Shown here one piece after another: positions 1 through 62,304 of a DNA stretch of 62,304 nucleotides; the stretch's first letter is position 1; the number at the start of each line of letters is the position of its first letter. Origin of the DNA: Arthrobacter sp. CAU 1506. Lineage in GTDB: Bacteria; Actinomycetota; Actinomycetes; Actinomycetales; Micrococcaceae. The notes below the pieces were generated by a model that saw only the letters and a program-made list of their open reading frames with translations, was not told the origin of the DNA and did not search any database. The position numbers were made by a program, and so were the translations under genes. The stretch is from contig NZ_SUKC01000020.1 in assembly GCF_005047635.1 (NCBI RefSeq), forward strand, positions 1-62,304, written 5' to 3'.

Positions 1-120
1 GGTCGCTTGGAGCACCTTCGCGGCTCAGCCCTCGGATTCCGCAACCTCACCAACTACATCGCCAGATCACTGCTCGAAGCCGGCGGATTCAGACCGCATT
101 TACACTCTCGATTCCGATGA
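1..120 (+). CDS. ISL3-family transposase, C-terminal end (cut by window edge)
   Basis: The reading frame is open from the first base and ends at a TGA at 118-120, giving the last 39 residues of a transposase. The tail (RLEHLRGSALGFRNLTNYIA, then RSLLEAGGFRP) is the well-known C-terminus of actinobacterial ISL3 transposases (DDE type). The start lies outside the window. The inverted-repeat-like sequence about 110 bases downstream supports an ISL3 copy whose right end is inside this window. Whether the whole element is intact cannot be seen. Confidence 0.85.
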   Translation, partial: GRLEHLRGSALGFRNLTNYIARSLLEAGGFRPHLHSRFR

Positions 121-227
121 GCCCGTTTACCTCGCCTCCGATCATGGCTCCAGACCGATCCGGTTACGGCCACGCACGAGCATGACGACTACAACCGCGT
201 ACAGCAGAGCACCCTCAGTACCGTACC

Positions 228-239
228 AACGGAAGAGCA
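228..239 (+). repeat. Putative right terminal inverted repeat of the ISL3 element
   Basis: The sequence AACGGAAGAGCA closely matches the reverse complement of the usual ISL3 terminus, which begins GGCTCTTCCGTT; only the last base differs. It lies about 110 bases after the transposase stop, a normal distance for this family. DNA beyond it belongs to the interrupted gene that follows. The assignment is by recalled family consensus, since the left end is not in the window. Confidence 0.55.
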
Positions 240-258
240 CACCCTATCGTTCGGTGAA

Positions 259-1164
259 GTGGACCTCCGCCTCGGAACTACATGGACAGCTCGACGGGGA
301 TCGACGTACAAGGGGTTTACTACTCACGGCTACATCGTGACAACTTCCAAAGAACCCGTTGAACTCCAGCAACATCTAGGCTTCCACCAACGAGTCCGAA
401 GCCTAATGATTCTTAGTTCTGGCCGTCCTTCCGCCTTTGCACAACATTCGGCCCGGGTCAAAGCCGATGGTCCTAGCTCCCGTCTAACACACTTCACCAC
501 TTACGGAGAGCCTGAAGATGGAGACCTGACCAATTCCTGGACGAATGACCACATCTGCGGCTGGGACCATGCTGACACCGCAAAGCTTCGGTCATGGTTG
601 TCAGGCGATCAAGCACTTTACGATGCGGCGCTCCCGGCGGTGGAATTGCTTCACCGCCCAAAGTTCAGCGCGAAGGATCGAGTCATTTACATGGGGATCG
701 TCGCCGAGAGCCTTGGGCAATCCCTCCCAGAGGCGGACGGGGAGAGAGACACTTATGATTTCCGAGGGCGCAGGACTCATACTACGTACGTGATGCGATG
801 CATCGTCCATTCCAAGCTTGACGTGTCCAAGTGGATGGACGACATTGCGAATTGGGCCCGAGGAATCTCCAAGTACTACAACAAGACGAAGCACTTTCAA
901 CCGGATCTGACGCCAGATCCATCTGTTGCGGGGATTCTTGGACGGTTCATGGCGATTGCCATCAGACACGTTGCGGTCCGCCAGGCACTTGTTGGACCAG
1001 ACTCTGAATCGCAGAATTTAATCGTTGACGCAGAGAGCATGCGTGCTCTTGAAGGGCTTGCGTACATCAGACTCGGAGACGACTGTTGGCCGACTTATCA
1101 CGTCCTCACTGAACGAGCCGACGAGGATGATGCAGACGAGGCGGATGAAGAATCGCTGATGTGA
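259..1164 (+). CDS. ApeA-like / HEPN-type protein, probably 5'-truncated by ISL3
   Basis: This 301-residue frame starts at a GTG with no clear ribosome binding site. The same frame is open upstream to the ISL3 end, and the residues just before the GTG (TLSFGEV) read like continuous beta-rich protein, so the true N-terminus has probably been lost to the insertion. The first ~120 residues resemble the N-terminal domain of ApeA-like proteins. The C-terminal half is helical and carries an NxxxH motif (N208, H212) of HEPN type, without the canonical arginine directly before the asparagine. The C-terminus is very acidic. HEPN proteins of this kind are RNases in abortive anti-phage defence. No partner gene is nearby. 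The family call is tentative, and a truncated product may be inactive. Confidence 0.5.
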   Translation: MDLRLGTTWTARRGSTYKGFTTHGYIVTTSKEPVELQQHLGFHQRVRSLMILSSGRPSAFAQHSARVKADGPSSRLTHFTTYGEPEDGDLTNSWTNDHICGWDHADTAKLRSWLSGDQALYDAALPAVELLHRPKFSAKDRVIYMGIVAESLGQSLPEADGERDTYDFRGRRTHTTYVMRCIVHSKLDVSKWMDDIANWARGISKYYNKTKHFQPDLTPDPSVAGILGRFMAIAIRHVAVRQALVGPDSESQNLIVDAESMRALEGLAYIRLGDDCWPTYHVLTERADEDDADEADEESLM

Positions 1165-1391
1165 TTTCGTTAGCAGATCTAACGAACCCATCGTGCTCAT
1201 TTTCCGTGCCAGGGCTGCGGCTTTACTGCGTCAGCTAGGTCGGACAGGCCTAAGAGCACCGACAGGCAGAGGGTTGCCGGGATAAGCCGTCGAAATTCCA
1301 TGCTCCGGACCCCACCGGTGCAATCGAGCCGCCGCTGGAAACACCAGCCTGAAAAACTTTTAGTCTGCAGGAGGTCCAGCAGACACGGCGC

Positions 1392-2063
1392 TTACCTAGT
1401 CGTTTTCGCGGCATTCTTCATGGCGTCGAGGATCTCGGCCCGGTTTTCAGGCCGGGTGTTGAGGTTGGTGGCGCTGGGGTGGGGGACTGCCTGCCAGTCG
1501 AGGGAGCGGATCCGGGATGACCGGGTCCGGAGGATCTCCCATCCTGTCCTGGCATGGGCGCCCAGGGTGATGACCAGGTCAAGATGTCGAAACAGGCCCA
1601 GGACTGCCTCCAGGTGCTGCGTCGCCTCGAGCACGTCAGTCAGTCGGGTGGTCTGGGTCCGGGTTCCGTCCGGCAGATACCATGGCACGATGTTCCAGAG
1701 GGCGAAGGCCTGGCGGGGCAGGTCCGCCTCTTGTGCCAAGGTGAAGCAGCTGGCAGCGGTTGCGTCGTTGTTGTCGGTCGAAATCAGTCCCGAGCCACGG
1801 GAGGCTGAGGACCGGCTGCCCGGGGCCTCGAGCAGGAAAAGGATTCGGGCGTATATGCCGCCGCCACTGGGATCGAACCACGGCACCAGCGATTCGGCGG
1901 CCGCTTGGCGTCCTATCCGCATCCGGTTCAGGTCTCGGACCTTGTCGTTGAGTTCTTTGACATGCGGTGAGTCCAGCAGCGCCAGCTTCCGGTCCACCTC
2001 TGCAGGATGCCGGTGTGCCCGAGGACTGTCGGGCCACGGCGCATGGTCGTCGAAGTGGCTCAT
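1392..2063 (-). CDS. Uracil-DNA glycosylase superfamily protein
   Basis: The 223-residue protein has the layout of atypical UDG-superfamily proteins. It has an EAPG loop (79-82) in place of the usual GQDPYH water-activating loop, then an SG.ISTDNNDATA segment (91-103), NIVPWYLPD (124-132), a beta strand LDLVITLG (161-168) and the C-terminal PHPS loop (194-197), which corresponds to the DNA-intercalating HPSP motif. Family members excise damaged bases or are uncharacterised. It starts 45 bases after the resolvase gene on the same strand, so the two are probably co-transcribed. The activity is not established because the first catalytic motif is divergent. Confidence 0.7.
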   Translation of the reverse strand: MSHFDDHAPWPDSPRAHRHPAEVDRKLALLDSPHVKELNDKVRDLNRMRIGRQAAAESLVPWFDPSGGGIYARILFLLEAPGSRSSASRGSGLISTDNNDATAASCFTLAQEADLPRQAFALWNIVPWYLPDGTRTQTTRLTDVLEATQHLEAVLGLFRHLDLVITLGAHARTGWEILRTRSSRIRSLDWQAVPHPSATNLNTRPENRAEILDAMKNAAKTTR

Positions 2064-2108
2064 GCGGGTGTGGCTTTCATTTGCGGGAGACCTTTCATTG
2101 GTGCGGCA

Positions 2109-2687
2109 TCAGGAAGCCGGTGTCCGTTTCACGATGCGGTAGACCGTGCTGCGGGCAACCTTGAACAGCTCGGCGATCTCGGCGGTGGTGTGTTGTCCTC
2201 CCTTATATAGGGAGACGAGGTGGGCTTCCTGGCTCTTAGAGAGTTTGGGCTGTTTGCCTCGGAGTCGGCCTTTGGCTTTGGCGACCTGCATGCCTTCGCG
2301 GGTGCGGGCTCGGATGAGGTCGGATTCGAATTCAGCAACCATGGCCAGGACGTTGAAGAGAAGCCGACCGACCGGGTCGGTCGGGTCGTGCACCGATCCT
2401 CCTATGCTTAACTTCACCTTCTTTTTTGTCAGTTCTTCGACGATGTCGCGGGCATCGGGCAGGGACCGTGCGAGCCGGTCGAGTTTGGTGATGACCAGGG
2501 TGTCGCCGGCGCGCACGGCGGCGAGAGCTTCACGCAGTCCGGGCCGGTCCCTGTTCCGGCCAGTTAATCCGTGGTCAACGTAGATCATGTCTTCAGGGAC
2601 GCCGAGAGCGGCGAGTCCGTTACGTTGCGCGGTGAGGTCCTGTTCATTGGTCGAGACGCGGGCGTAGCCGACGATGTGTGCTGGCAT
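2109..2687 (-). CDS. Serine recombinase of the resolvase/invertase family
   Basis: This 192-residue protein is full length for small Tn3-type resolvases and DNA invertases. The catalytic serine lies in YARVST (S12), with the conserved TKLDRLARS segment near residue 100, the DP..R.LF..LA..AEFE helix, and a C-terminal helix-turn-helix (about 150-188) ending STVYRIVKR. It acts by serine-linked double-strand cleavage at a res/inversion site. No transposase, toxin-antitoxin pair or invertible segment was seen beside it, so it may be a transposon remnant or a plasmid-type resolvase. Confidence 0.88.
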   Translation of the reverse strand: MPAHIVGYARVSTNEQDLTAQRNGLAALGVPEDMIYVDHGLTGRNRDRPGLREALAAVRAGDTLVITKLDRLARSLPDARDIVEELTKKKVKLSIGGSVHDPTDPVGRLLFNVLAMVAEFESDLIRARTREGMQVAKAKGRLRGKQPKLSKSQEAHLVSLYKGGQHTTAEIAELFKVARSTVYRIVKRTPAS

Positions 2688-2801
2688 AGGCTCAACTGTA
2701 GCGGTTGAGATACCTAAGCGAGACAGTTTTGCGGGCGGGGTATACGCGAATCGAAGAAGTGACTATTTGTATGGATTTTTCGAGGCGGGGAAGTGGCAAC
2801 T

Positions 2802-2836
2802 TAGTGTCGCGGTGGAGGACCCGCTACGGGACAGTT
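2802..2836 (+). repeat. Dispersed intergenic repeat, copy A
   Basis: Contains TGTCGCGGTGGAGGACC, with a partial mirror GGGACAG about 25 bases on. The 20 bases from 2802 are identical to copy B at 6041. It lacks the TGCATAAG lead-in seen in the other three copies. It sits in the gap upstream of the resolvase gene, next to no transposase. It resembles an IS terminus, but its source element is not in the window. Confidence 0.6.
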
Positions 2837-2981
2837 GCTCAGGTCCTGTGCAGAAGGTCGGAAGGCTGAACGGCGCAATGGGCGTAAGCAGCCGCTCGCA
2901 CCTTTGTTCTCTGGAGCGGGTCGTCCTTATGTAATTTCAGGTTGAACGGCCGGCCTCCTGGCTTTTGCACTCTAGGCCGGC

Positions 2982-3021
2982 GCCGCAGCTGGTCCACGGA
3001 AGGACCGGGACCAGCTGCGGC
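2982..3021 (-). terminator. Strong hairpin downstream of the metallo-hydrolase gene
   Basis: Two perfect 14-base arms (GCCGCAGCTGGTCC and its complement) flank a 12-base loop, 31 bases past the stop of the minus-strand gene at 3052. No clear T-tract follows, as is common in actinobacteria. The rest of the 2688-3051 gap holds only repeat copy A and no gene. Confidence 0.7.
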
Positions 3022-3051
3022 GGCGGCTGTCTGGCCGGATGGGGGGGCTGG

Positions 3052-4245
3052 CTAGCGCTTCTTGGGGCCGATCCCGAATTCCATGAGGTCCTCGCCGACG
3101 GTCAGTTTGCCGGTGTAGCCCTTTTGAGCCTGGCGCCAACGGGCGACCGGATTGTTCGGCGGAACGAGGTGGGAGAGGATCAGGTTTTTGGCTCCGGCAG
3201 GTTCGGCGACGTCCCGTCCCACTTCCTCGATGCTCGTGTGCGAGGCGAGCAGATGCTCCTTGAGTGGCCCGCCGATCGCGGGTGGCAGCGAGGCGGCGAG
3301 ATTCTCGGCGAATTGCGGGTCGATGACTTCATGTACCAGGTAGTCGCAGTCTTGGGCCAGGTCGATCAGGTTCTGGCTTACGCAGGTGTCTCCTGAGATG
3401 ACAATGGATCCGTCCGGGGTGTCGAAGCGGTAGGCGAAGACCGGGGCCGTCGGACGGTGGTCGACCAGAGTAGCGGTCACGGTGACGTCTCCGTCCTTCC
3501 ACACCTGGATGGGGGCCTCCAGGCGCGGCGGGATACCTTCCGGCGTCGCCGCCCAATACTGTGAGATATCGATGTCGCGGACCTCAAAGGTCCGGTCTGG
3601 GTTCACATTGTTGCTGTCTCTGGCGCGGTCGTTGAAGTCTGCGGCGAAGGCTTGCCGAAGGTATCCGGTCATTGCGGCGATGCCGGGCGTGGGGTCCTCC
3701 GGGTTGTACAGTTCGGGTTCGGGGCGGCCGGGCGGGAAGACGCGGACGAGGCTGCCGCGGTCGCCGGGGCCGAAGACGCGGATGGGGTCCTTGGTGGGCC
3801 TGCCGGTGATGTTCATGTCCGTGGTGGCGTAGACAGCCGGCCATTCGACGACGTGGTCGCTGTGCAGGTGGGTGAAGAAGATGCCCCGCACGTTGGCCAT
3901 GGACGTTCCTCCGAGTCCCTCGGCGCCGAGTCCGGCCTGCAGCAGGCGCATCTGCGCGCCATGGCCGAGGTCCACAACATAGACCTTGTCCTCGTAAACA
4001 ACCGCTGTGCTTACGCCGTAGCGGTCCTCGCTCATGAGCGCCGGGCCACCCGCGGTGCCAAGCAGGACCACGCGCGTACGGTGTTTGGGCCCCTTGTGCC
4101 GTCCGGCTGGGGCGGCTACTGCAGTCGGAGCTGCGACCCCGGCCAGCCCTCCGGCGACTGCCGCGACCCCTGCCACCCGCAGGAAACCACGCCTCGACGA
4201 CGGCGGGACCTGATTGAGGGCCTTTGAAACGGCATCATCACACAT
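3052..4245 (-). CDS. Tat-exported MBL-fold metallo-hydrolase (RNase Z/AtsA-like)
   Basis: The 397-residue protein starts after a good AAGGAG site. It carries a twin-arginine signal (SRRGFLRVAG, about 17-26) followed by an Ala-rich hydrophobic stretch. The metal-binding motif HLHSDH is at 126-131, after a VDLGHG strand. An SGDTCVSQNLIDLA segment, a DYLVHE motif, and a late histidine (LILSHLVP) supply the remaining ligands. This order is that of RNase Z-like and AtsA arylsulfatase-like beta-lactamase-fold hydrolases. Export by Tat means a periplasmic or secreted enzyme, so tRNA processing is unlikely. The substrate is unknown. A hairpin terminator follows. Confidence 0.82.
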   Translation of the reverse strand: MCDDAVSKALNQVPPSSRRGFLRVAGVAAVAGGLAGVAAPTAVAAPAGRHKGPKHRTRVVLLGTAGGPALMSEDRYGVSTAVVYEDKVYVVDLGHGAQMRLLQAGLGAEGLGGTSMANVRGIFFTHLHSDHVVEWPAVYATTDMNITGRPTKDPIRVFGPGDRGSLVRVFPPGRPEPELYNPEDPTPGIAAMTGYLRQAFAADFNDRARDSNNVNPDRTFEVRDIDISQYWAATPEGIPPRLEAPIQVWKDGDVTVTATLVDHRPTAPVFAYRFDTPDGSIVISGDTCVSQNLIDLAQDCDYLVHEVIDPQFAENLAASLPPAIGGPLKEHLLASHTSIEEVGRDVAEPAGAKNLILSHLVPPNNPVARWRQAQKGYTGKLTVGEDLMEFGIGPKKR

Positions 4246-4662
4246 TTTGTCTCCTTATCAGCCGGGATCTTCCTCGACGACCGGCGCTGAAACTTACCTA
4301 TGCTCCTGTCCGCTTCGGACAACAGAATGACAAGTCAGTTAACTATGTGTTTCGATACCCTAGTCTGTAACGCAGGTCATATCAATATGCGGTGAAGCAA
4401 CGGGAAGGCTGGCATGGTTCCGGTGCGGAATGCGTGGCCGACGGCAGGGCATGACCCAAGCTGGGCTGCCGATGCCCGGTTGGACGCGAAGGTAGTCCTC
4501 GGTGTGAACCCCACGCGTTCGTGGCGTCATTAGCCCGCCCTTCGCCCTCAAGGTGCCGGTCGGTAGGTCCGAGAGGACGATGGCTGGCTGCAGTACAAGT
4601 CCTCCAGCCTGCCGGTTCCGGTTCTGCGCGGTGGCTGGAGCACTTGGTCTGGCCGGTACCGG
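4246..4662. other. Gene-free stretch, 417 bases
   Basis: No convincing coding frame was found on either strand. The part next to 4245 must hold the promoter of the metallo-hydrolase gene; it is AT-richer near 4320-4380 (GTTAACTATGTG, then TCATATCAATATGC). Nothing else was recognised. Confidence 0.5.
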
Positions 4663-5667
4663 TCAGCGATTCCCCTTCGGGGTCGTGCGGTCAATGCATG
4701 ATGGGTCCATGGACTTTGTGCCCTCGATGCCTTTGAGGGTTCCGCGCGGGCCGGCTATGTAGCCGCCGATATCGCAGCGGACTCCGACGCCCGTGTTCGG
4801 CGAAGCGGGGCCGGTGCCGTTGGGGCCGCCGAAGCTGGGGGTTTCCTTGTCTTCGCTCGCCAGGTTGACTCCGGAGTTGTGGGTTGCCCGGACGGCGTCG
4901 CCGGTATTCCCTTCGATGGTGTTGCCTGTGACGTCGGCCTGCGAGGCGCGGTCAATCACCACGCCGTGGCTGCCGTTGCCGGAGATCGTGTTTCCGGCGA
5001 TCCAGGCACTCGACCAGCGCCCCACTTGGATCCCCGGGCCATCGTTGTTCCGGATGATGTTGGGCGTCGCTTGCTGCTGTGTTGGAATGGTAAAGCCGAT
5101 CCGGGCGTACGAGTTCTCCTGGATGTTGATTCCGTAACCGCGGTTGTTCTCGATGGTGTTGTTGACAATCTGCCCTATGCTGCCCTTGTCCAGGTGGATG
5201 GCGCCGCCCGACTCCCGGATGACGTTATTGTTCACGACGACGGTCGCGGGGCCCGACAGGTGGATGCCGTGGCTGCCGCCGGAAATCGTGAATCCCTTGA
5301 TAGTGATGTCCGTTCCCTCGATGAACACGGCAAACGCGGCTGGGCTGGTGGGCACGATGCTGGCATCGGGCCCTTGGATGGTCGCGCTACCCTGCCCATC
5401 CAAGGTCACCTTGGTGAGGCTGCGGGGAATCAAAACGCTTTCCTTGCAGGTTCCGCTCACCGTGAGGGTGTCACCTGACTTCAGGTTCGGGATGGCCCCA
5501 CTGATGGTCTCACCGCGGTCGCAATTGACGTCGTGGGCGCCCGGGTCTGCCGCGGCGCTGACTGATCCTGCACCGAGTCCGATGACGGTAACCGGAAGGG
5601 CGAGGGCCAGGGCAGCCAAAGTGGCTTGTCGGGATCTGCGCCGCATTTTGAATTTGTGGGTTTTCAT
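4663..5667 (-). CDS. Secreted right-handed parallel beta-helix protein
   Basis: The 334-residue protein has a classical signal peptide: a basic N-terminus (MKTHKFKMRRRSR), a hydrophobic core, and a VSAAAD cleavage region near 40. The body is made of repeating NxI..N..GI.. rungs, for example NNNVIRESGG, NNTIENNRGYGI, GNTISGNGSHGV and GNTIEGNTGDAV, typical of NosD/CASH-type right-handed beta-helices (about residues 120-270). Such folds occur in pectate-lyase-like polysaccharide enzymes and adhesins. No catalytic set is obvious. The C-terminal ~60 residues are Gly/Pro-rich. The upstream region holds candidate operators. Confidence 0.8.
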   Translation of the reverse strand: MKTHKFKMRRRSRQATLAALALALPVTVIGLGAGSVSAAADPGAHDVNCDRGETISGAIPNLKSGDTLTVSGTCKESVLIPRSLTKVTLDGQGSATIQGPDASIVPTSPAAFAVFIEGTDITIKGFTISGGSHGIHLSGPATVVVNNNVIRESGGAIHLDKGSIGQIVNNTIENNRGYGINIQENSYARIGFTIPTQQQATPNIIRNNDGPGIQVGRWSSAWIAGNTISGNGSHGVVIDRASQADVTGNTIEGNTGDAVRATHNSGVNLASEDKETPSFGGPNGTGPASPNTGVGVRCDIGGYIAGPRGTLKGIEGTKSMDPSCIDRTTPKGNR

Positions 5668-5765
5668 GGCTTTCGGCCACCTTCCTGCTCAACGAATGGC
5701 TGGCGCGGCTGCCTAGGGCGCCTCTGCCCGTGAGAGGCAGCCGCTAGACACAGCCTGCAAGTTGA

Positions 5766-5782
5766 CTTGACATGGTGTCAAG
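5766..5782. promoter_or_regulatory. Perfect 7+3+7 palindrome upstream of the beta-helix gene
   Basis: CTTGACA-TGG-TGTCAAG, about 100 bases upstream of the start at 5667. On either strand it contains a TTGACA-like -35 element, so a bound repressor could block a promoter here. No cognate regulator gene is adjacent. Confidence 0.45.
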
Positions 5783-5795
5783 GAAATACGTGCAG

Positions 5796-5827
5796 TGCGT
5801 CACACAGTTCCGTGGCTGCGTCACACA
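5796..5827. repeat. Direct repeat TGCGTCACACA, two copies 21 bases apart
   Basis: Identical 11-mers at 5796 and 5817 are spaced two helical turns apart and lie just distal to the palindrome upstream of the beta-helix gene. The spacing suits two protein molecules on one DNA face. The 5668-6227 gap otherwise contains only repeat copy B. Confidence 0.4.
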
Positions 5828-6021
5828 AATGGCGGAAGCGCACTTTAGTAGCCCCGTGCCCGCCGCGGTGACGAACCTACGTTGAGTGCGGCCACTCGAG
5901 TCAGGAAGCCGGCTCGGCTCTGTGGTGAGTAGGTCGGGGACGTGCTTGGCTGGAGCATGCCACTAAAAAGATAAGGAGGGTCAGAGGGGTGAGCAAGCCA
6001 CCGGCTGACCTTTCAGGCGAC

Positions 6022-6076
6022 TGCATAAGTTCTCAAGTCCTAGTGTCGCGGTGGAGGACCGGCTTGTGGGACGGTT
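6022..6076 (+). repeat. Dispersed intergenic repeat, copy B
   Basis: The TGCATAAGTTCTC lead-in is followed at 6044 by TGTCGCGGTGGAGGACCGG and the partial mirror GGGACGGTT. It shares order and spacing with copies C (20275) and D (38835), and its core with copy A. It lies between the beta-helix gene and the broken ATPase gene. Confidence 0.65.
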
Positions 6077-6227
6077 AGAACGAGCGCGAGTAAGAGACAT
6101 GATTCGCTGTATTTCGTGGGGTGGTGGGTGCCCGGAAAGGTAACTTCGATGGATCGGCCGCTTCTTGGTCCGGTTTGGCCCTTCTACGTTAGGGGAGGAC
6201 ATCGAGAGCTGCCTGCAAGAATGGGGC

Positions 6228-6948
6228 ATGCCTCCGCATAACTTTCCGATCAGACGGGTGGGCGAAGACCCAGCGCACCTCCTGGACCGAGGTCGGTGGC
6301 CGGGGGTCTTGCCCCCTGTCGCCCAGGTACTAGACCACGGTCGATCTGACGCCGGCGACGATCTTCGTCGGCGACAATGGGTCGGGAAAATCCACTCTCG
6401 TGGAAGCCATCGCGCTGGCCTATGGCTTGTCTCCTGAAGGCGGGTCTACAGGAGCCCGCCACAGCACCAGGTCTACGGAGTCCGCACTTGCCGATCACCT
6501 GCAGCTTGTTCGCAACGCCGGCGCCACAAGACGCGGCTACTTCCTGCGCGCGGAAACCATGCACGGGTTCTTCACCTACCTCGAGAAGAACCCGAGCACC
6601 TCGGGTCCGGACATCTCGTTCCACGACATGTCACACGGCGAATCGTTCTTGGAACTGGCGGTGGACCGCTTCCGAGGACGCGGATTATGGGTCCTCGATG
6701 AGCCGGAATCGGCGTTGTCCTTCGCAGGATGCCTCAGCCTCCTCGCGGTCTTGAAAGATCTCCTCGCCGAAGGCTCCTCGCAAGTCATCATGTCCACGCA
6801 CTCCCCGGTTCTTGCAGCACTTCCCGGCGCGCAGATTCTCGAAGTCGGCCCGTGGGGACTCCGGCAGCAAAAATGGTCCGACCTCGATCTGGTTTCCAAC
6901 TGGCGATCATTCCTGGACTCACCTGAACGATACCTGCGACACCTCTAG
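6228..6948 (+). pseudogene. AAA ATPase (SMC/RecF-like predicted ATPase), frameshifted
   Basis: The protein is split over two frames. The first part, from ATG 6228, reads MPPHNFPIRRVGEDPAHLLD and continues through RGRWPGVLPPVAQVLDHG. The reading then jumps near 6340 into another frame as DLTPATIFVGDNGSGKST, holding the Walker A loop GDNGSGKST. That frame continues to 6948 with a SHGES signature-like motif, Walker B LWVLDEPESAL and STHSPVLAALPGA. The joined product of about 240 residues is the usual size of these small ABC-type ATPases. A one-base change around 6340-6345 explains the break, either as real decay or as a sequencing error. A start at 6400 would lack Walker A and be non-functional. 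Confidence 0.75.
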
Positions 6949-7035
6949 GGGCAGCCCGGTCAGGGCCATCGGCGCCGGCGCAGGGTCCGCCGGGGCCGCC
7001 GGGCGTGCGTGGCATGCAGTATTCCTGAAATGGTT

Positions 7036-8082
7036 CTAGCCGGCGTTCGCCCCGGCGAGTTGGACGGCGACGTCGATGATCATGTCTTCCTGACCGCCGA
7101 CGTAGCCTGCCCTGCCCACTTCCTCGAGGATCTTCCAGGCCGGGACGCCGTAGCGGGCTTCGGCGCGTTCGGCATGAATGAGGAAGGAGGAGTAGACCCC
7201 GGCGTAGCCCTGCATGATTGAGGCCCGGTCCATGACCGGCATACGGGTGATGTAGGGCTTGACTACATCCTCGGCGGCGGCCATCAGGGCCTGCACGTCG
7301 ACACCGGTGTCGATGTCCAGCCGGTCGAAGGCGGCGGCGAGCACCTCGGTGGGGGAGTTGCCGGCACCGGCACCCAGAGCGACCAAAGTGCCGTCGATCT
7401 GCCTGGCCCCGGCGCGCACTGCGAAGACGGAGTTGGCCACGCCAAAGCTCATGTTCTGGTGGCCGTGGAAGCCGACCTGCGCGTCGGACCCGAGCTCGGC
7501 CACGAGGGCACCGACGCGGTCGGAGACGTCCTCGAGGATCAGTGCACCGGCGGAGTCGACCACGTAGACGCACTGGCAGCCGGCGTCGGCCATGATCCGG
7601 CCCTGGCTGGCCAGTTCCTCGGGGGTGGCGCGGTGGGAGAGCATCAAAAAGCCCACGGTTTCCATGCCCAGGTCCCGGGCATGGCCGAAGTGTTGGATCG
7701 ACACGTCCGCCTCGGTGCAGTGGGTGGCGATGCGCGCCACGGAGGCCCCTGCCTCGTGCGCCTGGTTCAGGTCGTGGATTGTCCCCAGGCCCGGGAGCAT
7801 CAACACGGCGATCTTCGCCTGCTTCGCCTCGTCGACCGTGGCGCGGACCAAGTCCAGCTCCGGAGTGAGGGAGAAGCCGTAGTTGAAGGAGGAGCCGCCC
7901 AGGCCGTCGCCGTGGGTAACCTCGATGACCTCGACCCCGGCGTCGTCCAGCGCCCGGACCGTGGAGCGGACGTGCTCGACGGTGAACTTGTGGCTCATCG
8001 CGTGCGAGCCGTCGCGCAGTGTGGTGTCGGTCAGGCGAACCCGGTACTTCGAATCGGCAGTGGCGGTGTCGGTGGTGCTCAT
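7036..8082 (-). CDS. mhpE: 4-hydroxy-2-oxovalerate aldolase
   Basis: This is the last enzyme of the meta-cleavage operon. It splits 4-hydroxy-2-oxoacids into pyruvate and an aldehyde, which is channelled to the partner dehydrogenase. At 348 residues it is full length for DmpG/MhpE/BphI. The signature [10 protein letters not shown] gives D24 and H27, and GFHGHQN gives the Mn ligands H206 and H208. The C-terminal region (from about 290, [17 protein letters not shown]) matches the DmpG communication domain that contacts DmpF. Its start overlaps the dehydrogenase stop by ATGA, so the two are translationally coupled. Confidence 0.95.
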
Positions 8083-9023
8083 GCGTGTGCTCCTGCGGTG
8101 TTTGCGGGGCTGCCGGCCAGCTTGCGTTCGGCCAGCAGGTCGGCGGTACGGGCGGCGGCGGCGGTGATGATGTCCAGGTTGCCGGCGTATTCGGGCAGGT
8201 AGTCGGCGGCGCCCTTGACCTGGATCCAGACGCCGACCCGGCCTTGGCTGTTCCAGTCCTCCCGGGCGGGGTCGAACTGCGGGTCCACGCGCAGCGAATA
8301 GCCGGGGACGTATGCCTGGACCTGCTCGACGGTGCGGGCGATCGACTCGCGGATCGCGTCCTGAACCGGGCCGGGTTCGGCGGCCTCGGCTGGAATGGCG
8401 GCGTAGACGGTGTTGCGCATGATCATGGGAGGTTCGACCGGGTTGATGATAATGATCGCCTTGCCCCGTTTCGCCCCGCCGACAGCCTCGAGGGCCTTGG
8501 CGGTGGTTTCCGTGAATTCGTCCACATTGGCGCGGGTGCCCGGTCCGGCGGACTTCGAAGCGATCGAGGCGACGATCTCTGCGTAGGGCACCGGGACCAC
8601 CGAGGAAACCGCGGCGACGATCGGGGTGGTGGCCTGCCCGCCGCAGGTGATCATGTTGACGTTCTCCGCGGCCGGCACCGAGTCGAGGTTGACCACCGGG
8701 CAGACATAGGGGCCGACGGCAGCCGGAGTCAGGTCGATCGCGGTGATCCCTGCCTCCGCGTAGCGGGGCGCGTTGGCGGCGTGCGCCTTGGCCGAGGTGG
8801 CCTCGAACACGAAGTCGGGCTTGTCGTCCTGGGCCAGCAGCCAGTCCACGCCCCCGGCGGAGGAGATCAGGCCGAGCCGGGCGGCGCGGGCGAGTCCGTC
8901 GGAGGACGGATCAACGCCAATCATGTATTTCGGTTCAATATGCTCGCTGCGGCGCATGAGCTTGAACATCAGGTCAGTGCCGATATTGCCGGAACCGACG
9001 ATCGCAGCCGTCATTTTGGGCAT
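8079..9023 (-). CDS. mhpF: Acetaldehyde dehydrogenase (acetylating)
   Basis: It oxidises the aldehyde released by the aldolase to acyl-CoA, using NAD and CoA. The chosen start ([10 protein letters not shown]) follows TAAGGA by 8 bases and puts the Rossmann motif GSGNIG at residue 10. A longer frame reaches 9086 but adds 21 unrelated residues. The protein is 314 residues, usual for DmpF/MhpF. The catalytic cysteine is C127 in NMITCGGQA. The gene overlaps mhpE by four bases and follows the hydratase gene after 62 bases. Confidence 0.95.
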
Positions 9024-9085
9024 GGGTATGTCCTTACATGCAATGGATGATGAAGCCTGCCGCCGGCAATCCGGGGCAGCAGGCA

Positions 9086-9880
9086 CTAGATGAAGTGGAT
9101 GGTCAGGGACCCCAGGTCCCCGAAGTCTGCCGTGGCGGATTCGCCGGCGATCACCGGCAGCGCTTTCGTGAAGGACCCTGGCAGCACCAGTTGCCCGGCA
9201 TCCAGGGCCACGCCCTGCTCGCCGAGCACGTTGGCCAGCCAGGCCAGCGGGGCCACTGGATCACCCATCACGTCCTCTCCGGTGCCTGACTCGCGCGCCT
9301 GGCCATCAATGACCAGCGTGCACCGCACTGAGGCCAGATCGGCAACGTCGACGTTCAATGGGGCGGTACCCACCGCGATCGCACCGCAGGATGCGTTGTC
9401 CGCCACGGTGTCCACCAGATGGATGTCCCAGTCGGCGATGCGCGAGTCGATGATCTCGATCGCCGCATAGACCTCCCCGATCGCTGCGCGGGCCTGTTCC
9501 AAGCTCACGCCCGGGCCCTGCAAGGGCGATTTGAGGACGAAACCGAACTCCGGCTCAACCCTCGGAGCAATGAACCCGGCAGCCGGGATCCGGGCACTCT
9601 CGGAGTAGACCATGTCGTCAAAGAAGAACCCGAAGTCCGGCGAGTCCACGCCCAGCTGGGCCTGCATGGCCGGCGAGGTCAGCCCGACCTTGCGCCCGGC
9701 CAGCACCCGGCCCGCGGCCAGATGGGTCTGGAGCTGAAAGAACTGCACTGCATAGGCATCGTCCAGACCCATCCCCTCGATGCGGTCCCGCAGCGGCGGC
9801 ACCGGTGCCAAGGTTCGGGTAGCAGTTACCAACTCGTCGGCAAACTGCTGGAGACCGCTTGTCGCGATGGAGGGATTCAC
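9086..9880 (-). CDS. mhpD: 2-oxopent-4-enoate hydratase / fumarylacetoacetase-fold (MhpD) family
   Basis: 264 residues, the normal length for MhpD/DmpE/XylI hydratases and 4-oxalocrotonate decarboxylases, which share one fold. Seen are the [13 protein letters not shown] segment, the metal-site region [11 protein letters not shown] (E-x-E), and [13 protein letters not shown]. It would hydrate 2-hydroxydienoates to 4-hydroxy-2-oxoacids for the aldolase. Hydratase and decarboxylase members cannot be told apart by eye. The adjacent aldolase/dehydrogenase pair and the upstream C-C hydrolase favour hydratase. Confidence 0.88.
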
Positions 9881-9942
9881 GTTTGCTCCTGTCCTTTTCT
9901 GAGCCGCCGGAGCGGCTGCGTGTCGGCGGCAAGAACCGCCTA

Positions 9943-10923
9943 TTACACCAGCGTTGATTCGAGAGTTTCGGGTGCGAACAGCTCGTGCGGCTCGAGTGGC
10001 CGGGCTGCAAGGCCCTGATCGTAGGAGTATCGGAGGAAGGTCCGCAGGGTCTGGTCATTCCGGTCCAATCCGTACGGCCAGAAGTCCTTGCCCATAATGG
10101 ACCGGGTGCGCTCGACCTCGTCGAAGAGCCACGGCAGCATGTAGCGCATGGTCGCTGTCTCCTCGAAGTTCTGTTCGCAGAGTGCCTTGGCCTCGGCGAA
10201 CGCGTCGTACAGCGAGCGGGCGAGCCAGCGATTGCGTTCGTAGACGTCGCGCCGGATGACCACTACATGCATAATCGGGAAAATGCCGGTCTGCTCGAAG
10301 TACTCGATGTCGGCAGACCCGGACGGATTGAAGAGCCGGCGGACGGAGTCCGAGCCGAAGCTGCGGGGCTCCCGCGGTGTATAGAGGGCATCGATCTCGC
10401 CGGTGGCGAGCATTTCGGACAGAGTCTGGTCCGGCCCGATGGGAGTCAGCTTCACATTGGCCGGCAGGTCGACCTTGAGCTTTTCCGGGCGGCCGGGATC
10501 GTGCAAACCGCCGGTGCGGTAGTGCACCGATTCGACCGGAAGACCGTGGTGGTCTTCGAGAATGCCGCGGATCCACACGTTCGCCGTGAGCTGGTATTCG
10601 GCCAGGCCGACCTGCTTGCCGGCCAGGTCCTCGGGCTTCTCAATTCCTGATGAGGCATTGACGTAGACGCCGCTGTGACGGAAGAACCGCGAAGGGAAAA
10701 CCGGAATCGCGATGAAGGGTGCGTCCCGCGTCAGGCTGATGACATAGCTGGAAAGTGACATCTCCGCCGCATCGAACTCCCGGAACCGCGCCATTCGGAA
10801 GAACGTTTCCTCCACTTGCTGCGGCAGATAGGTGAGGTCGACTCCAGCCGGTTTCACGCGTCCGTCACGGAGCGCCTCCGTCCGGTCGTAGCGCTCACAG
10901 GCCAAGGTGATGGGAACGGGCAT
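9943..10923 (-). CDS. 4,5-dihydroxyphthalate decarboxylase-like (Pht5/NMT1-fold) protein
   Basis: A 326-residue protein without a signal peptide, beginning PITLACERYDRTEALRDGRV. It has the bilobal periplasmic-binding fold used by Pht5-type 4,5-dihydroxyphthalate decarboxylases: EMSLSSYVISLTRD, PVFPSRFFRHSGVYVN, DLAGKQVGLAEYQLTANVW and YTPREPRSF. No export signal is seen, so a cytoplasmic enzyme is favoured over a transport protein. It lies inside the ring-cleavage operon, one base after the hydrolase stop. In that position it could remove a carboxyl group from the aromatic substrate. The exact substrate cannot be read, and some family members are uncharacterised. Confidence 0.8.
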   Translation of the reverse strand: MPVPITLACERYDRTEALRDGRVKPAGVDLTYLPQQVEETFFRMARFREFDAAEMSLSSYVISLTRDAPFIAIPVFPSRFFRHSGVYVNASSGIEKPEDLAGKQVGLAEYQLTANVWIRGILEDHHGLPVESVHYRTGGLHDPGRPEKLKVDLPANVKLTPIGPDQTLSEMLATGEIDALYTPREPRSFGSDSVRRLFNPSGSADIEYFEQTGIFPIMHVVVIRRDVYERNRWLARSLYDAFAEAKALCEQNFEETATMRYMLPWLFDEVERTRSIMGKDFWPYGLDRNDQTLRTFLRYSYDQGLAARPLEPHELFAPETLESTLV

Positions 10924-10924
10924 G

Positions 10925-11800
10925 CTACCGCCCTCCGGTCAGGAAAGCGCCGACGATGCGGTTGAACTGCTCGGGCTGTTCGAACATCGGCCAGTGGCCG
11001 GAGTCCGTGATCATATCGAACGCTGCGTTGGGCATGATTTCCGAGGCGCGGCGTCCGACCTCCGGCGGAGTCGTCGGATTGTGATCCGACCATAGAATCA
11101 GCGTTTCGTTCTGGATTGAGCGCAGATCGCTTTCGGTCAGCATGTAGGGCCGGTTCGCTTCGCCGGGTGCTTCCTCGACCAGCCGTGGCATCGCGGCCAC
11201 GCTGTCCGGAAGCGTATAGATCCGGTAACGCGTCTCGACCAGTTCATCCGTGACGGTGGCGGGATCGTACATCAGCCACTCCAGGCGCTTGCGCACCGAC
11301 TCCAAAGTGGGCGCGTCCAGCGCCTTCTTGGTGACGGCGCTGACGGTATCGCCCACCTGCTTGCTTTCCTGGGCACGGGCCTCGTCGTCGAGCAGGATGC
11401 CGGCGCCGGTGACGTGGACCAGCTTGCCGACCCGCTCGGCATGGATCTTGGCTGTGTAGAGGGCGATCCAACCGCCAAGACTCTGGCCGACGAGGTGCGC
11501 CCGCTGGATCCCCAACGAGTCCATGAACGCGATGACATGTTCGGCGAACAACGGAGCAGTGTAGGGGCGGTCGGTCGGTTTGTCCGTGTAGCCGTGTCCG
11601 ATCGCGTCGATGGCATGAACGTTCAGGCCCTGTTCGGCGAGCTGTGCGACGTTCCGGGACCAGCCTTCAATGTGCCCGGTAATGCCCCCGATCATGATGA
11701 CGTGGTCGTCGCCGGAGCCCGCCTCTAAAGCCCGGGTGCGCCACGGCCCGGCCAGGTGGTACCGGACTTCGGCGCCGAGGGTGTCTGTCCACAAAGACAT
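10925..11800 (-). CDS. Alpha/beta hydrolase, meta-cleavage product C-C hydrolase type
   Basis: 291 residues with the full alpha/beta-hydrolase triad: nucleophile S107 in GQSLGGW, acid D239 in LWSDHNP and H269 in DSGHWPMFEQP. The oxyanion region is IGGITGHIEGWS. The overall pattern (GHGYTDKP, the DSGHWP-type end and the lid region) is that of MhpC/DmpD/BphD hydrolases. These cleave the ring-opened 2-hydroxy-6-oxo-dienoate to a dienoate and an acid. The gene lies 22 bases after the ligA-like gene and directly before the decarboxylase-like gene. Confidence 0.88.
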   Translation of the reverse strand: MSLWTDTLGAEVRYHLAGPWRTRALEAGSGDDHVIMIGGITGHIEGWSRNVAQLAEQGLNVHAIDAIGHGYTDKPTDRPYTAPLFAEHVIAFMDSLGIQRAHLVGQSLGGWIALYTAKIHAERVGKLVHVTGAGILLDDEARAQESKQVGDTVSAVTKKALDAPTLESVRKRLEWLMYDPATVTDELVETRYRIYTLPDSVAAMPRLVEEAPGEANRPYMLTESDLRSIQNETLILWSDHNPTTPPEVGRRASEIMPNAAFDMITDSGHWPMFEQPEQFNRIVGAFLTGGR

Positions 11801-11822
11801 GGTGTGATTTCCTTACTTTCGG

Positions 11823-12080
11823 TTAGCTGCGGAGCGAGAGGGTGTGGGAGTAGATGTCCGGGTTGGCGACGCCGGCAAGGACCAGCAGGGTGCGCATCAC
11901 CAATGGGTTGACGCCCAGATCGACCAGGGCCGCTGCATCGAGATTCAGCACCGCTTCGCGTTCGTCGTCACTCAGCGGGTACGTCTCCAGCACGGCGGCA
12001 GGCTGTTCCAGGAGCCGGTCAACCAGGCCGTCCCGGCGTTCAAGGTCCCGGACCAGCCGGTGGACCCCAACGACGCTCAT
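11823..12080 (-). CDS. LigA-like small subunit of an extradiol dioxygenase
   Basis: An 85-residue protein starting MSVVGVHRLVRDL, with the segment YPLSDDEREAVLNLDAAALV and NPLVMRTLLVLAG, the helical signature of the LigA alpha subunit of protocatechuate 4,5-dioxygenase. The start is fixed by a 4-base ATGA overlap with the LigB-like gene; a longer frame to 12122 adds a His/Gly-rich leader that looks non-native. The small subunit usually caps the active site of the LigB subunit. Confidence 0.85.
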   Translation of the reverse strand: MSVVGVHRLVRDLERRDGLVDRLLEQPAAVLETYPLSDDEREAVLNLDAAALVDLGVNPLVMRTLLVLAGVANPDIYSHTLSLRS

Positions 12081-12895
12081 GCCGCCACCTCCAGGTTGAT
12101 GATGCCGATGCCGGTCACCCACGCGTGCATCGGCGCTTGAGCAAGGACTTCTCCGCCGGTTGCTCCAGCACAGGCGGCCGCAACAATCCAGGTTCGGATT
12201 TCCAAGGCGCCGTTGCCGGCTTGTTCCGCGATATCGTCGTCGGTCATGGCGGTGAGGGCGTCAAGGTCGCCCCGCGAGATCAGCTCCAGGACGCGGCGGT
12301 CCCAGTCTTCGTTGATCTCTCCCGTCTGAGGCAGGCCGACCCAGTGCGACAGACCGCCTGTGGCGAGCACGGCGACGGTGAGGTCATCAGGCAACTCCGT
12401 CAGCGCTTCCCGCAGCGCGCGTCCCAAGTCCCGGCACCGTTCGAGCGACGGCAAGGGCGGCGTGTTGCAATTGACGAATAGCGGCACGATCCTGCGCTGA
12501 TCCAGGCCGACCCGCTGGATGGGAACCATGTAGCCGTGGTCCAGCGGCATCTCCAGACTGCGGGAGACGTCAAAACCCCGTTCCAGCAGGGAGCCCACCA
12601 GTGAAAGACCCACGCTCTCGTCTCCGAGCACGGTATTGCCTGGTATCCCGTGTTCGTTCCACGCATCGTGCTTCGTTGCGGCCCCGATGCAGAAGGTCGG
12701 ATAGTTTTCCAGCCCGAACGTCTCGTAATGGTCAGTGCCGATGATCAGGACGACGTCGGGGTTTGCTGACTCAAGGTCGGCCGTCATGCGTTCCCAGCCC
12801 TGGTGGAGGCGGGGGCTGAAATCCGGGTGGGCATCTGGGCTTCTCAGGATGCCGCTAACGTGCGACGTAGCGCCTGCATAGACGAGTCTTGCCAT
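12077..12895 (-). CDS. Class III extradiol ring-cleavage dioxygenase, LigB family
   Basis: Catalyses Fe(II)-dependent meta cleavage of a catechol-type ring and is the first gene of the minus-strand operon. In its 272 residues, the metal and catalytic histidines are visible as H12 (ATSHVSG), H56 (GTDHYETF), H120 (PLDHGYMVP) and H184 (GGLSHWVG), the LigB/PcpA-type set. The C-terminus (LAQAPMHAWVTGIGIINLEV) is also typical. Members act on protocatechuate, gallate, dihydroxyphenylpropionate and related diols. Coupling to a separate LigA-like subunit supports the protocatechuate 4,5-dioxygenase branch. The presence of a C-C hydrolase argues for a substrate with a side chain, so the precise diol is open. 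Confidence 0.9.
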   Translation of the reverse strand: MARLVYAGATSHVSGILRSPDAHPDFSPRLHQGWERMTADLESANPDVVLIIGTDHYETFGLENYPTFCIGAATKHDAWNEHGIPGNTVLGDESVGLSLVGSLLERGFDVSRSLEMPLDHGYMVPIQRVGLDQRRIVPLFVNCNTPPLPSLERCRDLGRALREALTELPDDLTVAVLATGGLSHWVGLPQTGEINEDWDRRVLELISRGDLDALTAMTDDDIAEQAGNGALEIRTWIVAAACAGATGGEVLAQAPMHAWVTGIGIINLEVAA

Positions 12896-12932
12896 GGTGT
12901 CCGTTCCTTCCGTTCGAGGAGATAGCGGGGAC

Positions 12933-13003
12933 GATGTGACTGATTGGGATGATCCGGGGCCGCGAGATGCGGCCTAAGAGGTGATGTGACTCACTGGCAA
13001 TGA
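12933..13003. promoter_or_regulatory. Two direct repeats GATGTGACTsAyTGG 50 bases apart
   Basis: The copies start at 12933 and 12983 and match at most positions over about 20 bases. They lie between the dioxygenase start and the palindrome in front of tetR, so they are placed to bind an activator of the minus-strand operon. The TGTGA core recalls CRP-type half-sites. The inference is from position only. Confidence 0.35.
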
Positions 13004-13018
13004 AAGCATCGATAGGGG

Positions 13019-13047
13019 GCTTCATGCAACACCTTGTCGCATGAAGC
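13019..13047. promoter_or_regulatory. 29-bp palindromic operator between ligB and tetR
   Basis: Left arm GCTTCATGCAACA, three-base centre CCT, right arm TGTCGCATGAAGC; 12 of 13 pairs match and the outer 9 are perfect. Its position in the divergent gap and its length suit a TetR-family operator controlling both tetR and the ring-cleavage operon. The right half recurs upstream of hyuA (13848-13866, 17 of 19 bases). Confidence 0.7.
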
Positions 13048-13082
13048 AGCGGGAACGGCCGGCGCGCATTATGCTCGTGCGT

Positions 13083-13673
13083 ATGAGTCTCCGGCTAGCC
13101 CAGAAAAATATGACCAGGAACTTGATCCTGGAATCCGGGCTGCGGCTCTTTCAGGATCAGGGCTATGCAGCCACCAAGGTCGAGGACATTGCGGCTTCCG
13201 TCGGCGCCAACCGAACAACGTTCTACCGCCACTTCTCATCCAAAGAACAGCTCATGATTGCTTTGATCGAGAAGATCAATGATCAGGTCGTTTCTTCCGA
13301 CAAGCCCCGCTTGGCCCAAGTGGCAGAAGTCGGCGACCGGGAGCAGATCCGGACCTGGATCGCACGACGCTTCAACCAGTGGCCGCTGATCATGCCCTAC
13401 GTTTCCGTTGCACGGCAGGCGGCCGGGATGGATCCAACCATCGCCGCCGCCGTGGAGGCCTGGCTTCAGAGTCCCGTCGATGAGATTCAGGCGGGGCTGG
13501 ATGCAGCAGGGCGTTTCGAGCCTAAATCCAGGCGCGCCCGTGGCGTCTTGGCGTTCGGGCAGATCGAATTCCTGTCGATGGAATGGGTGCATGAAGGGTG
13601 GGGGAACCGCCTCGACCGCGAGAGCTCACTGGAAGCTATGACTGACACGTGGTGCCTGCTGATCGGCCGATGA
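13083..13673 (+). CDS. TetR-family transcriptional regulator
   Basis: The N-terminal helix-turn-helix is clear: NLILESGLRLFQDQGYAATK, then VEDIAASVGANRTTFYRHFSSKEQL. A ligand-binding C-terminal half of about 130 residues follows, full length for TetR repressors. The start is uncertain. Frames from 13041 or 13071 are also possible, but 13041 falls inside the palindromic operator and no start has a good Shine-Dalgarno, so a short leader or leaderless mRNA is likely. It is divergent from the ring-cleavage operon and upstream of hyuAB. It probably responds to a pathway intermediate or CoA ester. Confidence 0.88.
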   Translation: MSLRLAQKNMTRNLILESGLRLFQDQGYAATKVEDIAASVGANRTTFYRHFSSKEQLMIALIEKINDQVVSSDKPRLAQVAEVGDREQIRTWIARRFNQWPLIMPYVSVARQAAGMDPTIAAAVEAWLQSPVDEIQAGLDAAGRFEPKSRRARGVLAFGQIEFLSMEWVHEGWGNRLDRESSLEAMTDTWCLLIGR

Positions 13674-13721
13674 CGCCGCCGCCTGAGCGGCGGTCTTCGC
13701 ATACGCGCCTAGAGAACACCG

Positions 13722-13767
13722 GAAGCGCCGCACCGTCCCTGTGGGCGGTGCGGCGCTTCTCTGTTTT
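13722..13767 (+). terminator. Rho-independent terminator after tetR
   Basis: Perfect 14-base arms (GAAGCGCCGCACCG and complement) with a 10-base loop, followed by TCTGTTTTCT. This is a clear intrinsic terminator and separates tetR from hyuA transcription. Confidence 0.85.
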
Positions 13768-13844
13768 CTGAGCGGCCATCTGCGGCATTCCGCGACTTCC
13801 GAAAGGAACACGGCGTGATGAAACAGAACGCCGTATTGGAAATG

Positions 13845-13866
13845 TTGACACGTTGTCGCATCAAGC
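13845..13866 (+). promoter_or_regulatory. Second TetR-type site overlapping a -35 element before hyuA
   Basis: ACACGTTGTCGCATCAAGC (13848-13866) matches the right half of the operator at 13029-13047 in 17 of 19 bases. A TTGACA -35 hexamer starts at 13845, overlapping it. The left half of the palindrome is poorly kept, so this would be a weaker or half site. It lies about 100 bases before the hyuA start. Confidence 0.55.
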
Positions 13867-13964
13867 GTTACGTTGTGGTGCGAAAGATCTGTGGCGCACA
13901 CCACAAGAGCTGTTCTTCGTGGTCACACCGTCATCCCGCTGCATCCAGTAAGAAGAGGACTTCC

Positions 13965-16085
13965 ATGGCTTACTTCGTGGGCATTGATATTGGCGGCACG
14001 TTTACCGATGCCGTCCTGCTTGACGATTCCGGCACAGCCCGCCTGCTCAAGACGCCGACAACTTTGCACGATCCTGCGATCGGCGTGAACAATGCCTTGG
14101 CCTTGGCAGAGCAGGAACTGGGCCTCGCCGAAGGCACTGTGTTGAGCCAAGTTGATTACTTCGGACTCGGCACCACTGTGGCAACCAACGCGCTCATCGA
14201 GCGCAAAGGCGTGAAAACCGCCATCATTACCACCAAGGGCTTCCGCGACATCGTGCTGATGCAGCGCGGCACCGGCCACTGGTCCGGCAAAGAACTGCAC
14301 GAGATCATGCATACCTCCCGCCTGAAGCCGCAGGACCCCGTGGTCGAACGGCACCTCATCCGCGAAGTGACCGAACGCGTCGATTACAAAGGCGAAATCA
14401 TCACGGCGCTCGACGAGGCAGAGGTTAGGGAGCAGGTCCAGGACCTGATTGACCAAGACGTGAAGTCGATCGCCGTGTGCCTGCTGTGGTCATTCCGTAA
14501 CCCGGCCCACGAGGCGCGGATCAAGGAGATCATCCAGGAGTTGGCCCCGGATGTTTACCTGACCATCTCCAGCGAAATCGCGCCTGTACTTGGCGAATAC
14601 GAACGCACAGCCACAACAGCGCTGAACGCTTATCTGGGACCGGCAGTGGACGGTTACATGAACAAGCTTGATGCGTCGTTGCGCTCCCGCGGGCTGAAGG
14701 GTTCATTGCGGATTCTTGATTCGGGCGGCGGAGTGATCACGCCGGAACAGTGCGGCCAGACCCCGGTTTCGGTTTTGACCTCTGGTCCGACCGGCGGTGT
14801 TTTGGCGTCGGCCAAACTGGCCCGACGGATCGGCACCCCGAATGTGCTCACCACTGACATGGGCGGCACGTCGTTCGACGTCGGCATGATCGTTGACTAC
14901 GAGCCTGTGGTGTCACCGACCCAGGAAGTGAACGGGTACAAGGTCCTCAAACCCGCGGTAAAGGTGACCGCTATCGGTGCCGGCGGCGGTTCCATCGCTC
15001 GGGTAGTCGGCGGCCAGTTGCAAGTCGGCCCGGAAAGCGCCGGTTCGATGCCGGGGCCGGTGTGCTACCAGCGTGGCGGCGTGGAGCCGACGGTGACCGA
15101 CGCGGACGTAGTGTTGGGCATTATCGACCCGGACTATTTCCTGGGCGGCACATTCCCGTTGGACAAGGAAGGCGCCGAGCGCGCGGTCTACGACAGGATT
15201 GCCAAACCTCTGGGACTCAGCGTGCATGAGGCTGCGGCCGGAATCAAGGCCATCGCCGACCACCGCATGGCCGACCTGCTCGACACCCTGACGGTCGGGC
15301 AAGGCCACGACCCGCGCGATTTCCACATCTTTGCCTATGGCGGCGCCGGCGGGACGCATTGCCACCGCTTCGGAGCAGAGCTGGGTGTGCAGTCGATTAT
15401 TGTGCCCGCCACGGCCACCGTTCACTCCGCGTTCGGTGCGGTCATGAGCGATCTGCATGTGTCCGCGGAGCTGTCCGACCCAATGCACTCGGCGTCGTGG
15501 GAGGGAGCAGCCGAAGCCATTGATCCGGCCAGGTTGACCGCTCACTTCAAGCGGCTGGAAGAGCAGGTCACGCTCGAACTGCTGGCCAGCGGGGCGCAGT
15601 CGGAGAGGATCACGCTGCAGCGTCATGTCGAAGTGCGGTTCCGGATGCAGAACAAGGGCCTGTCCGTGCCGATCGGCCCGGGGGACCTGACCACCCGCTC
15701 CGTGCAGCGGATGCTTGACACATTCGTGCGTCAGTTCGCCGAGCTTTATGGTGAGGAATCCGTCTTTCTGGGCGCCGGCGTCGAACTCGTTTCGATGCGG
15801 GTGCAGGCCAAAGGCGAAATGGACAAGCCGCGCATCCAACGAGTGGTCAGCGCCAATGCGCAGCTGGGCCACGTCTCTGCCTCGCGCAAAATCTACCTCG
15901 GACCCGAGCGAGGCTTTGTCACCGCTGACCTGGTCCGCGGCACCGAGCTGCGGCCGGGCGACCGGATCAAGGGTGCGGCCGTGATCGAACACCCCGGCAC
16001 CACCATCTTTGTGGGGCCGAACCAGTCAGCCGTGATCGACGAGCTTGAGAACACCGTCATCCTTACCAGCGAGAAGGGGGCCTGA
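13965..16085 (+). CDS. hyuA: Hydantoinase/oxoprolinase (HyuA) or acetone-carboxylase beta-type subunit
   Basis: 706 residues from an ATG preceded by AGAAGAGGA; a longer frame begins at 13815, inside the promoter region. The N-terminus FVGIDIGGTFTDAVLLDD is the phosphate-binding loop of the actin-like ATPase fold. Also seen are GTTVATNALIERKG, the DMGGTSFDVG second phosphate loop, GAGGGSIA and TVGQGHDPRDFHIFAYGGAG. The family hydrolyses or carboxylates with ATP: hydantoinase, 5-oxoprolinase, and acetone and acetophenone carboxylase. It forms a pair with the next gene, two bases away. The acetone-carboxylase-gamma-like tail on that partner hints at carboxylation rather than hydantoin hydrolysis. 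Confidence 0.9.
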   Translation: MAYFVGIDIGGTFTDAVLLDDSGTARLLKTPTTLHDPAIGVNNALALAEQELGLAEGTVLSQVDYFGLGTTVATNALIERKGVKTAIITTKGFRDIVLMQRGTGHWSGKELHEIMHTSRLKPQDPVVERHLIREVTERVDYKGEIITALDEAEVREQVQDLIDQDVKSIAVCLLWSFRNPAHEARIKEIIQELAPDVYLTISSEIAPVLGEYERTATTALNAYLGPAVDGYMNKLDASLRSRGLKGSLRILDSGGGVITPEQCGQTPVSVLTSGPTGGVLASAKLARRIGTPNVLTTDMGGTSFDVGMIVDYEPVVSPTQEVNGYKVLKPAVKVTAIGAGGGSIARVVGGQLQVGPESAGSMPGPVCYQRGGVEPTVTDADVVLGIIDPDYFLGGTFPLDKEGAERAVYDRIAKPLGLSVHEAAAGIKAIADHRMADLLDTLTVGQGHDPRDFHIFAYGGAGGTHCHRFGAELGVQSIIVPATATVHSAFGAVMSDLHVSAELSDPMHSASWEGAAEAIDPARLTAHFKRLEEQVTLELLASGAQSERITLQRHVEVRFRMQNKGLSVPIGPGDLTTRSVQRMLDTFVRQFAELYGEESVFLGAGVELVSMRVQAKGEMDKPRIQRVVSANAQLGHVSASRKIYLGPERGFVTADLVRGTELRPGDRIKGAAVIEHPGTTIFVGPNQSAVIDELENTVILTSEKGA

Positions 16086-16087
16086 GC

Positions 16088-18286
16088 ATGACTGCGCTCA
16101 CCACCGAACACAACAACCTAGGGAATGCGGACGTCGATCCGATCACCTACGAGGTCATCCGCAACCGCCTCACTGCCGTCGTCGCCCAGCAGTCGCTGGT
16201 ATTGAAGAACGTCTCCGGTTCACCGCTGGTCACCGAAGCCAACGACTGTAACACCGGCATTTACCTGCCCGATGGCCAGATTGTGGCGATGGGCCCGCAC
16301 AACCTGTTCCATTCCGGTTCGATGGAACTGGTGGTCGAAAACATCATGGCGTCCGCGGAGGCCGATTCCGGCGTGCAGGAAGGCGATGTTTACATCACCA
16401 ACGATCCCTACAAGGGTGCACTGCACCTGCCGGATGTGACCATGCTGCAGCCGGTCTTCGTCGACCGCCAGCACATTGGGTGGGTAGGCTCCTGCGCCCA
16501 TGTGCTCGATCTCGGCGGCATGACGCCGTCATCCTGGTCGCCGCAGGCAACCGAAATCCAGCAGGAGGGCTTGATCCTGCCCCCCACCCGGCTGGTCGCC
16601 GGCGGCAAGATCCGGCAGGACGTCTGGAACCTCATCATGGCTGCCTCCCGGCTGCCGGCGAACCTGGGCCTGGACCTGAAGGCGATGATCGCTGCCAACA
16701 ACCATGCCCGGGACGGTGTGCTGCGCCTGGCCGAGCGGTACAGCGTGGCCACCCTCACCAGTGTCATGACCATGATCCTGGACCGCTCCGAAGAGCGGGT
16801 GCGCGAACGGTTGCGGACCCTGCCCGACGGAAAGGCCCGTGCGCGCACCTACTTTGAACACACCGGCCGCATCGCTGGCGTCAGCAGGGTAATCGTTGAG
16901 CTCCGCAAGGAGGACGACCAACTGGTCTTCGACTACACCGGGTCCAGTGCTCAAGTGGATGGCTTCTTCAACTGCACCAAGTCAGGTCTCCGCGGCGGCG
17001 TTTTTGCCTCCATCCTGCCGGTCCTCTGCCCGGATATTCCGTGGAACAGCGGCGTAATGCGCGCCATCACCGTGACGGCCCCGCTGGGCACCGTGGTCAA
17101 TGCCCGGCATCCAGCTCCCTGCGGCGCGGCAACTGCCGGCGCCAGCCAAATGGTGCAATCAACGGCCGGTCTTGCACTCTCCCGTCTGGCCTCGACCGAC
17201 CCCCAGCTGCGTGACGAAGCCCGCGGCGTGACCACGGGATCGCTGGCCGTGCTCCATGTGGCAGGCCTGAACCAGTACGGTGAGCCGTTCGGCGGGGCAA
17301 TGACCGAGATGCTTGCGGGCGGCGGCGGCGCCACAGCGCACGGGCACGGCATCGACTACCGCGGACCGAACGAGATTCTGACCTGCCAGATCAACAACGT
17401 TGAAGGCGAGGAATCGGTCTTCCCGGTCCTTTACCTGCACCGGGGAGCCAATACCGACGGCGGCGGGGCCGGCCGCTTCCACGGCGGCCTATCGCCGTCC
17501 TCAGCGTTCACCATCCACGATGCAGACCGGATGTACGGTGTCCTCGTCGGCCACGGAATCTCCACGCCCACCAGCTCCGGAATCCACGGCGGCATGCCAG
17601 GCTCCACCAACAGGTTAACGATTGTCCGGGACGCCGATCTGGAGAAGGCAGCCCGCCGTCCGCATGGGCCGGTCGGGATCGAAGACCTGGACGGAGCTGC
17701 AGTCGAGGACTTTGAAGTGTCTCCCGGTGAAATTTTTCTGGGAACCAGCGACGTGCTCGTGTGGAGCTTCCATGGTGGCGGCGGCTGGGGCGACGCCCTC
17801 GACGCCGACGCAGACATGATCGCCGAAGAACTCCAAAAGGGCCGGGTATCAGCAGATACAGCGGAGAAGCTCTACGGCGTGATCATGCACAACGGCGTCC
17901 CTGATGCAGAGGCCACCGAACAATTGCGCGCTGAACGCCGAGGCGAACGGCGCGGCTGGACCCTCAACAGCGACCCCGCCGTGCCCGAAACAGTTGATGT
18001 TTCGGCTGCCCGCCGCCTCGCGGACCACCTGGTTCTGGTGACAGCCGACAGCGGACACTACAGTGCCTGCGACTGCGGCCGCGTCCTCGCCAAAGCCGGC
18101 GCTAACTGGAAGCTTGGCGCGGCCCGCCGCGAACTCGGCGCCGAAGATTTGGGCCCGAAGGTCCGGCTGAACAGCGAACTGGTTGCCGAATCTTTCGCTT
18201 GCCCCGGCTGCGGCACCCTGCTGGCCGTGGACGTCCGCTGGAACCGCGACGAAGTCCTTCACGACCTCGAACTCGCCTTGTCCTGA
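16088..18286 (+). CDS. hyuB: HyuB-type subunit fused to an acetone-carboxylase-gamma-like zinc domain
   Basis: 732 residues, longer than the 520-600 usual for HyuB. The N-terminal and central part is hydantoinase B: DPITYEVIRNRL, NDCNTGIY, DVYITNDPYKGALHLPD, GHGIDYRGPNEIL and the Gly-rich SFHGGGGWGD near the core's end. The last ~90 residues hold HYSACDCGR, a NWKLGA segment and CPGCGTLL, with cysteines 661, 663, 705 and 708. This looks like the zinc-binding gamma subunit of acetone carboxylase. The fusion puts a normally separate small subunit on the HyuB chain. Start ATG 16088 follows the hyuA stop by two bases. Confidence 0.88.
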   Translation: MTALTTEHNNLGNADVDPITYEVIRNRLTAVVAQQSLVLKNVSGSPLVTEANDCNTGIYLPDGQIVAMGPHNLFHSGSMELVVENIMASAEADSGVQEGDVYITNDPYKGALHLPDVTMLQPVFVDRQHIGWVGSCAHVLDLGGMTPSSWSPQATEIQQEGLILPPTRLVAGGKIRQDVWNLIMAASRLPANLGLDLKAMIAANNHARDGVLRLAERYSVATLTSVMTMILDRSEERVRERLRTLPDGKARARTYFEHTGRIAGVSRVIVELRKEDDQLVFDYTGSSAQVDGFFNCTKSGLRGGVFASILPVLCPDIPWNSGVMRAITVTAPLGTVVNARHPAPCGAATAGASQMVQSTAGLALSRLASTDPQLRDEARGVTTGSLAVLHVAGLNQYGEPFGGAMTEMLAGGGGATAHGHGIDYRGPNEILTCQINNVEGEESVFPVLYLHRGANTDGGGAGRFHGGLSPSSAFTIHDADRMYGVLVGHGISTPTSSGIHGGMPGSTNRLTIVRDADLEKAARRPHGPVGIEDLDGAAVEDFEVSPGEIFLGTSDVLVWSFHGGGGWGDALDADADMIAEELQKGRVSADTAEKLYGVIMHNGVPDAEATEQLRAERRGERRGWTLNSDPAVPETVDVSAARRLADHLVLVTADSGHYSACDCGRVLAKAGANWKLGAARRELGAEDLGPKVRLNSELVAESFACPGCGTLLAVDVRWNRDEVLHDLELALS

Positions 18287-18287
18287 C

Positions 18288-18319
18288 CCGGATGCCCCGT
18301 CATAGCACGGGGCATCCGG
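18288..18319 (+). terminator. Hairpin between hyuB and the MFS gene
   Basis: Perfect 13-base arms (CCGGATGCCCCGT and complement) with a 6-base loop, starting just past the hyuB stop. There is no T-tract. It may terminate part of the transcripts or only stabilise the hyuAB mRNA end. Confidence 0.7.
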
Positions 18320-18388
18320 TTGCCCTACCGCACCAACTTGTTACCTGCACCAGTTCACTGCTCGACCACATTTTCGAAGGAGAAAATC

Positions 18389-20017
18389 ATGAGCCAGGAG
18401 CCCCAAGCCCAGGCAGCAACACCCAAATCAGTCCCGCTCCCGCAAGCACGGGGGACAGCCGTTCTACCCAAGCGGGTCAAAGGGACCCTTGCCGCAGCCT
18501 CGCTGGCGGTCTTGGTGGCCCACCTGGCAAATGCCATGCCGGGCGCCCTAAATGGTGTGTTCCAGCAGACCTTCAACGCTGTCGGCTCGCAGCTAACCTG
18601 GATCACAGCCGCGTTCATGATCCCGGTGGTGGTGTTCGAGCTGACCTTCGGAGCGCTCGGGGACAAGTTTGGCCACCGCAAACTGGTGGCCGGCGGCGCC
18701 GCCCTGGTAATCGTCGGCGCCTTGGCCTGCACGATTTCGCCCAGCATCGAGTGGATGTGGATCGGCTCCGCTCTCAACGGCCTGGGCGCCGGCGCCATCT
18801 ACCCCTCCAGCCTCGCGCTCGTGGCAGCGGTGGCGCAGACACCCAAGGAACGCGTTCGCGGCATCGCCGTATGGGCTGGCTTTCTGTCCGCCGGTTCAGT
18901 GCTGGCTCCTCTGCTGGGCGGCACGTTCGATGGTTTCGGTTGGTGGCGCGGCGCCTACGGCGTCGTGGTCCTGGCCAGCCTTGCGGCACTGCTGCTGACG
19001 CTGTTGCGGGCACAGGAGTCGGAGAGGCAGTCCAGCCGCCGGATGGACCTCTGGGGCCAGGCCACCTTCGCGCTGGGACTGATCCTTGTCCTGTTCGGAC
19101 TGGTCCAGGGGCCCGAGGACGGCTGGAGCGCGCCGCACGTGGTCAGCTCGCTCGCGATCGGTGCGCTGCTGCTGGTCGTGTTCGTTGTGATCGAACTGCG
19201 CACCGAATCTCCGCTGCTGGACCTGCGCCTGTTCCGGAACCGCCAGTTCACCATCTCGTCCATCGTCGCTGTCGTCGGCATGTTCGCGTTCCTCGGCGCA
19301 CTGTTCTCCACCAGCATGTGGCTGGGACCCGTGCAGCATCAAAACGGTCTCTACATCGGACTGCTGTTTGTCCTGCTGCAGGGACCGGCCTTCTTCCTGA
19401 TCCCGGTCATCCACCGGCTTCAGGCGTGGATCGCGGCCCGTTGGCTGCTAACCGCGGGCTTCCTGCTCATCGGCGCGGGCGCTTTCCTGGCCTCGCAGAA
19501 CAGCGTCCTGGACCGCAACGTGGGCGTGTTTGTGTTCCCCTCACTGCTCCTCGGTGTCGGCTTTGCCTTGGCGCTGGCACCGATGACGGCTATCGCAGTC
19601 ACTACGGTGCCGCGCCACCAGACCGGCATGGCAAGCGCCACCACCAACTTGCTGCGCGATCTCGGTTTTGCCCTGGGACCGGTGCTGGTGGGAGCCGTCG
19701 CGTTGAGCTCCGCCGCAAGTCAGCTTCTGCCGGCGCTTCAAGCGTCCGGCCTCCCCGCCGACCAGTTGGGCCCGGCCATTGACATTGCCCAGGCCGGTGG
19801 CCCGATCGCCCTGAACAGTTTGCCGGAAGGCGTTCCTGGTGCAGCCGCACATGAACTCGCGCTTCAGGCGCTGGGCAGCGGGTTCTCGCTCGCGTACATC
19901 GTCTGCGCCCTGGCCGCACTGGCGGCAGCCTTGTTGAGCTTTATCGGCCTCCACGGCATCCGCGAAGAACACGATCACGCCGAGGAACCGGAGACCGGGG
20001 CTCTCGAAGCTGCCTAA
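18389..20017 (+). CDS. MFS transporter, DHA2 (14-TM drug:H+ antiporter) type
   Basis: 542 residues from ATG 18389, placed 9 bases after GAAGGAG; the upstream extension to 18320 is not credible. About 14 hydrophobic segments are seen. The loop GALGDKFGHRKLV is the MFS G-x-L-a-D-r-x-G-r-k motif, and NGLGAGAIYPSSLALV is also typical. It is probably an uptake or efflux protein for the substrate of the TetR-controlled gene set, since it directly follows hyuAB and has its own hairpin terminator downstream. Confidence 0.88.
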   Translation: MSQEPQAQAATPKSVPLPQARGTAVLPKRVKGTLAAASLAVLVAHLANAMPGALNGVFQQTFNAVGSQLTWITAAFMIPVVVFELTFGALGDKFGHRKLVAGGAALVIVGALACTISPSIEWMWIGSALNGLGAGAIYPSSLALVAAVAQTPKERVRGIAVWAGFLSAGSVLAPLLGGTFDGFGWWRGAYGVVVLASLAALLLTLLRAQESERQSSRRMDLWGQATFALGLILVLFGLVQGPEDGWSAPHVVSSLAIGALLLVVFVVIELRTESPLLDLRLFRNRQFTISSIVAVVGMFAFLGALFSTSMWLGPVQHQNGLYIGLLFVLLQGPAFFLIPVIHRLQAWIAARWLLTAGFLLIGAGAFLASQNSVLDRNVGVFVFPSLLLGVGFALALAPMTAIAVTTVPRHQTGMASATTNLLRDLGFALGPVLVGAVALSSAASQLLPALQASGLPADQLGPAIDIAQAGGPIALNSLPEGVPGAAAHELALQALGSGFSLAYIVCALAALAAALLSFIGLHGIREEHDHAEEPETGALEAA

Positions 20018-20029
20018 AGACAGACGAAA

Positions 20030-20070
20030 CCGAAAGGGAGATCCGACCGCCGGTCGAATCTCCCTTTCGG
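20030..20070 (+). terminator. Long hairpin after the MFS gene
   Basis: Outer arms CCGAAAGGGAGAT and its perfect complement, with an inner CGACC-GCC-GGTCG stem. It ends the hyuAB-MFS transcription unit. The remaining bases up to 20446 contain no gene, only repeat copy C. Confidence 0.85.
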
Positions 20071-20274
20071 CTGTTGAGCTCAGCTGGAGCAGCAGTTTCC
20101 GCGTGCCGATAACCACCGATAGTCGACCGCTCCCTGACTGCCTTTGCAGGTGCTCGCCTCCATTTCCTTCACTCATGAGCCCGCCGGGAAAGTGCCCGCT
20201 CAGGGCTGAGCAAATTGGGCGGTTACCAGGCCCATGGGTGCTCCAAGCAATAGCAGCACCTCGTCATGCAATCC

Positions 20275-20330
20275 CATGCATAACTTTTCGAGTTTCGGTG
20301 TCGCGGTAGAGGACCGACTAATGCGACGGT
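20275..20330 (+). repeat. Dispersed intergenic repeat, copy C
   Basis: CATGCATAACTTTTCGAG is followed at 20299 by TGTCGCGGTAGAGGACCGAC and the mirror GCGACGGT. It has the same order as copies B and D with scattered mismatches, so it is an old copy. It sits between the end of the MFS gene and the end of the convergent dehydrogenase gene. Confidence 0.65.
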
Positions 20331-20446
20331 ATTCTCGCGAACTAATCCTAAGCTCATGGTTTATCTGTCAGGGGCCGCGAGTTGACGCGCCGTACACGCA
20401 CTCGTGGAATGGGCCGGAAAACGGTCACTGTGCGTGTCCGGGGCTG

Positions 20447-21322
20447 TCACTGGGCGTATCGGTACCAGCCGTGGCCTGTCTTGCGGCCGAGCCTGCCCCG
20501 GACGACTAACTCCGTGATGGCCGGATGCGGGCGGTCTGCCTCTTCCCCGGTCTGGGCATGCGTTGCCTGCGCGATGAAGTCGATGACGTCCAGGCCCACC
20601 ATGTCCATCAGCTCGAATGGTCCCATCGGATGGCCGAGCGCGGACTTGGCGGTGGCGTCGATGTCCGCCAAAGTGGCCACGCCTGCCGCATGCAAGGCCA
20701 GGGCCTCTTTTTGGACCGCGGCCATCAGCCGGTTGGCGACGAAGCCGGGAACCTCCTGGTTGATCAAGACCGGCTCCTTGCCCAGCCGCCGGGCCAACTC
20801 AAGCGTGACCTCGACCGTGGCGTCCGAAGTCTGCCGGTGACGGACCACTTCCACGCACTTCATCACCAAGGCGGGGTTGAAGAAGTGCATATTGCACACC
20901 TGCTCCGGCCGGCCGCTGGCGTCGGCGACTTTGGAAGAGCCGAGCGTGGAGGAGTTGGTGGTGAGGATGGCGTGGGCCGGGGCGAGTTCGCCGAGCCGGG
21001 TGAAGATCTGTTGCTTGATGTCCAGCCGTTCCGTGGCGGCCTCAATGACGAAATCGGCGTCGGCCGCGGCGGCCAAGTTGGTGGTGAAAGTCAGCCGCCG
21101 GAGCGCCGCGTCGGCGTCGTCCGCAGTGGCTTTGCCCTTGGCCACGTTCGCCTTCAGCCGCGAGGCCAGTTGGAACTTCGCCGCCTCCAGCATCTCCTCC
21201 GAAATGTCCTGCACGGTGACCCGGTAGCCGGCGAGGGCCGCGACCAGGCCGATCTGCGAGCCCATCGCGCCGGAGCCGACGACGAGGATGTGCCTGATGT
21301 TCTCGATAGCGGGTTTGCTCAT
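20447..21322 (-). CDS. 3-hydroxyacyl-CoA (3-hydroxybutyryl-CoA) dehydrogenase
   Basis: NAD-dependent oxidation of 3-hydroxybutyryl-CoA to acetoacetyl-CoA. The 291-residue protein has the Rossmann loop VVGSGAMGSQIG (about 14-25), a D-x-E adenine-binding turn (TVQDIS), TNSSTLGSS, and the catalytic region NMHFFNPALVMKCVEV with the His of the HFF motif. The C-terminal domain (PGFVANRLM, GPFELMDMVGLDV) is complete. It follows AAGGAA by 5 bases. It is the last gene of the minus-strand glutarate-type cluster, 35 bases after the aldehyde dehydrogenase. Confidence 0.93.
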   Translation of the reverse strand: MSKPAIENIRHILVVGSGAMGSQIGLVAALAGYRVTVQDISEEMLEAAKFQLASRLKANVAKGKATADDADAALRRLTFTTNLAAAADADFVIEAATERLDIKQQIFTRLGELAPAHAILTTNSSTLGSSKVADASGRPEQVCNMHFFNPALVMKCVEVVRHRQTSDATVEVTLELARRLGKEPVLINQEVPGFVANRLMAAVQKEALALHAAGVATLADIDATAKSALGHPMGPFELMDMVGLDVIDFIAQATHAQTGEEADRPHPAITELVVRGRLGRKTGHGWYRYAQ

Positions 21323-21357
21323 GGTTCCTTCGGTGGGAGATGTCGACGGCGGGGCCG

Positions 21358-22827
21358 CTATGCGGCCGGGGTGCCGCCGCGCAGGTAAACGGTGGTGGTG
21401 TGGGTGAAGAAGTCCTTGGCCGCGGACCCCTGTTCCTTGGGTCCGTAGCCGGACTTCTTCGCGCCACCGAATGGCACGTGTGGGTCGGCGCCGGCGGTTT
21501 CGGAATTCACATGCAGGATGCCGACGTCGAGCTCGTCGACGCTCTCCAGCGCGCGGGTGAGGTCCTGCGTGAACACCGCCGCGGAGAGCCCGTACTCGCC
21601 GTCGTTGGCGAGCCCGAACGCCTGATCAACGGTGGCCGCACGCCGCACGGCCAATACCGGACCGAAGAGCTCCTCGCGCCAGACATCCAGGTCTCGTCCG
21701 GGCGGCAACTCCAGGATGGTCGGCGGAACGAAGTACCCGTTGGCAAGGTCGCCGTCGTCGTACGCAGCCCCGCCGGTGACCACGGTGGCACCTTGGGATC
21801 GGGCTGCGGCGATGCCGTCCAGGATGGATTTGCGGGCGCTCTCGTTGACCACCGGCCCGATCTGCACGGTCGGGTCGGTGGGATCCCCGACCACCAGGGC
21901 GTCGGTGCGTTCCTTGAGCATGGCCAGGAAGTCTTCGGCGATCGATTCGGCCACGATCAGTCGGGACGTGGCGGTGCACTTCTGTCCGGTGGAGCGGAAG
22001 GCGCCGAGCATCACCTGCTCGGCGGCGAGCTCCAAATCCGCATCTGCGAGGACAATCGCCGGGTTCTTGCCGCCCATCTCCGCCTGCACCGGGACGCCGC
22101 GGCCGGCTGCAGCCGACGCAAGCCGTCGGCCGACCGAGGTGGAACCGGTGAAGGTCAGCCCGTCCAGGGCCGGGTGCTCCACGATGGCGTTGCCCATGGA
22201 ACCGGGGCCGATCAGCAGGTTCAGCACGCCGGCAGGCAGACCCGCGGCTTCCAAGGCCTGGGCCAGCCGCAGAGCCAGCAGCGGCACGGTGCTGGCCGGT
22301 TTCCAGACCACCGTGTTGCCGTATGCCAACGCCGGCGCTATCTTCCATGCCGGAATGGCGATCGGAAAGTTGAACGGGGTCACCACGCCGACTACGCCGA
22401 GCGGCTTGCGGGTGACCAGGATCTTCTCGCCGCGCCGCGGCGAGGCGTAGATCTGGCCGGCGCCTCGGTCGCCGTCGTTGCCGTAATAGCGGAAGATCTG
22501 CGCGGCACGCAGCACCTCGCCTTGGCCCTCGGTCCGCGTCTTGCCCTCCTCGCGGGCCAGCTCCAGCCCCCACGCTTCGGCGTGCTGTTCAATCACGACG
22601 GCGGCGCGCAGCAGCACGGCGCCGCGGTCGTGGGCCGGAGTGCGCGCCCACTGGTGTTTGACGGCGACGGCGGCGGCCATAGCCTGCTCAACCTCGGCCG
22701 CGCTAGCTTGCAGGCCCTCGGCGACGACTTCGTCCGGATGCGCGGGATTGTAGCTGATGACGGGGGAACCGGAACCAGGGATCCAGTTGCCGTCGATGTA
22801 GTGCTGTAGCGGGACAGCTGTGCTCAT
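21358..22827 (-). CDS. NAD(P)-dependent aldehyde dehydrogenase
   Basis: 489 residues starting MSTAVPLQHYIDGNW; the frame extends further upstream but overlaps the acyl-CoA dehydrogenase gene. The catalytic pair is E250 (QAEMGGKNP) and C284 (STGQKCTATS), with TPFNFPIAIPAWKIAPAL and the FTGSTSVGRR cofactor loop. The neighbouring 4-aminobutyrate/5-aminovalerate-type aminotransferase and glutaryl-CoA dehydrogenase suggest oxidation of glutarate semialdehyde (DavD role). Related members oxidise succinate or ketoglutarate semialdehyde. Confidence 0.9.
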   Translation of the reverse strand: MSTAVPLQHYIDGNWIPGSGSPVISYNPAHPDEVVAEGLQASAAEVEQAMAAAVAVKHQWARTPAHDRGAVLLRAAVVIEQHAEAWGLELAREEGKTRTEGQGEVLRAAQIFRYYGNDGDRGAGQIYASPRRGEKILVTRKPLGVVGVVTPFNFPIAIPAWKIAPALAYGNTVVWKPASTVPLLALRLAQALEAAGLPAGVLNLLIGPGSMGNAIVEHPALDGLTFTGSTSVGRRLASAAAGRGVPVQAEMGGKNPAIVLADADLELAAEQVMLGAFRSTGQKCTATSRLIVAESIAEDFLAMLKERTDALVVGDPTDPTVQIGPVVNESARKSILDGIAAARSQGATVVTGGAAYDDGDLANGYFVPPTILELPPGRDLDVWREELFGPVLAVRRAATVDQAFGLANDGEYGLSAAVFTQDLTRALESVDELDVGILHVNSETAGADPHVPFGGAKKSGYGPKEQGSAAKDFFTHTTTVYLRGGTPAA

Positions 22828-22852
22828 GGCTTCCTCTCGTCGGACGCTCGGC

Positions 22853-24025
22853 CTACCGGAAGGCGGGGATGCCGGTGATCTTGTTGCCGAGGACCAGGGT
22901 GTGGACCTCGTCGGTGCCTTCGTAGGTGCGCACGGATTCGAGGTTGTTGGCGTGGCGCAGCGGCGAATAGTCCAAGGTGATGCCGTTGCCGCCGAGGATC
23001 GTGCGGCACTCGCGGGCAATCTCGATGGCTTCGCGGCAGTTGTTGAGCTTGCCCACGGAGATCTGGTGCGGCTGGAGCTGGCCGGCGTCCTTGAGCCGGC
23101 CCAAGTGCAGGGCGAGCAGGAAACCCTTGTTGATTTCCAGCGCCATGTTGACCAGCTTCTCCTGGGTGAGCTGGTAGCCGGCCAGCGGTTTGTCGAACTG
23201 CATCCGCTCCTTGGAGTAGTCCACGGCCGCTTGCCAGGCGTCACGGGCGGCGCCCATTGCACCCCAGATGATGCCGTAGCGGGCTTCGTTCAAGCATTCG
23301 AACGGCCCGCGCAGGCCCTTCGCGTTCGGCAGGAGCGCGTCGGCGGGAAGCCGGACGTCGGTGAGTTCGATGTCGCATTGGATGGAGGCGCGCATGGAGA
23401 GCTTGGGTTCGATCGGGGTGGCCGTGAAGCCCGGAGTGTCGGTGGGGACGAGGAAGCCGCGCACGCCGTCGTCGGTCTGGGCCCAGATGACCGCAACCTG
23501 GGCCACCGAGGCGAGGCCGATCCAGCGTTTGGAGCCGTTGAGCACCCAGTCGGCATCGGCCCCGTCCCCGTCGCGGCGGGCGAAGGTTTTCATGTTGGCG
23601 GGGTCGGAGCCGGCGGTGGGTTCGGTCAGGCCAAAGCAGCCGATCGCTTCGCCGGCGGCCAGCTGCGGCAGCCACTGCTGTTTCTGTTCCTCCGAGCCGT
23701 GCTTGTGGATCGCGGACATCGCCAGCGAGCCCTGCACGGAGACGAAGGTGCGCAGTCCGGAGTCGCCGGCTTCGAGTTCGGCGGCGGCCAAACCGTAGTC
23801 GACGGCGGAGCGGCCGGCGCAGCCGTAGCCGTCCAGATGCATGCCAAGCAGCCCGAGTTTCGCCATCTCGGGCACAATCTCCAGCGGGAACACGGCGTCC
23901 TCGTACCAGCCTGCGATCTGCGGCTTGATCGCAGTGTCCACAAAGGAACGGACGCTCTTCTGCAGCAGCCGTTCCTCTTCGGTCAGGAGCGAGTCGAGGG
24001 AGATGAGGTCATGGTCTAGGGACAT
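22853..24025 (-). CDS. gcdH: Glutaryl-CoA dehydrogenase-like acyl-CoA dehydrogenase
   Basis: FAD enzyme that would oxidise and decarboxylate glutaryl-CoA to crotonyl-CoA. The 390 residues have all acyl-CoA dehydrogenase landmarks: CFGLTEPTAGSDP, RWIGLA, and the catalytic glutamate E369 in RTYEGTDEVHTL. That position and context, and the FVSVQGSLAM and GCFGLTEP segments, match the GCDH subgroup rather than short-chain acyl-CoA dehydrogenases. Start ATG 24025 follows AAGGAAG. Flanking aminotransferase and CoA-transferase genes fit a glutarate route. Confidence 0.88.
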   Translation of the reverse strand: MSLDHDLISLDSLLTEEERLLQKSVRSFVDTAIKPQIAGWYEDAVFPLEIVPEMAKLGLLGMHLDGYGCAGRSAVDYGLAAAELEAGDSGLRTFVSVQGSLAMSAIHKHGSEEQKQQWLPQLAAGEAIGCFGLTEPTAGSDPANMKTFARRDGDGADADWVLNGSKRWIGLASVAQVAVIWAQTDDGVRGFLVPTDTPGFTATPIEPKLSMRASIQCDIELTDVRLPADALLPNAKGLRGPFECLNEARYGIIWGAMGAARDAWQAAVDYSKERMQFDKPLAGYQLTQEKLVNMALEINKGFLLALHLGRLKDAGQLQPHQISVGKLNNCREAIEIARECRTILGGNGITLDYSPLRHANNLESVRTYEGTDEVHTLVLGNKITGIPAFR

Positions 24026-24088
24026 GGTGCCTTCCTTTGTGCAGCAGGGGATGTGGTTCAGATGCGGTGCCGGCCCGGTCGCCCGTGC

Positions 24089-25519
24089 TCAGGCAAGTGC
24101 GGGGGCGTCTGCAACGGCATTGTCTTCGGCCGTGACGTCGAGGATGGTCAGGCGCAGCACCTGGAGGCCGTCGGCGAGCAGGTCCGGGCCGATGACCAGC
24201 GGCGGCAGCAGCCGGATGACGTTGCCGTAGGTGCCGCAGGTCAGGGTCAGCACTCCCTGCGCGTGGCAGCGGGCGGAGACCTCTTTGGCCAGATCGGCAC
24301 GCGGGGCGAGGGTGCCACGGTCGGCGAACTCCAGGGCCAGCATGGAGCCGCGCCCGCGGAACTCGGCCACTGAGTCGGTCTCGGCGACCAAGGGCTCGAG
24401 CACTTCGCGTGCGGCGGCTTCGATGGCGCGGGCGTTGGCCAGCAGGCTGCCGTCCTCGAATGCTTCGAAAACGGCCAGCGCAGCCTCGCAGGCGAGCGGG
24501 TTGCCGGCGTAGGTGCCGCCGAGCCCACCGGCGTGGACGGCGTTCATCAGTTCGGCGCGTCCGGTCACGGCGCTGAGTGGCAGGCCGCCGGCCAGCGCCT
24601 TGGCGGTGAGCGTGATGTCGCCGGCGATGCCCTCGTGCTCGCTGGCGAAAAGCGTTCCGGTGCGGCCCATGCCGGCCTGGATCTCGTCGATCACCAGGAT
24701 GATGCCGTGCCGGTCCGCGATCTCACGCAGCCCGGCGATGAAACCCGGTGCCGGCACCACGAAGCCGCCTTCGCCCTGGATAGGTTCGATCACCATGGCG
24801 GCGAAGTTTTCCGTGCCGTGCTCGGCCAAGGTGGCCTCCGTCGAGGCAAGGGCAGCTGCGGTGACATCCTCCGCGGAAGCGGGAGCACCGGCGTCGTGAT
24901 TTATGGCCCCGGGGCGCAACGGGTTGGCCGAGGCAGCCCGGACCACCTCTGCCGGGAAGGGACCGAAGTTGAGCCGGTACGGGTTGTCCTTGGCTGTCAT
25001 CGCCATGGTCAGCAGCGAGCGGCCGTGGTAGGCCTCGTCGAAGACCAGCACTTTGCTGCGGCCGGTGGCCGAGCGGGCGATCTTGACGGCGTTCTCCACG
25101 GCCTCGGCTCCGGTGGAGAACAGAGCGGTGCGCTTCTCAAAATCCCCGGGGGTGTGCTCGTTCAGCCACTGGGCCACCTTGGTGAAGGACTCGTATTCGG
25201 TGACCATGAAGCAGGTGTGGGTGAACCTCTCCAGTTGGGCGGCCACCCGCTCGCGGACGCGGGGATGACTGGCTCCAATGCTGGTCACTGCGATTCCGGA
25301 GGCGAAGTCGATCAGCCGGTTGCCATCCACATCCTGCAGGATGCCGCGATCGGCCTGCTCGACGAAGACCGGCAGTACGATGCCGAAGCCGTCGGTCACC
25401 TGCGCCTGGCGCTCTTGGTGCAGGGTCTGGGAACGGGGGCCGGGAATGGCTGTGGCGAGGTGGCGGGACTGGGGGAGGGCGGAAGCGGGCGCCGCCTCGG
25501 AGGTGAGGGCATCGGTCAT
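24089..25519 (-). CDS. gabT: Class III aminotransferase (4-aminobutyrate/5-aminovalerate type)
   Basis: PLP enzyme of 476 residues. Seen are FSTGAEAVENAVKIAR, EAYHGRS, EPIQGEGGFVVP, the PLP-contacting D278 in VIDEIQAGMGRTG, and the Schiff-base lysine K307 in LTAKALAGG. This is a full GabT/DavT pattern. It would transfer the amino group of 4-aminobutyrate or 5-aminovalerate to 2-oxoglutarate. It is divergent from pucR with an 80-base gap. No Shine-Dalgarno precedes the ATG, so a leaderless message is possible. Neighbours favour 5-aminovalerate as substrate. Confidence 0.9.
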   Translation of the reverse strand: MTDALTSEAAPASALPQSRHLATAIPGPRSQTLHQERQAQVTDGFGIVLPVFVEQADRGILQDVDGNRLIDFASGIAVTSIGASHPRVRERVAAQLERFTHTCFMVTEYESFTKVAQWLNEHTPGDFEKRTALFSTGAEAVENAVKIARSATGRSKVLVFDEAYHGRSLLTMAMTAKDNPYRLNFGPFPAEVVRAASANPLRPGAINHDAGAPASAEDVTAAALASTEATLAEHGTENFAAMVIEPIQGEGGFVVPAPGFIAGLREIADRHGIILVIDEIQAGMGRTGTLFASEHEGIAGDITLTAKALAGGLPLSAVTGRAELMNAVHAGGLGGTYAGNPLACEAALAVFEAFEDGSLLANARAIEAAAREVLEPLVAETDSVAEFRGRGSMLALEFADRGTLAPRADLAKEVSARCHAQGVLTLTCGTYGNVIRLLPPLVIGPDLLADGLQVLRLTILDVTAEDNAVADAPALA

Positions 25520-25599
25520 ACGGCAACGCTAAGCGCGGATCGTCGCCGGGTCATCGGATGTTCTGCCCAGAGCTTCCGGTTGTATTGGATAATCAGTCC

Positions 25600-27186
25600 A
25601 TGGTTTCCCTTGCCCAGCTCAGCAATGAACTCGGAGATGCGCTCCGACCGGCGGTTCCCGGGTCTGTACCGGGGATCCAGCTCTCCGGCGTGCATGTCTC
25701 CGAGCTTGCCGACCCCGGCGCCTACCTGGAGGGCGGGGAGTTGCTGCTGACGACCGGCATACCCCTGGGCGGAGCCGCCGAAGCGGTGGAGGATTACGTG
25801 CAGCGGCTGGCAGCCAAGGGTGTGGCCGCTTTGGGGCTGGGGTTGGGAGAAGGCTTGGACAGCGTGCCGCCGGAGTTGGTCCGGGCATGCTCCGCCCAAG
25901 GTGTGGAGTTGCTGGTGGTCCCCGACGGCGTACCGTTCCTGGACGTCTCGCGGACGTTTTGGGAGCTGGCATCGCGAAGTGATCAGGCCGGGGTGATAGC
26001 GAACCTGGGAACGCAGACCGCCTTGGCCCGGGCGACCATGCGCGCGGACGCTTTGCCGTCCGTCGTGCAGGGACTGGCCCAGGCCCTGGGCGGCTGGGTG
26101 GCCTACCTGCCCGCCGACGATGGGGAAGAGGCCACCGTCTGGCCGGCGAGTGCGCTGTCGCTGCTGCCGCATCTCAAGCTGGAAACCACACGGCTCAACG
26201 TTGCCGGTGCTCATTCCGCGGCAACGTTCTGGTTGCACGGCACACCCGTCGTGGAGTACCCGATCCTCGTCGGAGGACGGATCGACGGCTTCCTCGCCAT
26301 CGGCTCCGGCCGAACCCTGACCAAAGCCGACCGACAGATCATCATGACAGTTTGTGTGCTGCTGGCTTTGAAGGCCCAGCAGCGCGACGAACTCCTGGGC
26401 ACGACGGCGGTGCTGGGTTCCGTTGTTGCCAAACTGATCGCCCGGGGTCAAGTGGAGGCCGCCCGCTTGGTGGCCAACGACGGAAACCTCGGGCCGCTGC
26501 CGGAGCGCGTCCGCGTGCTGGCGGCGCGTATCCCCACGGCGGACGCCGTCCCCACGCTGCCCGGTGCGGTGTCCCGGCTCCAGTTGGCCGACGGCGGCAG
26601 CCTGCCCGCGGCGGCGGTGGCCAGCTGCATACTTCGCTATGACGAGGACGCGGTGGCCTACTTCCTGCTGGACGCTGGGCTAACGGAACCGGTGCCGGCC
26701 GGCCTGCCTGGGGAAGGGAACGCCGAGGGGGAACTTCTGGCCTGGGCAGGAACCGCCGTGCCCGCCGGGGCTGCCTGGGCCCCGTCTGGGCCTGGCGCTG
26801 GGCCTGGCGCCGTGGACGTGGAAACGGCTGCGGCCTGGACCGAGCCGCTCGGCTTGGAGGAGATTAAGGGTGCGATGGCGGCCGTGCACCGTGCCGCGGT
26901 CGCCGCTCCCGTGGGCAGGCTGGTGGACATGGCAGCTGACGATGAGGCACGAGCCGACAGGTGGGTCGAGGCGCTTGCGGAGTACTCCCGCGCTGAGCTC
27001 CTGGAGACCGTGGCGGCCTACCTGCGTCATCAGGGTCGTTGGGAGGATACCGCCCGCCAGTTGAAGGTTCACCGGAACTCGCTGCGCCATCGCATGGCGG
27101 TGGCCGAACGGCTGCTTGGAGTTACCCTCGACGATCCGGACGTCGTCGCGCACCTGTGGCTGGCCTTGCGCCGGCGGGGCCTCTGA
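25600..27186 (+). CDS. PucR-family transcriptional regulator
   Basis: 528 residues from ATG 25600; the upstream extension to 25558 would run into the gabT promoter. The N-terminal PucR ligand domain (about 1-120, with HVSELADPGAYLEGGELLLTTG) is followed by a GGDEF-like/GAF-like middle. The C-terminal PucR helix-turn-helix ends the protein (LLETVAAYLRHQGRWEDTARQLKVHRNSLRHRM). GGATAAT six bases before the ATG looks like a -10 box, suggesting a leaderless mRNA. It is divergent from the aminotransferase operon and convergent with the CoA transferase, so it probably activates both when amine or dicarboxylate substrate is present. Confidence 0.88.
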   Translation: MVSLAQLSNELGDALRPAVPGSVPGIQLSGVHVSELADPGAYLEGGELLLTTGIPLGGAAEAVEDYVQRLAAKGVAALGLGLGEGLDSVPPELVRACSAQGVELLVVPDGVPFLDVSRTFWELASRSDQAGVIANLGTQTALARATMRADALPSVVQGLAQALGGWVAYLPADDGEEATVWPASALSLLPHLKLETTRLNVAGAHSAATFWLHGTPVVEYPILVGGRIDGFLAIGSGRTLTKADRQIIMTVCVLLALKAQQRDELLGTTAVLGSVVAKLIARGQVEAARLVANDGNLGPLPERVRVLAARIPTADAVPTLPGAVSRLQLADGGSLPAAAVASCILRYDEDAVAYFLLDAGLTEPVPAGLPGEGNAEGELLAWAGTAVPAGAAWAPSGPGAGPGAVDVETAAAWTEPLGLEEIKGAMAAVHRAAVAAPVGRLVDMAADDEARADRWVEALAEYSRAELLETVAAYLRHQGRWEDTARQLKVHRNSLRHRMAVAERLLGVTLDDPDVVAHLWLALRRRGL

Positions 27187-27210
27187 TGTCAGTCCCTCTG
27201 ATGTCAGTCC
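27181..27210. repeat. 15-bp perfect tandem duplication over two stop codons
   Basis: CTCTGATGTCAGTCC occurs twice without spacer. The first copy holds the pucR stop, and the second holds the stop of the convergent CoA-transferase gene. It looks like a recent slippage event; the duplication keeps frame in both directions. Confidence 0.9.
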
Positions 27211-28391
27211 AGAGAGCGCAGCCACTCCAGCACCGAAGCGGTGTGTTCGCCGAGGGCGGGCGGGGCAGCAGCGCGCGGTTCGAATGCCGGCGTCCAGGAG
27301 ACCGGGTGCCGGACCTGGCGGCCAGCCGGACGGCCGGCGGCATCATGGACTTCGATCGTGGGAGCCAGCCCGAGCGACTCCGCGTAGCTGATGCCTTCCG
27401 CGATGGTGGCGACGGGGCCAGCGGGAACACCGACCCCGGTCAGCTTGTCCTGCCACACCGCGGCGGGAGCCGAGGATAGTGCCTGCTCCAACAGCGGAAT
27501 GAGTTCCCTGCGATGTTGCACCCGCGCGCTGTTGGTGGCGAAGCGCTCGTGGTCCGCGAGCCGTGGCACTCCCAGGATGTTGGCCAATTGGCGGAACTGC
27601 CCGTCGTTGCCGCAGGCCACGGCCAGGGGGCCGTCGGCGCATTCCAGCAACTGGTAAGGAACGATGGATGGGTGCTCGTTGCCCATCCGCTGGGGGACAT
27701 TGCCTGCACCCAAGTAGGCCTGGGCCTGGTTGGCCAGGGCGCCCTGCAGGCTTGAGAGCAGGTTGACCTCCAGCCGGCGGCCGAGGCCGCTGGCGGAGCG
27801 GGCCCGCAGCGCCGCCAGAATGCCGATGGTGGCATCCTTGGCGGTGAGTACGTCCACCAGTGCGACTCCGGCCTTATAGGGTGAGCCGTCAGCGTCCCCG
27901 GTAATGCTCATCAGGCCGCCCACTGCCTGGACTATGAAGTCATAGCCGGGCAGCGACGCGCCCTCGGCCGAACCGAAGCCGGAGATCGAGGCGTAAACCA
28001 GTCCTGGGTTCTCGGCTGAGAGCTGCTCATAGCCCAGCCCGAGCTTGTCCATCCCGCCGGGTTTGAAATTTTCGATGACGACGTCGGCGGCCACCGCCAG
28101 TTTGCGGGCCAGCTGCCGGTCTCCGGGCTGCGACAGGTCCAGGCAGATCGATTCCTTATTGCGGTTTACGCTTTCGAAGTAGGTGGCTCCGGTAGCCGAA
28201 TACGGCGGACCCCAACTGCGGGTGTCGTCCCCGGTGCCCGGGCGCTCCACCTTGATGACCCGCGCGCCGAGATCAGCCAAGGTCATCGTGGCCAGCGGGC
28301 CCGCAAGCACCCGCGAGAAGTCAGCGACCAGCAGGCCCTCGAGTGGCCTTTCCGCGGGAGCTGGCGCCTCAAGGCTGGCTGAGTCAGGCAC
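27204..28391 (-). CDS. CaiB/BaiF-type (class III) CoA transferase
   Basis: 395 residues with the family layout: PLEGLLVADFSRVLAGPLAT, LADLGARVIKVERPGTGDDT, NRNKESICLDL, the ENFKPG motif, and the GYDFIVQAVGGLMSITG region leading to VALVDVLT. Class III transferases move CoA between acids through an aspartyl-CoA intermediate. With the neighbouring glutaryl-CoA dehydrogenase the likely job is succinyl-CoA:glutarate CoA transfer, as for mammalian SUGCT. It ends 17 bases from the end of pucR. Confidence 0.88.
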   Translation of the reverse strand: MPDSASLEAPAPAERPLEGLLVADFSRVLAGPLATMTLADLGARVIKVERPGTGDDTRSWGPPYSATGATYFESVNRNKESICLDLSQPGDRQLARKLAVAADVVIENFKPGGMDKLGLGYEQLSAENPGLVYASISGFGSAEGASLPGYDFIVQAVGGLMSITGDADGSPYKAGVALVDVLTAKDATIGILAALRARSASGLGRRLEVNLLSSLQGALANQAQAYLGAGNVPQRMGNEHPSIVPYQLLECADGPLAVACGNDGQFRQLANILGVPRLADHERFATNSARVQHRRELIPLLEQALSSAPAAVWQDKLTGVGVPAGPVATIAEGISYAESLGLAPTIEVHDAAGRPAGRQVRHPVSWTPAFEPRAAAPPALGEHTASVLEWLRSLD

Positions 28392-28592
28392 GATCGGTCC
28401 TTCCCAAAAGCTTGATGTGCCGCCGAGTTTACGGCAGAGCGCTCCTTATGGGATCAGATGTCTCGCCCAGTCGGTTGGACGATTCGTCTAAAAGCCATAT
28501 TTCCCGCCTTACCCATACGAAGCAGGGTGTATTCGGCAGCTATGGTTTGATTAACAAGTTGAGTCTCTGCAACATTTTTTGCGTTACAGCTG

Positions 28593-28604
28593 CAAACCGG
28601 TTTG
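28593..28604. promoter_or_regulatory. Perfect 12-bp palindrome CAAACCGGTTTG
   Basis: This is the consensus shape of a LacI-family operator (AAACCGGTTT). It lies in the 317-base gap between the CoA-transferase start and the XRE gene end. No LacI gene is in the window. No gene was found in the rest of the gap, which is relatively AT-rich near 28480-28600. Confidence 0.4.
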
Positions 28605-28708
28605 TGAACTTGAACTGAACAGTCCAAGCAGGACAGCCATTCAAGTGCCAGGCTCTGGCGCGATTGACCGTAGAGACCCGAGGCCTCTGTGTTCAGGCCG
28701 TCGTCAAC

Positions 28709-29329
28709 TTACATGTCTCCGTTGGCAGGGGAAATGATCCACAACACGGAAGCTGGGACCGTTCCGGGATTCATGAAGCCGTGGCCAACCTTTGGATCCA
28801 ACAAGAGAGAATCTCCTGGGCTTAAGACACATTCACGAGCCCCTCGACGGACGGCAAGCATGCCTTCGAGGACCAGAATGCACTCCTCTTCGCCAGCGTG
28901 TGTGTAAAGCTCTGGGCCGGAACTTCTGCCTGGAGAGATGATGTTGTGGTGGATTTCCAGATGGCGTGATCCACGCGGCGTCACCATGTAGTCTGCGCTG
29001 CCGTCGGGCCGGAAAACTCTTCGACGGTCAGCGACTCGGACCAGCGTCTCATCTTGCTCGCTCCCGGTAGAGTCCGCGAAGAGTGAACCCATCGGTTCGT
29101 CCAGTGCTTGGCATATACGCCGCAGGGAGGCGACTGAAGGGCTGGCCTTGCCGCGTTCCACTTGTGACAGGAACCCCTCCGAGATCCCGGCACCAGCTGA
29201 GACAACGCGCAGTGACAGCCGCTTAGCGGTGCGGATGGCTCGAATGCGCCGCCCGAGTTCCACGTCGTCCTGTGTCTTCTTGGCAAAGTCAGTGTTTTCG
29301 TCAGTCAGTTGGGGTGGTCCGGCATCCAT
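28709..29329 (-). CDS. XRE-family regulator with C-terminal cupin sensor
   Basis: 206 residues. The helix-turn-helix spans about 25-80 (LGRRIRAIRTAKRLSLRVVS, then GISEGFLSQVERGKASPS). The C-terminal cupin (about 130-203) has the metal-type motif YTHAGEEECILVLEGML and GDSLLLDPKVGHGFMN. This PuuR/SutR-like design senses small molecules, often polyamine- or amino-acid-related. Start ATG 29329 follows GAGGAGAA. It is divergent from the polyamine-type transporter operon, with palindromes in the gap between them, so it probably represses that operon. Confidence 0.9.
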   Translation of the reverse strand: MDAGPPQLTDENTDFAKKTQDDVELGRRIRAIRTAKRLSLRVVSAGAGISEGFLSQVERGKASPSVASLRRICQALDEPMGSLFADSTGSEQDETLVRVADRRRVFRPDGSADYMVTPRGSRHLEIHHNIISPGRSSGPELYTHAGEEECILVLEGMLAVRRGARECVLSPGDSLLLDPKVGHGFMNPGTVPASVLWIISPANGDM

Positions 29330-29558
29330 CAGGCCATTCTCCTCATGTTAGTCATCATCTGTACCCGACTTTAGTGGCGCTTAAGGAAGAATCATAGGCC
29401 TACTTGTCTTCCGAGTCTTTACGGCCACTTCAAATCTGGAGTATCGCGCCCATGGCAAGACCCAGGGGAAACGCCTTCAGTGACTGATGTAGTGACTGAG
29501 ATGCTCGGAAATGTGCAGTTGTAACCGTTTGCTGAATCGCTTGCCAATGTGGCGATGT

Positions 29559-29608
29559 GTGAGTACGCTCACTTCAGAATGCTTTGGTATAGCTAAAGAC
29601 TTCTGAAG
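29559..29608. promoter_or_regulatory. Palindrome cluster upstream of the potD-like gene
   Basis: A small palindrome GTGAG-TACG-CTCAC (29559-29572) abuts a 37-bp symmetric site at 29572-29608. The outer arms are CTTCAGAA/TTCTGAAG and the inner arms CTTT/AAAG, all about one centre. TATAGC at the centre could be a -10 box. They lie in the 456-base gap between the XRE-cupin gene and potD, with no gene in the gap. They are probably operators for the XRE-cupin regulator. Confidence 0.55.
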
Positions 29609-29785
29609 TAGTGAGAGCAGCCCGAAGCATTACCAGAGTCTCATCCTGAAGCAGTGGTTCGGGTTGGACCTGCTGCTGATGATGTTCGGCCTGGCTGGAG
29701 CATGCGAAGAGAAACTTCCATGCTCTGGGCAAGCCGGACCGCTATGAGCTAGTGAGTACATTCCTACTGAACAGGCAGACGAATC

Positions 29786-30892
29786 ATGAAGCCATTTTTT
29801 AAGCGCCGTCCACGGATAAATGCCTTGGGTGCGTCGGCGGCGACAGCAGCAGCACTCCTGACAGTCACCGCATGCGGTGGCGGATCCGGCACTTCGGGGG
29901 CGGAAGGAGAGACCCCCTCACTGGTTATCGCGAGCTGGGGGGACCCGTTCACATCAGCGACTCAGGAACACCTGGTTGCCCCGTTCGTCGAAGAGACCGG
30001 GTACGACGTGCAGATTGTGGATGCGCCCGGGAAGTTTCTGGCATCGCTGGAATCTCAAAAGCAGGCGGACAACATCGAGTGGGACATCTTGGATTCCACT
30101 TCGGGGCCGGACGCCTACATCGCCTACGATCAAGGGCTCATTGAAAGGATGCCGGACGACGTCCGAGACCGCATCCTGAAAGAACTACCTGAAAGCGCGG
30201 TAACCGAATTCGGCATCACTTGGTCCGCGCTCGGCTACATCATCGCTTGTCGAACTGAAGCGGTCGAAAAGTGCCCGTCCAAGACCACTGAATTCTTCAA
30301 CTCCGAGGACTTCCCCGGTTCGCGGACGAGTATCGCCACCTCTCCGATGGTGAACCTCAGTTTGGCCGAAATCGCAAACGGCGTGGCGGTCGAAGATTTG
30401 GCGACTCACGAGATCGATCTGGACCGCGCGTTCAAAACCCTTGAATCCATCAAGAGCGAGATGGCAACGTTCTGGTCTTCTGGCGATCAAAACATGCAGG
30501 TGTTCGAAACGGGCGAAGCGGACATGGGCATCAGCTACAGCGGCCGCGCTTACCAAGTGGATAAGCAAGGCATACCGATGAACATCACATGGGACGAAGG
30601 GCTTTACAACCCCGGTTTCTACAACGTTGTCAAGGGCTCCAGCAACAGCAAAGAAGCTTGGGAGTTCGTCGAGTGGGTAGCCACCCACCCCGAAGCACAG
30701 GCGGCGTGGGGCGAGGCCCTGGGGTATTCGGTCCCGCATCCGGAGGCGTTCGATTTCGTCAGTGCCGAGGTCGCAGAGACCCTTGCCGACTTCCCTGCCA
30801 ATCGGGAACTGCTGGGCCTCATGAACTACGACTGGTACGTCGAAAATTACGAGGAAGTCAATACTCGATGGCAGGAATTCCTCCGCGGGTAG
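29786..30892 (+). CDS. ABC transporter substrate-binding lipoprotein, PotD/spermidine-putrescine type
   Basis: 368 residues. The N-terminus is a lipoprotein signal, KPFFKRRPRINALG then LLTVTAC, with the lipidated cysteine C30. The mature part is a type II binding protein of the PotD/PotF family: LVIASWGDPFTSATQEHLVA, PFVEETGYDVQIVDAPG, DILDSTSGPDAYIAYDQGLI, and a GMSYSGRAY-like stretch at about 250. It captures a cationic or small organic substrate outside the membrane. It heads an operon with two permeases and an ATPase. Polyamines are the family default, but the enzymes downstream point to another, ring- or guanidino-bearing compound. Confidence 0.9.
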   Translation: MKPFFKRRPRINALGASAATAAALLTVTACGGGSGTSGAEGETPSLVIASWGDPFTSATQEHLVAPFVEETGYDVQIVDAPGKFLASLESQKQADNIEWDILDSTSGPDAYIAYDQGLIERMPDDVRDRILKELPESAVTEFGITWSALGYIIACRTEAVEKCPSKTTEFFNSEDFPGSRTSIATSPMVNLSLAEIANGVAVEDLATHEIDLDRAFKTLESIKSEMATFWSSGDQNMQVFETGEADMGISYSGRAYQVDKQGIPMNITWDEGLYNPGFYNVVKGSSNSKEAWEFVEWVATHPEAQAAWGEALGYSVPHPEAFDFVSAEVAETLADFPANRELLGLMNYDWYVENYEEVNTRWQEFLRG

Positions 30893-30929
30893 CCCGAGGA
30901 GATACGGAAGTGATGAAGAGGAGAGCGGC

Positions 30930-31832
30930 ATGACACACGTTGATTCTCACCCGCAAAGGTTGAAGGTTGGGAGGTCAGGACCATGGAGTGCGGCCTTGCC
31001 TATGCTGCCTGCTGTGTTCATGGTGGCTCCGCTGGTCATCGTCGCTCTTCTCTTCATCGTCTATCCGCTGGTGAAGCTTGGCATTGATTCGTTCACTGGA
31101 GGCAGCGGCGGGTTCTCCAACTACTCTGCAGTCTTCCAGTCCGCGGCGATACGTAATTCTCTGGTGAGCACGCTGCTGATGTCGGCCGTGGTGACCGTAT
31201 TGTGCCTCCTCTTAGGAGGAAGTCTCGCTTGGTCCTTGAGTAAACCAGGTAACAAGATCCTCAAAACGTTGCTCTGGACAGCGGTGCTGCTGCCCTTCTG
31301 GATGGGCGTGGTGGTTAAGACCTATGCATGGGCCGTACTGCTCGCAAACAACGGTCTGATCAACTCATTTTTCATGCGTATTGGCTTGATCGACGAGCCA
31401 ATGACTCTCCTCTACACACCTATGGCGGTAGTCCTTGGTATGACCTACACCATGCTTCCCTATGCGGTATTGGCTATGTATCCAACCATGGCCGGGTTTG
31501 ATAAGGAGCTGCTCAACTCTGCCAGCGTGCTCGGCTCTTCCAACACCGGAGCGATGTATAGGGTTTGGCTGCCACTGGTTAGGCCCGGGCTGGTCGCCGG
31601 TGGCGCGATCGTCTTTGCCATCAGTATCGGGTTCTACATCACGCCGGTGCTCCTCGGAGGAGCCCAAACTCCGTTTATGGCGACCGTCATCGGTGACGAC
31701 ATTTTTGCGTACTTCAACTATCCGCGGGCCGCGGCGTCCTCAGTGATTTTGCTCGTCATCGCGCTGACAGTCCTGATCGCGACATTGAAGACGGTCGGCG
31801 TAAAAGCACTCAAAGGGGGCCTTGAGAAATGA
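30930..31832 (+). CDS. ABC transporter permease, PotB type
   Basis: 300 residues with about six membrane segments, starting after GAGGAG. The EAA-type loop is present around 185-215 (YPTMAGFDKELLNSASVLGSSNTGAMYRVWLPLV), which docks on the ATPase. It forms the channel with the next permease, whose start overlaps its stop (ATGA). Confidence 0.92.
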   Translation: MTHVDSHPQRLKVGRSGPWSAALPMLPAVFMVAPLVIVALLFIVYPLVKLGIDSFTGGSGGFSNYSAVFQSAAIRNSLVSTLLMSAVVTVLCLLLGGSLAWSLSKPGNKILKTLLWTAVLLPFWMGVVVKTYAWAVLLANNGLINSFFMRIGLIDEPMTLLYTPMAVVLGMTYTMLPYAVLAMYPTMAGFDKELLNSASVLGSSNTGAMYRVWLPLVRPGLVAGGAIVFAISIGFYITPVLLGGAQTPFMATVIGDDIFAYFNYPRAAASSVILLVIALTVLIATLKTVGVKALKGGLEK

Positions 31833-32644
31833 GCCGCACGATCCATGGGCGGAGGAACCGAACCATCGACCGAGCCTCCAAGATCCTAGGGCGTGTCCTC
31901 GTGACTTGTGCCGTCATTTTCCTGTTGGCGCCGGCTCTATTCATCGCGCTCCTGTCCTTTTCCAATGATCGGCGGGTAAGTTTCCCCCCTCAGAGCTGGG
32001 GGTTGGACCGGTACATCGCCGTATTCACTTCGGGAAAATGGGGGGCGCCCACCCTGATGTCCCTGGAGATAGGGGCATGGGTCGCTTTCGGCTCACTCCT
32101 AGTGGCGCTGCCACTGGTTTTCGCCCTGAAGCGAAGCGTCATGCCCGGCCGCGGATTGCTCGAGGCTACCGCCATCGCGCCTCTCGTCATTCCCATCTCA
32201 GCCTATGCCGTCGGACTTTACGCGGTATTTGCCCAATTGGACCTTCTAGGTGAAAAGTTTGGAATCATATTGGCGCACACCGTTCACGCACTTCCCATGG
32301 TCGTAATCGTGCTGTCGACGTCGCTTGACCAGATCCGCCCCGACCTTGAGCTATCCGCCATGACAATGGGGGCCAACCGACTCAAGGCATGGACGAGCAT
32401 TACGCTCCGGCTGCTGGTGCCTGCAATTGCCGCGGCCATGCTGTTCGGGTTCATCAGTAGCTTCGACGAGGCGGTTTTCATAACGTTCCTCGGCGGTGTC
32501 GGGCTGGTGACCTTGCCCAAGTATATTTTCGACTCCGTGCAATACGGCGTAGACCCCGCCATCACGGCGATGGCCACCATTCTTATGATCACGACGGCGG
32601 GAATCATGCTCTTGGGCTCCGCGCTGAGGAAGGATATCAAATGA
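31829..32644 (+). CDS. ABC transporter permease, PotC type
   Basis: 271 residues, about six membrane segments. The cytoplasmic loop DLELSAMTMGANRLKAWTSI then TLRLLVPAI is the conserved EAA motif. It overlaps both neighbours by four bases, so the PotB, PotC and ATPase homologues are translated together. Confidence 0.92.
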   Translation: MSRTIHGRRNRTIDRASKILGRVLVTCAVIFLLAPALFIALLSFSNDRRVSFPPQSWGLDRYIAVFTSGKWGAPTLMSLEIGAWVAFGSLLVALPLVFALKRSVMPGRGLLEATAIAPLVIPISAYAVGLYAVFAQLDLLGEKFGIILAHTVHALPMVVIVLSTSLDQIRPDLELSAMTMGANRLKAWTSITLRLLVPAIAAAMLFGFISSFDEAVFITFLGGVGLVTLPKYIFDSVQYGVDPAITAMATILMITTAGIMLLGSALRKDIK

Positions 32645-33747
32645 CCGTCTCAGTCCAACCCCAACCGCGCTCGGGAGCCGGTGCCCCATCGGTGACCGCT
32701 AGGTCCGCTGCCCTGCACATCGAAAAGCTGACCAAGAGCTTCGGTGAGTTGGAGGTGCTGCGCTCTATCGACCTGGACGTGCATGCCGGCGAGTTCCTAA
32801 CGCTCCTGGGGCCGTCCGGATCTGGCAAGACCACCTTGCTGCGCATTATCGCAGGATTTGAAAGTGCGACCAGCGGAAGCCTCATGCTTGGGGACGTCGA
32901 TCTGGGAAGCCTGCCACCATCGGAACGCAAGCTGGGCATGGTGTTCCAAAACTACGCACTGTTTCCGCACCTCACCGTCGAGCAAAACATAGCGTACGGA
33001 TTGAAACTGCGGAAATGTCGCGGACCCAAGCTTCAGGCGCGAGTCAACGAAATGCTGGAAATCGTCGGGCTCGAGAAGCACTCACGCCGCAAACCATCGC
33101 AGCTCTCTGGCGGCCAACAACAGCGAGTGGCCCTGGCCCGTGCACTGGCCTATGAACCGGAAATCCTCTTGATGGACGAGCCGCTCGGGGCGCTCGACCG
33201 CAGCCTAAGGCTCCAAATGGAAGAAGAAATCAAGCGTGTTCATCGCCAAATCGGCACCACCGTAGTCTACGTCACGCACGATCAGGAAGAAGCCTTAGTC
33301 CTCTCGGATCGGGTGGCGATCATGAACGAAGGCCAATTCGCCGGGCTCGACACACCAATGTCCCTGTTCCACCGCCCGCCCAACGGCTTTGTAGCGCGAT
33401 TCTTTTCGGACTCCAATGTCCTTGAGGCACAGGCCGGAGACGGCATAGTCCATGCTTACGGCCAGTCCTTCCCACACGACTCGCCAATAGACGGAGACGT
33501 CGAACTCGCAATCCGGCCGCGGTCCTTTGTCATTGGCAACCATCCAGAATCCGGGCCTGGTCTGCGCTTTACCGGGGAGCTGGAGGAACAGCATTTGCTC
33601 GGTGAACATGTGCAGCTTCACATCAGCGTCCCCGAGATCGGACGCTTGGTTGCTCGGCGGAACATCGGCGACGACGGGCGGCTCGACGTGGGCGACAGTC
33701 TGAAGCTCTTCGTCCCGGCTTCTGCAGTCCACGTAATGAGCGTCTAA
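32641..33747 (+). CDS. ABC transporter ATP-binding protein, PotA type
   Basis: 368 residues. Walker A GPSGSGKT (57-64), Q-loop in VFQNYALFPHL, signature LSGGQQQ (155-161), Walker B ILLMDEPLGALD (D179/E180) and the switch His in VTHDQEEAL. The C-terminal ~120 residues form the TOBE regulatory domain of this subfamily. It energises import through the two permeases just upstream. Confidence 0.94.
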   Translation: MTVSVQPQPRSGAGAPSVTARSAALHIEKLTKSFGELEVLRSIDLDVHAGEFLTLLGPSGSGKTTLLRIIAGFESATSGSLMLGDVDLGSLPPSERKLGMVFQNYALFPHLTVEQNIAYGLKLRKCRGPKLQARVNEMLEIVGLEKHSRRKPSQLSGGQQQRVALARALAYEPEILLMDEPLGALDRSLRLQMEEEIKRVHRQIGTTVVYVTHDQEEALVLSDRVAIMNEGQFAGLDTPMSLFHRPPNGFVARFFSDSNVLEAQAGDGIVHAYGQSFPHDSPIDGDVELAIRPRSFVIGNHPESGPGLRFTGELEEQHLLGEHVQLHISVPEIGRLVARRNIGDDGRLDVGDSLKLFVPASAVHVMSV

Positions 33748-33788
33748 GCCCCGGTCCGTATTCAGAACCAAAGATAGGAAAGTGCGTA

Positions 33789-34937
33789 ATGACTAAACGA
33801 GTAGCAATCGCGGGTGCTGGGATTGCCGGCCTAGCGGCCGCGGCGGCGCTAAAGTCCTTCGGTTTCGAAGTCGATGTCTACGAACAGTCGAAGGAACCGA
33901 GGGAAATCGGGGCCGGTATCTACCTGAAGGAGAATAGCTTCGCTGTCTTGGACAGCCTCGGCCTAACAGAAGGGCTATCGAAACGGGGCGTTCGCATCCA
34001 AGCGGCCCGTATCGTGGATGAGGACCAGCGGGTCGTTGTCAATCGAGATGTCAGCCAGGAACGATTAGTCGTGACGCTGCGCTCGGATCTTCACAACTCG
34101 CTCCGAGACCGAGCGCTTGAACTCGGAGTCAGGCTACATACCGATCGGAAGGTAGTTGGCGCTGCCTCCGAGGGCACCCTCTACTTCTCCGATGGAACGC
34201 AGGAGGACGCTGACCTGGTCATCGGAGCCGACGGCCTACATTCAAGAGTGCGTGACTCCCTCGACCTGGCGCGCTACAAGATAGGCCTCGGCGACGGCGC
34301 AACTCGAGTTCTCGTCCCGCGCTTCGACAATGAGGGACTCTTCAGCACAGAGCACTGGTCTGGACAATTGCGCGTGGGTATCGCCCCATGCTCGGATGAG
34401 TACACATACATGTTCATAATCGGTCCCGAACGCGAACGTCGTGCCACCCGCGTTCCGCTAGACACGGCTTACTGGAGCCGGCACTTCCCGCACCTAGCCG
34501 AATACTTCGAAGCCGTCACCCCGGAACTGTCCGTCCACCACCGCCACCATTTTGTTCACTGCGACACTTGGGTGAAGGGCAATGTAGCGATCATCGGCGA
34601 CGCCGCACACGCGCAGCCCCCGAACCTCGGCCAAGGTGCGGGCGTGGCCATCGCCGCCGCATGGGAGCTGGCCGAGTGCATGGCTTCCGCTCCCGATACC
34701 CCCACGGCCCTCGAAGACTGGGAAACTTCTTCCCGGCCCCGAATCAACATGGTCCAACGACTTACCACCGCATACGACATCCTGAACTACAAGTGGCCGC
34801 GGTCGATGGCGCCGCTGCGCAGTAAACTCTTCTCTGCAGTGTCCAAGTCGCCTTCGCTGGGCAGCCGTTGGGAGTTCTATTGGCGTGGCGGGACCGTGGC
34901 GCCCCGGCAGCTTGGCAACACCGCCCCGGAGCAGTAG
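33789..34937 (+). CDS. FAD-dependent aromatic monooxygenase (salicylate hydroxylase type)
   Basis: Group A flavoprotein hydroxylase of 382 residues, using NAD(P)H and O2. It has the N-terminal FAD loop GAGIAGLAAA (8-17), the DADLVIGADGLHSRVR (DG) motif near 150, and GDAAHAQPPNLGQGAGVAI near 272. This pattern groups with salicylate 1-hydroxylase, 3-hydroxybenzoate 6-hydroxylase and 6-hydroxynicotinate 3-monooxygenase. It is 41 bases after the ABC ATPase gene and 14 before the amidohydrolase gene, so it is in the same operon. Placement after an importer suggests the imported compound or its product is hydroxylated. Confidence 0.88.
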   Translation: MTKRVAIAGAGIAGLAAAAALKSFGFEVDVYEQSKEPREIGAGIYLKENSFAVLDSLGLTEGLSKRGVRIQAARIVDEDQRVVVNRDVSQERLVVTLRSDLHNSLRDRALELGVRLHTDRKVVGAASEGTLYFSDGTQEDADLVIGADGLHSRVRDSLDLARYKIGLGDGATRVLVPRFDNEGLFSTEHWSGQLRVGIAPCSDEYTYMFIIGPERERRATRVPLDTAYWSRHFPHLAEYFEAVTPELSVHHRHHFVHCDTWVKGNVAIIGDAAHAQPPNLGQGAGVAIAAAWELAECMASAPDTPTALEDWETSSRPRINMVQRLTTAYDILNYKWPRSMAPLRSKLFSAVSKSPSLGSRWEFYWRGGTVAPRQLGNTAPEQ

Positions 34938-34951
34938 TGGGAGCAACGCCG

Positions 34952-36559
34952 ATGAAGGAAAAGCAGCTTGCGTTGGTCAACGCGACCATCCTGACGATGG
35001 ACGAGGAAGCGAGCGTCGTCGAGGCAATCGCCATCGACGGAGACCGCATCATCGCCCGAGGTAATCGTGACGACGTAATGTCAGCGTTGGCCACGGATGC
35101 ACTTGTATATGATCTGGGCGGACGAACCGTCCTTCCTGGTCTTATCGATGTCCACACCCACGTCGAATTCATTGCGCTTTCACGCCACTTTTGGCATGAC
35201 GTGCGGGGGCTGGACCGGTCAGCCATCCTGGCAGAAGTGCGTTCGCGGTGCGAGCAGTTGGAGAAGGGCCAGTGGCTGGTATTTCAAGGCACCTTCGGCC
35301 AGGACCTGCCGTCCAAGGACGAATTGGACGAGGCCGCACCGCACAACCCGGTGGCAGTCCGCTGGACGATGCACAAGTTTGTTTTGAACACTGCTGCACT
35401 GACAGCGAGTGGGATCACGGTTAGGACGGTTCCTCCTGTCGGCGTCCGTATCCAGAAGGACGAGACCGGGCGGCTGAACGGCGTTGTCGAAGAAGGCTGG
35501 GATCTCGTCGTCGCACCAGAGCCCGAACCTGGAGAGTTCGCGGAGGCGCTGGAAGAGTCCCTGCGATCGCTCTTCCTGAGTAACGGCGTGACCACTGTTC
35601 ACGAAATCGGACGATCTACCGCTGGAATCGGTGCTCTGCGGAGCCTCGCAGCGCAGGGGTGCATCCCGCGGATCGGACTGTTGCTGACGGCTGCGCCGGG
35701 ACACCAGCCGCTGATCTCCAGTTCAGACTTCGCCTTCCACGGACTCGGGCCGGGCTTCGGCGATGACCGGATGTGGCTGCAAGGAATTAAGATATTCATG
35801 GACGGCGGCAGGGACGGAGCCTACCGCTCCGGCGTCGTTGACCAAAACGCGGAGCAGTGGGGCTTGCTGACCCGTCTCTATCCCACACTTGTGGGGGAGT
35901 TGGTGCGTGCAAGTGAAGCAGGAATCCAGGTCTGCACGCACGCCATCGGTGATCTCGCCCAAGAGATCGCTGTTTCAGCAGTTGAGCGTGTACATGAGAT
36001 GCATCCCCAACTCGAACACCGTCTTCGGATTGAACACTTCTTCAATGAAAGCAGGGATACTTCCCGACTTGAGCGGCTGGTTCGGGCCGGAGGCATCGCG
36101 GTCCCCAACCCTGGGTTTGTCTTTGCCGAACCGGATGACCCAGAGCGGCGACAACCTCCTGGGGCCAACAAGTACGCATTGAAGACCCTCCGCGACATTC
36201 AAGGGATTGTCCCGGGCAATTCCGACACGGCAGGTGCACAGCCATTTACCACCAACCCGTGGTTCACCATGAAGTGCATGCTCGAACTGAAGAACAAGAA
36301 CGGGGTACCAATCAATGATGCCGAGCGGCTTGACGTGACCTCAGCGCTCCGCGGATTCACAACAGACGCAGCCTTCGCCACCCGTCAGGAATCCGACAAG
36401 GGAAGCCTCGAAATCGGCAAACTGGCCGACTTGATTGTGATCGACAAGAATCCGTTTGACGTCTCGCCAGAGGCGTTCGATACCATCACCACCCTAGCAA
36501 CCATCATTGGCGGGCAGTTTGTCTATGGCAGCTTGGACGAGTATGAGGAGGCACAATGA
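34952..36559 (+). CDS. YtcJ-type amidohydrolase (amidohydrolase_3 family)
   Basis: 535 residues from ATG 34952 after GGGAG; an in-frame GTG lies 15 bases upstream. The metal motif DVHTH (H68, H70) follows LPGLI, with later ligands in CTHAIGD (His near 330), RIEHFFNES and SDTAGAQPF. The C-terminal RQESDKGSLEIGKLADLIVI closes the composite beta-sandwich. Known members of this branch include N-substituted formamide deformylase. It would hydrolyse an amide, imide or ring C-N bond. The first residues of the next gene overlap its stop (ATGA). A second, distinct YtcJ gene is at 40882. Confidence 0.85.
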   Translation: MKEKQLALVNATILTMDEEASVVEAIAIDGDRIIARGNRDDVMSALATDALVYDLGGRTVLPGLIDVHTHVEFIALSRHFWHDVRGLDRSAILAEVRSRCEQLEKGQWLVFQGTFGQDLPSKDELDEAAPHNPVAVRWTMHKFVLNTAALTASGITVRTVPPVGVRIQKDETGRLNGVVEEGWDLVVAPEPEPGEFAEALEESLRSLFLSNGVTTVHEIGRSTAGIGALRSLAAQGCIPRIGLLLTAAPGHQPLISSSDFAFHGLGPGFGDDRMWLQGIKIFMDGGRDGAYRSGVVDQNAEQWGLLTRLYPTLVGELVRASEAGIQVCTHAIGDLAQEIAVSAVERVHEMHPQLEHRLRIEHFFNESRDTSRLERLVRAGGIAVPNPGFVFAEPDDPERRQPPGANKYALKTLRDIQGIVPGNSDTAGAQPFTTNPWFTMKCMLELKNKNGVPINDAERLDVTSALRGFTTDAAFATRQESDKGSLEIGKLADLIVIDKNPFDVSPEAFDTITTLATIIGGQFVYGSLDEYEEAQ

Positions 36560-38145
36560 CCCGGTCAGCCACGGTGGCGGAAGCCGTCCTGCGCCGCCTT
36601 AAAGCATTCGGCGTCGACACGGTGTTCGGCATACCGGGAACCCACAATTTAGAGCTGTTTCGCGCCGCGGATCTGGTGGGGATGCAGGTGATAACGGCCC
36701 ATCATGAGCAGGGACTGGGCTTCGCCGCGGACGCTTACGCGCGAGTAACGGGCAGGCCAGCGGTTTTGTTGACGACCACAGGGCCTGGGATCACAAATGC
36801 GACTACGGCCCTCGCAACCTCATTGGCTGCGTCAGTACCCGTCATGGCGATTGCACCCGGACCGCCGGAAACCATCCACCGCCTCAACGTGGGATGGCTC
36901 CACGAGCTGCCGAGTCAGATCGACCATCTTGCCACGCTGCTACCGTCCTGCCGTGCCGGAAGCGGAAAGGAAGCAGTTGATTTCATAGACCACACGATGA
37001 CCAGGTGGGCGGTGGGGCGGCAAGGCCCGGTCTACCTAGAGCTTCCGCTTGATGTCCTCGAAAGCGATGCGGACGTTGACCCGGCCAAACTGCTACCAGA
37101 CCTCCCCGTTGCCGAGCTGCCAGCAGTAGAAGCGGTAGCCGCCGCAGCCGGGGCGCTGTCCCGCTCGCGCCGTACGGTGGTAGTTGCCGGCCGGGGGACA
37201 GCTTCAGACCCAGCAGCGGTTCAATTGTTGGCAGAACGCCTCGGCGCCCCTGTCATCACCACTGCAAACGCCAAAGGCATCATTGACGAGCGCCACGAGC
37301 TTTCCCTCGGCGTCGCGCTCCGGCTCGCTGCGGGACGGGATATCCTATGCGAGGCAGAATGTGTGGTCGTAGCTGGCAGCGATCTTGGATCCTCTGAGAC
37401 CTGGACATCTGAACCGCTGGGCCTCAAAACTGTGATCCGTATTGACATCGACGAACGTCAGCTTCAAAAGAACGCTTCGTCCGAGTACCCGCTGCTTGGC
37501 GATTCAGGCCCGTGTCTGCGTGCGCTCTCTGCCCGGATCAGCGAGGGCTTGGAGCAAGACGAGCGATGGTTGGCCTCCTTGCGGCCCCGCTTGAGGGAGC
37601 AGATTGTCGCCGAAGGCGGCCCATACGCCGCGTTCCATCAGATAATTTCTGAAACCTTCAGTGGAATCACAATCATCGCTGGCGACAGCTCGCAGGCCAC
37701 CTACTTCGGCACGGCCTACTTTTGGCCAGCGGCAGGGGCAAATCGCTTCCTCTATCCGGCAGGATACGGAACGTTGGGCTACGCGCTTCCGGGAGCGATC
37801 GGTGCCAGCGTAGCAGAAGTCGCCGATCACGTCCTCGCCGTGACTGGCGAAGGCGGGCTGATGTTCAGTATCCAAGAGTTCGCTACAGCAGCGCGCATGA
37901 ACCTGTGTATTCCGGTTGTGGTCTTCTCCAATGGCGGCTTCAACGAGATCCGGGAAGGAATGGTTGCGCGCGGTATCCCTCCAATGGCAGTCGAGTTCTC
38001 ACCGCCGGATTTCGTGCAGTTGGCTCGTGGATTCGGCGGCGAAGGTGTGGAAGTCGACAGTCTAGAGGCGTTCAGAGAGGCTCTTCAGAAGGCCTCGATA
38101 TTCGACGGCCCCACGCTGATTCATGTACCACTAGGGAAATTTTGA
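36556..38145 (+). CDS. ThDP-dependent 2-oxoacid decarboxylase, AruI/acetolactate-synthase-like
   Basis: 529 residues with the three ThDP domains. The activating glutamate lies in VITAHHEQGLGFAADAYARV. The closest remembered pattern is AruI, 5-guanidino-2-oxopentanoate decarboxylase (FGVDTVFGIPGTHNLELFRA; GYGTLGYALPGAIGA; RGIPPMAVEF). The cofactor motif is altered: GEGGLMF replaces GDGG, and NGG replaces the usual NN about 27 residues on. Acetolactate synthase FAD-site features are not obvious. Its role is probably decarboxylation of a 2-oxoacid to an aldehyde, which the aldehyde dehydrogenase at 39378 could oxidise. Confidence 0.8.
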   Translation: MTRSATVAEAVLRRLKAFGVDTVFGIPGTHNLELFRAADLVGMQVITAHHEQGLGFAADAYARVTGRPAVLLTTTGPGITNATTALATSLAASVPVMAIAPGPPETIHRLNVGWLHELPSQIDHLATLLPSCRAGSGKEAVDFIDHTMTRWAVGRQGPVYLELPLDVLESDADVDPAKLLPDLPVAELPAVEAVAAAAGALSRSRRTVVVAGRGTASDPAAVQLLAERLGAPVITTANAKGIIDERHELSLGVALRLAAGRDILCEAECVVVAGSDLGSSETWTSEPLGLKTVIRIDIDERQLQKNASSEYPLLGDSGPCLRALSARISEGLEQDERWLASLRPRLREQIVAEGGPYAAFHQIISETFSGITIIAGDSSQATYFGTAYFWPAAGANRFLYPAGYGTLGYALPGAIGASVAEVADHVLAVTGEGGLMFSIQEFATAARMNLCIPVVVFSNGGFNEIREGMVARGIPPMAVEFSPPDFVQLARGFGGEGVEVDSLEAFREALQKASIFDGPTLIHVPLGKF

Positions 38146-38259
38146 GCAGCCCTAGGCGTAGTTCCTTCTGAGGTTCTGAACAGCGTGGCGTGATGTAAGG
38201 GCGGGCACCTCCGGTATCGATATGGGTCACTACACTCATCTCGATGCCAGGAGGCCCTC

Positions 38260-38660
38260 GTGTCTTACTCATGCCAACGCCGACCTGATAAACAAGGCTC
38301 GGGATAACTCGCCCACCCTAGTCATCGAGCAGGGTTGGGCGCTGCGCCGGCCGCTGAACGTTTCCAGTTCTCGCCAGCCACCGCGAAGAAATGGGTGTGT
38401 CCGGTACCGACCCCGCGGGGAGGACGGCATAGCCGATGTGTCGTCCCGGCCGCGCCGGAGCCCGAACCGCACACCAATCCGACCCGAACGGCGGATCCCG
38501 GCGAAGCGATTCAACCGTCGTTGGGGACGCACCGCATCGCTGACACGGCCCACTGCATCTGGCCCGATCGACACTGAGAAAAGTCCTGGCCAGATACCGG
38601 ATACCCCAACTCGCCTGCCTGGACCAGGGGACCGGCCTGCCAATGAAAACCATGCCTTGA
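38260..38660 (+). pseudogene. IS481-family transposase relic, multiply frameshifted
   Basis: Fragments in different frames line up in order with IS481 transposase N-terminal halves. They are HANADLINKAR then LVIEQGWALRR, AAERFQFSPATAKKWV, DVSSRPRRSPNRTP, RFNRRWG, THRIAD, and VLARYRIPQLACLDQGTGLP. At least three frame changes separate them. The catalytic DDE half is missing, so the copy is dead and truncated. It separates the AruI-like operon from the next module. The remainder of 38146-39032 holds only repeat copy D. Confidence 0.85.
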
Positions 38661-38834
38661 CCTGCACAAACAGCACATTCGCTGGCAGTCGGGAGTTTTT
38701 GCATCTTCTGCAAATCCTCTTGCTCGCCCATAACCGTGAGTATGTCCGGACAGGTGTCTCGAGGGAGCAGCCTCTAACGGGACATTCACGTGCCTTGGTG
38801 CAACATGGATTCCATTGCGCTCGGCCATTCAAAG

Positions 38835-38889
38835 CCATGCATAAGTCCTCGCTCATCCATGTCGCGGTGGCGGACCGGCTTACGCGACA
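38835..38889 (+). repeat. Dispersed intergenic repeat, copy D
   Basis: CATGCATAAGTCCTCG is followed at 38859 by TGTCGCGGTGGCGGACCGG and GCGACA. The TGTCGC...GCGACA ends are perfectly complementary in this copy. It lies about 175 bases beyond the IS481 relic. Confidence 0.65.
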
Positions 38890-39032
38890 GAGTTTGAAAC
38901 ATGCACGAGCGCCAGTGCTTCCGGATGCCGGATGCCGAGTCCGGTCCGGGCTCGGCTGCCGGTGGTATCGGACGGAGCACCGGGGAGCACCGACAGGATA
39001 GTGCCGGTGTTTTTGGTGGACGCAGCCGCCTC

Positions 39033-39332
39033 CTACGGCGCTGTCAGGCGCCTTTCGAAGCGCCGCCAAGTCTTTTGGGGAGGGGAAGGGCGCGTGCCTT
39101 CCTTAGGCGGTTCTCGGGTCTTCCGCTCGTACGTCATTCCGTATGGGACTTCGGGGCTCACGGCGACGGTATAGGCATGGTGGCCGTGTCGGGTGATCAG
39201 TACTCCGTGTATTCCGCCTGACATGGCGAAGGATCGGACTTCCTCATGGGCGGTGTCCAGCTGCTCTTGGAGAGCGCTCCAGCATGTTTCGGCAGCAGGT
39301 TCGAGGGTGATTACGTGCACTCCGTGGGCCAT
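39033..39332 (-). CDS. Small hypothetical protein
   Basis: 99 residues, starting 7 bases after a GGAAAGACG stretch. No family was recognised. The N-terminal 60 residues look like folded protein (VHVITLEPAAETCWSALQEQ, then EVRSFAMSGGIHGVLI). The C-terminus is basic and Pro-rich (PPKEGTRPSPPQKTWRRFER). It lies upstream of nothing on its strand and 45 bases before the start side of the aldehyde dehydrogenase's 3' end. It could be a real small gene or a chance frame. Confidence 0.4.
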   Translation of the reverse strand: MAHGVHVITLEPAAETCWSALQEQLDTAHEEVRSFAMSGGIHGVLITRHGHHAYTVAVSPEVPYGMTYERKTREPPKEGTRPSPPQKTWRRFERRLTAP

Positions 39333-39377
39333 GGAACGTCTTTCCGTTTCTATGATCCCGAGGCGACCGTCCCGGTT

Positions 39378-40772
39378 TTAACGGGGCTGATGTGTCTGGT
39401 CCCAGACCGCTTGGATGTTGGTGAACTCGTGCACGCCCAGGTAGGAAAGTTCGCGCCCGAAACCGCTCTTCTTAACACCTCCAATAGGGATGCGCGGGTC
39501 TGAGACAGAGGGGCCGTTGATGAATACGCCGCCGGCATCGATCTGGCGGGCCATTTGCCTTGCCTTGGTGTTGTCTTTCGTCCAGATGGCTGCGCTGAGG
39601 CCGAATTCGGAGTTGTTTGCCTTAGCCAGTGCGTCCTCGGTGTCTTCGGCGAGGATGACTGTGGCAACGGGACCAAAGACCTCTTCCTGGAAGACTGCCA
39701 TGGACTCTGTGACGCCGGCTAAGACGGTGGGTGCGTAGAAGGAGCCGGGGCGGGGAAGCCTGTGACCGCCGGTGAGGAGTTCGGCGCCTTCCTCGACGGC
39801 GCGTCTGACCTGGTTGTCGACCTCGAGCAGGGCTTCCTCTTTAGCCATCGGCCCGATGAAAGTGTCCGGATCCCTAGGGTCGCCGATTTTGAAGCTTTCG
39901 ACGTGGCGGGTGAGTTTTGCGGTGAACTCGGCGTAGACGGCGCGTTCAACGATGATCCTCTTGGCAGAGATACAGACTTGACCGGCGTTCGTCATGCGGC
40001 CTGTGGCTGCAGCCTGGGCAGCGCTGTCCAGGTCGGCGTCTGCCAGAACGATGAACGGATCGGAGCCGCCGAGTTCGAGGATGACTTTCTTCAGCGCCCG
40101 GCCGGCCTCGGCGGCGACGCTCTGTCCGGCCAAGGTGCCCCCGGTTAGGGCGACTCCGGTGATGGCTGGATGGTGGATGATGCCGGGTATCTGGTCTCGG
40201 TCGCAGTTCAACACCGCGAAGGCGCCTTCCGGTAGGCCGGCCTCTTCCCAGAGTGCTTCGAGTTTCAGCGCGCAGCCGACGACGTTGGTGGCTGGTTTGA
40301 GGAGGTAACCGTTGCCGCCCAGCATGATCGGCACGGCACCCCGAAGTATCTGCCAGAGCGGGAAGTTCCACGGCATGATGGCCAGCACGGTTCCGGTCGG
40401 CAGGTACGAGATGTAGGCCTCGGGACCGATGGTCGTGGACTGGTCACCGAGCATGGCGGGTCCGTTTTCGGCGTACCAGTCGAGCATGTCGGCACATTTG
40501 TTCACCTCTGCCCGTGCCTGCGTCACCGGCTTTCCCATCTCGGCGGTGATAACTCCGGCAAGGTTGTCTGTGTCGCGGCGCAGGAACTGCGCAAGTCGAC
40601 GGAAAACTGCAACTCGCTTTGTCGGAGTCGTGTTCCTCCATACTGTGAAACCCTGTACCGCCGACTTCACTACATCCGAAATACCCGGTGCGTCCAAGTA
40701 CGGGTAAGTGGCGATGTTTTCCCCGGTGGCGGGGTTGGTCGACTTCGCAACCGCAATGTCGATGGTGCTCAA
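39378..40772 (-). CDS. Aldehyde dehydrogenase, succinate-semialdehyde dehydrogenase-like
   Basis: 464 residues from a TTG start (LSTIDIAVAKSTNP) placed 6 bases after GAGG; a longer ATG frame to 40823 reads through a hairpin region and is less likely. Motifs: MPWNFPLWQILRGAVP, catalytic glutamate in LELGGSDPF, and cysteine in NAGQVCISAKR. This GabD/Sad-like pattern acts on carboxy- or amino-aldehydes. It is downstream of the YtcJ amidohydrolase at 40882, separated by about 110 bases with small GC hairpins. Confidence 0.88.
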   Translation of the reverse strand: MSTIDIAVAKSTNPATGENIATYPYLDAPGISDVVKSAVQGFTVWRNTTPTKRVAVFRRLAQFLRRDTDNLAGVITAEMGKPVTQARAEVNKCADMLDWYAENGPAMLGDQSTTIGPEAYISYLPTGTVLAIMPWNFPLWQILRGAVPIMLGGNGYLLKPATNVVGCALKLEALWEEAGLPEGAFAVLNCDRDQIPGIIHHPAITGVALTGGTLAGQSVAAEAGRALKKVILELGGSDPFIVLADADLDSAAQAAATGRMTNAGQVCISAKRIIVERAVYAEFTAKLTRHVESFKIGDPRDPDTFIGPMAKEEALLEVDNQVRRAVEEGAELLTGGHRLPRPGSFYAPTVLAGVTESMAVFQEEVFGPVATVILAEDTEDALAKANNSEFGLSAAIWTKDNTKARQMARQIDAGGVFINGPSVSDPRIPIGGVKKSGFGRELSYLGVHEFTNIQAVWDQTHQPR

Positions 40773-40881
40773 TGTTTTCCTCTTTTTCGTGAGCAACGGA
40801 AGGCCTCCTGGCGCAGGAGCCACCGGTCGCTACTTCTTAGGGGGCTCGAGCCCCGCGGGGCCCGGTATCAGTGCGGGTGTT

Positions 40882-42579
40882 TCAATCCGTGCCTGCGGCC
40901 GCCTCAGCGACTGTATTGCCGCGGGTATAAACGTGCTCGCCTCCGAGGAAGACTTCTTCAACGCTGATGCTGGTCAGGTCTTCCGGGTCGGTGCTGAGCG
41001 GGTCCCGGTCAAGGGCGATGAGGTCGGCCAGTTTGCCCGGTTCCAACGAGCCTCGGGTGTTTTCCTCCCCGAGTGCTTGGGCACCGCCCAAGGTGTGCAT
41101 GCGCAGAGCCTCATGGATGGAAAGGGCCTGCTCGGAAGTGAGGGTGTGGCCATGGAACGTCCGGCGCATAACCGCGCTGGCGATGCTGAGGAAGGGGTTG
41201 GTTTGTCCGATTTCCGAACCGACCCATACATCGGAACTGCCCGAAATCGGCCAGCCGTCGTTGAGCATTGTTCGGAAGGGGAACTGCAGGTCGCGGGCAT
41301 AAGCGCCCACATAGGCGGGGACGAATTCTCCGAAGTTGTAGATGAACACCGGTTGCGGCACGGGCACGATCCTGGCGTCGGACCAGGCGCGGGAGAGCGT
41401 GGGGTAGTCGGGGACGAAGTTGCCGGCGTGTTCGATCCTGATGCGGGGCCCGTCCGGATGTTCATCAGCGATTCCGGCCAGCGCCTGACAGACCTCCATT
41501 TGGGCGCGGTCGCCGTTGGCGTGGATGGCCAACTGCAGTCCGGCGGCTTGGGTGCGGCGGGCGAGTTCGATGATCTGGTCCGTGGACAGGGCCAACTCCC
41601 CGCAGTTGTGGCCGTCCAGGGCGTAGGGCCGGGTCAGGGCCGCACGGGCTGCGGAGTAGCCGCCGTCGGAAAATGCTTTGACTCCCTGGATCTTCAGCAC
41701 CGATGCGTCTGAACGAAAGTTTGTCCAGGTGTGGTGTGTGCAGGCTTCGTCTAGGGAGACCGTGCCCGGGGTCCACAAGTAGACATGGATCCGCGCGGCT
41801 ATGCGACCTTCGGCCAAGGCATCGTCGTAGATTTCGAGGCCTTCGCGGGACTCGGAAATTTCTCCGATGGTGGTCACGCCATGGGCGGTGAACAGATCCC
41901 GGATGCCTGATTCGATTGCCTCGCGGGACTGTGCGGCTGAAAGGGCGGGGAAGGGCAGCAGTTTGTCCATTTCGGTGACGATGCCGTTGGGTCGGCCGTC
42001 AGCATAGCGCAGGACGGAGGGCTTTCCGGTGATGCTGTATTCGACGGCTTCATAGGAATCGTCGATGCCGCTCAGTTCCAGGGCTCGGCTGTTGAGAATG
42101 CTCAGGTGACCTCCGGCACGGACGGCAATTGCGATGTCAGTGCTGACGCTGTCGAGTTCGTCCCGGGTGGGAAAACGGCGCTCGGCCAGTTTCTGGTCGA
42201 AGAACAGGTTTGCCTGGGCCACCAGCCAGCCCTCGCGTGCCTGGGGGAGGCTGTCCCGCAGGGTCTGCAGCACCGCGTCGATATCCGGGCAGCCGGGTGC
42301 GCGGACATCGACCATCTGGTAGCTGGCCTTGGCTGCCACCTCCGCGTGGGCATGTGGGTCGACGAAGCCGGGCATGAGGGTGCGCTCGGGCATGTCCAGG
42401 ACAGTAGTGCGGTCCCCGATCCAGGTACCGGCTTCGGCGGCCGGGATGACCGCTTGGATAAGGCCGTCGCGGATGCATACTGCGGCCGGGCCGTCGGGTT
42501 CGCCGGTGCCGAGGGTGATGACACGGCCGGCCCGGATGACCGTGTCTGCCGGTCCGGTTGGCCCTGTTCCGCGGTTCAC
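40882..42579 (-). CDS. YtcJ-type amidohydrolase (second copy)
   Basis: 565 residues from a GTG start that overlaps the EthD-gene stop (GTGA). The metal site PHAHAEVA has H76 and H78 after LMPGFVD. Further ligand regions are AIHANGDRAQ and RIEHAGN, and the end is GSLEPGKLADLIALDRDP. It shares the family with the enzyme at 34952 but differs through most of the chain, so it is not a recent duplicate. It would hydrolyse an amide, imide or ring bond of the compound handled by the NCS1 permease and LLM monooxygenase. Confidence 0.87.
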   Translation of the reverse strand: MNRGTGPTGPADTVIRAGRVITLGTGEPDGPAAVCIRDGLIQAVIPAAEAGTWIGDRTTVLDMPERTLMPGFVDPHAHAEVAAKASYQMVDVRAPGCPDIDAVLQTLRDSLPQAREGWLVAQANLFFDQKLAERRFPTRDELDSVSTDIAIAVRAGGHLSILNSRALELSGIDDSYEAVEYSITGKPSVLRYADGRPNGIVTEMDKLLPFPALSAAQSREAIESGIRDLFTAHGVTTIGEISESREGLEIYDDALAEGRIAARIHVYLWTPGTVSLDEACTHHTWTNFRSDASVLKIQGVKAFSDGGYSAARAALTRPYALDGHNCGELALSTDQIIELARRTQAAGLQLAIHANGDRAQMEVCQALAGIADEHPDGPRIRIEHAGNFVPDYPTLSRAWSDARIVPVPQPVFIYNFGEFVPAYVGAYARDLQFPFRTMLNDGWPISGSSDVWVGSEIGQTNPFLSIASAVMRRTFHGHTLTSEQALSIHEALRMHTLGGAQALGEENTRGSLEPGKLADLIALDRDPLSTDPEDLTSISVEEVFLGGEHVYTRGNTVAEAAAGTD

Positions 42580-42878
42580 TGCTGTCCTGCCCGCGGGACG
42601 CTAAGCACGGTGGCTCCGGCGTGCGCGAAGTTGGCCAGGTCGGCAACCGATGCTTGTCCTGCCTCCGAGGCCATCGAAGCGTCGGCCTCCTCCTTTGACG
42701 CGTAGGTCAGGCGGGCGATGACGTAGTATCCGTTGGCTTCCTTTTCCGCCACCTTGCCCCAAGTGAAATCCTGCAGCAGGGGCAGTTGCCGGACCAGCGG
42801 AATGTGCGTGGTGGTGTAGTGCCGGTCAAAAATGTCCAGGTCCTCGGGCCGGTTGTAGAGGACAAACAGGTCATACAT
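42576..42878 (-). CDS. EthD-domain protein
   Basis: 100 residues: MYDLFVLYNRPEDLDIFDRH, then YTTTHIPLVRQLPLLQDFTWG, ending HAGATVLSVP. This is the ferredoxin-like EthD fold, found as small monooxygenase accessory or muconolactone-isomerase-like enzymes. Its start follows GGAGCGCATCCCT (weak) and its end overlaps the amidohydrolase start, so the two products are made together. Confidence 0.87.
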   Translation of the reverse strand: MYDLFVLYNRPEDLDIFDRHYTTTHIPLVRQLPLLQDFTWGKVAEKEANGYYVIARLTYASKEEADASMASEAGQASVADLANFAHAGATVLSVPRAGQQ

Positions 42879-42901
42879 AGGGATGCGCTCCTTGGGAGAG
42901 A

Positions 42902-44338
42902 TTAGTTCCGGATGTGGGCCGCATAGCCGCCCTTGCCCAGCGGGCGCAAGATGAAGCGTGCGCCCAGCCAGTAGATAAGTCCGGAGATGACGACGGCAGG
43001 TATGGTCGCGGTGGTGAACTGGAACGGTGCCCTGGATATGTAGGTGACGGGGTCCAGCAGGTAAAGATAGGTCGCGACTCCTGCGGCAAACGCGATGAAG
43101 GCTGCCGGGTTGACCCCGCCCCAGTAGTAGTAGCGTGAAGTCGCCGTTGTATCGAACAGCGACTTGACGTCGTAGTGCTGGCGGCGCAGGAAGAAATAGT
43201 CCGCGATCTGGATGCCGCAGATCGGTGCGAAGCCGATCCCCAGAAAGGCAAGGAACGTGCCGAAGCTGTTGAAGACGCTGTCGGCGAAGAACCCGGCCAG
43301 GATCAGGGCGGGGAGGGCACTGACCCAGGTGGAAAAAACCCATGAGCTGTTGCGGATGACCGGCAGTTGCCGGACGGCGACGGTCGCTGCGTAGACGCCG
43401 ACAACAGCGGTGCCGATGTTGGCAAGCACGATGAAGGCCAGCGCGAGGATGCCGAAGACCGGGCCGCCGATTTCGACCAGGAATTGGGTGGGGTCGCCTC
43501 CGGAGTCAGGGAGCAGCAGTCCGCCGTACAGTCCGGTGAGCGAGCCGACCCCGACGGCCAGGCCGAGGCCGAACACGACCGGCCAGAGAGACTTCCGTGC
43601 GCTGGGGGAGTTTCGGACCATCGCCCCCGTGTAGGCCCACCAGGACAGGTTGGAAGCGATCAGCACTTCCATTGCGCTGGCCCAGTTGACTTTGGGGTCT
43701 TCGGCGGGGGCGACCGCGGGTGCGGCCAGCAGGGTGTCCAGACCGGCGCTGTTGATCAGAAGGCCCATGATGACGAAGGCGAGGATAAGCACGGCGATGG
43801 CGATGAACTGGCTGAAGTTTCGAACAGCTGCTGATCCCTTGCGCAGCAGGAGCAGTACCACCAGAACGGCGATGGCGCCGGAGGCTCCGACCGACCAGCC
43901 CGGCAGATGCAGACCGAAAGCGCCGCCGATGGACACCATCGCCCGTCCGAGCAGCACGAAGAGGTATACGTTCCAACCAAGGGTGGCCAGGTAGATCAGT
44001 ACGACGGCCAGCAGGGAGCCTCGGGTGCCCAGTTGCGGCACCGACCCGGAAACGGCGTCGATGCCGTACTTGGCGCTGATTGGCAGGCAAGCCAGGACGA
44101 TGAACAGGATGCCGATCAGGGATCCTGCCAGTACCGCAAGGGTGCCCTGGCCGGCGGGCAGATAATAGGCGGCAAAGCCGCCGATGATGAAACACCAGGT
44201 GGCGATGGCCGTGGACACTGAGGTCGAGAAGACGGCGAAAGGCCCCCAGGTACGCTGGGACTTCAACTGGGGCCAACCGTTTTCGACGGCTTGGGAATCA
44301 ACGGCGGACGGCACGCTGGTGGTGTTCTTCAGGCTCAT
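42902..44338 (-). CDS. NCS1-family (nucleobase:cation symporter) permease
   Basis: 478 residues, about 12 membrane helices. NCS1 features: the early W-P hallmark region (GWPQLKSQRTWGPFAVFSTS), SISTAIATWCF-like first helix, and NLSWWAYTGAMVRN mid-protein. The family imports cytosine, uracil, allantoin, hydantoins and similar N-heterocycles with H+ or Na+. Its start overlaps the stop of the 58-residue gene (ATGA). The permease argues that the module's substrate is a small N-heterocycle. Confidence 0.9.
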   Translation of the reverse strand: MSLKNTTSVPSAVDSQAVENGWPQLKSQRTWGPFAVFSTSVSTAIATWCFIIGGFAAYYLPAGQGTLAVLAGSLIGILFIVLACLPISAKYGIDAVSGSVPQLGTRGSLLAVVLIYLATLGWNVYLFVLLGRAMVSIGGAFGLHLPGWSVGASGAIAVLVVLLLLRKGSAAVRNFSQFIAIAVLILAFVIMGLLINSAGLDTLLAAPAVAPAEDPKVNWASAMEVLIASNLSWWAYTGAMVRNSPSARKSLWPVVFGLGLAVGVGSLTGLYGGLLLPDSGGDPTQFLVEIGGPVFGILALAFIVLANIGTAVVGVYAATVAVRQLPVIRNSSWVFSTWVSALPALILAGFFADSVFNSFGTFLAFLGIGFAPICGIQIADYFFLRRQHYDVKSLFDTTATSRYYYWGGVNPAAFIAFAAGVATYLYLLDPVTYISRAPFQFTTATIPAVVISGLIYWLGARFILRPLGKGGYAAHIRN

Positions 44339-44511
44339 AGCAGGCCTCCGATGAGGATCAGGACAACGGGCATGGCGACGGTAGCCAGCAGCAGCAGGAC
44401 GTAGTCCCGGACCAGCAGCGGATCCCCTTGGTTTTCGGGCTGTTCGATGGCCTCGATGAGTTCGGCCAGCTCAAGGCTGCCTGCATCTGCCGGGCTTGGG
44501 GTGGCCGTCAC
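44335..44511 (-). CDS. 58-residue single-span membrane protein linked to the NCS1 permease
   Basis: Starts at a GTG that overlaps the LLM stop (GTGA) and ends overlapping the NCS1 start (ATGA). The N-terminal half is acidic (SLELAELIEAIEQPENQGDP) and the C-terminal half is one hydrophobic helix (DYVLLLLATVAMPVVLILIGGL). It is too small for most automatic callers. Tight coupling on both sides is strong evidence that it is real. A role as a small accessory subunit of the permease is inferred from position. Confidence 0.75.
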   Translation of the reverse strand: MTATPSPADAGSLELAELIEAIEQPENQGDPLLVRDYVLLLLATVAMPVVLILIGGLL

Positions 44512-45584
44512 CGGAGGACTTCCTGGCGGGCGCGGTCGACCTGCGGGATGACCTGGGAGCCAATGAGTTCCAGAGACTTCATGATGTTCTCGTGTCCCAT
44601 GCCGTCGATACGCAGCAGGACCTCGTCCACGCCCATGGCCTCGAGGCGCTCGATACGCTCGATGAAGTCCTGCGGGGTGCCGATCATGACCGAGGGCGTG
44701 TAGTCGCATAGCCAGTCCAGGTCGTCGCCGTGCTCGATCAGTTGATCCAGCGTGTCCAGGTATTCGTAGGCGGGGTTCTTCGACAGTGGGATGTAGAGGT
44801 CCAGGATGAACTTGAAGTACCGCAATGCGATGTCGCGGGCAATGGCGCGGGCTTCTTCGCGGGTTTCGGCACAGTATGCGGTGGCCACATAGAGTCCGCG
44901 GTAGTCGTTCGGCGCCTTGACCGATGAGTGGTCGGCCGTGTCAAAGGCGGTGCGGTAAGCGTCAAGGCATTCCTGGAGGTAGTCGAATCCGAAGTAGTTC
45001 TCGAACGAGATGGCCCCGATACCCCTCCGGCCGGCGTTGGTGTGGGTTTGGACGCTGGAAGCTGCGACGGACATGGGCGGGTGCGGGCCCGTGATGGGCT
45101 TGGGCACCACTTCAACCGGTGGGATCTGCCAAACGGGACCGTTGTGTTCGAGTTTGTCGTCGGTCATGGCCTTGATGAGCACGTCCATGGAGTCTTCCCA
45201 TTGCGCGCGGGTGTCCTTGGGGTCAACGCCGAAAGCGCCGAGAGTGGTCAGGTTGTTCGAACGCGCGGTACAGATCTCCGCCCGCCCGCCCGAGACGATG
45301 TCCAGGGTTGCCAGCCGTTCGGCTACGAGGATGGGATGGTTCCATTTGAGCATTACCGAAGCCATGGTCCGCAGCTTGATGTTGTTGGTCCGCATGGCGA
45401 TGGCGGAGTAGAGCACTTCCGGTGCCGCTACCGAAAAGTTTGGCGGGCTGAAGTGCTGTTCGGATGTGCCCCAGGTCGAAAAGCCGAGTCGGTCGGCCAA
45501 AGATACCTCCTCGATCAGCTGGTGATACCGCTCGGAGACGGTTGTGCCTGCCAGGTCGCCTTCCTGCAAAAGACCGATACGCAT
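44508..45584 (-). CDS. LLM-class flavin-dependent monooxygenase
   Basis: 358 residues of the bacterial-luciferase-like TIM-barrel family. It starts MRIGLLQEGDLAG after a perfect AGGAGG. Motifs: GFSTWGTSEQHFSPP, RTNNIKLRTMASV, ERLATLDIVSGGRAEIC, and a C-terminal PSVMIGTPQDFIERIE. Such enzymes use FMNH2 from a separate reductase to oxygenate a substrate, including ring opening as in RutA. A flavin reductase gene lies at 48360. It heads the operon LLM, small membrane protein, NCS1, EthD, amidohydrolase, aldehyde dehydrogenase. Confidence 0.9.
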   Translation of the reverse strand: MRIGLLQEGDLAGTTVSERYHQLIEEVSLADRLGFSTWGTSEQHFSPPNFSVAAPEVLYSAIAMRTNNIKLRTMASVMLKWNHPILVAERLATLDIVSGGRAEICTARSNNLTTLGAFGVDPKDTRAQWEDSMDVLIKAMTDDKLEHNGPVWQIPPVEVVPKPITGPHPPMSVAASSVQTHTNAGRRGIGAISFENYFGFDYLQECLDAYRTAFDTADHSSVKAPNDYRGLYVATAYCAETREEARAIARDIALRYFKFILDLYIPLSKNPAYEYLDTLDQLIEHGDDLDWLCDYTPSVMIGTPQDFIERIERLEAMGVDEVLLRIDGMGHENIMKSLELIGSQVIPQVDRARQEVLR

Positions 45585-45706
45585 AGTTCCTCCTATTTAG
45601 GAAATGGGTGGGTGGGACAAAACGGGGACAAAACGGGTGGGAAGCTGTGAAGACGCCGCGGCGGCCGGCGGCTTCAGTGACGGTGCTGTCTTGTAGTGTG
45701 ACTCTT

Positions 45707-46786
45707 ATGCAACTGCTCGCCGATCCTGTCAGCTCTGAGGGAACAGTGGACTCCGGCCGTGCTGCTTCCGGGCATTCTGAAGCGCCGCGGATCCTGCGCT
45801 CCGATCAGGAAGCCGGCGAACTGTCCCGCTTGGACCTGGACCTGATTGAGCAGCTTCAGCTCGACGGCCGGGTGCCTTATGCTGCGTTGGCCCGCCAAGT
45901 TGGGGTCACGGAGAAGACGGTCCGCCGACGGGTGTCGCATCTGCTGGAGGAAAACTACATCCAGATCTCGGCCGTGACGGACCCGGCACTGCTTGGTTTT
46001 AGGGCGATGGCCATTGTGCTGCTGAGCGTCGATGGTACCCGCAGCCCCGCGGAACTGGCCGGTCAACTCGCGCTCCTGCCGGAGGTTGACTACGTCACGG
46101 TGACGACCGGGCCCTTCGCGGTGCAGGCCGAAGTCATTTGCGTGGACGGCAAGGAACTGCATGATGTCGTCTCTGACAAAATCCGCAGGCTGTCGGGAGT
46201 ACGCGAAGTCGAGGTCCTTCCCTATCTGCGCCTGCATTACCAAGAAGCCAGGTTTTCCGGAGTCCGGGTCGACGACGGCCGCACCGGAGTCCGGCCCCGC
46301 GCTCTGGACGACACGGACCGGGTGATCATCGCCCGCTTGGCGGGGAACGGACGCGCGTCCTTCCGTCAGCTGTCGGCCGAACTGGACGTGTCCGAGACTA
46401 TGGTCCGCCAGCGTTACGCGCGGCTCGTGGATTCCGGTGCCGTGCGTGTGATGTGCATTGTCAATCCATTGCGGCTCGGCTTCCGGTCCACCTGTTGGGT
46501 TGGTCTGAAGCTGGATCAAGGCGCTAAAGCCGTGGAAGTAGCCGAATCGCTCACGCAACTGCCCGTGGTCTCGTACGTGGCGATCACTGCGGGCCGGTTC
46601 GACGTTCTCGCCGAAGTGGTTACCTCGGACGGGGAAGCACTGCTCAAGGTGTTGGACGACCAGATCCGGTCTCTGGACGGTGTGCGAAGCTTGGACACGT
46701 GGCTGTATCTGGACCTGCATTACAAGGCGCTTCAGCCGCGCCAAGGGCCGGGGCCAGCTCATGCCAGGGACATCCAGACAGTCTGA
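45707..46786 (+). CDS. Double-unit Lrp/AsnC-family regulator
   Basis: 359 residues: two complete Lrp/AsnC modules in one chain. The first winged helix is at about 42-85 (LDLDLIEQLQLDGRVPYAAL, then TEKTVRRRVSHLLEE) with its RAM-like domain. The second starts near 203 (LDDTDRVIIARLAGNGRASF, then SETMVRQRYARL). Usual Lrp proteins are ~150 residues. The start is uncertain because no Shine-Dalgarno precedes ATG 45707, and the frame is open to 45608. It is divergent from the LLM operon and its end overlaps the convergent aldehyde dehydrogenase by 28 bases. It probably controls both. Confidence 0.87.
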   Translation: MQLLADPVSSEGTVDSGRAASGHSEAPRILRSDQEAGELSRLDLDLIEQLQLDGRVPYAALARQVGVTEKTVRRRVSHLLEENYIQISAVTDPALLGFRAMAIVLLSVDGTRSPAELAGQLALLPEVDYVTVTTGPFAVQAEVICVDGKELHDVVSDKIRRLSGVREVEVLPYLRLHYQEARFSGVRVDDGRTGVRPRALDDTDRVIIARLAGNGRASFRQLSAELDVSETMVRQRYARLVDSGAVRVMCIVNPLRLGFRSTCWVGLKLDQGAKAVEVAESLTQLPVVSYVAITAGRFDVLAEVVTSDGEALLKVLDDQIRSLDGVRSLDTWLYLDLHYKALQPRQGPGPAHARDIQTV

Positions 46787-48243
46787 GTTTCCAGATACTT
46801 TTCCAGCCCCTCCGGGCCACAGTCCTTGCCGAACCCTGAGCTCTTGAATCCACCGAATGGCGCCGCGGCGTTGTAATCGGCGTAAGTGTTGACCCAGACC
46901 GTTCCTGCCTGCAGCCGCTGCGCCACAGTGTGAGCCTTGCGGACATCATTGGTCCAGACTCCGGCGGTCAGCCCGTACTTACCGGAGTTGGCACGCGGCA
47001 TCAGCTCCTCGACGGAGTCGAAAGGCTGGATCACCAGAACCGGACCGAAGATCTCCTCTGCCACTACTGCGTCGCTGTCGGCGGGGCCGACAACGGCAGT
47101 GGGCTCCAGAAAATAGCCGCCGTCCTTGGGCCGGGAACCGCCGAAGGCGACCTTAGCTCCCGTGCCGGATACCGTATTCAAGTAGCCTTCGACCTTCTCC
47201 CGATGCACGGCCGAGGACAGCGGGCCCATAGTAGTGGTCCTGTCCAGTCCGTGGCCGAGAACCAGTGCATCAGCGTGTTCCTTCACCGCGGCGAGCACAT
47301 CATCCACAGCGCTCCGCTCGACCATGAGACGGGATCCACTGAAGCAAACCTGCCCGGAATAGAAGTACGCCGTGGTGGCCGCATACGTCGCCGCCTTGGC
47401 GATGTCGGCGTCCGCGAAGATGATGTGCGGGTTCTTTCCACCGAGTTCCAGTGAGATGTGCTTTAAGGACCGGCCGGCCTCAGCGCCCAAGTGGCGGCCC
47501 GTTGCCTCCGAACCGGTGAATGAGATCTTGGAAACCTGAGGGTGGGAGACCAGCGCCTGCCCGGTCGCCGCACCCGTGCCAGTGACGACATTGACGGTTC
47601 CCGCCGGCAGCCCGGCCTCGACGGCGAGTTGGGCCAGGCGCAGCGAAGACAGGGAAGTGAGTTCGGAAGGTTTGAGCACGACGGTATTGCCGGCGGCCAA
47701 GGCCGGGGCGAGCTTGATTGCAGCCTGACAAAGGGGAAAATTCCAAGGGGTAATTGCCGCTACCACACCCAGCGGGATTTTACGTGTATAGACATGTGAA
47801 TTTGGGGTGGAGACGGGCACTGTAGCGCCTTGTATTTTGGTAGGCCAGCCGGCGTAGTAGCGGAACTGTTCCACCGCTAGCGGGACATCCACGCTCTCTA
47901 CATAGGTAACTGGTTTGCCCCCTTCAAGCGCGTCGTACTGGGCTAGTTCGAGGGCGTTTTCTTCGATCAGGTCTGCTAAACGGTGCAGCAGTTCTTCGCG
48001 GCGCGCCGGCAGCATGCTGCCCCATTCTCCTTCGAAGGCTGTTGCAGCCGATTCAACAGCCCGGTCAACAGTTTTCGCATCAGTCTCGGCGATCTTGGTG
48101 ATAACCCGGCCCGTGGCCGGGTCCACGGTATCGATCGTTGATCCATCGGTGGAAATTTCCGTTCCGCCGATGAAAGCACCGTGTTCGGCGGAGGCGAACG
48201 AAGCCGCCTGGGGCAGCATCAGGGATTCAGCTACTGCAGTCAT
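46759..48243 (-). CDS. NAD-dependent aldehyde dehydrogenase (BetB/PuuC-like)
   Basis: 494 residues: GAFIGGTEISTDGSTIDTVD N-terminus, TPWNFPLCQAAIKLAPAL, catalytic E in LELGGKNPH and C in SGQVCFSGSRL, and the end FGGFKSSGFGKDCGPEGLEK typical of betaine/aminoaldehyde-type enzymes. It starts after AGGAGT. This is the third aldehyde dehydrogenase of the window. It shares its strand with the LLM operon and the flavin reductase, and is likely part of the same pathway. Confidence 0.92.
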   Translation of the reverse strand: MTAVAESLMLPQAASFASAEHGAFIGGTEISTDGSTIDTVDPATGRVITKIAETDAKTVDRAVESAATAFEGEWGSMLPARREELLHRLADLIEENALELAQYDALEGGKPVTYVESVDVPLAVEQFRYYAGWPTKIQGATVPVSTPNSHVYTRKIPLGVVAAITPWNFPLCQAAIKLAPALAAGNTVVLKPSELTSLSSLRLAQLAVEAGLPAGTVNVVTGTGAATGQALVSHPQVSKISFTGSEATGRHLGAEAGRSLKHISLELGGKNPHIIFADADIAKAATYAATTAYFYSGQVCFSGSRLMVERSAVDDVLAAVKEHADALVLGHGLDRTTTMGPLSSAVHREKVEGYLNTVSGTGAKVAFGGSRPKDGGYFLEPTAVVGPADSDAVVAEEIFGPVLVIQPFDSVEELMPRANSGKYGLTAGVWTNDVRKAHTVAQRLQAGTVWVNTYADYNAAAPFGGFKSSGFGKDCGPEGLEKYLETQTVWMSLA

Positions 48244-48359
48244 GGGTGTGTACTCCTATCGAAAAGAATCTCCGGGATTTGAGGCGAGGCAAACAGAGGG
48301 CGCAGACGGCAGGAACGCCTCAGGGAAGGTATCGGCACCGGCAGGGCCGCTTGGGGTTT

Positions 48360-48872
48360 TCAGACAGCGGGTGAAGCGAGCATCTGGCGACGGTGGTACA
48401 CGATCGGACGTCGGTCCTCTGCGTGCTCTATGCCGCAGATGCGGCCGACGACAATGGTGTGGTCCCCGCCCGGCAAAAGGTCCGAGACCACGCAGTCCAA
48501 AACTATGGCGGCACCGGCAAGCAGGGGCTGCCCTGATTCGCTGAACGTCCAATCGGTGTCATCGAACTTTTGCGGTCCCTTCTTTGCGAAAGCCAAAGCC
48601 GTCTCCTGTTGCCCCTCAGCGGTGATGTGGATCAGGAAGCTTCGACCCAGGCTGAGGGCTGAAAGGGTGTCCGATGCTGCGTCCAGACAGACAAGGACCA
48701 GCGGCGGCGTCATGGAAAGCGAACTCACTGCGGACACCGTGGCCCCGTGGGGAGTCCCGTCCCAAGCGACAGTGGTCACGATCGACACGGCCGCGGGCAA
48801 GTCCGCCATAGCTGCGCGGAACGCGTCCTGATCCACCAGATTCTCGTGAGGTACGTCACTGTTGATAGTCAT
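48360..48872 (-). CDS. Flavin reductase (FMN-binding split-barrel)
   Basis: 170 residues: FRAAMADLPAAVSIVTTVAW, GATVSAVSSLSMTPPLVLVC (flavin-binding strand), and a GGDHTIVVGRI end. This is the HpaC/RutF-type short-chain flavin reductase that gives FMNH2 or FADH2 to a monooxygenase. The obvious partner is the LLM enzyme at 44508. No Shine-Dalgarno precedes the ATG, and an AT-rich palindrome overlaps the start, so a leaderless mRNA is possible. Confidence 0.9.
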   Translation of the reverse strand: MTINSDVPHENLVDQDAFRAAMADLPAAVSIVTTVAWDGTPHGATVSAVSSLSMTPPLVLVCLDAASDTLSALSLGRSFLIHITAEGQQETALAFAKKGPQKFDDTDWTFSESGQPLLAGAAIVLDCVVSDLLPGGDHTIVVGRICGIEHAEDRRPIVYHRRQMLASPAV

Positions 48873-48874
48873 GA

Positions 48875-48890
48875 GAGGTACAGTATCCTC
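48875..48890. promoter_or_regulatory. Imperfect palindrome at the flavin-reductase start
   Basis: GAGGTAC-AG-TATCCTC ends two bases from the ATG at 48872. GTACAGTATCC recalls the sites of FadR-type GntR regulators, but no GntR gene is nearby. On the minus strand TACTGT could be a -10 box, so a bound protein would block the promoter. Confidence 0.35.
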
Positions 48891-49177
48891 ACTCTTGGGG
48901 GGGGTTCAAGACCGGAATTCAAATATTTCAGAATCTTTGAGACCGTAATTCGCACAGTGAGGATGGATGACTGCCCGTCGAAGGGTCTACCGGTCAGGAT
49001 TCAGTGTGGCTTCGTTTTTCCGAATCGACGTCATCGAGACGGATGCCGGCGAGCAGCGTGCTGTCCGGTTCGTCGCTGAGCATCCCGCCGTGCAGTTGAT
49101 AATCATCCACCGGGCCTTGCGAGACTTCTCTGCCCCGGGGTCCGGATTCAGTACGGGGGGTGTCCCTATTCTGTTCG
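48891..49177. other. Gene-free stretch between flavin reductase and IS110 relic
   Basis: Starts with a G-run (GGGGGGG near 48897) and an AT-rich patch (CAAATATTTCAG). A frame from 48967 on the plus strand is open but matches nothing known, and codon use is not convincing. It may hold the flavin-reductase promoter. Confidence 0.4.
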
Positions 49178-49678
49178 TCAAGGGGTCAGGCTGCCTTGAG
49201 CTGGGGTGTTTCGTGGAGGGTCATGTCGCGGAGCTGAGAAGAGGACATCGCAGCGGCGTCTGGCTAGAGCGATCAGGGCTTGGTTGTGGTGTTTCCCCTC
49301 GGCGCCTTTCCGGTCGTAGTAGGCGCGTGAAGCCGGGTCCTTTAGCGCCGCGGCAGCGGAGAGGAACAAGTCGCGTTTGAGGACTTTGTTTCCCTTCTTC
49401 GACGGCTGGTTGCCGCGGATCGAGGTGCCCGATCTCCAGGTCACCGGCGCGAGTCCAGAGTAGGAGGCCAAATGTTCTGCCGAGGCGAATTCCTTGCCGA
49501 CGATATCGGTGATGATCCGTGCTTCCGTCCTGACGCCGACCGCCGGCATGGATGTCAGGACGAGGTGAAGAGGGTGGGCCTTCACGAATTCTTCCACCCG
49601 GGCTAACATCTGGGTGCGCGAAGTACGCAGCTGCACCAGTTGAACCATCAACTGTTGGCTGGATGGTTCACACGGCAC
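49178..49678 (-). pseudogene. IS110-family transposase fragment (C-terminal, frameshifted end)
   Basis: Contains the Transposase_20 domain: HPLHLVLTSMPAVGVRTEAR, ASYSGLAPVTWRSGTSIRGN, KKGNKVLKRDLFLSAAAALK and YYDRKGAEGKHHNQALIALA. The N-terminal DEDD RuvC-like half is missing; upstream bases do not encode it. Close to the end the frame slips after CDVLFS: two bases appear lost, and the other frame gives the expected LRDMTLHETPQLKAA. The copy is therefore doubly broken. It lies between the monooxygenase module and the purine cluster. Confidence 0.85.
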
Positions 49679-50115
49679 CCTGGGCCAGGACTTGAGGAAG
49701 CCTCCGCGCGAATCCGACGACTCAAGCGTAGAGGCTCCCGACTCTCCACGTTGGTGAGCCGGTCATGCCACCGGCTCTCGTTCGCTGCTTCCCTCAGCCG
49801 TCCTCGCTCGTTCGGCGGGATCGTTCACCCGGATCGCGCGTCCGCTGGCGCGGCCGGCTGTTGGGACCAGCGCCTTCTTCGCGGGCCCGCGCCGATAACC
49901 GTGAATATGTCACCGGAAGCAGAGCTAGGACAAGTTCCCAGTCGGCGCAGAGGCAAGCCCAGTACTAGGGATATTCACAAGGGTGGCGGGTTGGCCTAGA
50001 CTGAGGCGCACCTGACGAGTTCCACCATTTAGACATCGAATCAAGTCGCCTTCTGGGCGATGGTCAAGGGTGTTCAGCGCTGAGGTGGAAACTGACGAAA
50101 GAGCTGACACCTGCC
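49679..50115. other. Gene-free stretch with a hairpin, before uraD
   Basis: An 8-base perfect hairpin GAGCCGGT-catgcc-ACCGGCTC lies at 49756-49777. A distant inverted pair GTGAATAT (49901) / ATATTCAC (49971) and the palindrome TCAGCGCTGA (50074-50083) are also present. The last lies about 30 bases before uraD and could be regulatory. No coding frame was recognised. Confidence 0.45.
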
Positions 50116-50610
50116 ATGAAGTTATCGTCCTTCAACTCCCTTCCGGCTAACGAGGCGGCCGCAGTGCTGCGCCCGTGCGTGGACAATTCCCGATGGGTGG
50201 CGGAGCTGGTTGATGCCCGCCCATTCGGCGATAAGGAGCAGCTGCTGGCCGCGGCCGAAGCGGCGGCGGAGCCTTGGAGCGAAGCCGAGATCGACGCGGC
50301 GCTGGCCCGGCATCCGCGCATCGGCGAACGGGCTGAGGGGAACAGCGCCGAAGCCGGCCTGTCCCGCGGTGAACAGGCCGGGGTGTCACGTGATGCCGTC
50401 GCTCAGGCGGAATTGCGCCGGCTGAACCTCGCCTATGAAGAAAAGTTCGGGCGCGTCTTCCTGATCCGCGCGGCAGGGCGCAGCACCGAAGACATCCTCA
50501 AGCAGCTCACCAGCCGGCTGGACAATACGCCGGAGGAGGAGATCGCCGTCGTGGGACAACAACTGCGCGAGATCGCCCTGCTGCGGCTGGACGGAGCGAT
50601 CGAGCCGTGA
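50116..50610 (+). CDS. uraD: OHCU decarboxylase (urate pathway step 3)
   Basis: Converts 2-oxo-4-hydroxy-4-carboxy-5-ureidoimidazoline to (S)-allantoin. 164 residues, normal length. The catalytic His is H66 in ARHPRIGE, with E71. The FGRVFLIRAAGRSTEDIL segment is the other family landmark. It is first of the purine operon and overlaps uraH by four bases. Confidence 0.93.
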   Translation: MKLSSFNSLPANEAAAVLRPCVDNSRWVAELVDARPFGDKEQLLAAAEAAAEPWSEAEIDAALARHPRIGERAEGNSAEAGLSRGEQAGVSRDAVAQAELRRLNLAYEEKFGRVFLIRAAGRSTEDILKQLTSRLDNTPEEEIAVVGQQLREIALLRLDGAIEP

Positions 50611-50948
50611 ACACCAGCCACATCACCACCCACATTCTGGACACCGGCACCGGGAAGCCAGCGTCCGGCGTCAAAGCCGTGCTGAAGGCTCAGACGGCGT
50701 CCGGCTGGCAGGAAGTCGCCGCCGGCCGTACCGACAGTGACGGCCGGATCAGGAACCTCGGCCCGGAGGCAGCCGGCCCCGGCGTCTATCGGATCAGGTT
50801 CGAGACAGGCCCCTACTTCGCGGCGGCAGGAGTGGAGACGTTTTTTCCGTCCGTCGACGTGACCTTCGAGGTCAAGGATCCGGCCCAGCACTACCACGTA
50901 CCGCTTCTGATCAGTCCATTTGCTTACTCAACCTACCGAGGGAGCTAG
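50607..50948 (+). CDS. uraH: 5-hydroxyisourate hydrolase (transthyretin-like)
   Basis: 113 residues with both signatures: the N-terminal ITTHILDTGTGKPASGV and the C-terminal YSTYRGS tail that closes the active site. Hydrolyses the unstable product of uricase. It starts inside the uraD stop, and ends 5 bases before the uricase start. Confidence 0.95.
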   Translation: MNTSHITTHILDTGTGKPASGVKAVLKAQTASGWQEVAAGRTDSDGRIRNLGPEAAGPGVYRIRFETGPYFAAAGVETFFPSVDVTFEVKDPAQHYHVPLLISPFAYSTYRGS

Positions 50949-50953
50949 CCAGG

Positions 50954-51862
50954 ATGAGCACAGCCGCCAACGCCAGAGCGTCCACCCGCGTGGTCCTGGG
51001 GCCGAACCAGTACGGCAAGGCGGAAGTCCGGCTGGTCAAAGTCACCCGGGACATCGACCGGCACCACATCCAGGACCTCAACATCACGTCCCAGCTGCAC
51101 GGCGACTTCGAGCAGACCCACGTCGCCGGCGACAACTCGCACGTGGTCGCCACGGACACCCAAAAGAACACCGTCTACGCCCTGGCTCGGAGCGGGGTAG
51201 GAGCCCCCGAGGAATTCCTGCTCCGGCTGGGCCGCTATTTCACCGGCCGGTTCGACTGGGTCACCGGAGGACGTTGGGAAGCAGAGCAGTACTTGTGGGA
51301 CCGGATTAACAACCATGACCACGCCTTCGTCCGCAATAAGAGCGAGGTGCGCACCGCCGTCGTCGGCCTCTCCCAGACCGGGACCACGGTGCTTGCCGGT
51401 CTCCAGGGCCTGACGGTGCTCAAGTCCACCGGCAGCGAGTTCCGCGGTTTCCCGCGGGACAGATACACCACGCTGCAGGAAACCACCGACCGGATCCTGG
51501 CCACCGACGTCACCGCGCGCTGGCGATACCGGACCACGGAGGCGGACTTCGACGCGGTCTACGCCAGTGTCCGGTCGCTGCTGCTGAAGGGCTTCGCCGA
51601 GACTCATTCGCTGGCCCTGCAGCAGACCATGTTCCAGATGGGGCGGCTGGTGTTGGAGGCGCATCCGGAGATCGAGGAGATCAGGATGTCGCTGCCCAAC
51701 AAGCACAACTTCGCGGTGGATCTGCAGCCGTTCGGCATGGAGAACCCGAACGAGGTGTTCTTCGCCGCGGACCGGCCCTACGGGCTGATCGAAGCAGCGA
51801 TCCAGCGCGAAGGGAGCCCGGCTAACCACGAGATATGGGCCAACCTGCCCGGATTCTGCTAG
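50954..51862 (+). CDS. Urate oxidase (uricase)
   Basis: Cofactor-free oxidation of urate to 5-hydroxyisourate. 302 residues; the two tunnelling-fold halves are seen, with the catalytic threonine region VVATDTQKNTVYALA near 70 and the second-half signature LPNKHNFAVDLQPFG near 255. The N-terminus LGPNQYGKAEVRLVKV is typical. It lies directly after uraH, giving the three urate-to-allantoin genes in a row. Confidence 0.95.
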   Translation: MSTAANARASTRVVLGPNQYGKAEVRLVKVTRDIDRHHIQDLNITSQLHGDFEQTHVAGDNSHVVATDTQKNTVYALARSGVGAPEEFLLRLGRYFTGRFDWVTGGRWEAEQYLWDRINNHDHAFVRNKSEVRTAVVGLSQTGTTVLAGLQGLTVLKSTGSEFRGFPRDRYTTLQETTDRILATDVTARWRYRTTEADFDAVYASVRSLLLKGFAETHSLALQQTMFQMGRLVLEAHPEIEEIRMSLPNKHNFAVDLQPFGMENPNEVFFAADRPYGLIEAAIQREGSPANHEIWANLPGFC

Positions 51863-51909
51863 CCGACGGCGGCCGGCAGCCCAGGACCGATCCCTCAGGG
51901 AGGAGCACG

Positions 51910-53508
51910 ATGACCATCGAGATAACGGACCAGCCGCCCGTGGCCGGCGCCGAGAAGATCCTCACGCCGGAGGCCTTGGACTTCATCGAGGAGCTGCACC
52001 GCAGGTTCGCCAGCACCCGGAACAAGCTGCTGGCCGACCGCGCCGAGCACCGCCGCGCCGCATCCCAGACGGGCAAGCTGGATTTCCTGCCGGAGACCGA
52101 ACACATCCGCACCGGCGACTGGAGCGTGGCGCCGGCACCGGCGGCCTTGCAGGACCGCAGGGTGGAGATGACCGGGCCGGCGACGCCGGCCAAGATGGCG
52201 ATCAACGCGCTGAACTCGGGGGCCAAGGTCTGGCTGGCGGATCTGGAAGATGCCTGCGCGCCGACCTGGCCCAACGTGATTGATGCCCAGCTCAACCTTT
52301 ACGGCGACGCCCGGGGCGAGCTGTCGCACACCTCCGCCGAGGGCAAGGAGTACAGGCTGCGCACCGACGCGCCGCAGGCCACCGTGGTGGTCCGACCGCG
52401 CGGCTGGCACCTGCCGGAAAAGCACCTCATGCTCGACGGCGGCCCCGCCATCGGCGCGCTGGTGGACTTCGGTCTGCACTTCTTCCACAACGCGGCCCAC
52501 CTGGCTTCCACCGGCCAGGGCCCGTTCTACTACCTGCCCAAGATGGAGAGCCATCTGGAGGCGCGGCTCTGGAACGAGGTGTTCAACGTGGCGCAGGACG
52601 CCCTGGGCATCCCGCGCGGGACGGTGCGGGCCACGGTGCTGATCGAGACCATCCCTGCGGCGTTCCAAATGGAGGAAATCCTCTTTGAGCTGCGCGAGCA
52701 TGCCTCTGGCCTGAACGCCGGCCGCTGGGACTACCTGTTCAGCATCATCAAGTACTTCCGCGACGCGGGCGCGGACTTTGTGCTGCCGGACCGCGCGAGT
52801 GTGTCGATGACGGCGCCGTTCATGCGCGCCTACACCGAGCTGCTGGTCAAGACCTGCCACCGGCGGGGCGCCTTCGCGATGGGCGGGATGGCCGCGTTCA
52901 TCCCCAACCGGCGCGAACCGGAGATCACGGCCCGGGCGGTGGAGAAGGTCCGCGCGGACAAGACCCGCGAGGCCCGCGACGGCTTCGACGGCTCCTGGGT
53001 GGCCCATCCGGACCTGGTGCCGATTTGCCAGGAAGTGTTCGACGACGTGCTGGGGGACAGGCCGAACCAGCTGGACCGGCTGCGCGACGACGTGCAGGTC
53101 ACCCCGAAGCAGCTGCTGGACATTCCGTCGGCCGGCGGCGAGGTCACCGAGGCCGGCCTGCGGCTGAACCTGTACGTGGCGGTGGCCTACACCGCCGTTT
53201 GGCTTTCCGGCAACGGCGCGGTGGCCATCCACAACCTGATGGAGGACGCCGCCACCGCCGAGATCTCGCGCTCGCAGATCTGGCAGCAGCTGCACAACAA
53301 GGTGCTGCTGGCCGATACCGGAAACACGGTCACCGCCGAACTGGTGGACCAGATCCTGGCCGAGGAAACCGAACGCCTGCGCGGGGAAGTGGATCCGGTG
53401 GAGTTTGAACGCCACTACCTGCCGGCCAGTAGGCTGATCGGCGAACTGGCCACCGGTGCGCAGTTCGTGGACTTCCTGACCCTGCCGGCCTATGAGCTGG
53501 TGACCTGA
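51910..53508 (+). CDS. aceB: Malate synthase A
   Basis: Condenses glyoxylate and acetyl-CoA to malate. 532 residues from ATG 51910, 7 bases after GGAGGAG; the longer frame to 51835 overlaps uricase. Motifs: VWLADLEDACAPTWPN, the catalytic region VVRPRGWHLPEKH, ATVLIETIPAAFQMEEI, and the general-base region NLMEDAATAEISRSQIWQQ. Its place inside the purine operon indicates a job in using glyoxylate released from ureidoglycolate rather than the general glyoxylate shunt. Confidence 0.95.
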   Translation: MTIEITDQPPVAGAEKILTPEALDFIEELHRRFASTRNKLLADRAEHRRAASQTGKLDFLPETEHIRTGDWSVAPAPAALQDRRVEMTGPATPAKMAINALNSGAKVWLADLEDACAPTWPNVIDAQLNLYGDARGELSHTSAEGKEYRLRTDAPQATVVVRPRGWHLPEKHLMLDGGPAIGALVDFGLHFFHNAAHLASTGQGPFYYLPKMESHLEARLWNEVFNVAQDALGIPRGTVRATVLIETIPAAFQMEEILFELREHASGLNAGRWDYLFSIIKYFRDAGADFVLPDRASVSMTAPFMRAYTELLVKTCHRRGAFAMGGMAAFIPNRREPEITARAVEKVRADKTREARDGFDGSWVAHPDLVPICQEVFDDVLGDRPNQLDRLRDDVQVTPKQLLDIPSAGGEVTEAGLRLNLYVAVAYTAVWLSGNGAVAIHNLMEDAATAEISRSQIWQQLHNKVLLADTGNTVTAELVDQILAEETERLRGEVDPVEFERHYLPASRLIGELATGAQFVDFLTLPAYELVT

Positions 53509-54794
53509 TGGCCCGCCGCCTGGCCTTGGAAGCCGATGCCCTGGCCTGGATCGACGCTGAGCTCGCTGCGACCGATAACCTTCTCGCGACGCATTATCCG
53601 GGCGAAGCCGTGGGCCGCCAGCCCGTTCACACCGTGTATATTCCGGCTGGCGCATACGTCCCGGAGCTGCCGGCCCGCTGGAGTGCCGAGGCGCTCGCGG
53701 TGGCGAAGGCCCACGGTGGGCTGGAGCAGCTGGCGGTCTTTCTGGACCTGGCCGACCCGGCACAGCTGGCCGAGCTCGTCCGGCGCAAGCTGGAGACGGA
53801 ACCGATCGAAGACCTGCGGGTGGATTTCGAGGACGGCTACCGCAAGCACGACGACGACGAAGAAGACGCCGCGGCGGAACGCGCCGGCGAACTGGTGGCT
53901 GAGACGGTTGCAGCGGGGACGGCGCCCCCGTTCATAGGCGTCCGGTTCAAGAGTCTGGAGGCGGCTTCCCGCGCCCGCGGACTGCGCACGCTGGATCTGT
54001 TCCTCGGGTCGTTGACCGAACACGCCGGCGGACGAGGCCTACCCGACGGACTGGTGCTCACGCTGCCCAAGGTCAGCACCGTGGACCAGGTCCGGGCCAT
54101 GGTTTACGTGTGCGAGAAGCTGGAGCGGGCGCACGGCCTCGCATCCGGGCGGCTGCGCTTCGAAGTCCAGGTGGAGATGCCGCAGCTAATCCTCGCCGCC
54201 AACGGAACCGCGCCGGTGGCCCGGCTGATCCACGAGGGTTCTGGGCGGGTGGCCGGCCTGCACTACGGAACCTACGACTACAGCGCCTCACTGGGCATCG
54301 CTGCCGGCTACCAGTCGATGGAGCACCCGGCGGCCGACCATGCCAAGAACGTAATGCAGGTTGCCGCGGCGGGCACCGGCGTGCGCCTGTCCGACGGCTC
54401 GGCGAACATCCTGCCGGTTGGCGACCCCGGAAACGTCAGGGCGGCCTGGGCGCTCCACGCCAGGCTGGTCCGCCGGCACCTGGAACGCGGCATCTACCAA
54501 GGCTGGGACCTGCACCCGGCGCAGCTGCCCACCCGATTCCTGGCCACCTATGCCTTCTACCGGGACGGATTGGAGGCCGCTGCCACCCGGCTGAGGAACT
54601 ATGTGCACGGGACGGCGGGCACCGTCCTTGATGAACCCGCCACCGCTCGCGCCCTCGCCCGTTTCATCGACCGCGCGTTGACCTGTGGCGCGGTGGAGGA
54701 AGCCGAGTTCATCCAACTGGCGGGCGTTCCGGTGGTGCAGCTCCGCTCGCTGGCCTATCCGCCCAGATCCGCCGGGGCGGAGGGAACACCATGA
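53508..54794 (+). CDS. DUF6986 / HpcH-HpaI aldolase-citrate lyase-like protein
   Basis: 428 residues. The lyase-type TIM-barrel features are RVDFEDGYRKHDDDEEDAAA (acidic metal region), PFIGVRFKSLE, GLVLTLPKVSTVDQV, the EVQVEMPQLI strand and LHYGTYDYSASLGIAAGYQ. The fold is that of CitE/malyl-CoA lyase and malate synthase G relatives, but no function is established for the family. It shares one base with the aceB stop and overlaps the next gene by four, so it is tightly tied to glyoxylate use. The substrate is unknown. Confidence 0.82.
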   Translation: MARRLALEADALAWIDAELAATDNLLATHYPGEAVGRQPVHTVYIPAGAYVPELPARWSAEALAVAKAHGGLEQLAVFLDLADPAQLAELVRRKLETEPIEDLRVDFEDGYRKHDDDEEDAAAERAGELVAETVAAGTAPPFIGVRFKSLEAASRARGLRTLDLFLGSLTEHAGGRGLPDGLVLTLPKVSTVDQVRAMVYVCEKLERAHGLASGRLRFEVQVEMPQLILAANGTAPVARLIHEGSGRVAGLHYGTYDYSASLGIAAGYQSMEHPAADHAKNVMQVAAAGTGVRLSDGSANILPVGDPGNVRAAWALHARLVRRHLERGIYQGWDLHPAQLPTRFLATYAFYRDGLEAAATRLRNYVHGTAGTVLDEPATARALARFIDRALTCGAVEEAEFIQLAGVPVVQLRSLAYPPRSAGAEGTP

Positions 54795-55606
54795 ACACCC
54801 CGCACTACTACGCGAATCCGGCCGGGCTGCCGCCGCAAACCGACCTGCTCACCGACCGGGCCATCGTGACCGAGGCCTACACGGTGATTCCGCGCGGCGT
54901 GCTCCGCGACATTGTCACCAGCGTGCTGCCCGGCTGGGCCGGCACACGCTGCTGGGTGCTCAACCGGCCGGTTCCGGGAGGCGCCAGCACGTTCGCGCAG
55001 TACCTGATGGAGGTGGACCCCGGCGGAGGAGCGGAGCGGCCGGAAGAGCAGCCGACCGTGCAAGGTTTCATCTTCACGGTCCGCGGCGAACTGTCCGTGA
55101 CCATCGACGGCGACCAGCGCCAGCTGCTCCCGGGCGGATTTGCCTATGCGCCGGCGGGCGCCCGTTGGACGGTCAGGAACGACGGCGATGCGCCCGCGCA
55201 ATTCCACTGGATCCGCAAGGCCTACCAGCCGCTGGAGGACCACAGCGCCAAGCCGGTGTTCGGCAACGAGCAGGACATCGAGCCCGTGCCGATGCCGGAT
55301 ACGCAGAACCGGTGGCGCACTACCCGGATGCTGCCCGTCGACGACCTGGCCTACGACATGCACGTCAACGTGGTCACGTTCGAGCCGGGCGCGTCGATCC
55401 CGTTCGCGGAAACGCACGTGATGGAACACGGCCTGTACGTGCTCGAAGGCAAGGGCGTGTACCGGCTGAACAGCGACTGGGTGGAGGTGCAGGAGGGCGA
55501 CTACCTGTCGCTGCGGGCCTTCTGCCCGCAGGCTTGCTACGCAGGCGGACCGTCCAATTTCCGCTACCTGCTGTACAAGGACGTCAACCGGCAGATCATG
55601 CTCTAG
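54791..55606 (+). CDS. allE: (S)-ureidoglycine aminohydrolase, double cupin
   Basis: Releases ammonia from ureidoglycine to give (S)-ureidoglycolate, using Mn. 271 residues with two cupin repeats: first around 75-125 (QGFIFTVRGELSVTIDGDQR) and second around 190-250 (GASIPFAETHVMEHGLYVLE). The E-T-H-x-M-E-H cluster in the second cupin holds the metal ligands. It overlaps the DUF6986 gene by ATGA. Confidence 0.92.
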   Translation: MNTPHYYANPAGLPPQTDLLTDRAIVTEAYTVIPRGVLRDIVTSVLPGWAGTRCWVLNRPVPGGASTFAQYLMEVDPGGGAERPEEQPTVQGFIFTVRGELSVTIDGDQRQLLPGGFAYAPAGARWTVRNDGDAPAQFHWIRKAYQPLEDHSAKPVFGNEQDIEPVPMPDTQNRWRTTRMLPVDDLAYDMHVNVVTFEPGASIPFAETHVMEHGLYVLEGKGVYRLNSDWVEVQEGDYLSLRAFCPQACYAGGPSNFRYLLYKDVNRQIML

Positions 55607-55645
55607 GCCGGAGTGCGGACGGAATTCGAGACAGGAGCAGGCCAG

Positions 55646-57007
55646 TTGACCGACAAGCTGACCGACGCCGAGGAAGCCTACGACCTGGTGGTGCGGGGCG
55701 ACCGGGTGATGACGCCGGACGGGACCGGGCCGCGGGAAATCGGCGTCCGCGACGGCACGGTGGCGGCCGTTGCGCCCTTAGGTGCCGGGCTGCGGGGCGC
55801 CAAAATCCTTGAACTGGAAGCCGACGAGGTGCTGATCCCGGGCCTGGTGGACACACACGTCCACGTCAACGAGCCGGGGCGTACAGAGTGGGAGGGGTTC
55901 GCGTCCGCCACCCGGGCCGCGGCGGCCGGGGGAGTGACCACGATCGTGGACATGCCGCTGAACAGCATTCCGCCCACCGTGAGCGTGCCGGCCTTGGAGG
56001 AGAAGCGGGCGGTCGCCCTGAACCAGGCCTTTGTGGATGTGGGCTTCTGGGGCGGTGCGGTGCCGGGCAACACCAAGAACCTGCGGCCGCTGCACGAGGC
56101 GGGGGTCTTCGGCTTCAAGTGCTTTCTGGTGCACTCCGGCGTGGATGAGTTCCCGCCGTTGAGCCCGGCGGAGCTGGAAAAGGATCTGGCCGAATTGGCA
56201 GCCTTCGGCGCGCTGATGCTGGTGCACGCCGAGGACGCCGGGACCATCGACCGGGCCCCGCATCCTGCCGGCAAGACATATGCATCCTTCCTGGCCTCGC
56301 GACCGGACAACGCGGAAACCGCGGCGATTGCGGACGTGATCGAACCGGCCCGCAGCACCGGCGCCCGCGTGCACATCCTGCACCTGTCCTCCGCGGACGC
56401 GCTGACGGAGATCGCCGAGGCCAAGGCTACAGGTGTCCGGCTGACCGCGGAGACCTGCCCGCACTACCTGACGCTGGCCGCCGAGGACATTCCGGACGGA
56501 GCCACCGCCTTCAAATGCTGTCCGCCCGTCCGCGGGGAAGCCAACCGTGAGCTGCTCTGGGACGGCCTGGCCAACGGGACCATCGACTGCATCGTCTCCG
56601 ACCACTCGCCCAGCACACAGGACCTGAAGGATCTGGCGCACGGCGACTTCGGCACCGCTTGGGGCGGGATCGCTTCGCTGCAGCTGGGCCTGCCGCTGGT
56701 CTGGACGGAAGCGCGCCGGCGCGGGATTGCCCTGGAACGGGTGGTGGACTGGATGTCCGCCCGCCCGGCCGCCATCGCGGGCTTGCAGCGCAAGGGCCGT
56801 ATTGAAGTAGGTGCGGAGGCCGATTTCGCCGTCTTTGCCGACGGGGAGGACTTTGTGGTGGACGCGGCCGCGCTGAAGCACAAGAATCCGGTCTGCCCGT
56901 ACGACGGCGCAGCCCTCGCCGGGGTCGTCCGGCGCACCTACCTGCGCGGCGTCCCGGTCAACGATGATGTGCCGGGTGGGCGACTGCTGCGGCGCAGCCC
57001 AGACTGA
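55646..57007 (+). CDS. allB: Allantoinase
   Basis: Opens the hydantoin ring of allantoin to allantoate. About 453 residues from a TTG start placed 8 bases after GGAG; a GTG at 55613 is the alternative. Metal motif [11 protein letters not shown], the ADMPLNS-like stretch ([12 protein letters not shown]), carbamylated-lysine region [32 protein letters not shown], and DHSPS. These are the di-zinc cyclic-amidohydrolase landmarks of AllB. No allantoate hydrolase (allC/alc) is in the window, so the pathway needs a gene elsewhere. Confidence 0.93.
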
Positions 57008-57071
57008 GTACCCTGGGACGTCCCGAAGCGACGTGCCCCGCGGGCAGCTGCTGTGGCGCAGCCCGGACTGA
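56966..57071 (+). repeat. Diverged tandem duplication of the allB 3' end
   Basis: The last 42 bases of allB (56966-57007) recur with a few changes at 57030-57071, including the stop codon, after a 22-base spacer. A smaller 14-base tandem (GCCACCCAACgCCG) occurs twice at 57109-57136. The 57008-57208 gap holds no gene. Confidence 0.8.
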
Positions 57072-57208
57072 GGAGCTCCGCCGCCGAGGACCGGCAGCGC
57101 TAGCGGTCGCCACCCAACGCCGGCCACCCAACACCGACAGCCACTCACGGGCCCGCCATCCGCCGCCCGATTCCGGCCAGCGCTGGCTTCCGGCATAGCA
57201 TCGGATCC

Positions 57209-58423
57209 GTGAGTAGTGCGGAGCAACCTTGGGCGGGCCACCCGAAAGGCAGCCGAGGTTACCGCAACATGCTGCTGGCCCTGCTGTTCGCCGGCTTCGC
57301 CACCTTCGCCCAGCTGTACTCCGTGCAGGCAGTACTGCCCGGCATCGCCCGCAGCTTCACCGTCGGCCCGGCCGATGCAGCGCTCAGCGTCTCCGCCGCC
57401 ACCATCGGCCTAGCGCTCGCGGTGATTCCCTGGTCGGCGGTAGCGGACCGTGCCGGCCGAAAGCGCACCATGGCATGGGCGATCAGCGCCGCCGTCGCCC
57501 TTGGCCTGCTGCTGCCGTTGGCGCCGAACTTCCCCGCCTTGCTGGCGCTGCGCTTCCTGGAGGGTGCAGCGCTCGGTGGGATCCCCGCCGTCGCACTGGT
57601 CTATCTGAATGAGGAAGTGCAGCGGCTGCACGCGGCGGTAGCCGCCGGCACCTATGTGGCCGGCACTACCGTGGGCGGCCTGGCCGGGCGCCTCATCGCC
57701 GGACCGGTGGGGGAGTGGGCCGGCTGGCGCACAGGCTTGCTGGCGGTCAGCCTCGCGGCCGCGCTCGCCGCGGTGCTCTTCGTCCGGCTGGCTCCGTCCC
57801 CGCGCGGATTCCGTCCGCTGCAGCGCGGGCAGGGCCCGGGGCTCGGGCAACGGATCCTGGCCAACCTGCGCTCGGTGCCTTTGCTGGCGCTCTACGCCCA
57901 GGGGTTCCTGCTGATGGGCGGCTTCGTGGCCGTGTACAACTATCTGGGCTTCCGGCTGGAAGCGCCGCCGTTCCTGCTGCCCGCGTCGCTGGTTTCACTG
58001 CTGTTCCTGGCTTACCTGGCCGGAACGGTGAGTTCCCGGGTGGCCGGTGGGCTGACGGTACGGTCCGGGCGCCTGCCGGTGCTGCTGGGCGGGATCGCGG
58101 TCAGCATCGCCGGGCTGGCAGTCACACTAGCCGATTCGCTGCCGCTGATCCTGCTCGGGCTGCTGCTTTTCACCGCCGGATTCTTCGCCGCCCATTCGGT
58201 GGCCTCCGGTTGGACCCCGCGGCTCGCCGCGGTGGGTGCGGCCCAGGCCTCAAGCCTCTACAACCTGTTCTACTACGCGGGCTCCAGCCTGTTCGGCTGG
58301 GCCGGCGGCCTGTTCTTCGGCCAGTTCGGTTGGACCGGCGTGGTTGGCTTCACCGCTGCGCTCGCCGTCATCGCGGGCACGACGGCGGTGCTCGCCCTGC
58401 GTCGGCGCGGCACCGGGGAGTGA
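57209..58423 (+). CDS. MFS transporter, YnfM/sugar-efflux-like
   Basis: 404 residues, 12 hydrophobic segments, GTG start (an internal ATG at 57269 is the alternative). It has FATFAQLYSVQAVLPGIA in helix 1, the loop AVADRAGRKRTM (MFS A motif) near 80, and FLEGAALGGIPAVALVYL. This resembles the YnfM group of 12-TM exporters. It follows the purine operon by 200 bases and may be unrelated to it. Confidence 0.86.
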   Translation: MSSAEQPWAGHPKGSRGYRNMLLALLFAGFATFAQLYSVQAVLPGIARSFTVGPADAALSVSAATIGLALAVIPWSAVADRAGRKRTMAWAISAAVALGLLLPLAPNFPALLALRFLEGAALGGIPAVALVYLNEEVQRLHAAVAAGTYVAGTTVGGLAGRLIAGPVGEWAGWRTGLLAVSLAAALAAVLFVRLAPSPRGFRPLQRGQGPGLGQRILANLRSVPLLALYAQGFLLMGGFVAVYNYLGFRLEAPPFLLPASLVSLLFLAYLAGTVSSRVAGGLTVRSGRLPVLLGGIAVSIAGLAVTLADSLPLILLGLLLFTAGFFAAHSVASGWTPRLAAVGAAQASSLYNLFYYAGSSLFGWAGGLFFGQFGWTGVVGFTAALAVIAGTTAVLALRRRGTGE

Positions 58424-58514
58424 GGGCGGCTGGCGGCCGGGGCAGAAGCTCTGGGCGGCCGACCCGAGTGCCCGTGTGACGGACCAGGGCAGCCCGAGGC
58501 CTAAGCTGGAAGGC

Positions 58515-59864
58515 GTGAATCCGGAGAAGACGGCTGCACGGCAGCAGGGACAAGGCCTGAACCGGCGCATCCTTGCGCTCGCCATCCCCGCGTTCGGAGC
58601 CTTGATCGCCGAACCGCTGTTCCTCGCAGCCGATTCGGCGATCGTGGGGCACCTCGGCGTGGCGGAACTGGCCGGCATGGGGTTGGCCGCCACCGTGGTG
58701 CAGACCGTCGTCGGATTGATGATCTTCCTGGCCTACTCCACCACACCAGCAGTGGCACGGCTGCTGGGCGCGGGCCGACTGGCGGAGGCCTACGGCGTCG
58801 GCCGCGACGGCATCTGGCTGGCGCTGGCCGTCGGCATCGTGATGGCCGTGGCCGGCTGGATCTTTGCGCCCGACCTGACCGCCGCGATGGGCGCCACCGG
58901 AGCGGTGCAGGACTTCGCCGTGGACTATCTGCGCTGGTCGATGCCTGGCCTGCCCGGCATGCTGATTGTGCTGGCCGCCACCGGCGTGCTGCGCGGGCTG
59001 CAGGACACCAAGACCCCGCTGCTGGTGGCCGGCATCGGGTTCCTGGTCAACATCGGCCTGAACTTCCTGCTGGTCTACGGCATGGGCCTTTCAGTGGCCG
59101 GTTCGGCGATGGGCACCAGCCTGGTGCAGTGGGGCATGGCGGCGGTCTATCTGGTCATCGTCTACCGCGGCGCGGTCAGATACTCCGTGCCGTTGCGGCC
59201 CACCTGGGCCGGGCTGAAGGCCACCACGCACGTGGGCTCCTGGCTGATGCTTCGGACGCTGAGCATGCGGATCGCGTTGCTTGCCACCGTTTTTGTGGCC
59301 ACTTCGCAGGGCCCGGTCAGCCTGGCCGGGCATCAATTGGTGATGACCATGTACAGCTTCCTGGCCTTTGCGCTGGATGCCATCGCGATCGCTGCCCAGG
59401 CCCTGATCGGCAAGGAACTGGGGGCGTCGAACAAGGCGATGGCGCACTCGCTGACCCGGCGGATGATCGTCTGGGGGATCGGGTTCGGTGCGGTGACCGG
59501 CCTGCTGCTGGCCGCGGTTGCTCCGGTGCTCGGCTGGGTCTTCACCTCCGACCCGGCCGTGCATCAGGCCTTCACCGCCGCGATCTGGGTGCTGGCTTTG
59601 AGCCAGCCGATCTGCGGGTTCGTGTTCGTGCTGGACGGCGTACTGATCGGCGCCGGCGATGCACGGTATCTGGCGATCGCCGGCGTCGTAAATCTGGCCG
59701 TGTATGCGCCGCTGCTGGTGTGGGTCGACCGGGCCGGGCTGACCGGAACCGAAGGCCTGCTCTGGCTGTGGGCGGCGTTCGCGCTCGGTTACACGGCGGC
59801 GCGCGCCGCGACGCTGGGCTGGCGGGTGCGCAACGATGCGTGGATGATCACCGGGGCGCATTAG
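58515..59864 (+). CDS. MATE-family efflux transporter (DinF-like)
   Basis: 449 residues from a GTG placed after GGAAGGC; the frame is open upstream into the MFS gene but that part is a shadow. Twelve helices in two halves. The N-terminal LALAIPAFGALIAEPLFLAA, then DSAIVGHLGVAELAGMGLA, is the MATE signature, and the second-half repeat includes GHQLVMTMYSFLAFALDAIA. Cation-coupled drug export is the family role. Confidence 0.92.
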   Translation: MNPEKTAARQQGQGLNRRILALAIPAFGALIAEPLFLAADSAIVGHLGVAELAGMGLAATVVQTVVGLMIFLAYSTTPAVARLLGAGRLAEAYGVGRDGIWLALAVGIVMAVAGWIFAPDLTAAMGATGAVQDFAVDYLRWSMPGLPGMLIVLAATGVLRGLQDTKTPLLVAGIGFLVNIGLNFLLVYGMGLSVAGSAMGTSLVQWGMAAVYLVIVYRGAVRYSVPLRPTWAGLKATTHVGSWLMLRTLSMRIALLATVFVATSQGPVSLAGHQLVMTMYSFLAFALDAIAIAAQALIGKELGASNKAMAHSLTRRMIVWGIGFGAVTGLLLAAVAPVLGWVFTSDPAVHQAFTAAIWVLALSQPICGFVFVLDGVLIGAGDARYLAIAGVVNLAVYAPLLVWVDRAGLTGTEGLLWLWAAFALGYTAARAATLGWRVRNDAWMITGAH

Positions 59865-59874
59865 GCTGGAAGCC

Positions 59875-60519
59875 GTGACGATCCCGAGTACTACCCAGGC
59901 CGCCGCGTTCTGGCAGCCAGTCCTGTTCCGCGCCCTGGTGGCCGCTGCCTTCGGCGCCATCACCATCTTCTGGCAGGAGCCCGGCCGAACCGTGATGGCC
60001 GTGGCCGGCGGACTCTTCCTGCTGCTCAGTGGCGTGGCGGTATGGCTGCTGGCCCGCCAGCCGGCCGCTGCGGCCCACCGCCAGCTGCTGCTCGTGCAAG
60101 CCGGCGTATTGGCCGTGACCGGCGTCCTCGCCTGCGTGTTCCAGACCGTGCCGATGTTCACCGTGCTGGCCACCGCGGCGCTGCTGGTCTCCGGCGGTGC
60201 AGAGCTGATGCTGGGCTGGAGCAACCGGCCCACCGGTGCGGCGAGCGGCGACCAGGTGAAGGCCCGGCCCGCCGCCGGCGACTCAGCGGCCGCGATGGAA
60301 CCCGAGGCCGCACCCGGTGCCGGCTCCGTGCTGGCCCGGGACTGGCTGATCACCGGCGCGGTGTCCGTGGGCTTCGGCATTGCCCTGCCGTTCTTCTCGT
60401 ACCTGGGCCCGCATGCTTTGCTGGGCGTGCTGGGCGGGGCGGCGATCATCATCGCCGTCGTGCTGTTGATCGCCGCGTTGAGCCTGCGGCACGACGCGCG
60501 GCAGGCCGCAGCCGGCTGA
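59875..60519 (+). CDS. HdeD/DUF308-like membrane protein
   Basis: 214 residues from a GTG, 10 bases after the MATE stop, so probably co-transcribed. About six hydrophobic segments, split by an Ala/Gly/Pro-rich insert around 120-150. The paired helices of FRALVAAAFGAITIFWQEPG and the GGAELMLGW type resemble HdeD-like acid-resistance membrane proteins. No function can be assigned. Confidence 0.7.
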   Translation: MTIPSTTQAAAFWQPVLFRALVAAAFGAITIFWQEPGRTVMAVAGGLFLLLSGVAVWLLARQPAAAAHRQLLLVQAGVLAVTGVLACVFQTVPMFTVLATAALLVSGGAELMLGWSNRPTGAASGDQVKARPAAGDSAAAMEPEAAPGAGSVLARDWLITGAVSVGFGIALPFFSYLGPHALLGVLGGAAIIIAVVLLIAALSLRHDARQAAAG

Positions 60520-60647
60520 GCGGCGTCTAGCCGTTGACTAGGATGTCAGGCCTGCCCCGATGTGGCGCCGGACACCGGCACCACCCGGAGAACTTCTACG
60601 GCCGGTAGACTGGATGTGGCTTTACCCCGTCAGCAGGAGGAATCATC

Positions 60648-61076
60648 GTGGGCAAGAACGCGTCTGGGCGTCCGGACGAACGGCGGTTGTCCGTCAAGGG
60701 CCCGTTGATCTTTTCGGCGGTGCTGGCCGTCATCGCCGGTTTCCTCACCATGGTTTTCGCCACCGGTGGGTCCGGCAACCTGCTGCGCTGGGACCTCGGC
60801 GTGACAGCTGCCGGCATCGCGTTCATCGCCTCCCTGCTGGTGGTGGCCGTGCTGACCATGTCCACCAAGGAGAACCCCAGCCACCTCAGTGAAGGTTCCG
60901 GGATCCACCGCGTCTCGTCGAAGATCCCGGGCGGCGCGGGCAGCGTGCCGGCCCCCGGAACGCCGCAGAGCCGGGCCCAGGTGGAAGAGCAGCAGGCAGC
61001 GGAAGCCCGCAAGAACCCCGGCCAGGCCTCCAACCATCTTTCCGGTGGCGACGACGACGGCGGCACCGCCCGCTAA
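60648..61076 (+). CDS. Small two-helix membrane protein
   Basis: 142 residues from a GTG with a perfect AGGAGG. Two membrane spans (KGPLIFSAVLAVIAGFLTMV and LGVTAAGIAFIASLLVVAVL), then a hydrophilic, disordered C-terminal half rich in Gly, Gln, Glu and Asp. No family was recognised by eye; proteins like this are common and conserved in Micrococcaceae. Confidence 0.72.
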   Translation: MGKNASGRPDERRLSVKGPLIFSAVLAVIAGFLTMVFATGGSGNLLRWDLGVTAAGIAFIASLLVVAVLTMSTKENPSHLSEGSGIHRVSSKIPGGAGSVPAPGTPQSRAQVEEQQAAEARKNPGQASNHLSGGDDDGGTAR

Positions 61077-61174
61077 TTCGCTGGCGTCGGGACGTCCGGG
61101 CCCGCCCCGCTGATCCACGGGCGCAGGCTCTGACAAGCTGGCGCCGTGCCGTCCCCGCCTGACAAGCTGGCACT

Positions 61175-62059
61175 ATGACTTCCGGCGACCCTTCCCCGCA
61201 CCAACCCTTCCCAGCCGACCCCGGCAACACCGCCGCCGCGAACGGCGAGCAGGCCCCGGAAGCGAAAACCACCCTGGCGGCGGAGCTCTGGTACCGCGCC
61301 GATCCCGGCGTCTTCAGCGAGGAGCTGCGGAACCGGCTGACCGCCGAATTTCCCGGCGCCACCTTTTCCGACGGCGTGGCCCTGCTGCCGCACGCGGAGC
61401 ACTCCTTCGACATCAACGGTTCCACCGGTGCCCAGACCGTCCACCTGAGCACCGGGATTGCCGTTCCCGGCGGGAACATGTCCTCCGCTGAAGCGCTGCA
61501 AGCGACCCCCACCGACCAAAGCTGGTCCTGGCCGGATGCCGGACGGGAAGTGCCCGGCTGCACGCACCGGATCCTGGTCACTGAAGTGGTGGCCAGCGGC
61601 TTCGAACCGAAGCCGCGCGTCGAGTCCTTCCACCGGGTGCTGCGCCTGCTGGCCGAAGCGACCAAGCCGGCCGCCATCCGCTGGCTGCACAACTCGCACT
61701 GGCGCGACCCCGGCGAACTCGAGGCGGCCCATCCGCTGGCCGGCCCGGTCAACATGCGGTTCTTCCTGGTCAGCAACGACGAAGGCGCCATGGTGGTGGA
61801 CAGCTTGGGGATGTACCAGCTGGGCCTGCCGGACGTTCAGGTGCACTTCCGCGACGTCGACCCGAACGTGCTGGTGGAACTCGCCTTCAACGTGGCAGCC
61901 TACCTCTACGAGCACGGGCCGGTGATCCAGTCCAAGGCCCAGCTGAACGGCCCCGAGGGAATGAAGTTCACGGCCACGTGGGAGGACTCGCTGCTGCCGC
62001 CGCTGCGCACGGTGACAGATCTGGACCCGGGCACGCCGTACTCGGCCGGCAACCGGTAG
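61175..62059 (+). CDS. DUF4261-domain protein
   Basis: 294 residues. The N-terminal 40 are Pro/Ala-rich and probably disordered. The rest carries AAELWYRADPGVFSEELRNR, the strand HRILVTEVVASGFEPKPRV, PAAIRWLHNSHWRDP, and the end region GPVNMRFFLVSNDEGAMVVD, typical of DUF4261 proteins. Function is unknown. Confidence 0.75.
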   Translation: MTSGDPSPHQPFPADPGNTAAANGEQAPEAKTTLAAELWYRADPGVFSEELRNRLTAEFPGATFSDGVALLPHAEHSFDINGSTGAQTVHLSTGIAVPGGNMSSAEALQATPTDQSWSWPDAGREVPGCTHRILVTEVVASGFEPKPRVESFHRVLRLLAEATKPAAIRWLHNSHWRDPGELEAAHPLAGPVNMRFFLVSNDEGAMVVDSLGMYQLGLPDVQVHFRDVDPNVLVELAFNVAAYLYEHGPVIQSKAQLNGPEGMKFTATWEDSLLPPLRTVTDLDPGTPYSAGNR

Positions 62060-62232
62060 GCCTGCCGTAAGGGCAGCGGGCGCTTGGCCGGCGAGCCGCG
62101 GTTGGCCCGCCGTCGGTCAGGTCGCGTTTGGGCCGCGGGGGGGGTGCCTCTATGGTTTTCGTCAAGCGGCGGTAGCGATCGGTGAACCGTACTGGGTCTG
62201 GTAGAGACTCTTTCCTCACCGGAGAATGAATC

Positions 62233-62304
62233 ATGACCAGCGGAATCAAGTACGAACAGGAATTCAAGGACCGTGCCGTGCGCCTGTATATGGAGCGGCG
62301 CGCG
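62233..62304 (+). CDS. IS3-family transposase OrfA, N-terminus (cut by window edge)
   Basis: The frame from ATG 62233 reads MTSGIKYEQEFKDRAVRLYM and runs off the window. This is the start of the helix-turn-helix OrfA of IS3-group elements (phrase KYxxEFKxxAVRL). The left end of the element should lie in 62100-62232; a terminus was not identified with certainty. Confidence 0.8.
   Translation, partial: MTSGIKYEQEFKDRAVRLYMERRA

Follow-up and report, generated by a model that had tools for sequence, protein, structure and literature searches.

The window, i.e., the whole stretch of 62,304 nucleotides of Arthrobacter sp. CAU 1506 DNA analyzed here (contig NZ_SUKC01000020.1), harbors seven minus-strand genes referred to below as the module (flavin reductase, ALDH1, LLM, 58-aa protein, NCS1, EthD and YtcJ), a regulator gene on the opposite strand and a second aldehyde dehydrogenase gene. 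Families were assigned by Pfam and NCBIfam model searches:

48872-48360, minus strand: flavin reductase (NAD(P)H:flavin reductase, Flavin_Reduct; Pfam PF01613, 133.5 bits)
48243-46759, minus strand: ALDH1, aldehyde dehydrogenase, conserved module member (PF00171, 554.8 bits)
ORF 45608-46786, plus strand: two-domain Lrp/AsnC regulator (HTH_AsnC-type and AsnC_trans_reg, two stretches each)
45584-44508, minus strand: LLM class flavin monooxygenase (PF00296, 144.8 bits)
44511-44335, GTG start 44511, minus strand: 58-aa single-TM protein, no family match
44338-42902, minus strand: NCS1 permease (Transp_cyt_pur; PF02133, 94.9 bits)
42878-42576, minus strand: EthD-family protein, dimeric alpha/beta barrel (TIGR02118, 74.6 bits, cut-off 30.5)
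42579-40882, minus strand: YtcJ-type metal amidohydrolase (Amidohydro_3; PF07969, 248.7 bits)
40823 (or TTG 40772)-39378, minus strand: ALDH2, succinate-semialdehyde-dehydrogenase-like (PRK13968, 567.8 bits, below the cut-off of 855)

The families named in an initial annotation of this DNA were borne out by these searches (the 58-aa ORF having no family match), but the plus-strand Lrp/AsnC regulator had been missed, and the span given for the module, 44335-48872, omitted NCS1, EthD and YtcJ, while the accompanying reasoning ran from 45584 to 39378. The spacing from LLM through the 58-aa protein, NCS1 and EthD to YtcJ is −4, −4, +23 and −4 nt; the 58-aa gene overlaps both of its neighbors, with its GTG start on the LLM stop and its stop codon on the NCS1 start. 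The coupling of six genes by GTGA/ATGA overlaps or short gaps, as proposed earlier, holds for three LLM-to-YtcJ junctions and one short gap but not for ALDH2, which starts 109 nt past YtcJ, assuming TTG 40772 as its start. Between the LLM gene and the flavin reductase/ALDH1 pair lie 1174 nt holding the Lrp/AsnC gene, which is divergent from LLM and overlaps the end of ALDH1 with its own 3' end. By comparison with A. crystallopoietes, where the protein likewise has 359 aa, the regulator probably starts at ATG 45707. A minus-strand ORF at 45674-46762 was discarded as a gene, being antisense of the Lrp gene and lacking a family match. An operator common to LLM and the regulator was likewise rejected: the palindromes upstream of LLM vary by locus, with nothing conserved by eye. 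Scans for promoters (1 site vs. 2.2 expected by chance) and terminator-like sites (6 vs. 7.7) returned no excess.

The gene set recurs in other genomes. LLM, flavin reductase, Lrp, YtcJ, ALDH1, EthD and NCS1 were all present, in shuffled order, in 17 of 22 homologous loci, a sample that excludes the window itself and L035 (a genome with the A. crystallopoietes copy); the contig scan for such loci employed two peptide patterns, so its 20 loci represent a lower bound. Taken by family, flavin reductase was found in all 22 loci, an Lrp/AsnC homologue in 21, YtcJ in 20, ALDH1 in 19, EthD in 18 and NCS1 in 17, with a weak partial match to the latter in one more. By comparison, in 11 control loci around other LLMs nothing matched NCS1, EthD or Lrp at E 1e-5, and the only one with a YtcJ match was that of plasmid p2MP (see below). 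Since 17 of the 22 homologous loci are complete and the controls compare so poorly, the association of these genes exceeds chance; the co-occurrence that the initial annotation had suggested looking for exists, and its idea of a conserved catabolic module is upheld. A control locus, L012, has an annotated cytosine permease not matched by the module NCS1 at E 1e-5. The carriers comprise soil Actinomycetota, Hyphomicrobium and related Pseudomonadota, and one transferable IncP plasmid; A. crystallopoietes DSM 20117 is a cultured carrier.

At the same time, the module is variable. The order LLM-smallTM-NCS1-EthD-YtcJ expected earlier occurs in part of the actinobacterial loci; the remaining loci arrange the same genes differently and yielded no small membrane protein, and a fixed gene order was discarded. 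ALDH2, formerly counted as a member, is not a conserved neighbor and was dropped from the core (best match in one of the 22 loci, at 37%). In L033 and L034, LLM, flavin reductase and Lrp are present with no match to YtcJ, ALDH1, EthD or NCS1; hence, this tail is not obligatory. A universal eighth gene was also considered, but none was recognized by ORF clustering outside the module. RibBA-type ORFs formed a cluster spanning 4 of 23 loci; of these, the pYKAM101 one alone was checked against Pfam.

The permease scored well above the PF02133 cut-off of 23.5 bits and below that of the TIGR00800 ncs1 model (76.6 vs. 353.1 bits); its only PDB matches at E 0.01 were to Mhp1 hydantoin permease (29 bits). 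It is proposed to be the importer. Homologues of the 58-aa protein directly precede NCS1 in eight of ten actinobacterial loci, as in the window, and no match was obtained in the other 12 loci; among 197 genomes of the class, scoring being limited to 30 candidates in each, it was found in one, its own. These observations make the 58-aa protein a candidate small subunit of the NCS1 permease.

The phylogenetic tree, from which three own-genome LLM paralogues (L003-L005) and an LLM of L036 were omitted, places the 24 module LLMs in a clade of their own (support 97/99) beside a group comprising the LLMs of p2MP, of contig C10 of the same genome and of Aminobacter; the module LLMs and these three are grouped at 88/82, with long branches flagged. 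The LLM adjacent to the annotated tetramethylpyrazine oxygenase subunit TpdB is placed further out. Several of the nearest LLM relatives adjoin amidases, an amidohydrolase or TpdB, and other relatives (33-35%) have creatininase-family, enoyl-CoA hydratase and AMP-binding proteins as neighbors, a context which is no pointer to the ring chemistry proposed below. The AlphaFold model (pLDDT 87) matches the luciferase fold in general, e.g., 3,6-diketocamphane monooxygenase, SfnG and luciferase, with RutA at rank 39 and none of the matches diagnostic. For the flavin reductase, the HsaB, HpaC and RutF models all scored below cut-off, and the homologues in L015, L018, L020 and L021 are only 29-36% identical. 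The LLM is proposed to be the ring-opening enzyme.

The closest known counterpart is plasmid p2MP (NZ_KJ410765) of Arthrobacter sp. 68b, which we take to be the pyridine-pathway plasmid and whose LLM is presumably PyrA; the pathway, pyrA-E, was reportedly described by Casaite et al. in 2020. Identities to the module proteins amount to 39% for LLM, 43% for flavin reductase, 26% for the YtcJ-type amidohydrolase (with the same candidate metal residues, all six) and 36-43% for the ALDHs. The earlier statement that no known pathway has such a set overlooked this cluster, which shares LLM, flavin reductase, ALDHs and a YtcJ-type amidohydrolase at 26-43% in a different order. In contrast, no NCS1, EthD, Lrp or small-protein match was found at E 1e-5 in the 25-kb p2MP stretch compared, and the module LLM lies beside, not inside, the p2MP group, i.e., outside the presumed PyrA clade. 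Further likeness is seen in the tetramethylpyrazine (tpd) operon of Rhodococcus (see the promoter paper PMC6099782), which is devoted to azine breakdown and whose LLM (39%) has a flavin reductase as well as an annotated cytosine permease in its surroundings; an annotated TpdB adjoins LLM in R. opacus pR1CP1. It differs in an amidase in place of YtcJ, a LuxR-type regulator and the TpdB subunit, and in having no EthD, Lrp or ALDH1 match. A search of open-licence literature texts retrieved no paper naming at least four of five module families together.

Related logic is known elsewhere. The trigonelline (tgn) pathway employs an LLM with a reductase, an ALDH and an N-formyl hydrolase, and MHPCO-type ring opening pairs a FAD monooxygenase, working without a separate flavin reductase, with an amide hydrolase. 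In Rhodococcus plasmids and in NGR234, homologues of the module YtcJ (39-46%) have MHPCO-like FAD monooxygenases as neighbors, the NGR234 locus also having an Lrp at 39%; the oxygenase family is, however, other than LLM. The window encodes an MHPCO-like protein of its own, with solved MHPCO as the best match (1.4e-50).

Among the downstream enzymes, YtcJ is well above the PF07969 cut-off of 29.7 bits. Its residues H76, H78, K301, H353, H384 and D450, which we assume to be metal ligands from the superfamily pattern, are each present in no fewer than 20 of 21 module rows; the p2MP amidohydrolase and the window's YtcJ2 share all six. On this sequence basis, YtcJ is proposed as a putative N-formyl/N-acyl enamine hydrolase. 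The PF07969 family spans many other activities, and, given this variety and the example of KpiC, YtcJ need not be a hydrolase. KpiC of Arthrobacter sp. IN13 (amidohydrolase family, PF01979) is reported in PMC7356986 as a ring-opening dioxygenase, not a hydrolase; a figure legend in PMC13081902 places NfdA, an N-substituted formamide deformylase, in PF07969. The best NCBIfam models of ALDH1 (StyD, BADH and aminobutyraldehyde DH) were all below cut-off; its homologues are 44% identical in L016 and 51-87% elsewhere. The EthD protein exceeded the cut-off of PF07110 (38.1 vs. 22 bits) as well as that of TIGR02118, and Y8, Y21, H25 and D80 are invariant across 20 alignment rows. Its model (pLDDT 92) is nearest in fold to BH0200, with olivetolic acid cyclase coming next and 4-methylmuconolactone methylisomerase among the further matches, where lyases, oxygenases and stress proteins also occur; from this modeled fold, EthD may possibly be an isomerase or tautomerase acting on the ring-opening product.

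Overall, from the observed families, operon anatomy, co-occurrence, phylogeny and conserved candidate metal site, we infer each reaction, the reaction order and the substrate class of what is, on balance, likely a catabolic module that has spread horizontally and handles one polar N-heterocycle of the azine type, operating by oxygenolytic ring opening, aldehyde oxidation and N-acyl enamine hydrolysis. The compound would enter through the NCS1 permease, in Actinomycetota together with the 58-aa protein. Flavin reductase would supply reduced flavin to LLM, which would insert O2-derived oxygen, so that ring opening yields an N-formyl (or N-acyl) enamine aldehyde; the EthD protein might aid tautomerization or isomerization of this product or its cyclic lactol. 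ALDH1 would then convert the aldehyde to the acid, and the metal-dependent YtcJ would take formate (or another acid) off the nitrogen. The freed enamine would yield ammonia and a semialdehyde or keto acid, to be oxidized by housekeeping enzymes or, here, by ALDH2, and the Lrp/AsnC protein may sense substrate or product and control the divergent promoters. The N-heterocyclic substrate suspected earlier is still the best reading, with LLM nearest the p2MP LLM and, more distantly, a TpdA-type LLM, and with an importer of the NCS1/Mhp1 class. Against it stand the low identities to the p2MP proteins, only 26-43%, and the lack of an obvious need for an NCS1 importer in the case of pyridine itself.

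It could be argued that the module is a diverged pyridine pathway, in which LLM opens pyridine and ALDH1, YtcJ and ALDH2 lead to succinate, as the window possesses counterparts of all five pyr functions, including the SSADH-like ALDH2 (43% to a p2MP SSADH), and the LLM clade adjoins the p2MP LLM. This seems unlikely: ALDH2 is no conserved part of the module, the nearest p2MP ALDH shares only 36% identity with ALDH1, the permease, EthD and Lrp are unmatched in the p2MP stretch, and, judged by bit score and tree (long branches), the p2MP LLM has a closer relative in the C10 LLM of the genome analyzed here than in the module LLMs. A non-heterocyclic substrate is improbable as well. Here, LLM would be a Baeyer-Villiger, C-S or C-N oxygenase providing the aldehyde for ALDH1, and YtcJ would cleave an unrelated amide; the LLM fold, which is also that of 3,6-diketocamphane monooxygenase, SfnG and luciferase, and the CoA-ester-type clusters around some LLM relatives agree with it, and the families alone do not fix the substrate. 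The amidase, amidohydrolase and TpdB neighbors of the nearest LLM relatives speak against it, as do, weakly, SfnG, SsuD and NtaA/DmoA scores far below cut-off, a weak argument since every other LLM model listed scored likewise. Very unlikely is a Rut-like reaction in which the amide of a lactam ring (pyrimidine, hydantoin or barbiturate) is oxygenated, as implied by the earlier comparison with Rut: that comparison is weak, for the general logic of an LLM class oxygenase with flavin reductase, the nucleobase/hydantoin-class importer (an NCS1 protein and, as such, also a difference from Rut) and a uricase gene elsewhere in the window are outweighed by a RutF (TIGR03615) score of 90.3 vs. 254.75 bits, no RutA model among the best 25 of 27 NCBIfam matches of LLM, the low rank of RutA in the fold matches, no RutB/C/D-type gene recognized among the module genes in the Pfam/NCBIfam matches listed, and, to our knowledge, no use for ALDH1 in Rut logic.

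Returning to the preferred N-heterocycle module, A. crystallopoietes bears a second tail, with ALDH, EthD and YtcJ 86%, 88% and 86% identical, which follows a BCCT importer and an LLM of unrelated sequence (25%), as though ring-opening heads could be exchanged in front of a single tail. Tentatively, and with the odds slightly against it, this can be extended to a general architecture. A conserved mobile tail (ALDH, EthD and YtcJ, with flavin reductase) would process ring-opened N-acyl enamine aldehydes and would have been joined to ring-opening flavin monooxygenases of unrelated origin (two lineages of LLM and, in the case of YtcJ alone, also an MHPCO-like FAD enzyme) and to importers that are likewise unrelated (NCS1 with the dedicated 58-aa membrane subunit, BCCT and ABC), so that several heterocycles converge on one intermediate. 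If so, a testable rule would follow: the tail predicts the intermediate, and the oxygenase and importer predict the substrate.

If the preferred reading is true, the module would serve as a signature by which an undescribed N-heterocycle pathway can be recognized from sequence in soil Actinomycetota, Hyphomicrobium and related Pseudomonadota, and on an IncP plasmid, and an NCS1 transporter would have a candidate small subunit in the 58-aa protein. With A. crystallopoietes DSM 20117 as a named cultured carrier, the search for the substrate becomes direct.

The catabolic module proposed in the initial annotation is real and better supported than could be known from the sequence alone, but its boundaries and composition need correction. 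The list omitted a two-domain Lrp/AsnC regulator encoded between ALDH1 and the LLM monooxygenase. The first seven features below were confirmed by family searches.

Module genes in the window
48872-48360, minus strand, flavin reductase
48243-46759, minus strand, ALDH1
45584-44508, minus strand, LLM
44338-42902, minus strand, NCS1 permease
42878-42576, minus strand, EthD
42579-40882, minus strand, YtcJ-type amidohydrolase
40823-39378, minus strand, ALDH2 (adjacent, not a conserved member)
44511-44335, minus strand, 58-aa ORF (ORF reading, GTG start)
45608-46786, plus strand, ORF of the two-domain Lrp/AsnC regulator, between ALDH1 and LLM

The GTG start of the 58-aa ORF lies within the LLM stop (GTGA) and its stop within the NCS1 start (ATGA); EthD and YtcJ are joined by an overlap of the same kind, and the NCS1–EthD gap is 23 nt. 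For ALDH2, TTG 40772 is the most likely start, 109 nt past YtcJ. The Lrp/AsnC gene, which is divergent from LLM and overlaps the ALDH1 end, probably starts at ATG 45707, as judged by comparison with A. crystallopoietes. A GATACT box noticed by eye ca. 9 nt before the flavin reductase ATG (window 48872-48900), present in A. crystallopoietes too and absent from the promoter scan listing, is so positioned that the transcript may be nearly leaderless.

A plasmid search revealed the same gene set on A. crystallopoietes pLDW-10 (LLM 92% identical) and a diverged one on the IncP plasmid pYKAM101 (LLM 64%, ALDH1 55%, flavin reductase 50%, YtcJ 45%, Lrp 39%, NCS1 38%, EthD 32%). The paper on pYKAM101 gives “Two ISs” as accessory content and reports transfer to Pseudomonas (PMC9499019). 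In the module of this plasmid (L011 14586-16693), two further proteins are encoded between Lrp and YtcJ: RibBA, which acts in the synthesis of riboflavin precursors, and one of the CobW type. They might supply flavin and metal.

Two peptide patterns searched against a collection of 84,980 species genomes yielded at least 20 additional loci. Across 22 loci, the window and L035 (a duplicate of the A. crystallopoietes copy) not included, flavin reductase was found in 22, Lrp in 21, YtcJ in 20, ALDH1 in 19, EthD in 18, and NCS1 in 17 plus one weak partial match, with all seven families (LLM included) together in 17; these counts contain weak matches of flavin reductase (29-36%; L015, L018, L020, L021) and ALDH1 (44%; L016). 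ALDH2 was the best match in a single locus of the 22. ALDH1 and NCS1 were not found on the 7.5-kb contig L026, nor EthD, NCS1 and Lrp in L022, nor EthD in L030, where the module NCS1 match is partial and an NCS1-family gene is confirmed by Pfam. In L033 and L034, the module set is represented by LLM, flavin reductase and Lrp alone, with no match to the usual tail. Locus L033 additionally harbors alpha/beta hydrolases, an Amidohydro_3 protein of shorter length that lacks, in the alignment, three of the six YtcJ metal-site residues, and, in the vicinity, a gene of the molybdopterin dehydrogenase type.

As a control, the same query proteins were run at E 1e-5 against 11 loci whose LLMs fall outside the module clade. 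Flavin reductase was matched in nine of them, ALDH1 in four, YtcJ in one (p2MP), and NCS1, EthD and Lrp in none, bearing in mind that L012 has an annotated cytosine permease unmatched by the module NCS1 at this threshold and that several control stretches span 13 kb vs. mostly 21 kb for the module loci.

Among 36 LLMs placed in a tree, the 24 from the module occupy one side of a branch with a support of 97/99. Next to them come the p2MP LLM of Arthrobacter sp. 68b, a second LLM encoded in the own genome and one from Aminobacter, with 88/82 for the join and long branches flagged; the LLM adjoining an annotated TpdB is placed further out. The p2MP locus, the sole control with a YtcJ match, has an LLM in two copies, a flavin reductase, an amidohydrolase and SSADH-type ALDHs. 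It is reportedly the pyridine pathway cluster (LLM PyrA, reductase PyrE, ALDH PyrB, amidohydrolase PyrC, SSADH PyrD) of Casaite et al. 2020. The nearest known system is pyridine-type LLM ring opening and not Rut, the pathway whose logic the initial annotation saw as similar. The two p2MP LLM copies share one protein accession and run in opposite directions (L010 2677-3828, 12001-13152). The predicted LLM structure (pLDDT 87) has an ordinary luciferase-type fold.

More distant LLM relatives stand beside amidases or beside enoyl-CoA hydratase, AMP-binding and creatininase-family proteins. The latter partners, together with a flavin reductase, make L042, L043 and L046 (Bradyrhizobium, Azospirillum, Streptomyces) a separate cluster type. 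On Pseudonocardia and A. sulfonylureivorans plasmids (L014 8001-15628, L045 2690-13041), LLM is accompanied by enoyl-CoA hydratase, an adenylate-forming enzyme, amidase, ALDH, a Rid protein and flavin reductase.

Residues H76, H78, K301, H353, H384 and D450 are each present in at least 20 of the 21 module YtcJ rows of the alignment, and all six also in the p2MP amidohydrolase; they fit the metal-site ligand pattern of the amidohydrolase superfamily. Elsewhere, YtcJ homologues (39-46%) are clustered with a FAD monooxygenase resembling MHPCO in place of LLM: on Rhodococcus plasmids, where an annotated ABC transporter and SSADH are also present, and on pNGR234b of S. fredii NGR234, where a 39% identical Lrp is. 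In the window, such a monooxygenase (33789-34937; best PDB match solved MHPCO, 1.4e-50) adjoins another YtcJ (34868-36559). MHPCO opens the pyridine ring of its substrate to an N-acyl enamine, which is then cleaved by an amide hydrolase. A figure legend lists NfdA, an N-substituted formamide deformylase, as a characterized member of PF07969 (PMC13081902). Accordingly, an N-acyl/N-formyl enamine hydrolase is the economical reading of the module YtcJ. Counting against a hydrolase is KpiC of Arthrobacter sp. IN13, of the amidohydrolase family (PF01979), which is reported to be a dioxygenase that opens the ring of 3,4-dihydroxypyridine (PMC7356986).

A single hydrophobic segment can be made out by eye in the 58-aa protein, which also shows the conserved core QG-x(2)-L-x(3)-D/E-Y; no family model matched its ORF. 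Its gene directly precedes NCS1 in the window and in eight of 10 actinobacterial loci, with no match in the other 12, where a diverged copy could escape. With up to 30 candidates scored in each genome, it was matched in one of 197 class genomes, its own, which has five NCS1 genes; hence, this membrane protein seems tied to the module permease, and one might guess at a transporter subunit. The EthD model (pLDDT 92) is nearest to EthD-family BH0200, then olivetolic acid cyclase, with further fold matches to 4-methylmuconolactone methylisomerase, hydroxynitrile lyase, oxygenases and stress proteins. Its invariant Tyr, His and Asp would fit tautomerization or lactone chemistry, the fold itself being indecisive.

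The LLM orthologue occurs in two of 59 relative genomes (the own and one of the same genus) and in one of 296 class genomes (the own), the sole other class match at E 1e-60 being 36% identical. The module LLM turns up again in Nocardioides, Pseudonocardia, Leucobacter, Hyphomicrobium, Hansschlegelia, Ancylobacter, Pseudomonas and others. Upstream there is a piece of an IS110-family transposase (49178-49678, 60 bits), and the sole match of the downstream gene 38222-39001 is IS481-type, weak and below the cut-off. Taken together, these observations indicate horizontal transfer.

Genes for the catabolism of N-compounds abound in the window. The set at 28709-38145 (XRE-cupin regulator, ABC importer at 29786-33747, the MHPCO-like monooxygenase, the second YtcJ and a TPP-dependent enzyme at 36556-38145) is probably another heterocycle ring-opening cluster; uricase, malate synthase, DUF6986, amidohydrolase genes and a hydantoinase/oxoprolinase A-B pair lie at 50954-57007 and 13815-18286. 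On contig C10 of the same genome (L040 564-8602, 11520-14928), the second LLM, near the p2MP type, has as neighbors a flavin reductase, an amidase, a Rieske oxygenase (alpha and beta subunits, with reductase), a protein resembling acyl-CoA dehydrogenases and an ABC importer; this is a candidate further heterocycle cluster.

On pLDW-10, a second cluster (L009 21486-31328) starts 1.5 kb beyond the first and comprises a BCCT transporter, a PucR regulator, another LLM, a carboxymuconolactone-decarboxylase-family protein, a hypothetical 191-aa protein and then the tail in the order flavin reductase, ALDH, EthD, YtcJ. The tails are closely similar between both clusters (ALDH 86%, EthD 88%, YtcJ 86% over 520 aa compared, flavin reductase 70%); the LLMs share 25% identity, and the two transporters come from different families. 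Most simply, two substrates would be ring-opened by different LLMs to an intermediate that is identical or nearly so, and a betaine-type N-methyl heterocycle would be a suitable cargo for the BCCT importer. On this reading, the module would have an exchangeable head, with one tail operating behind different oxygenases and importers.
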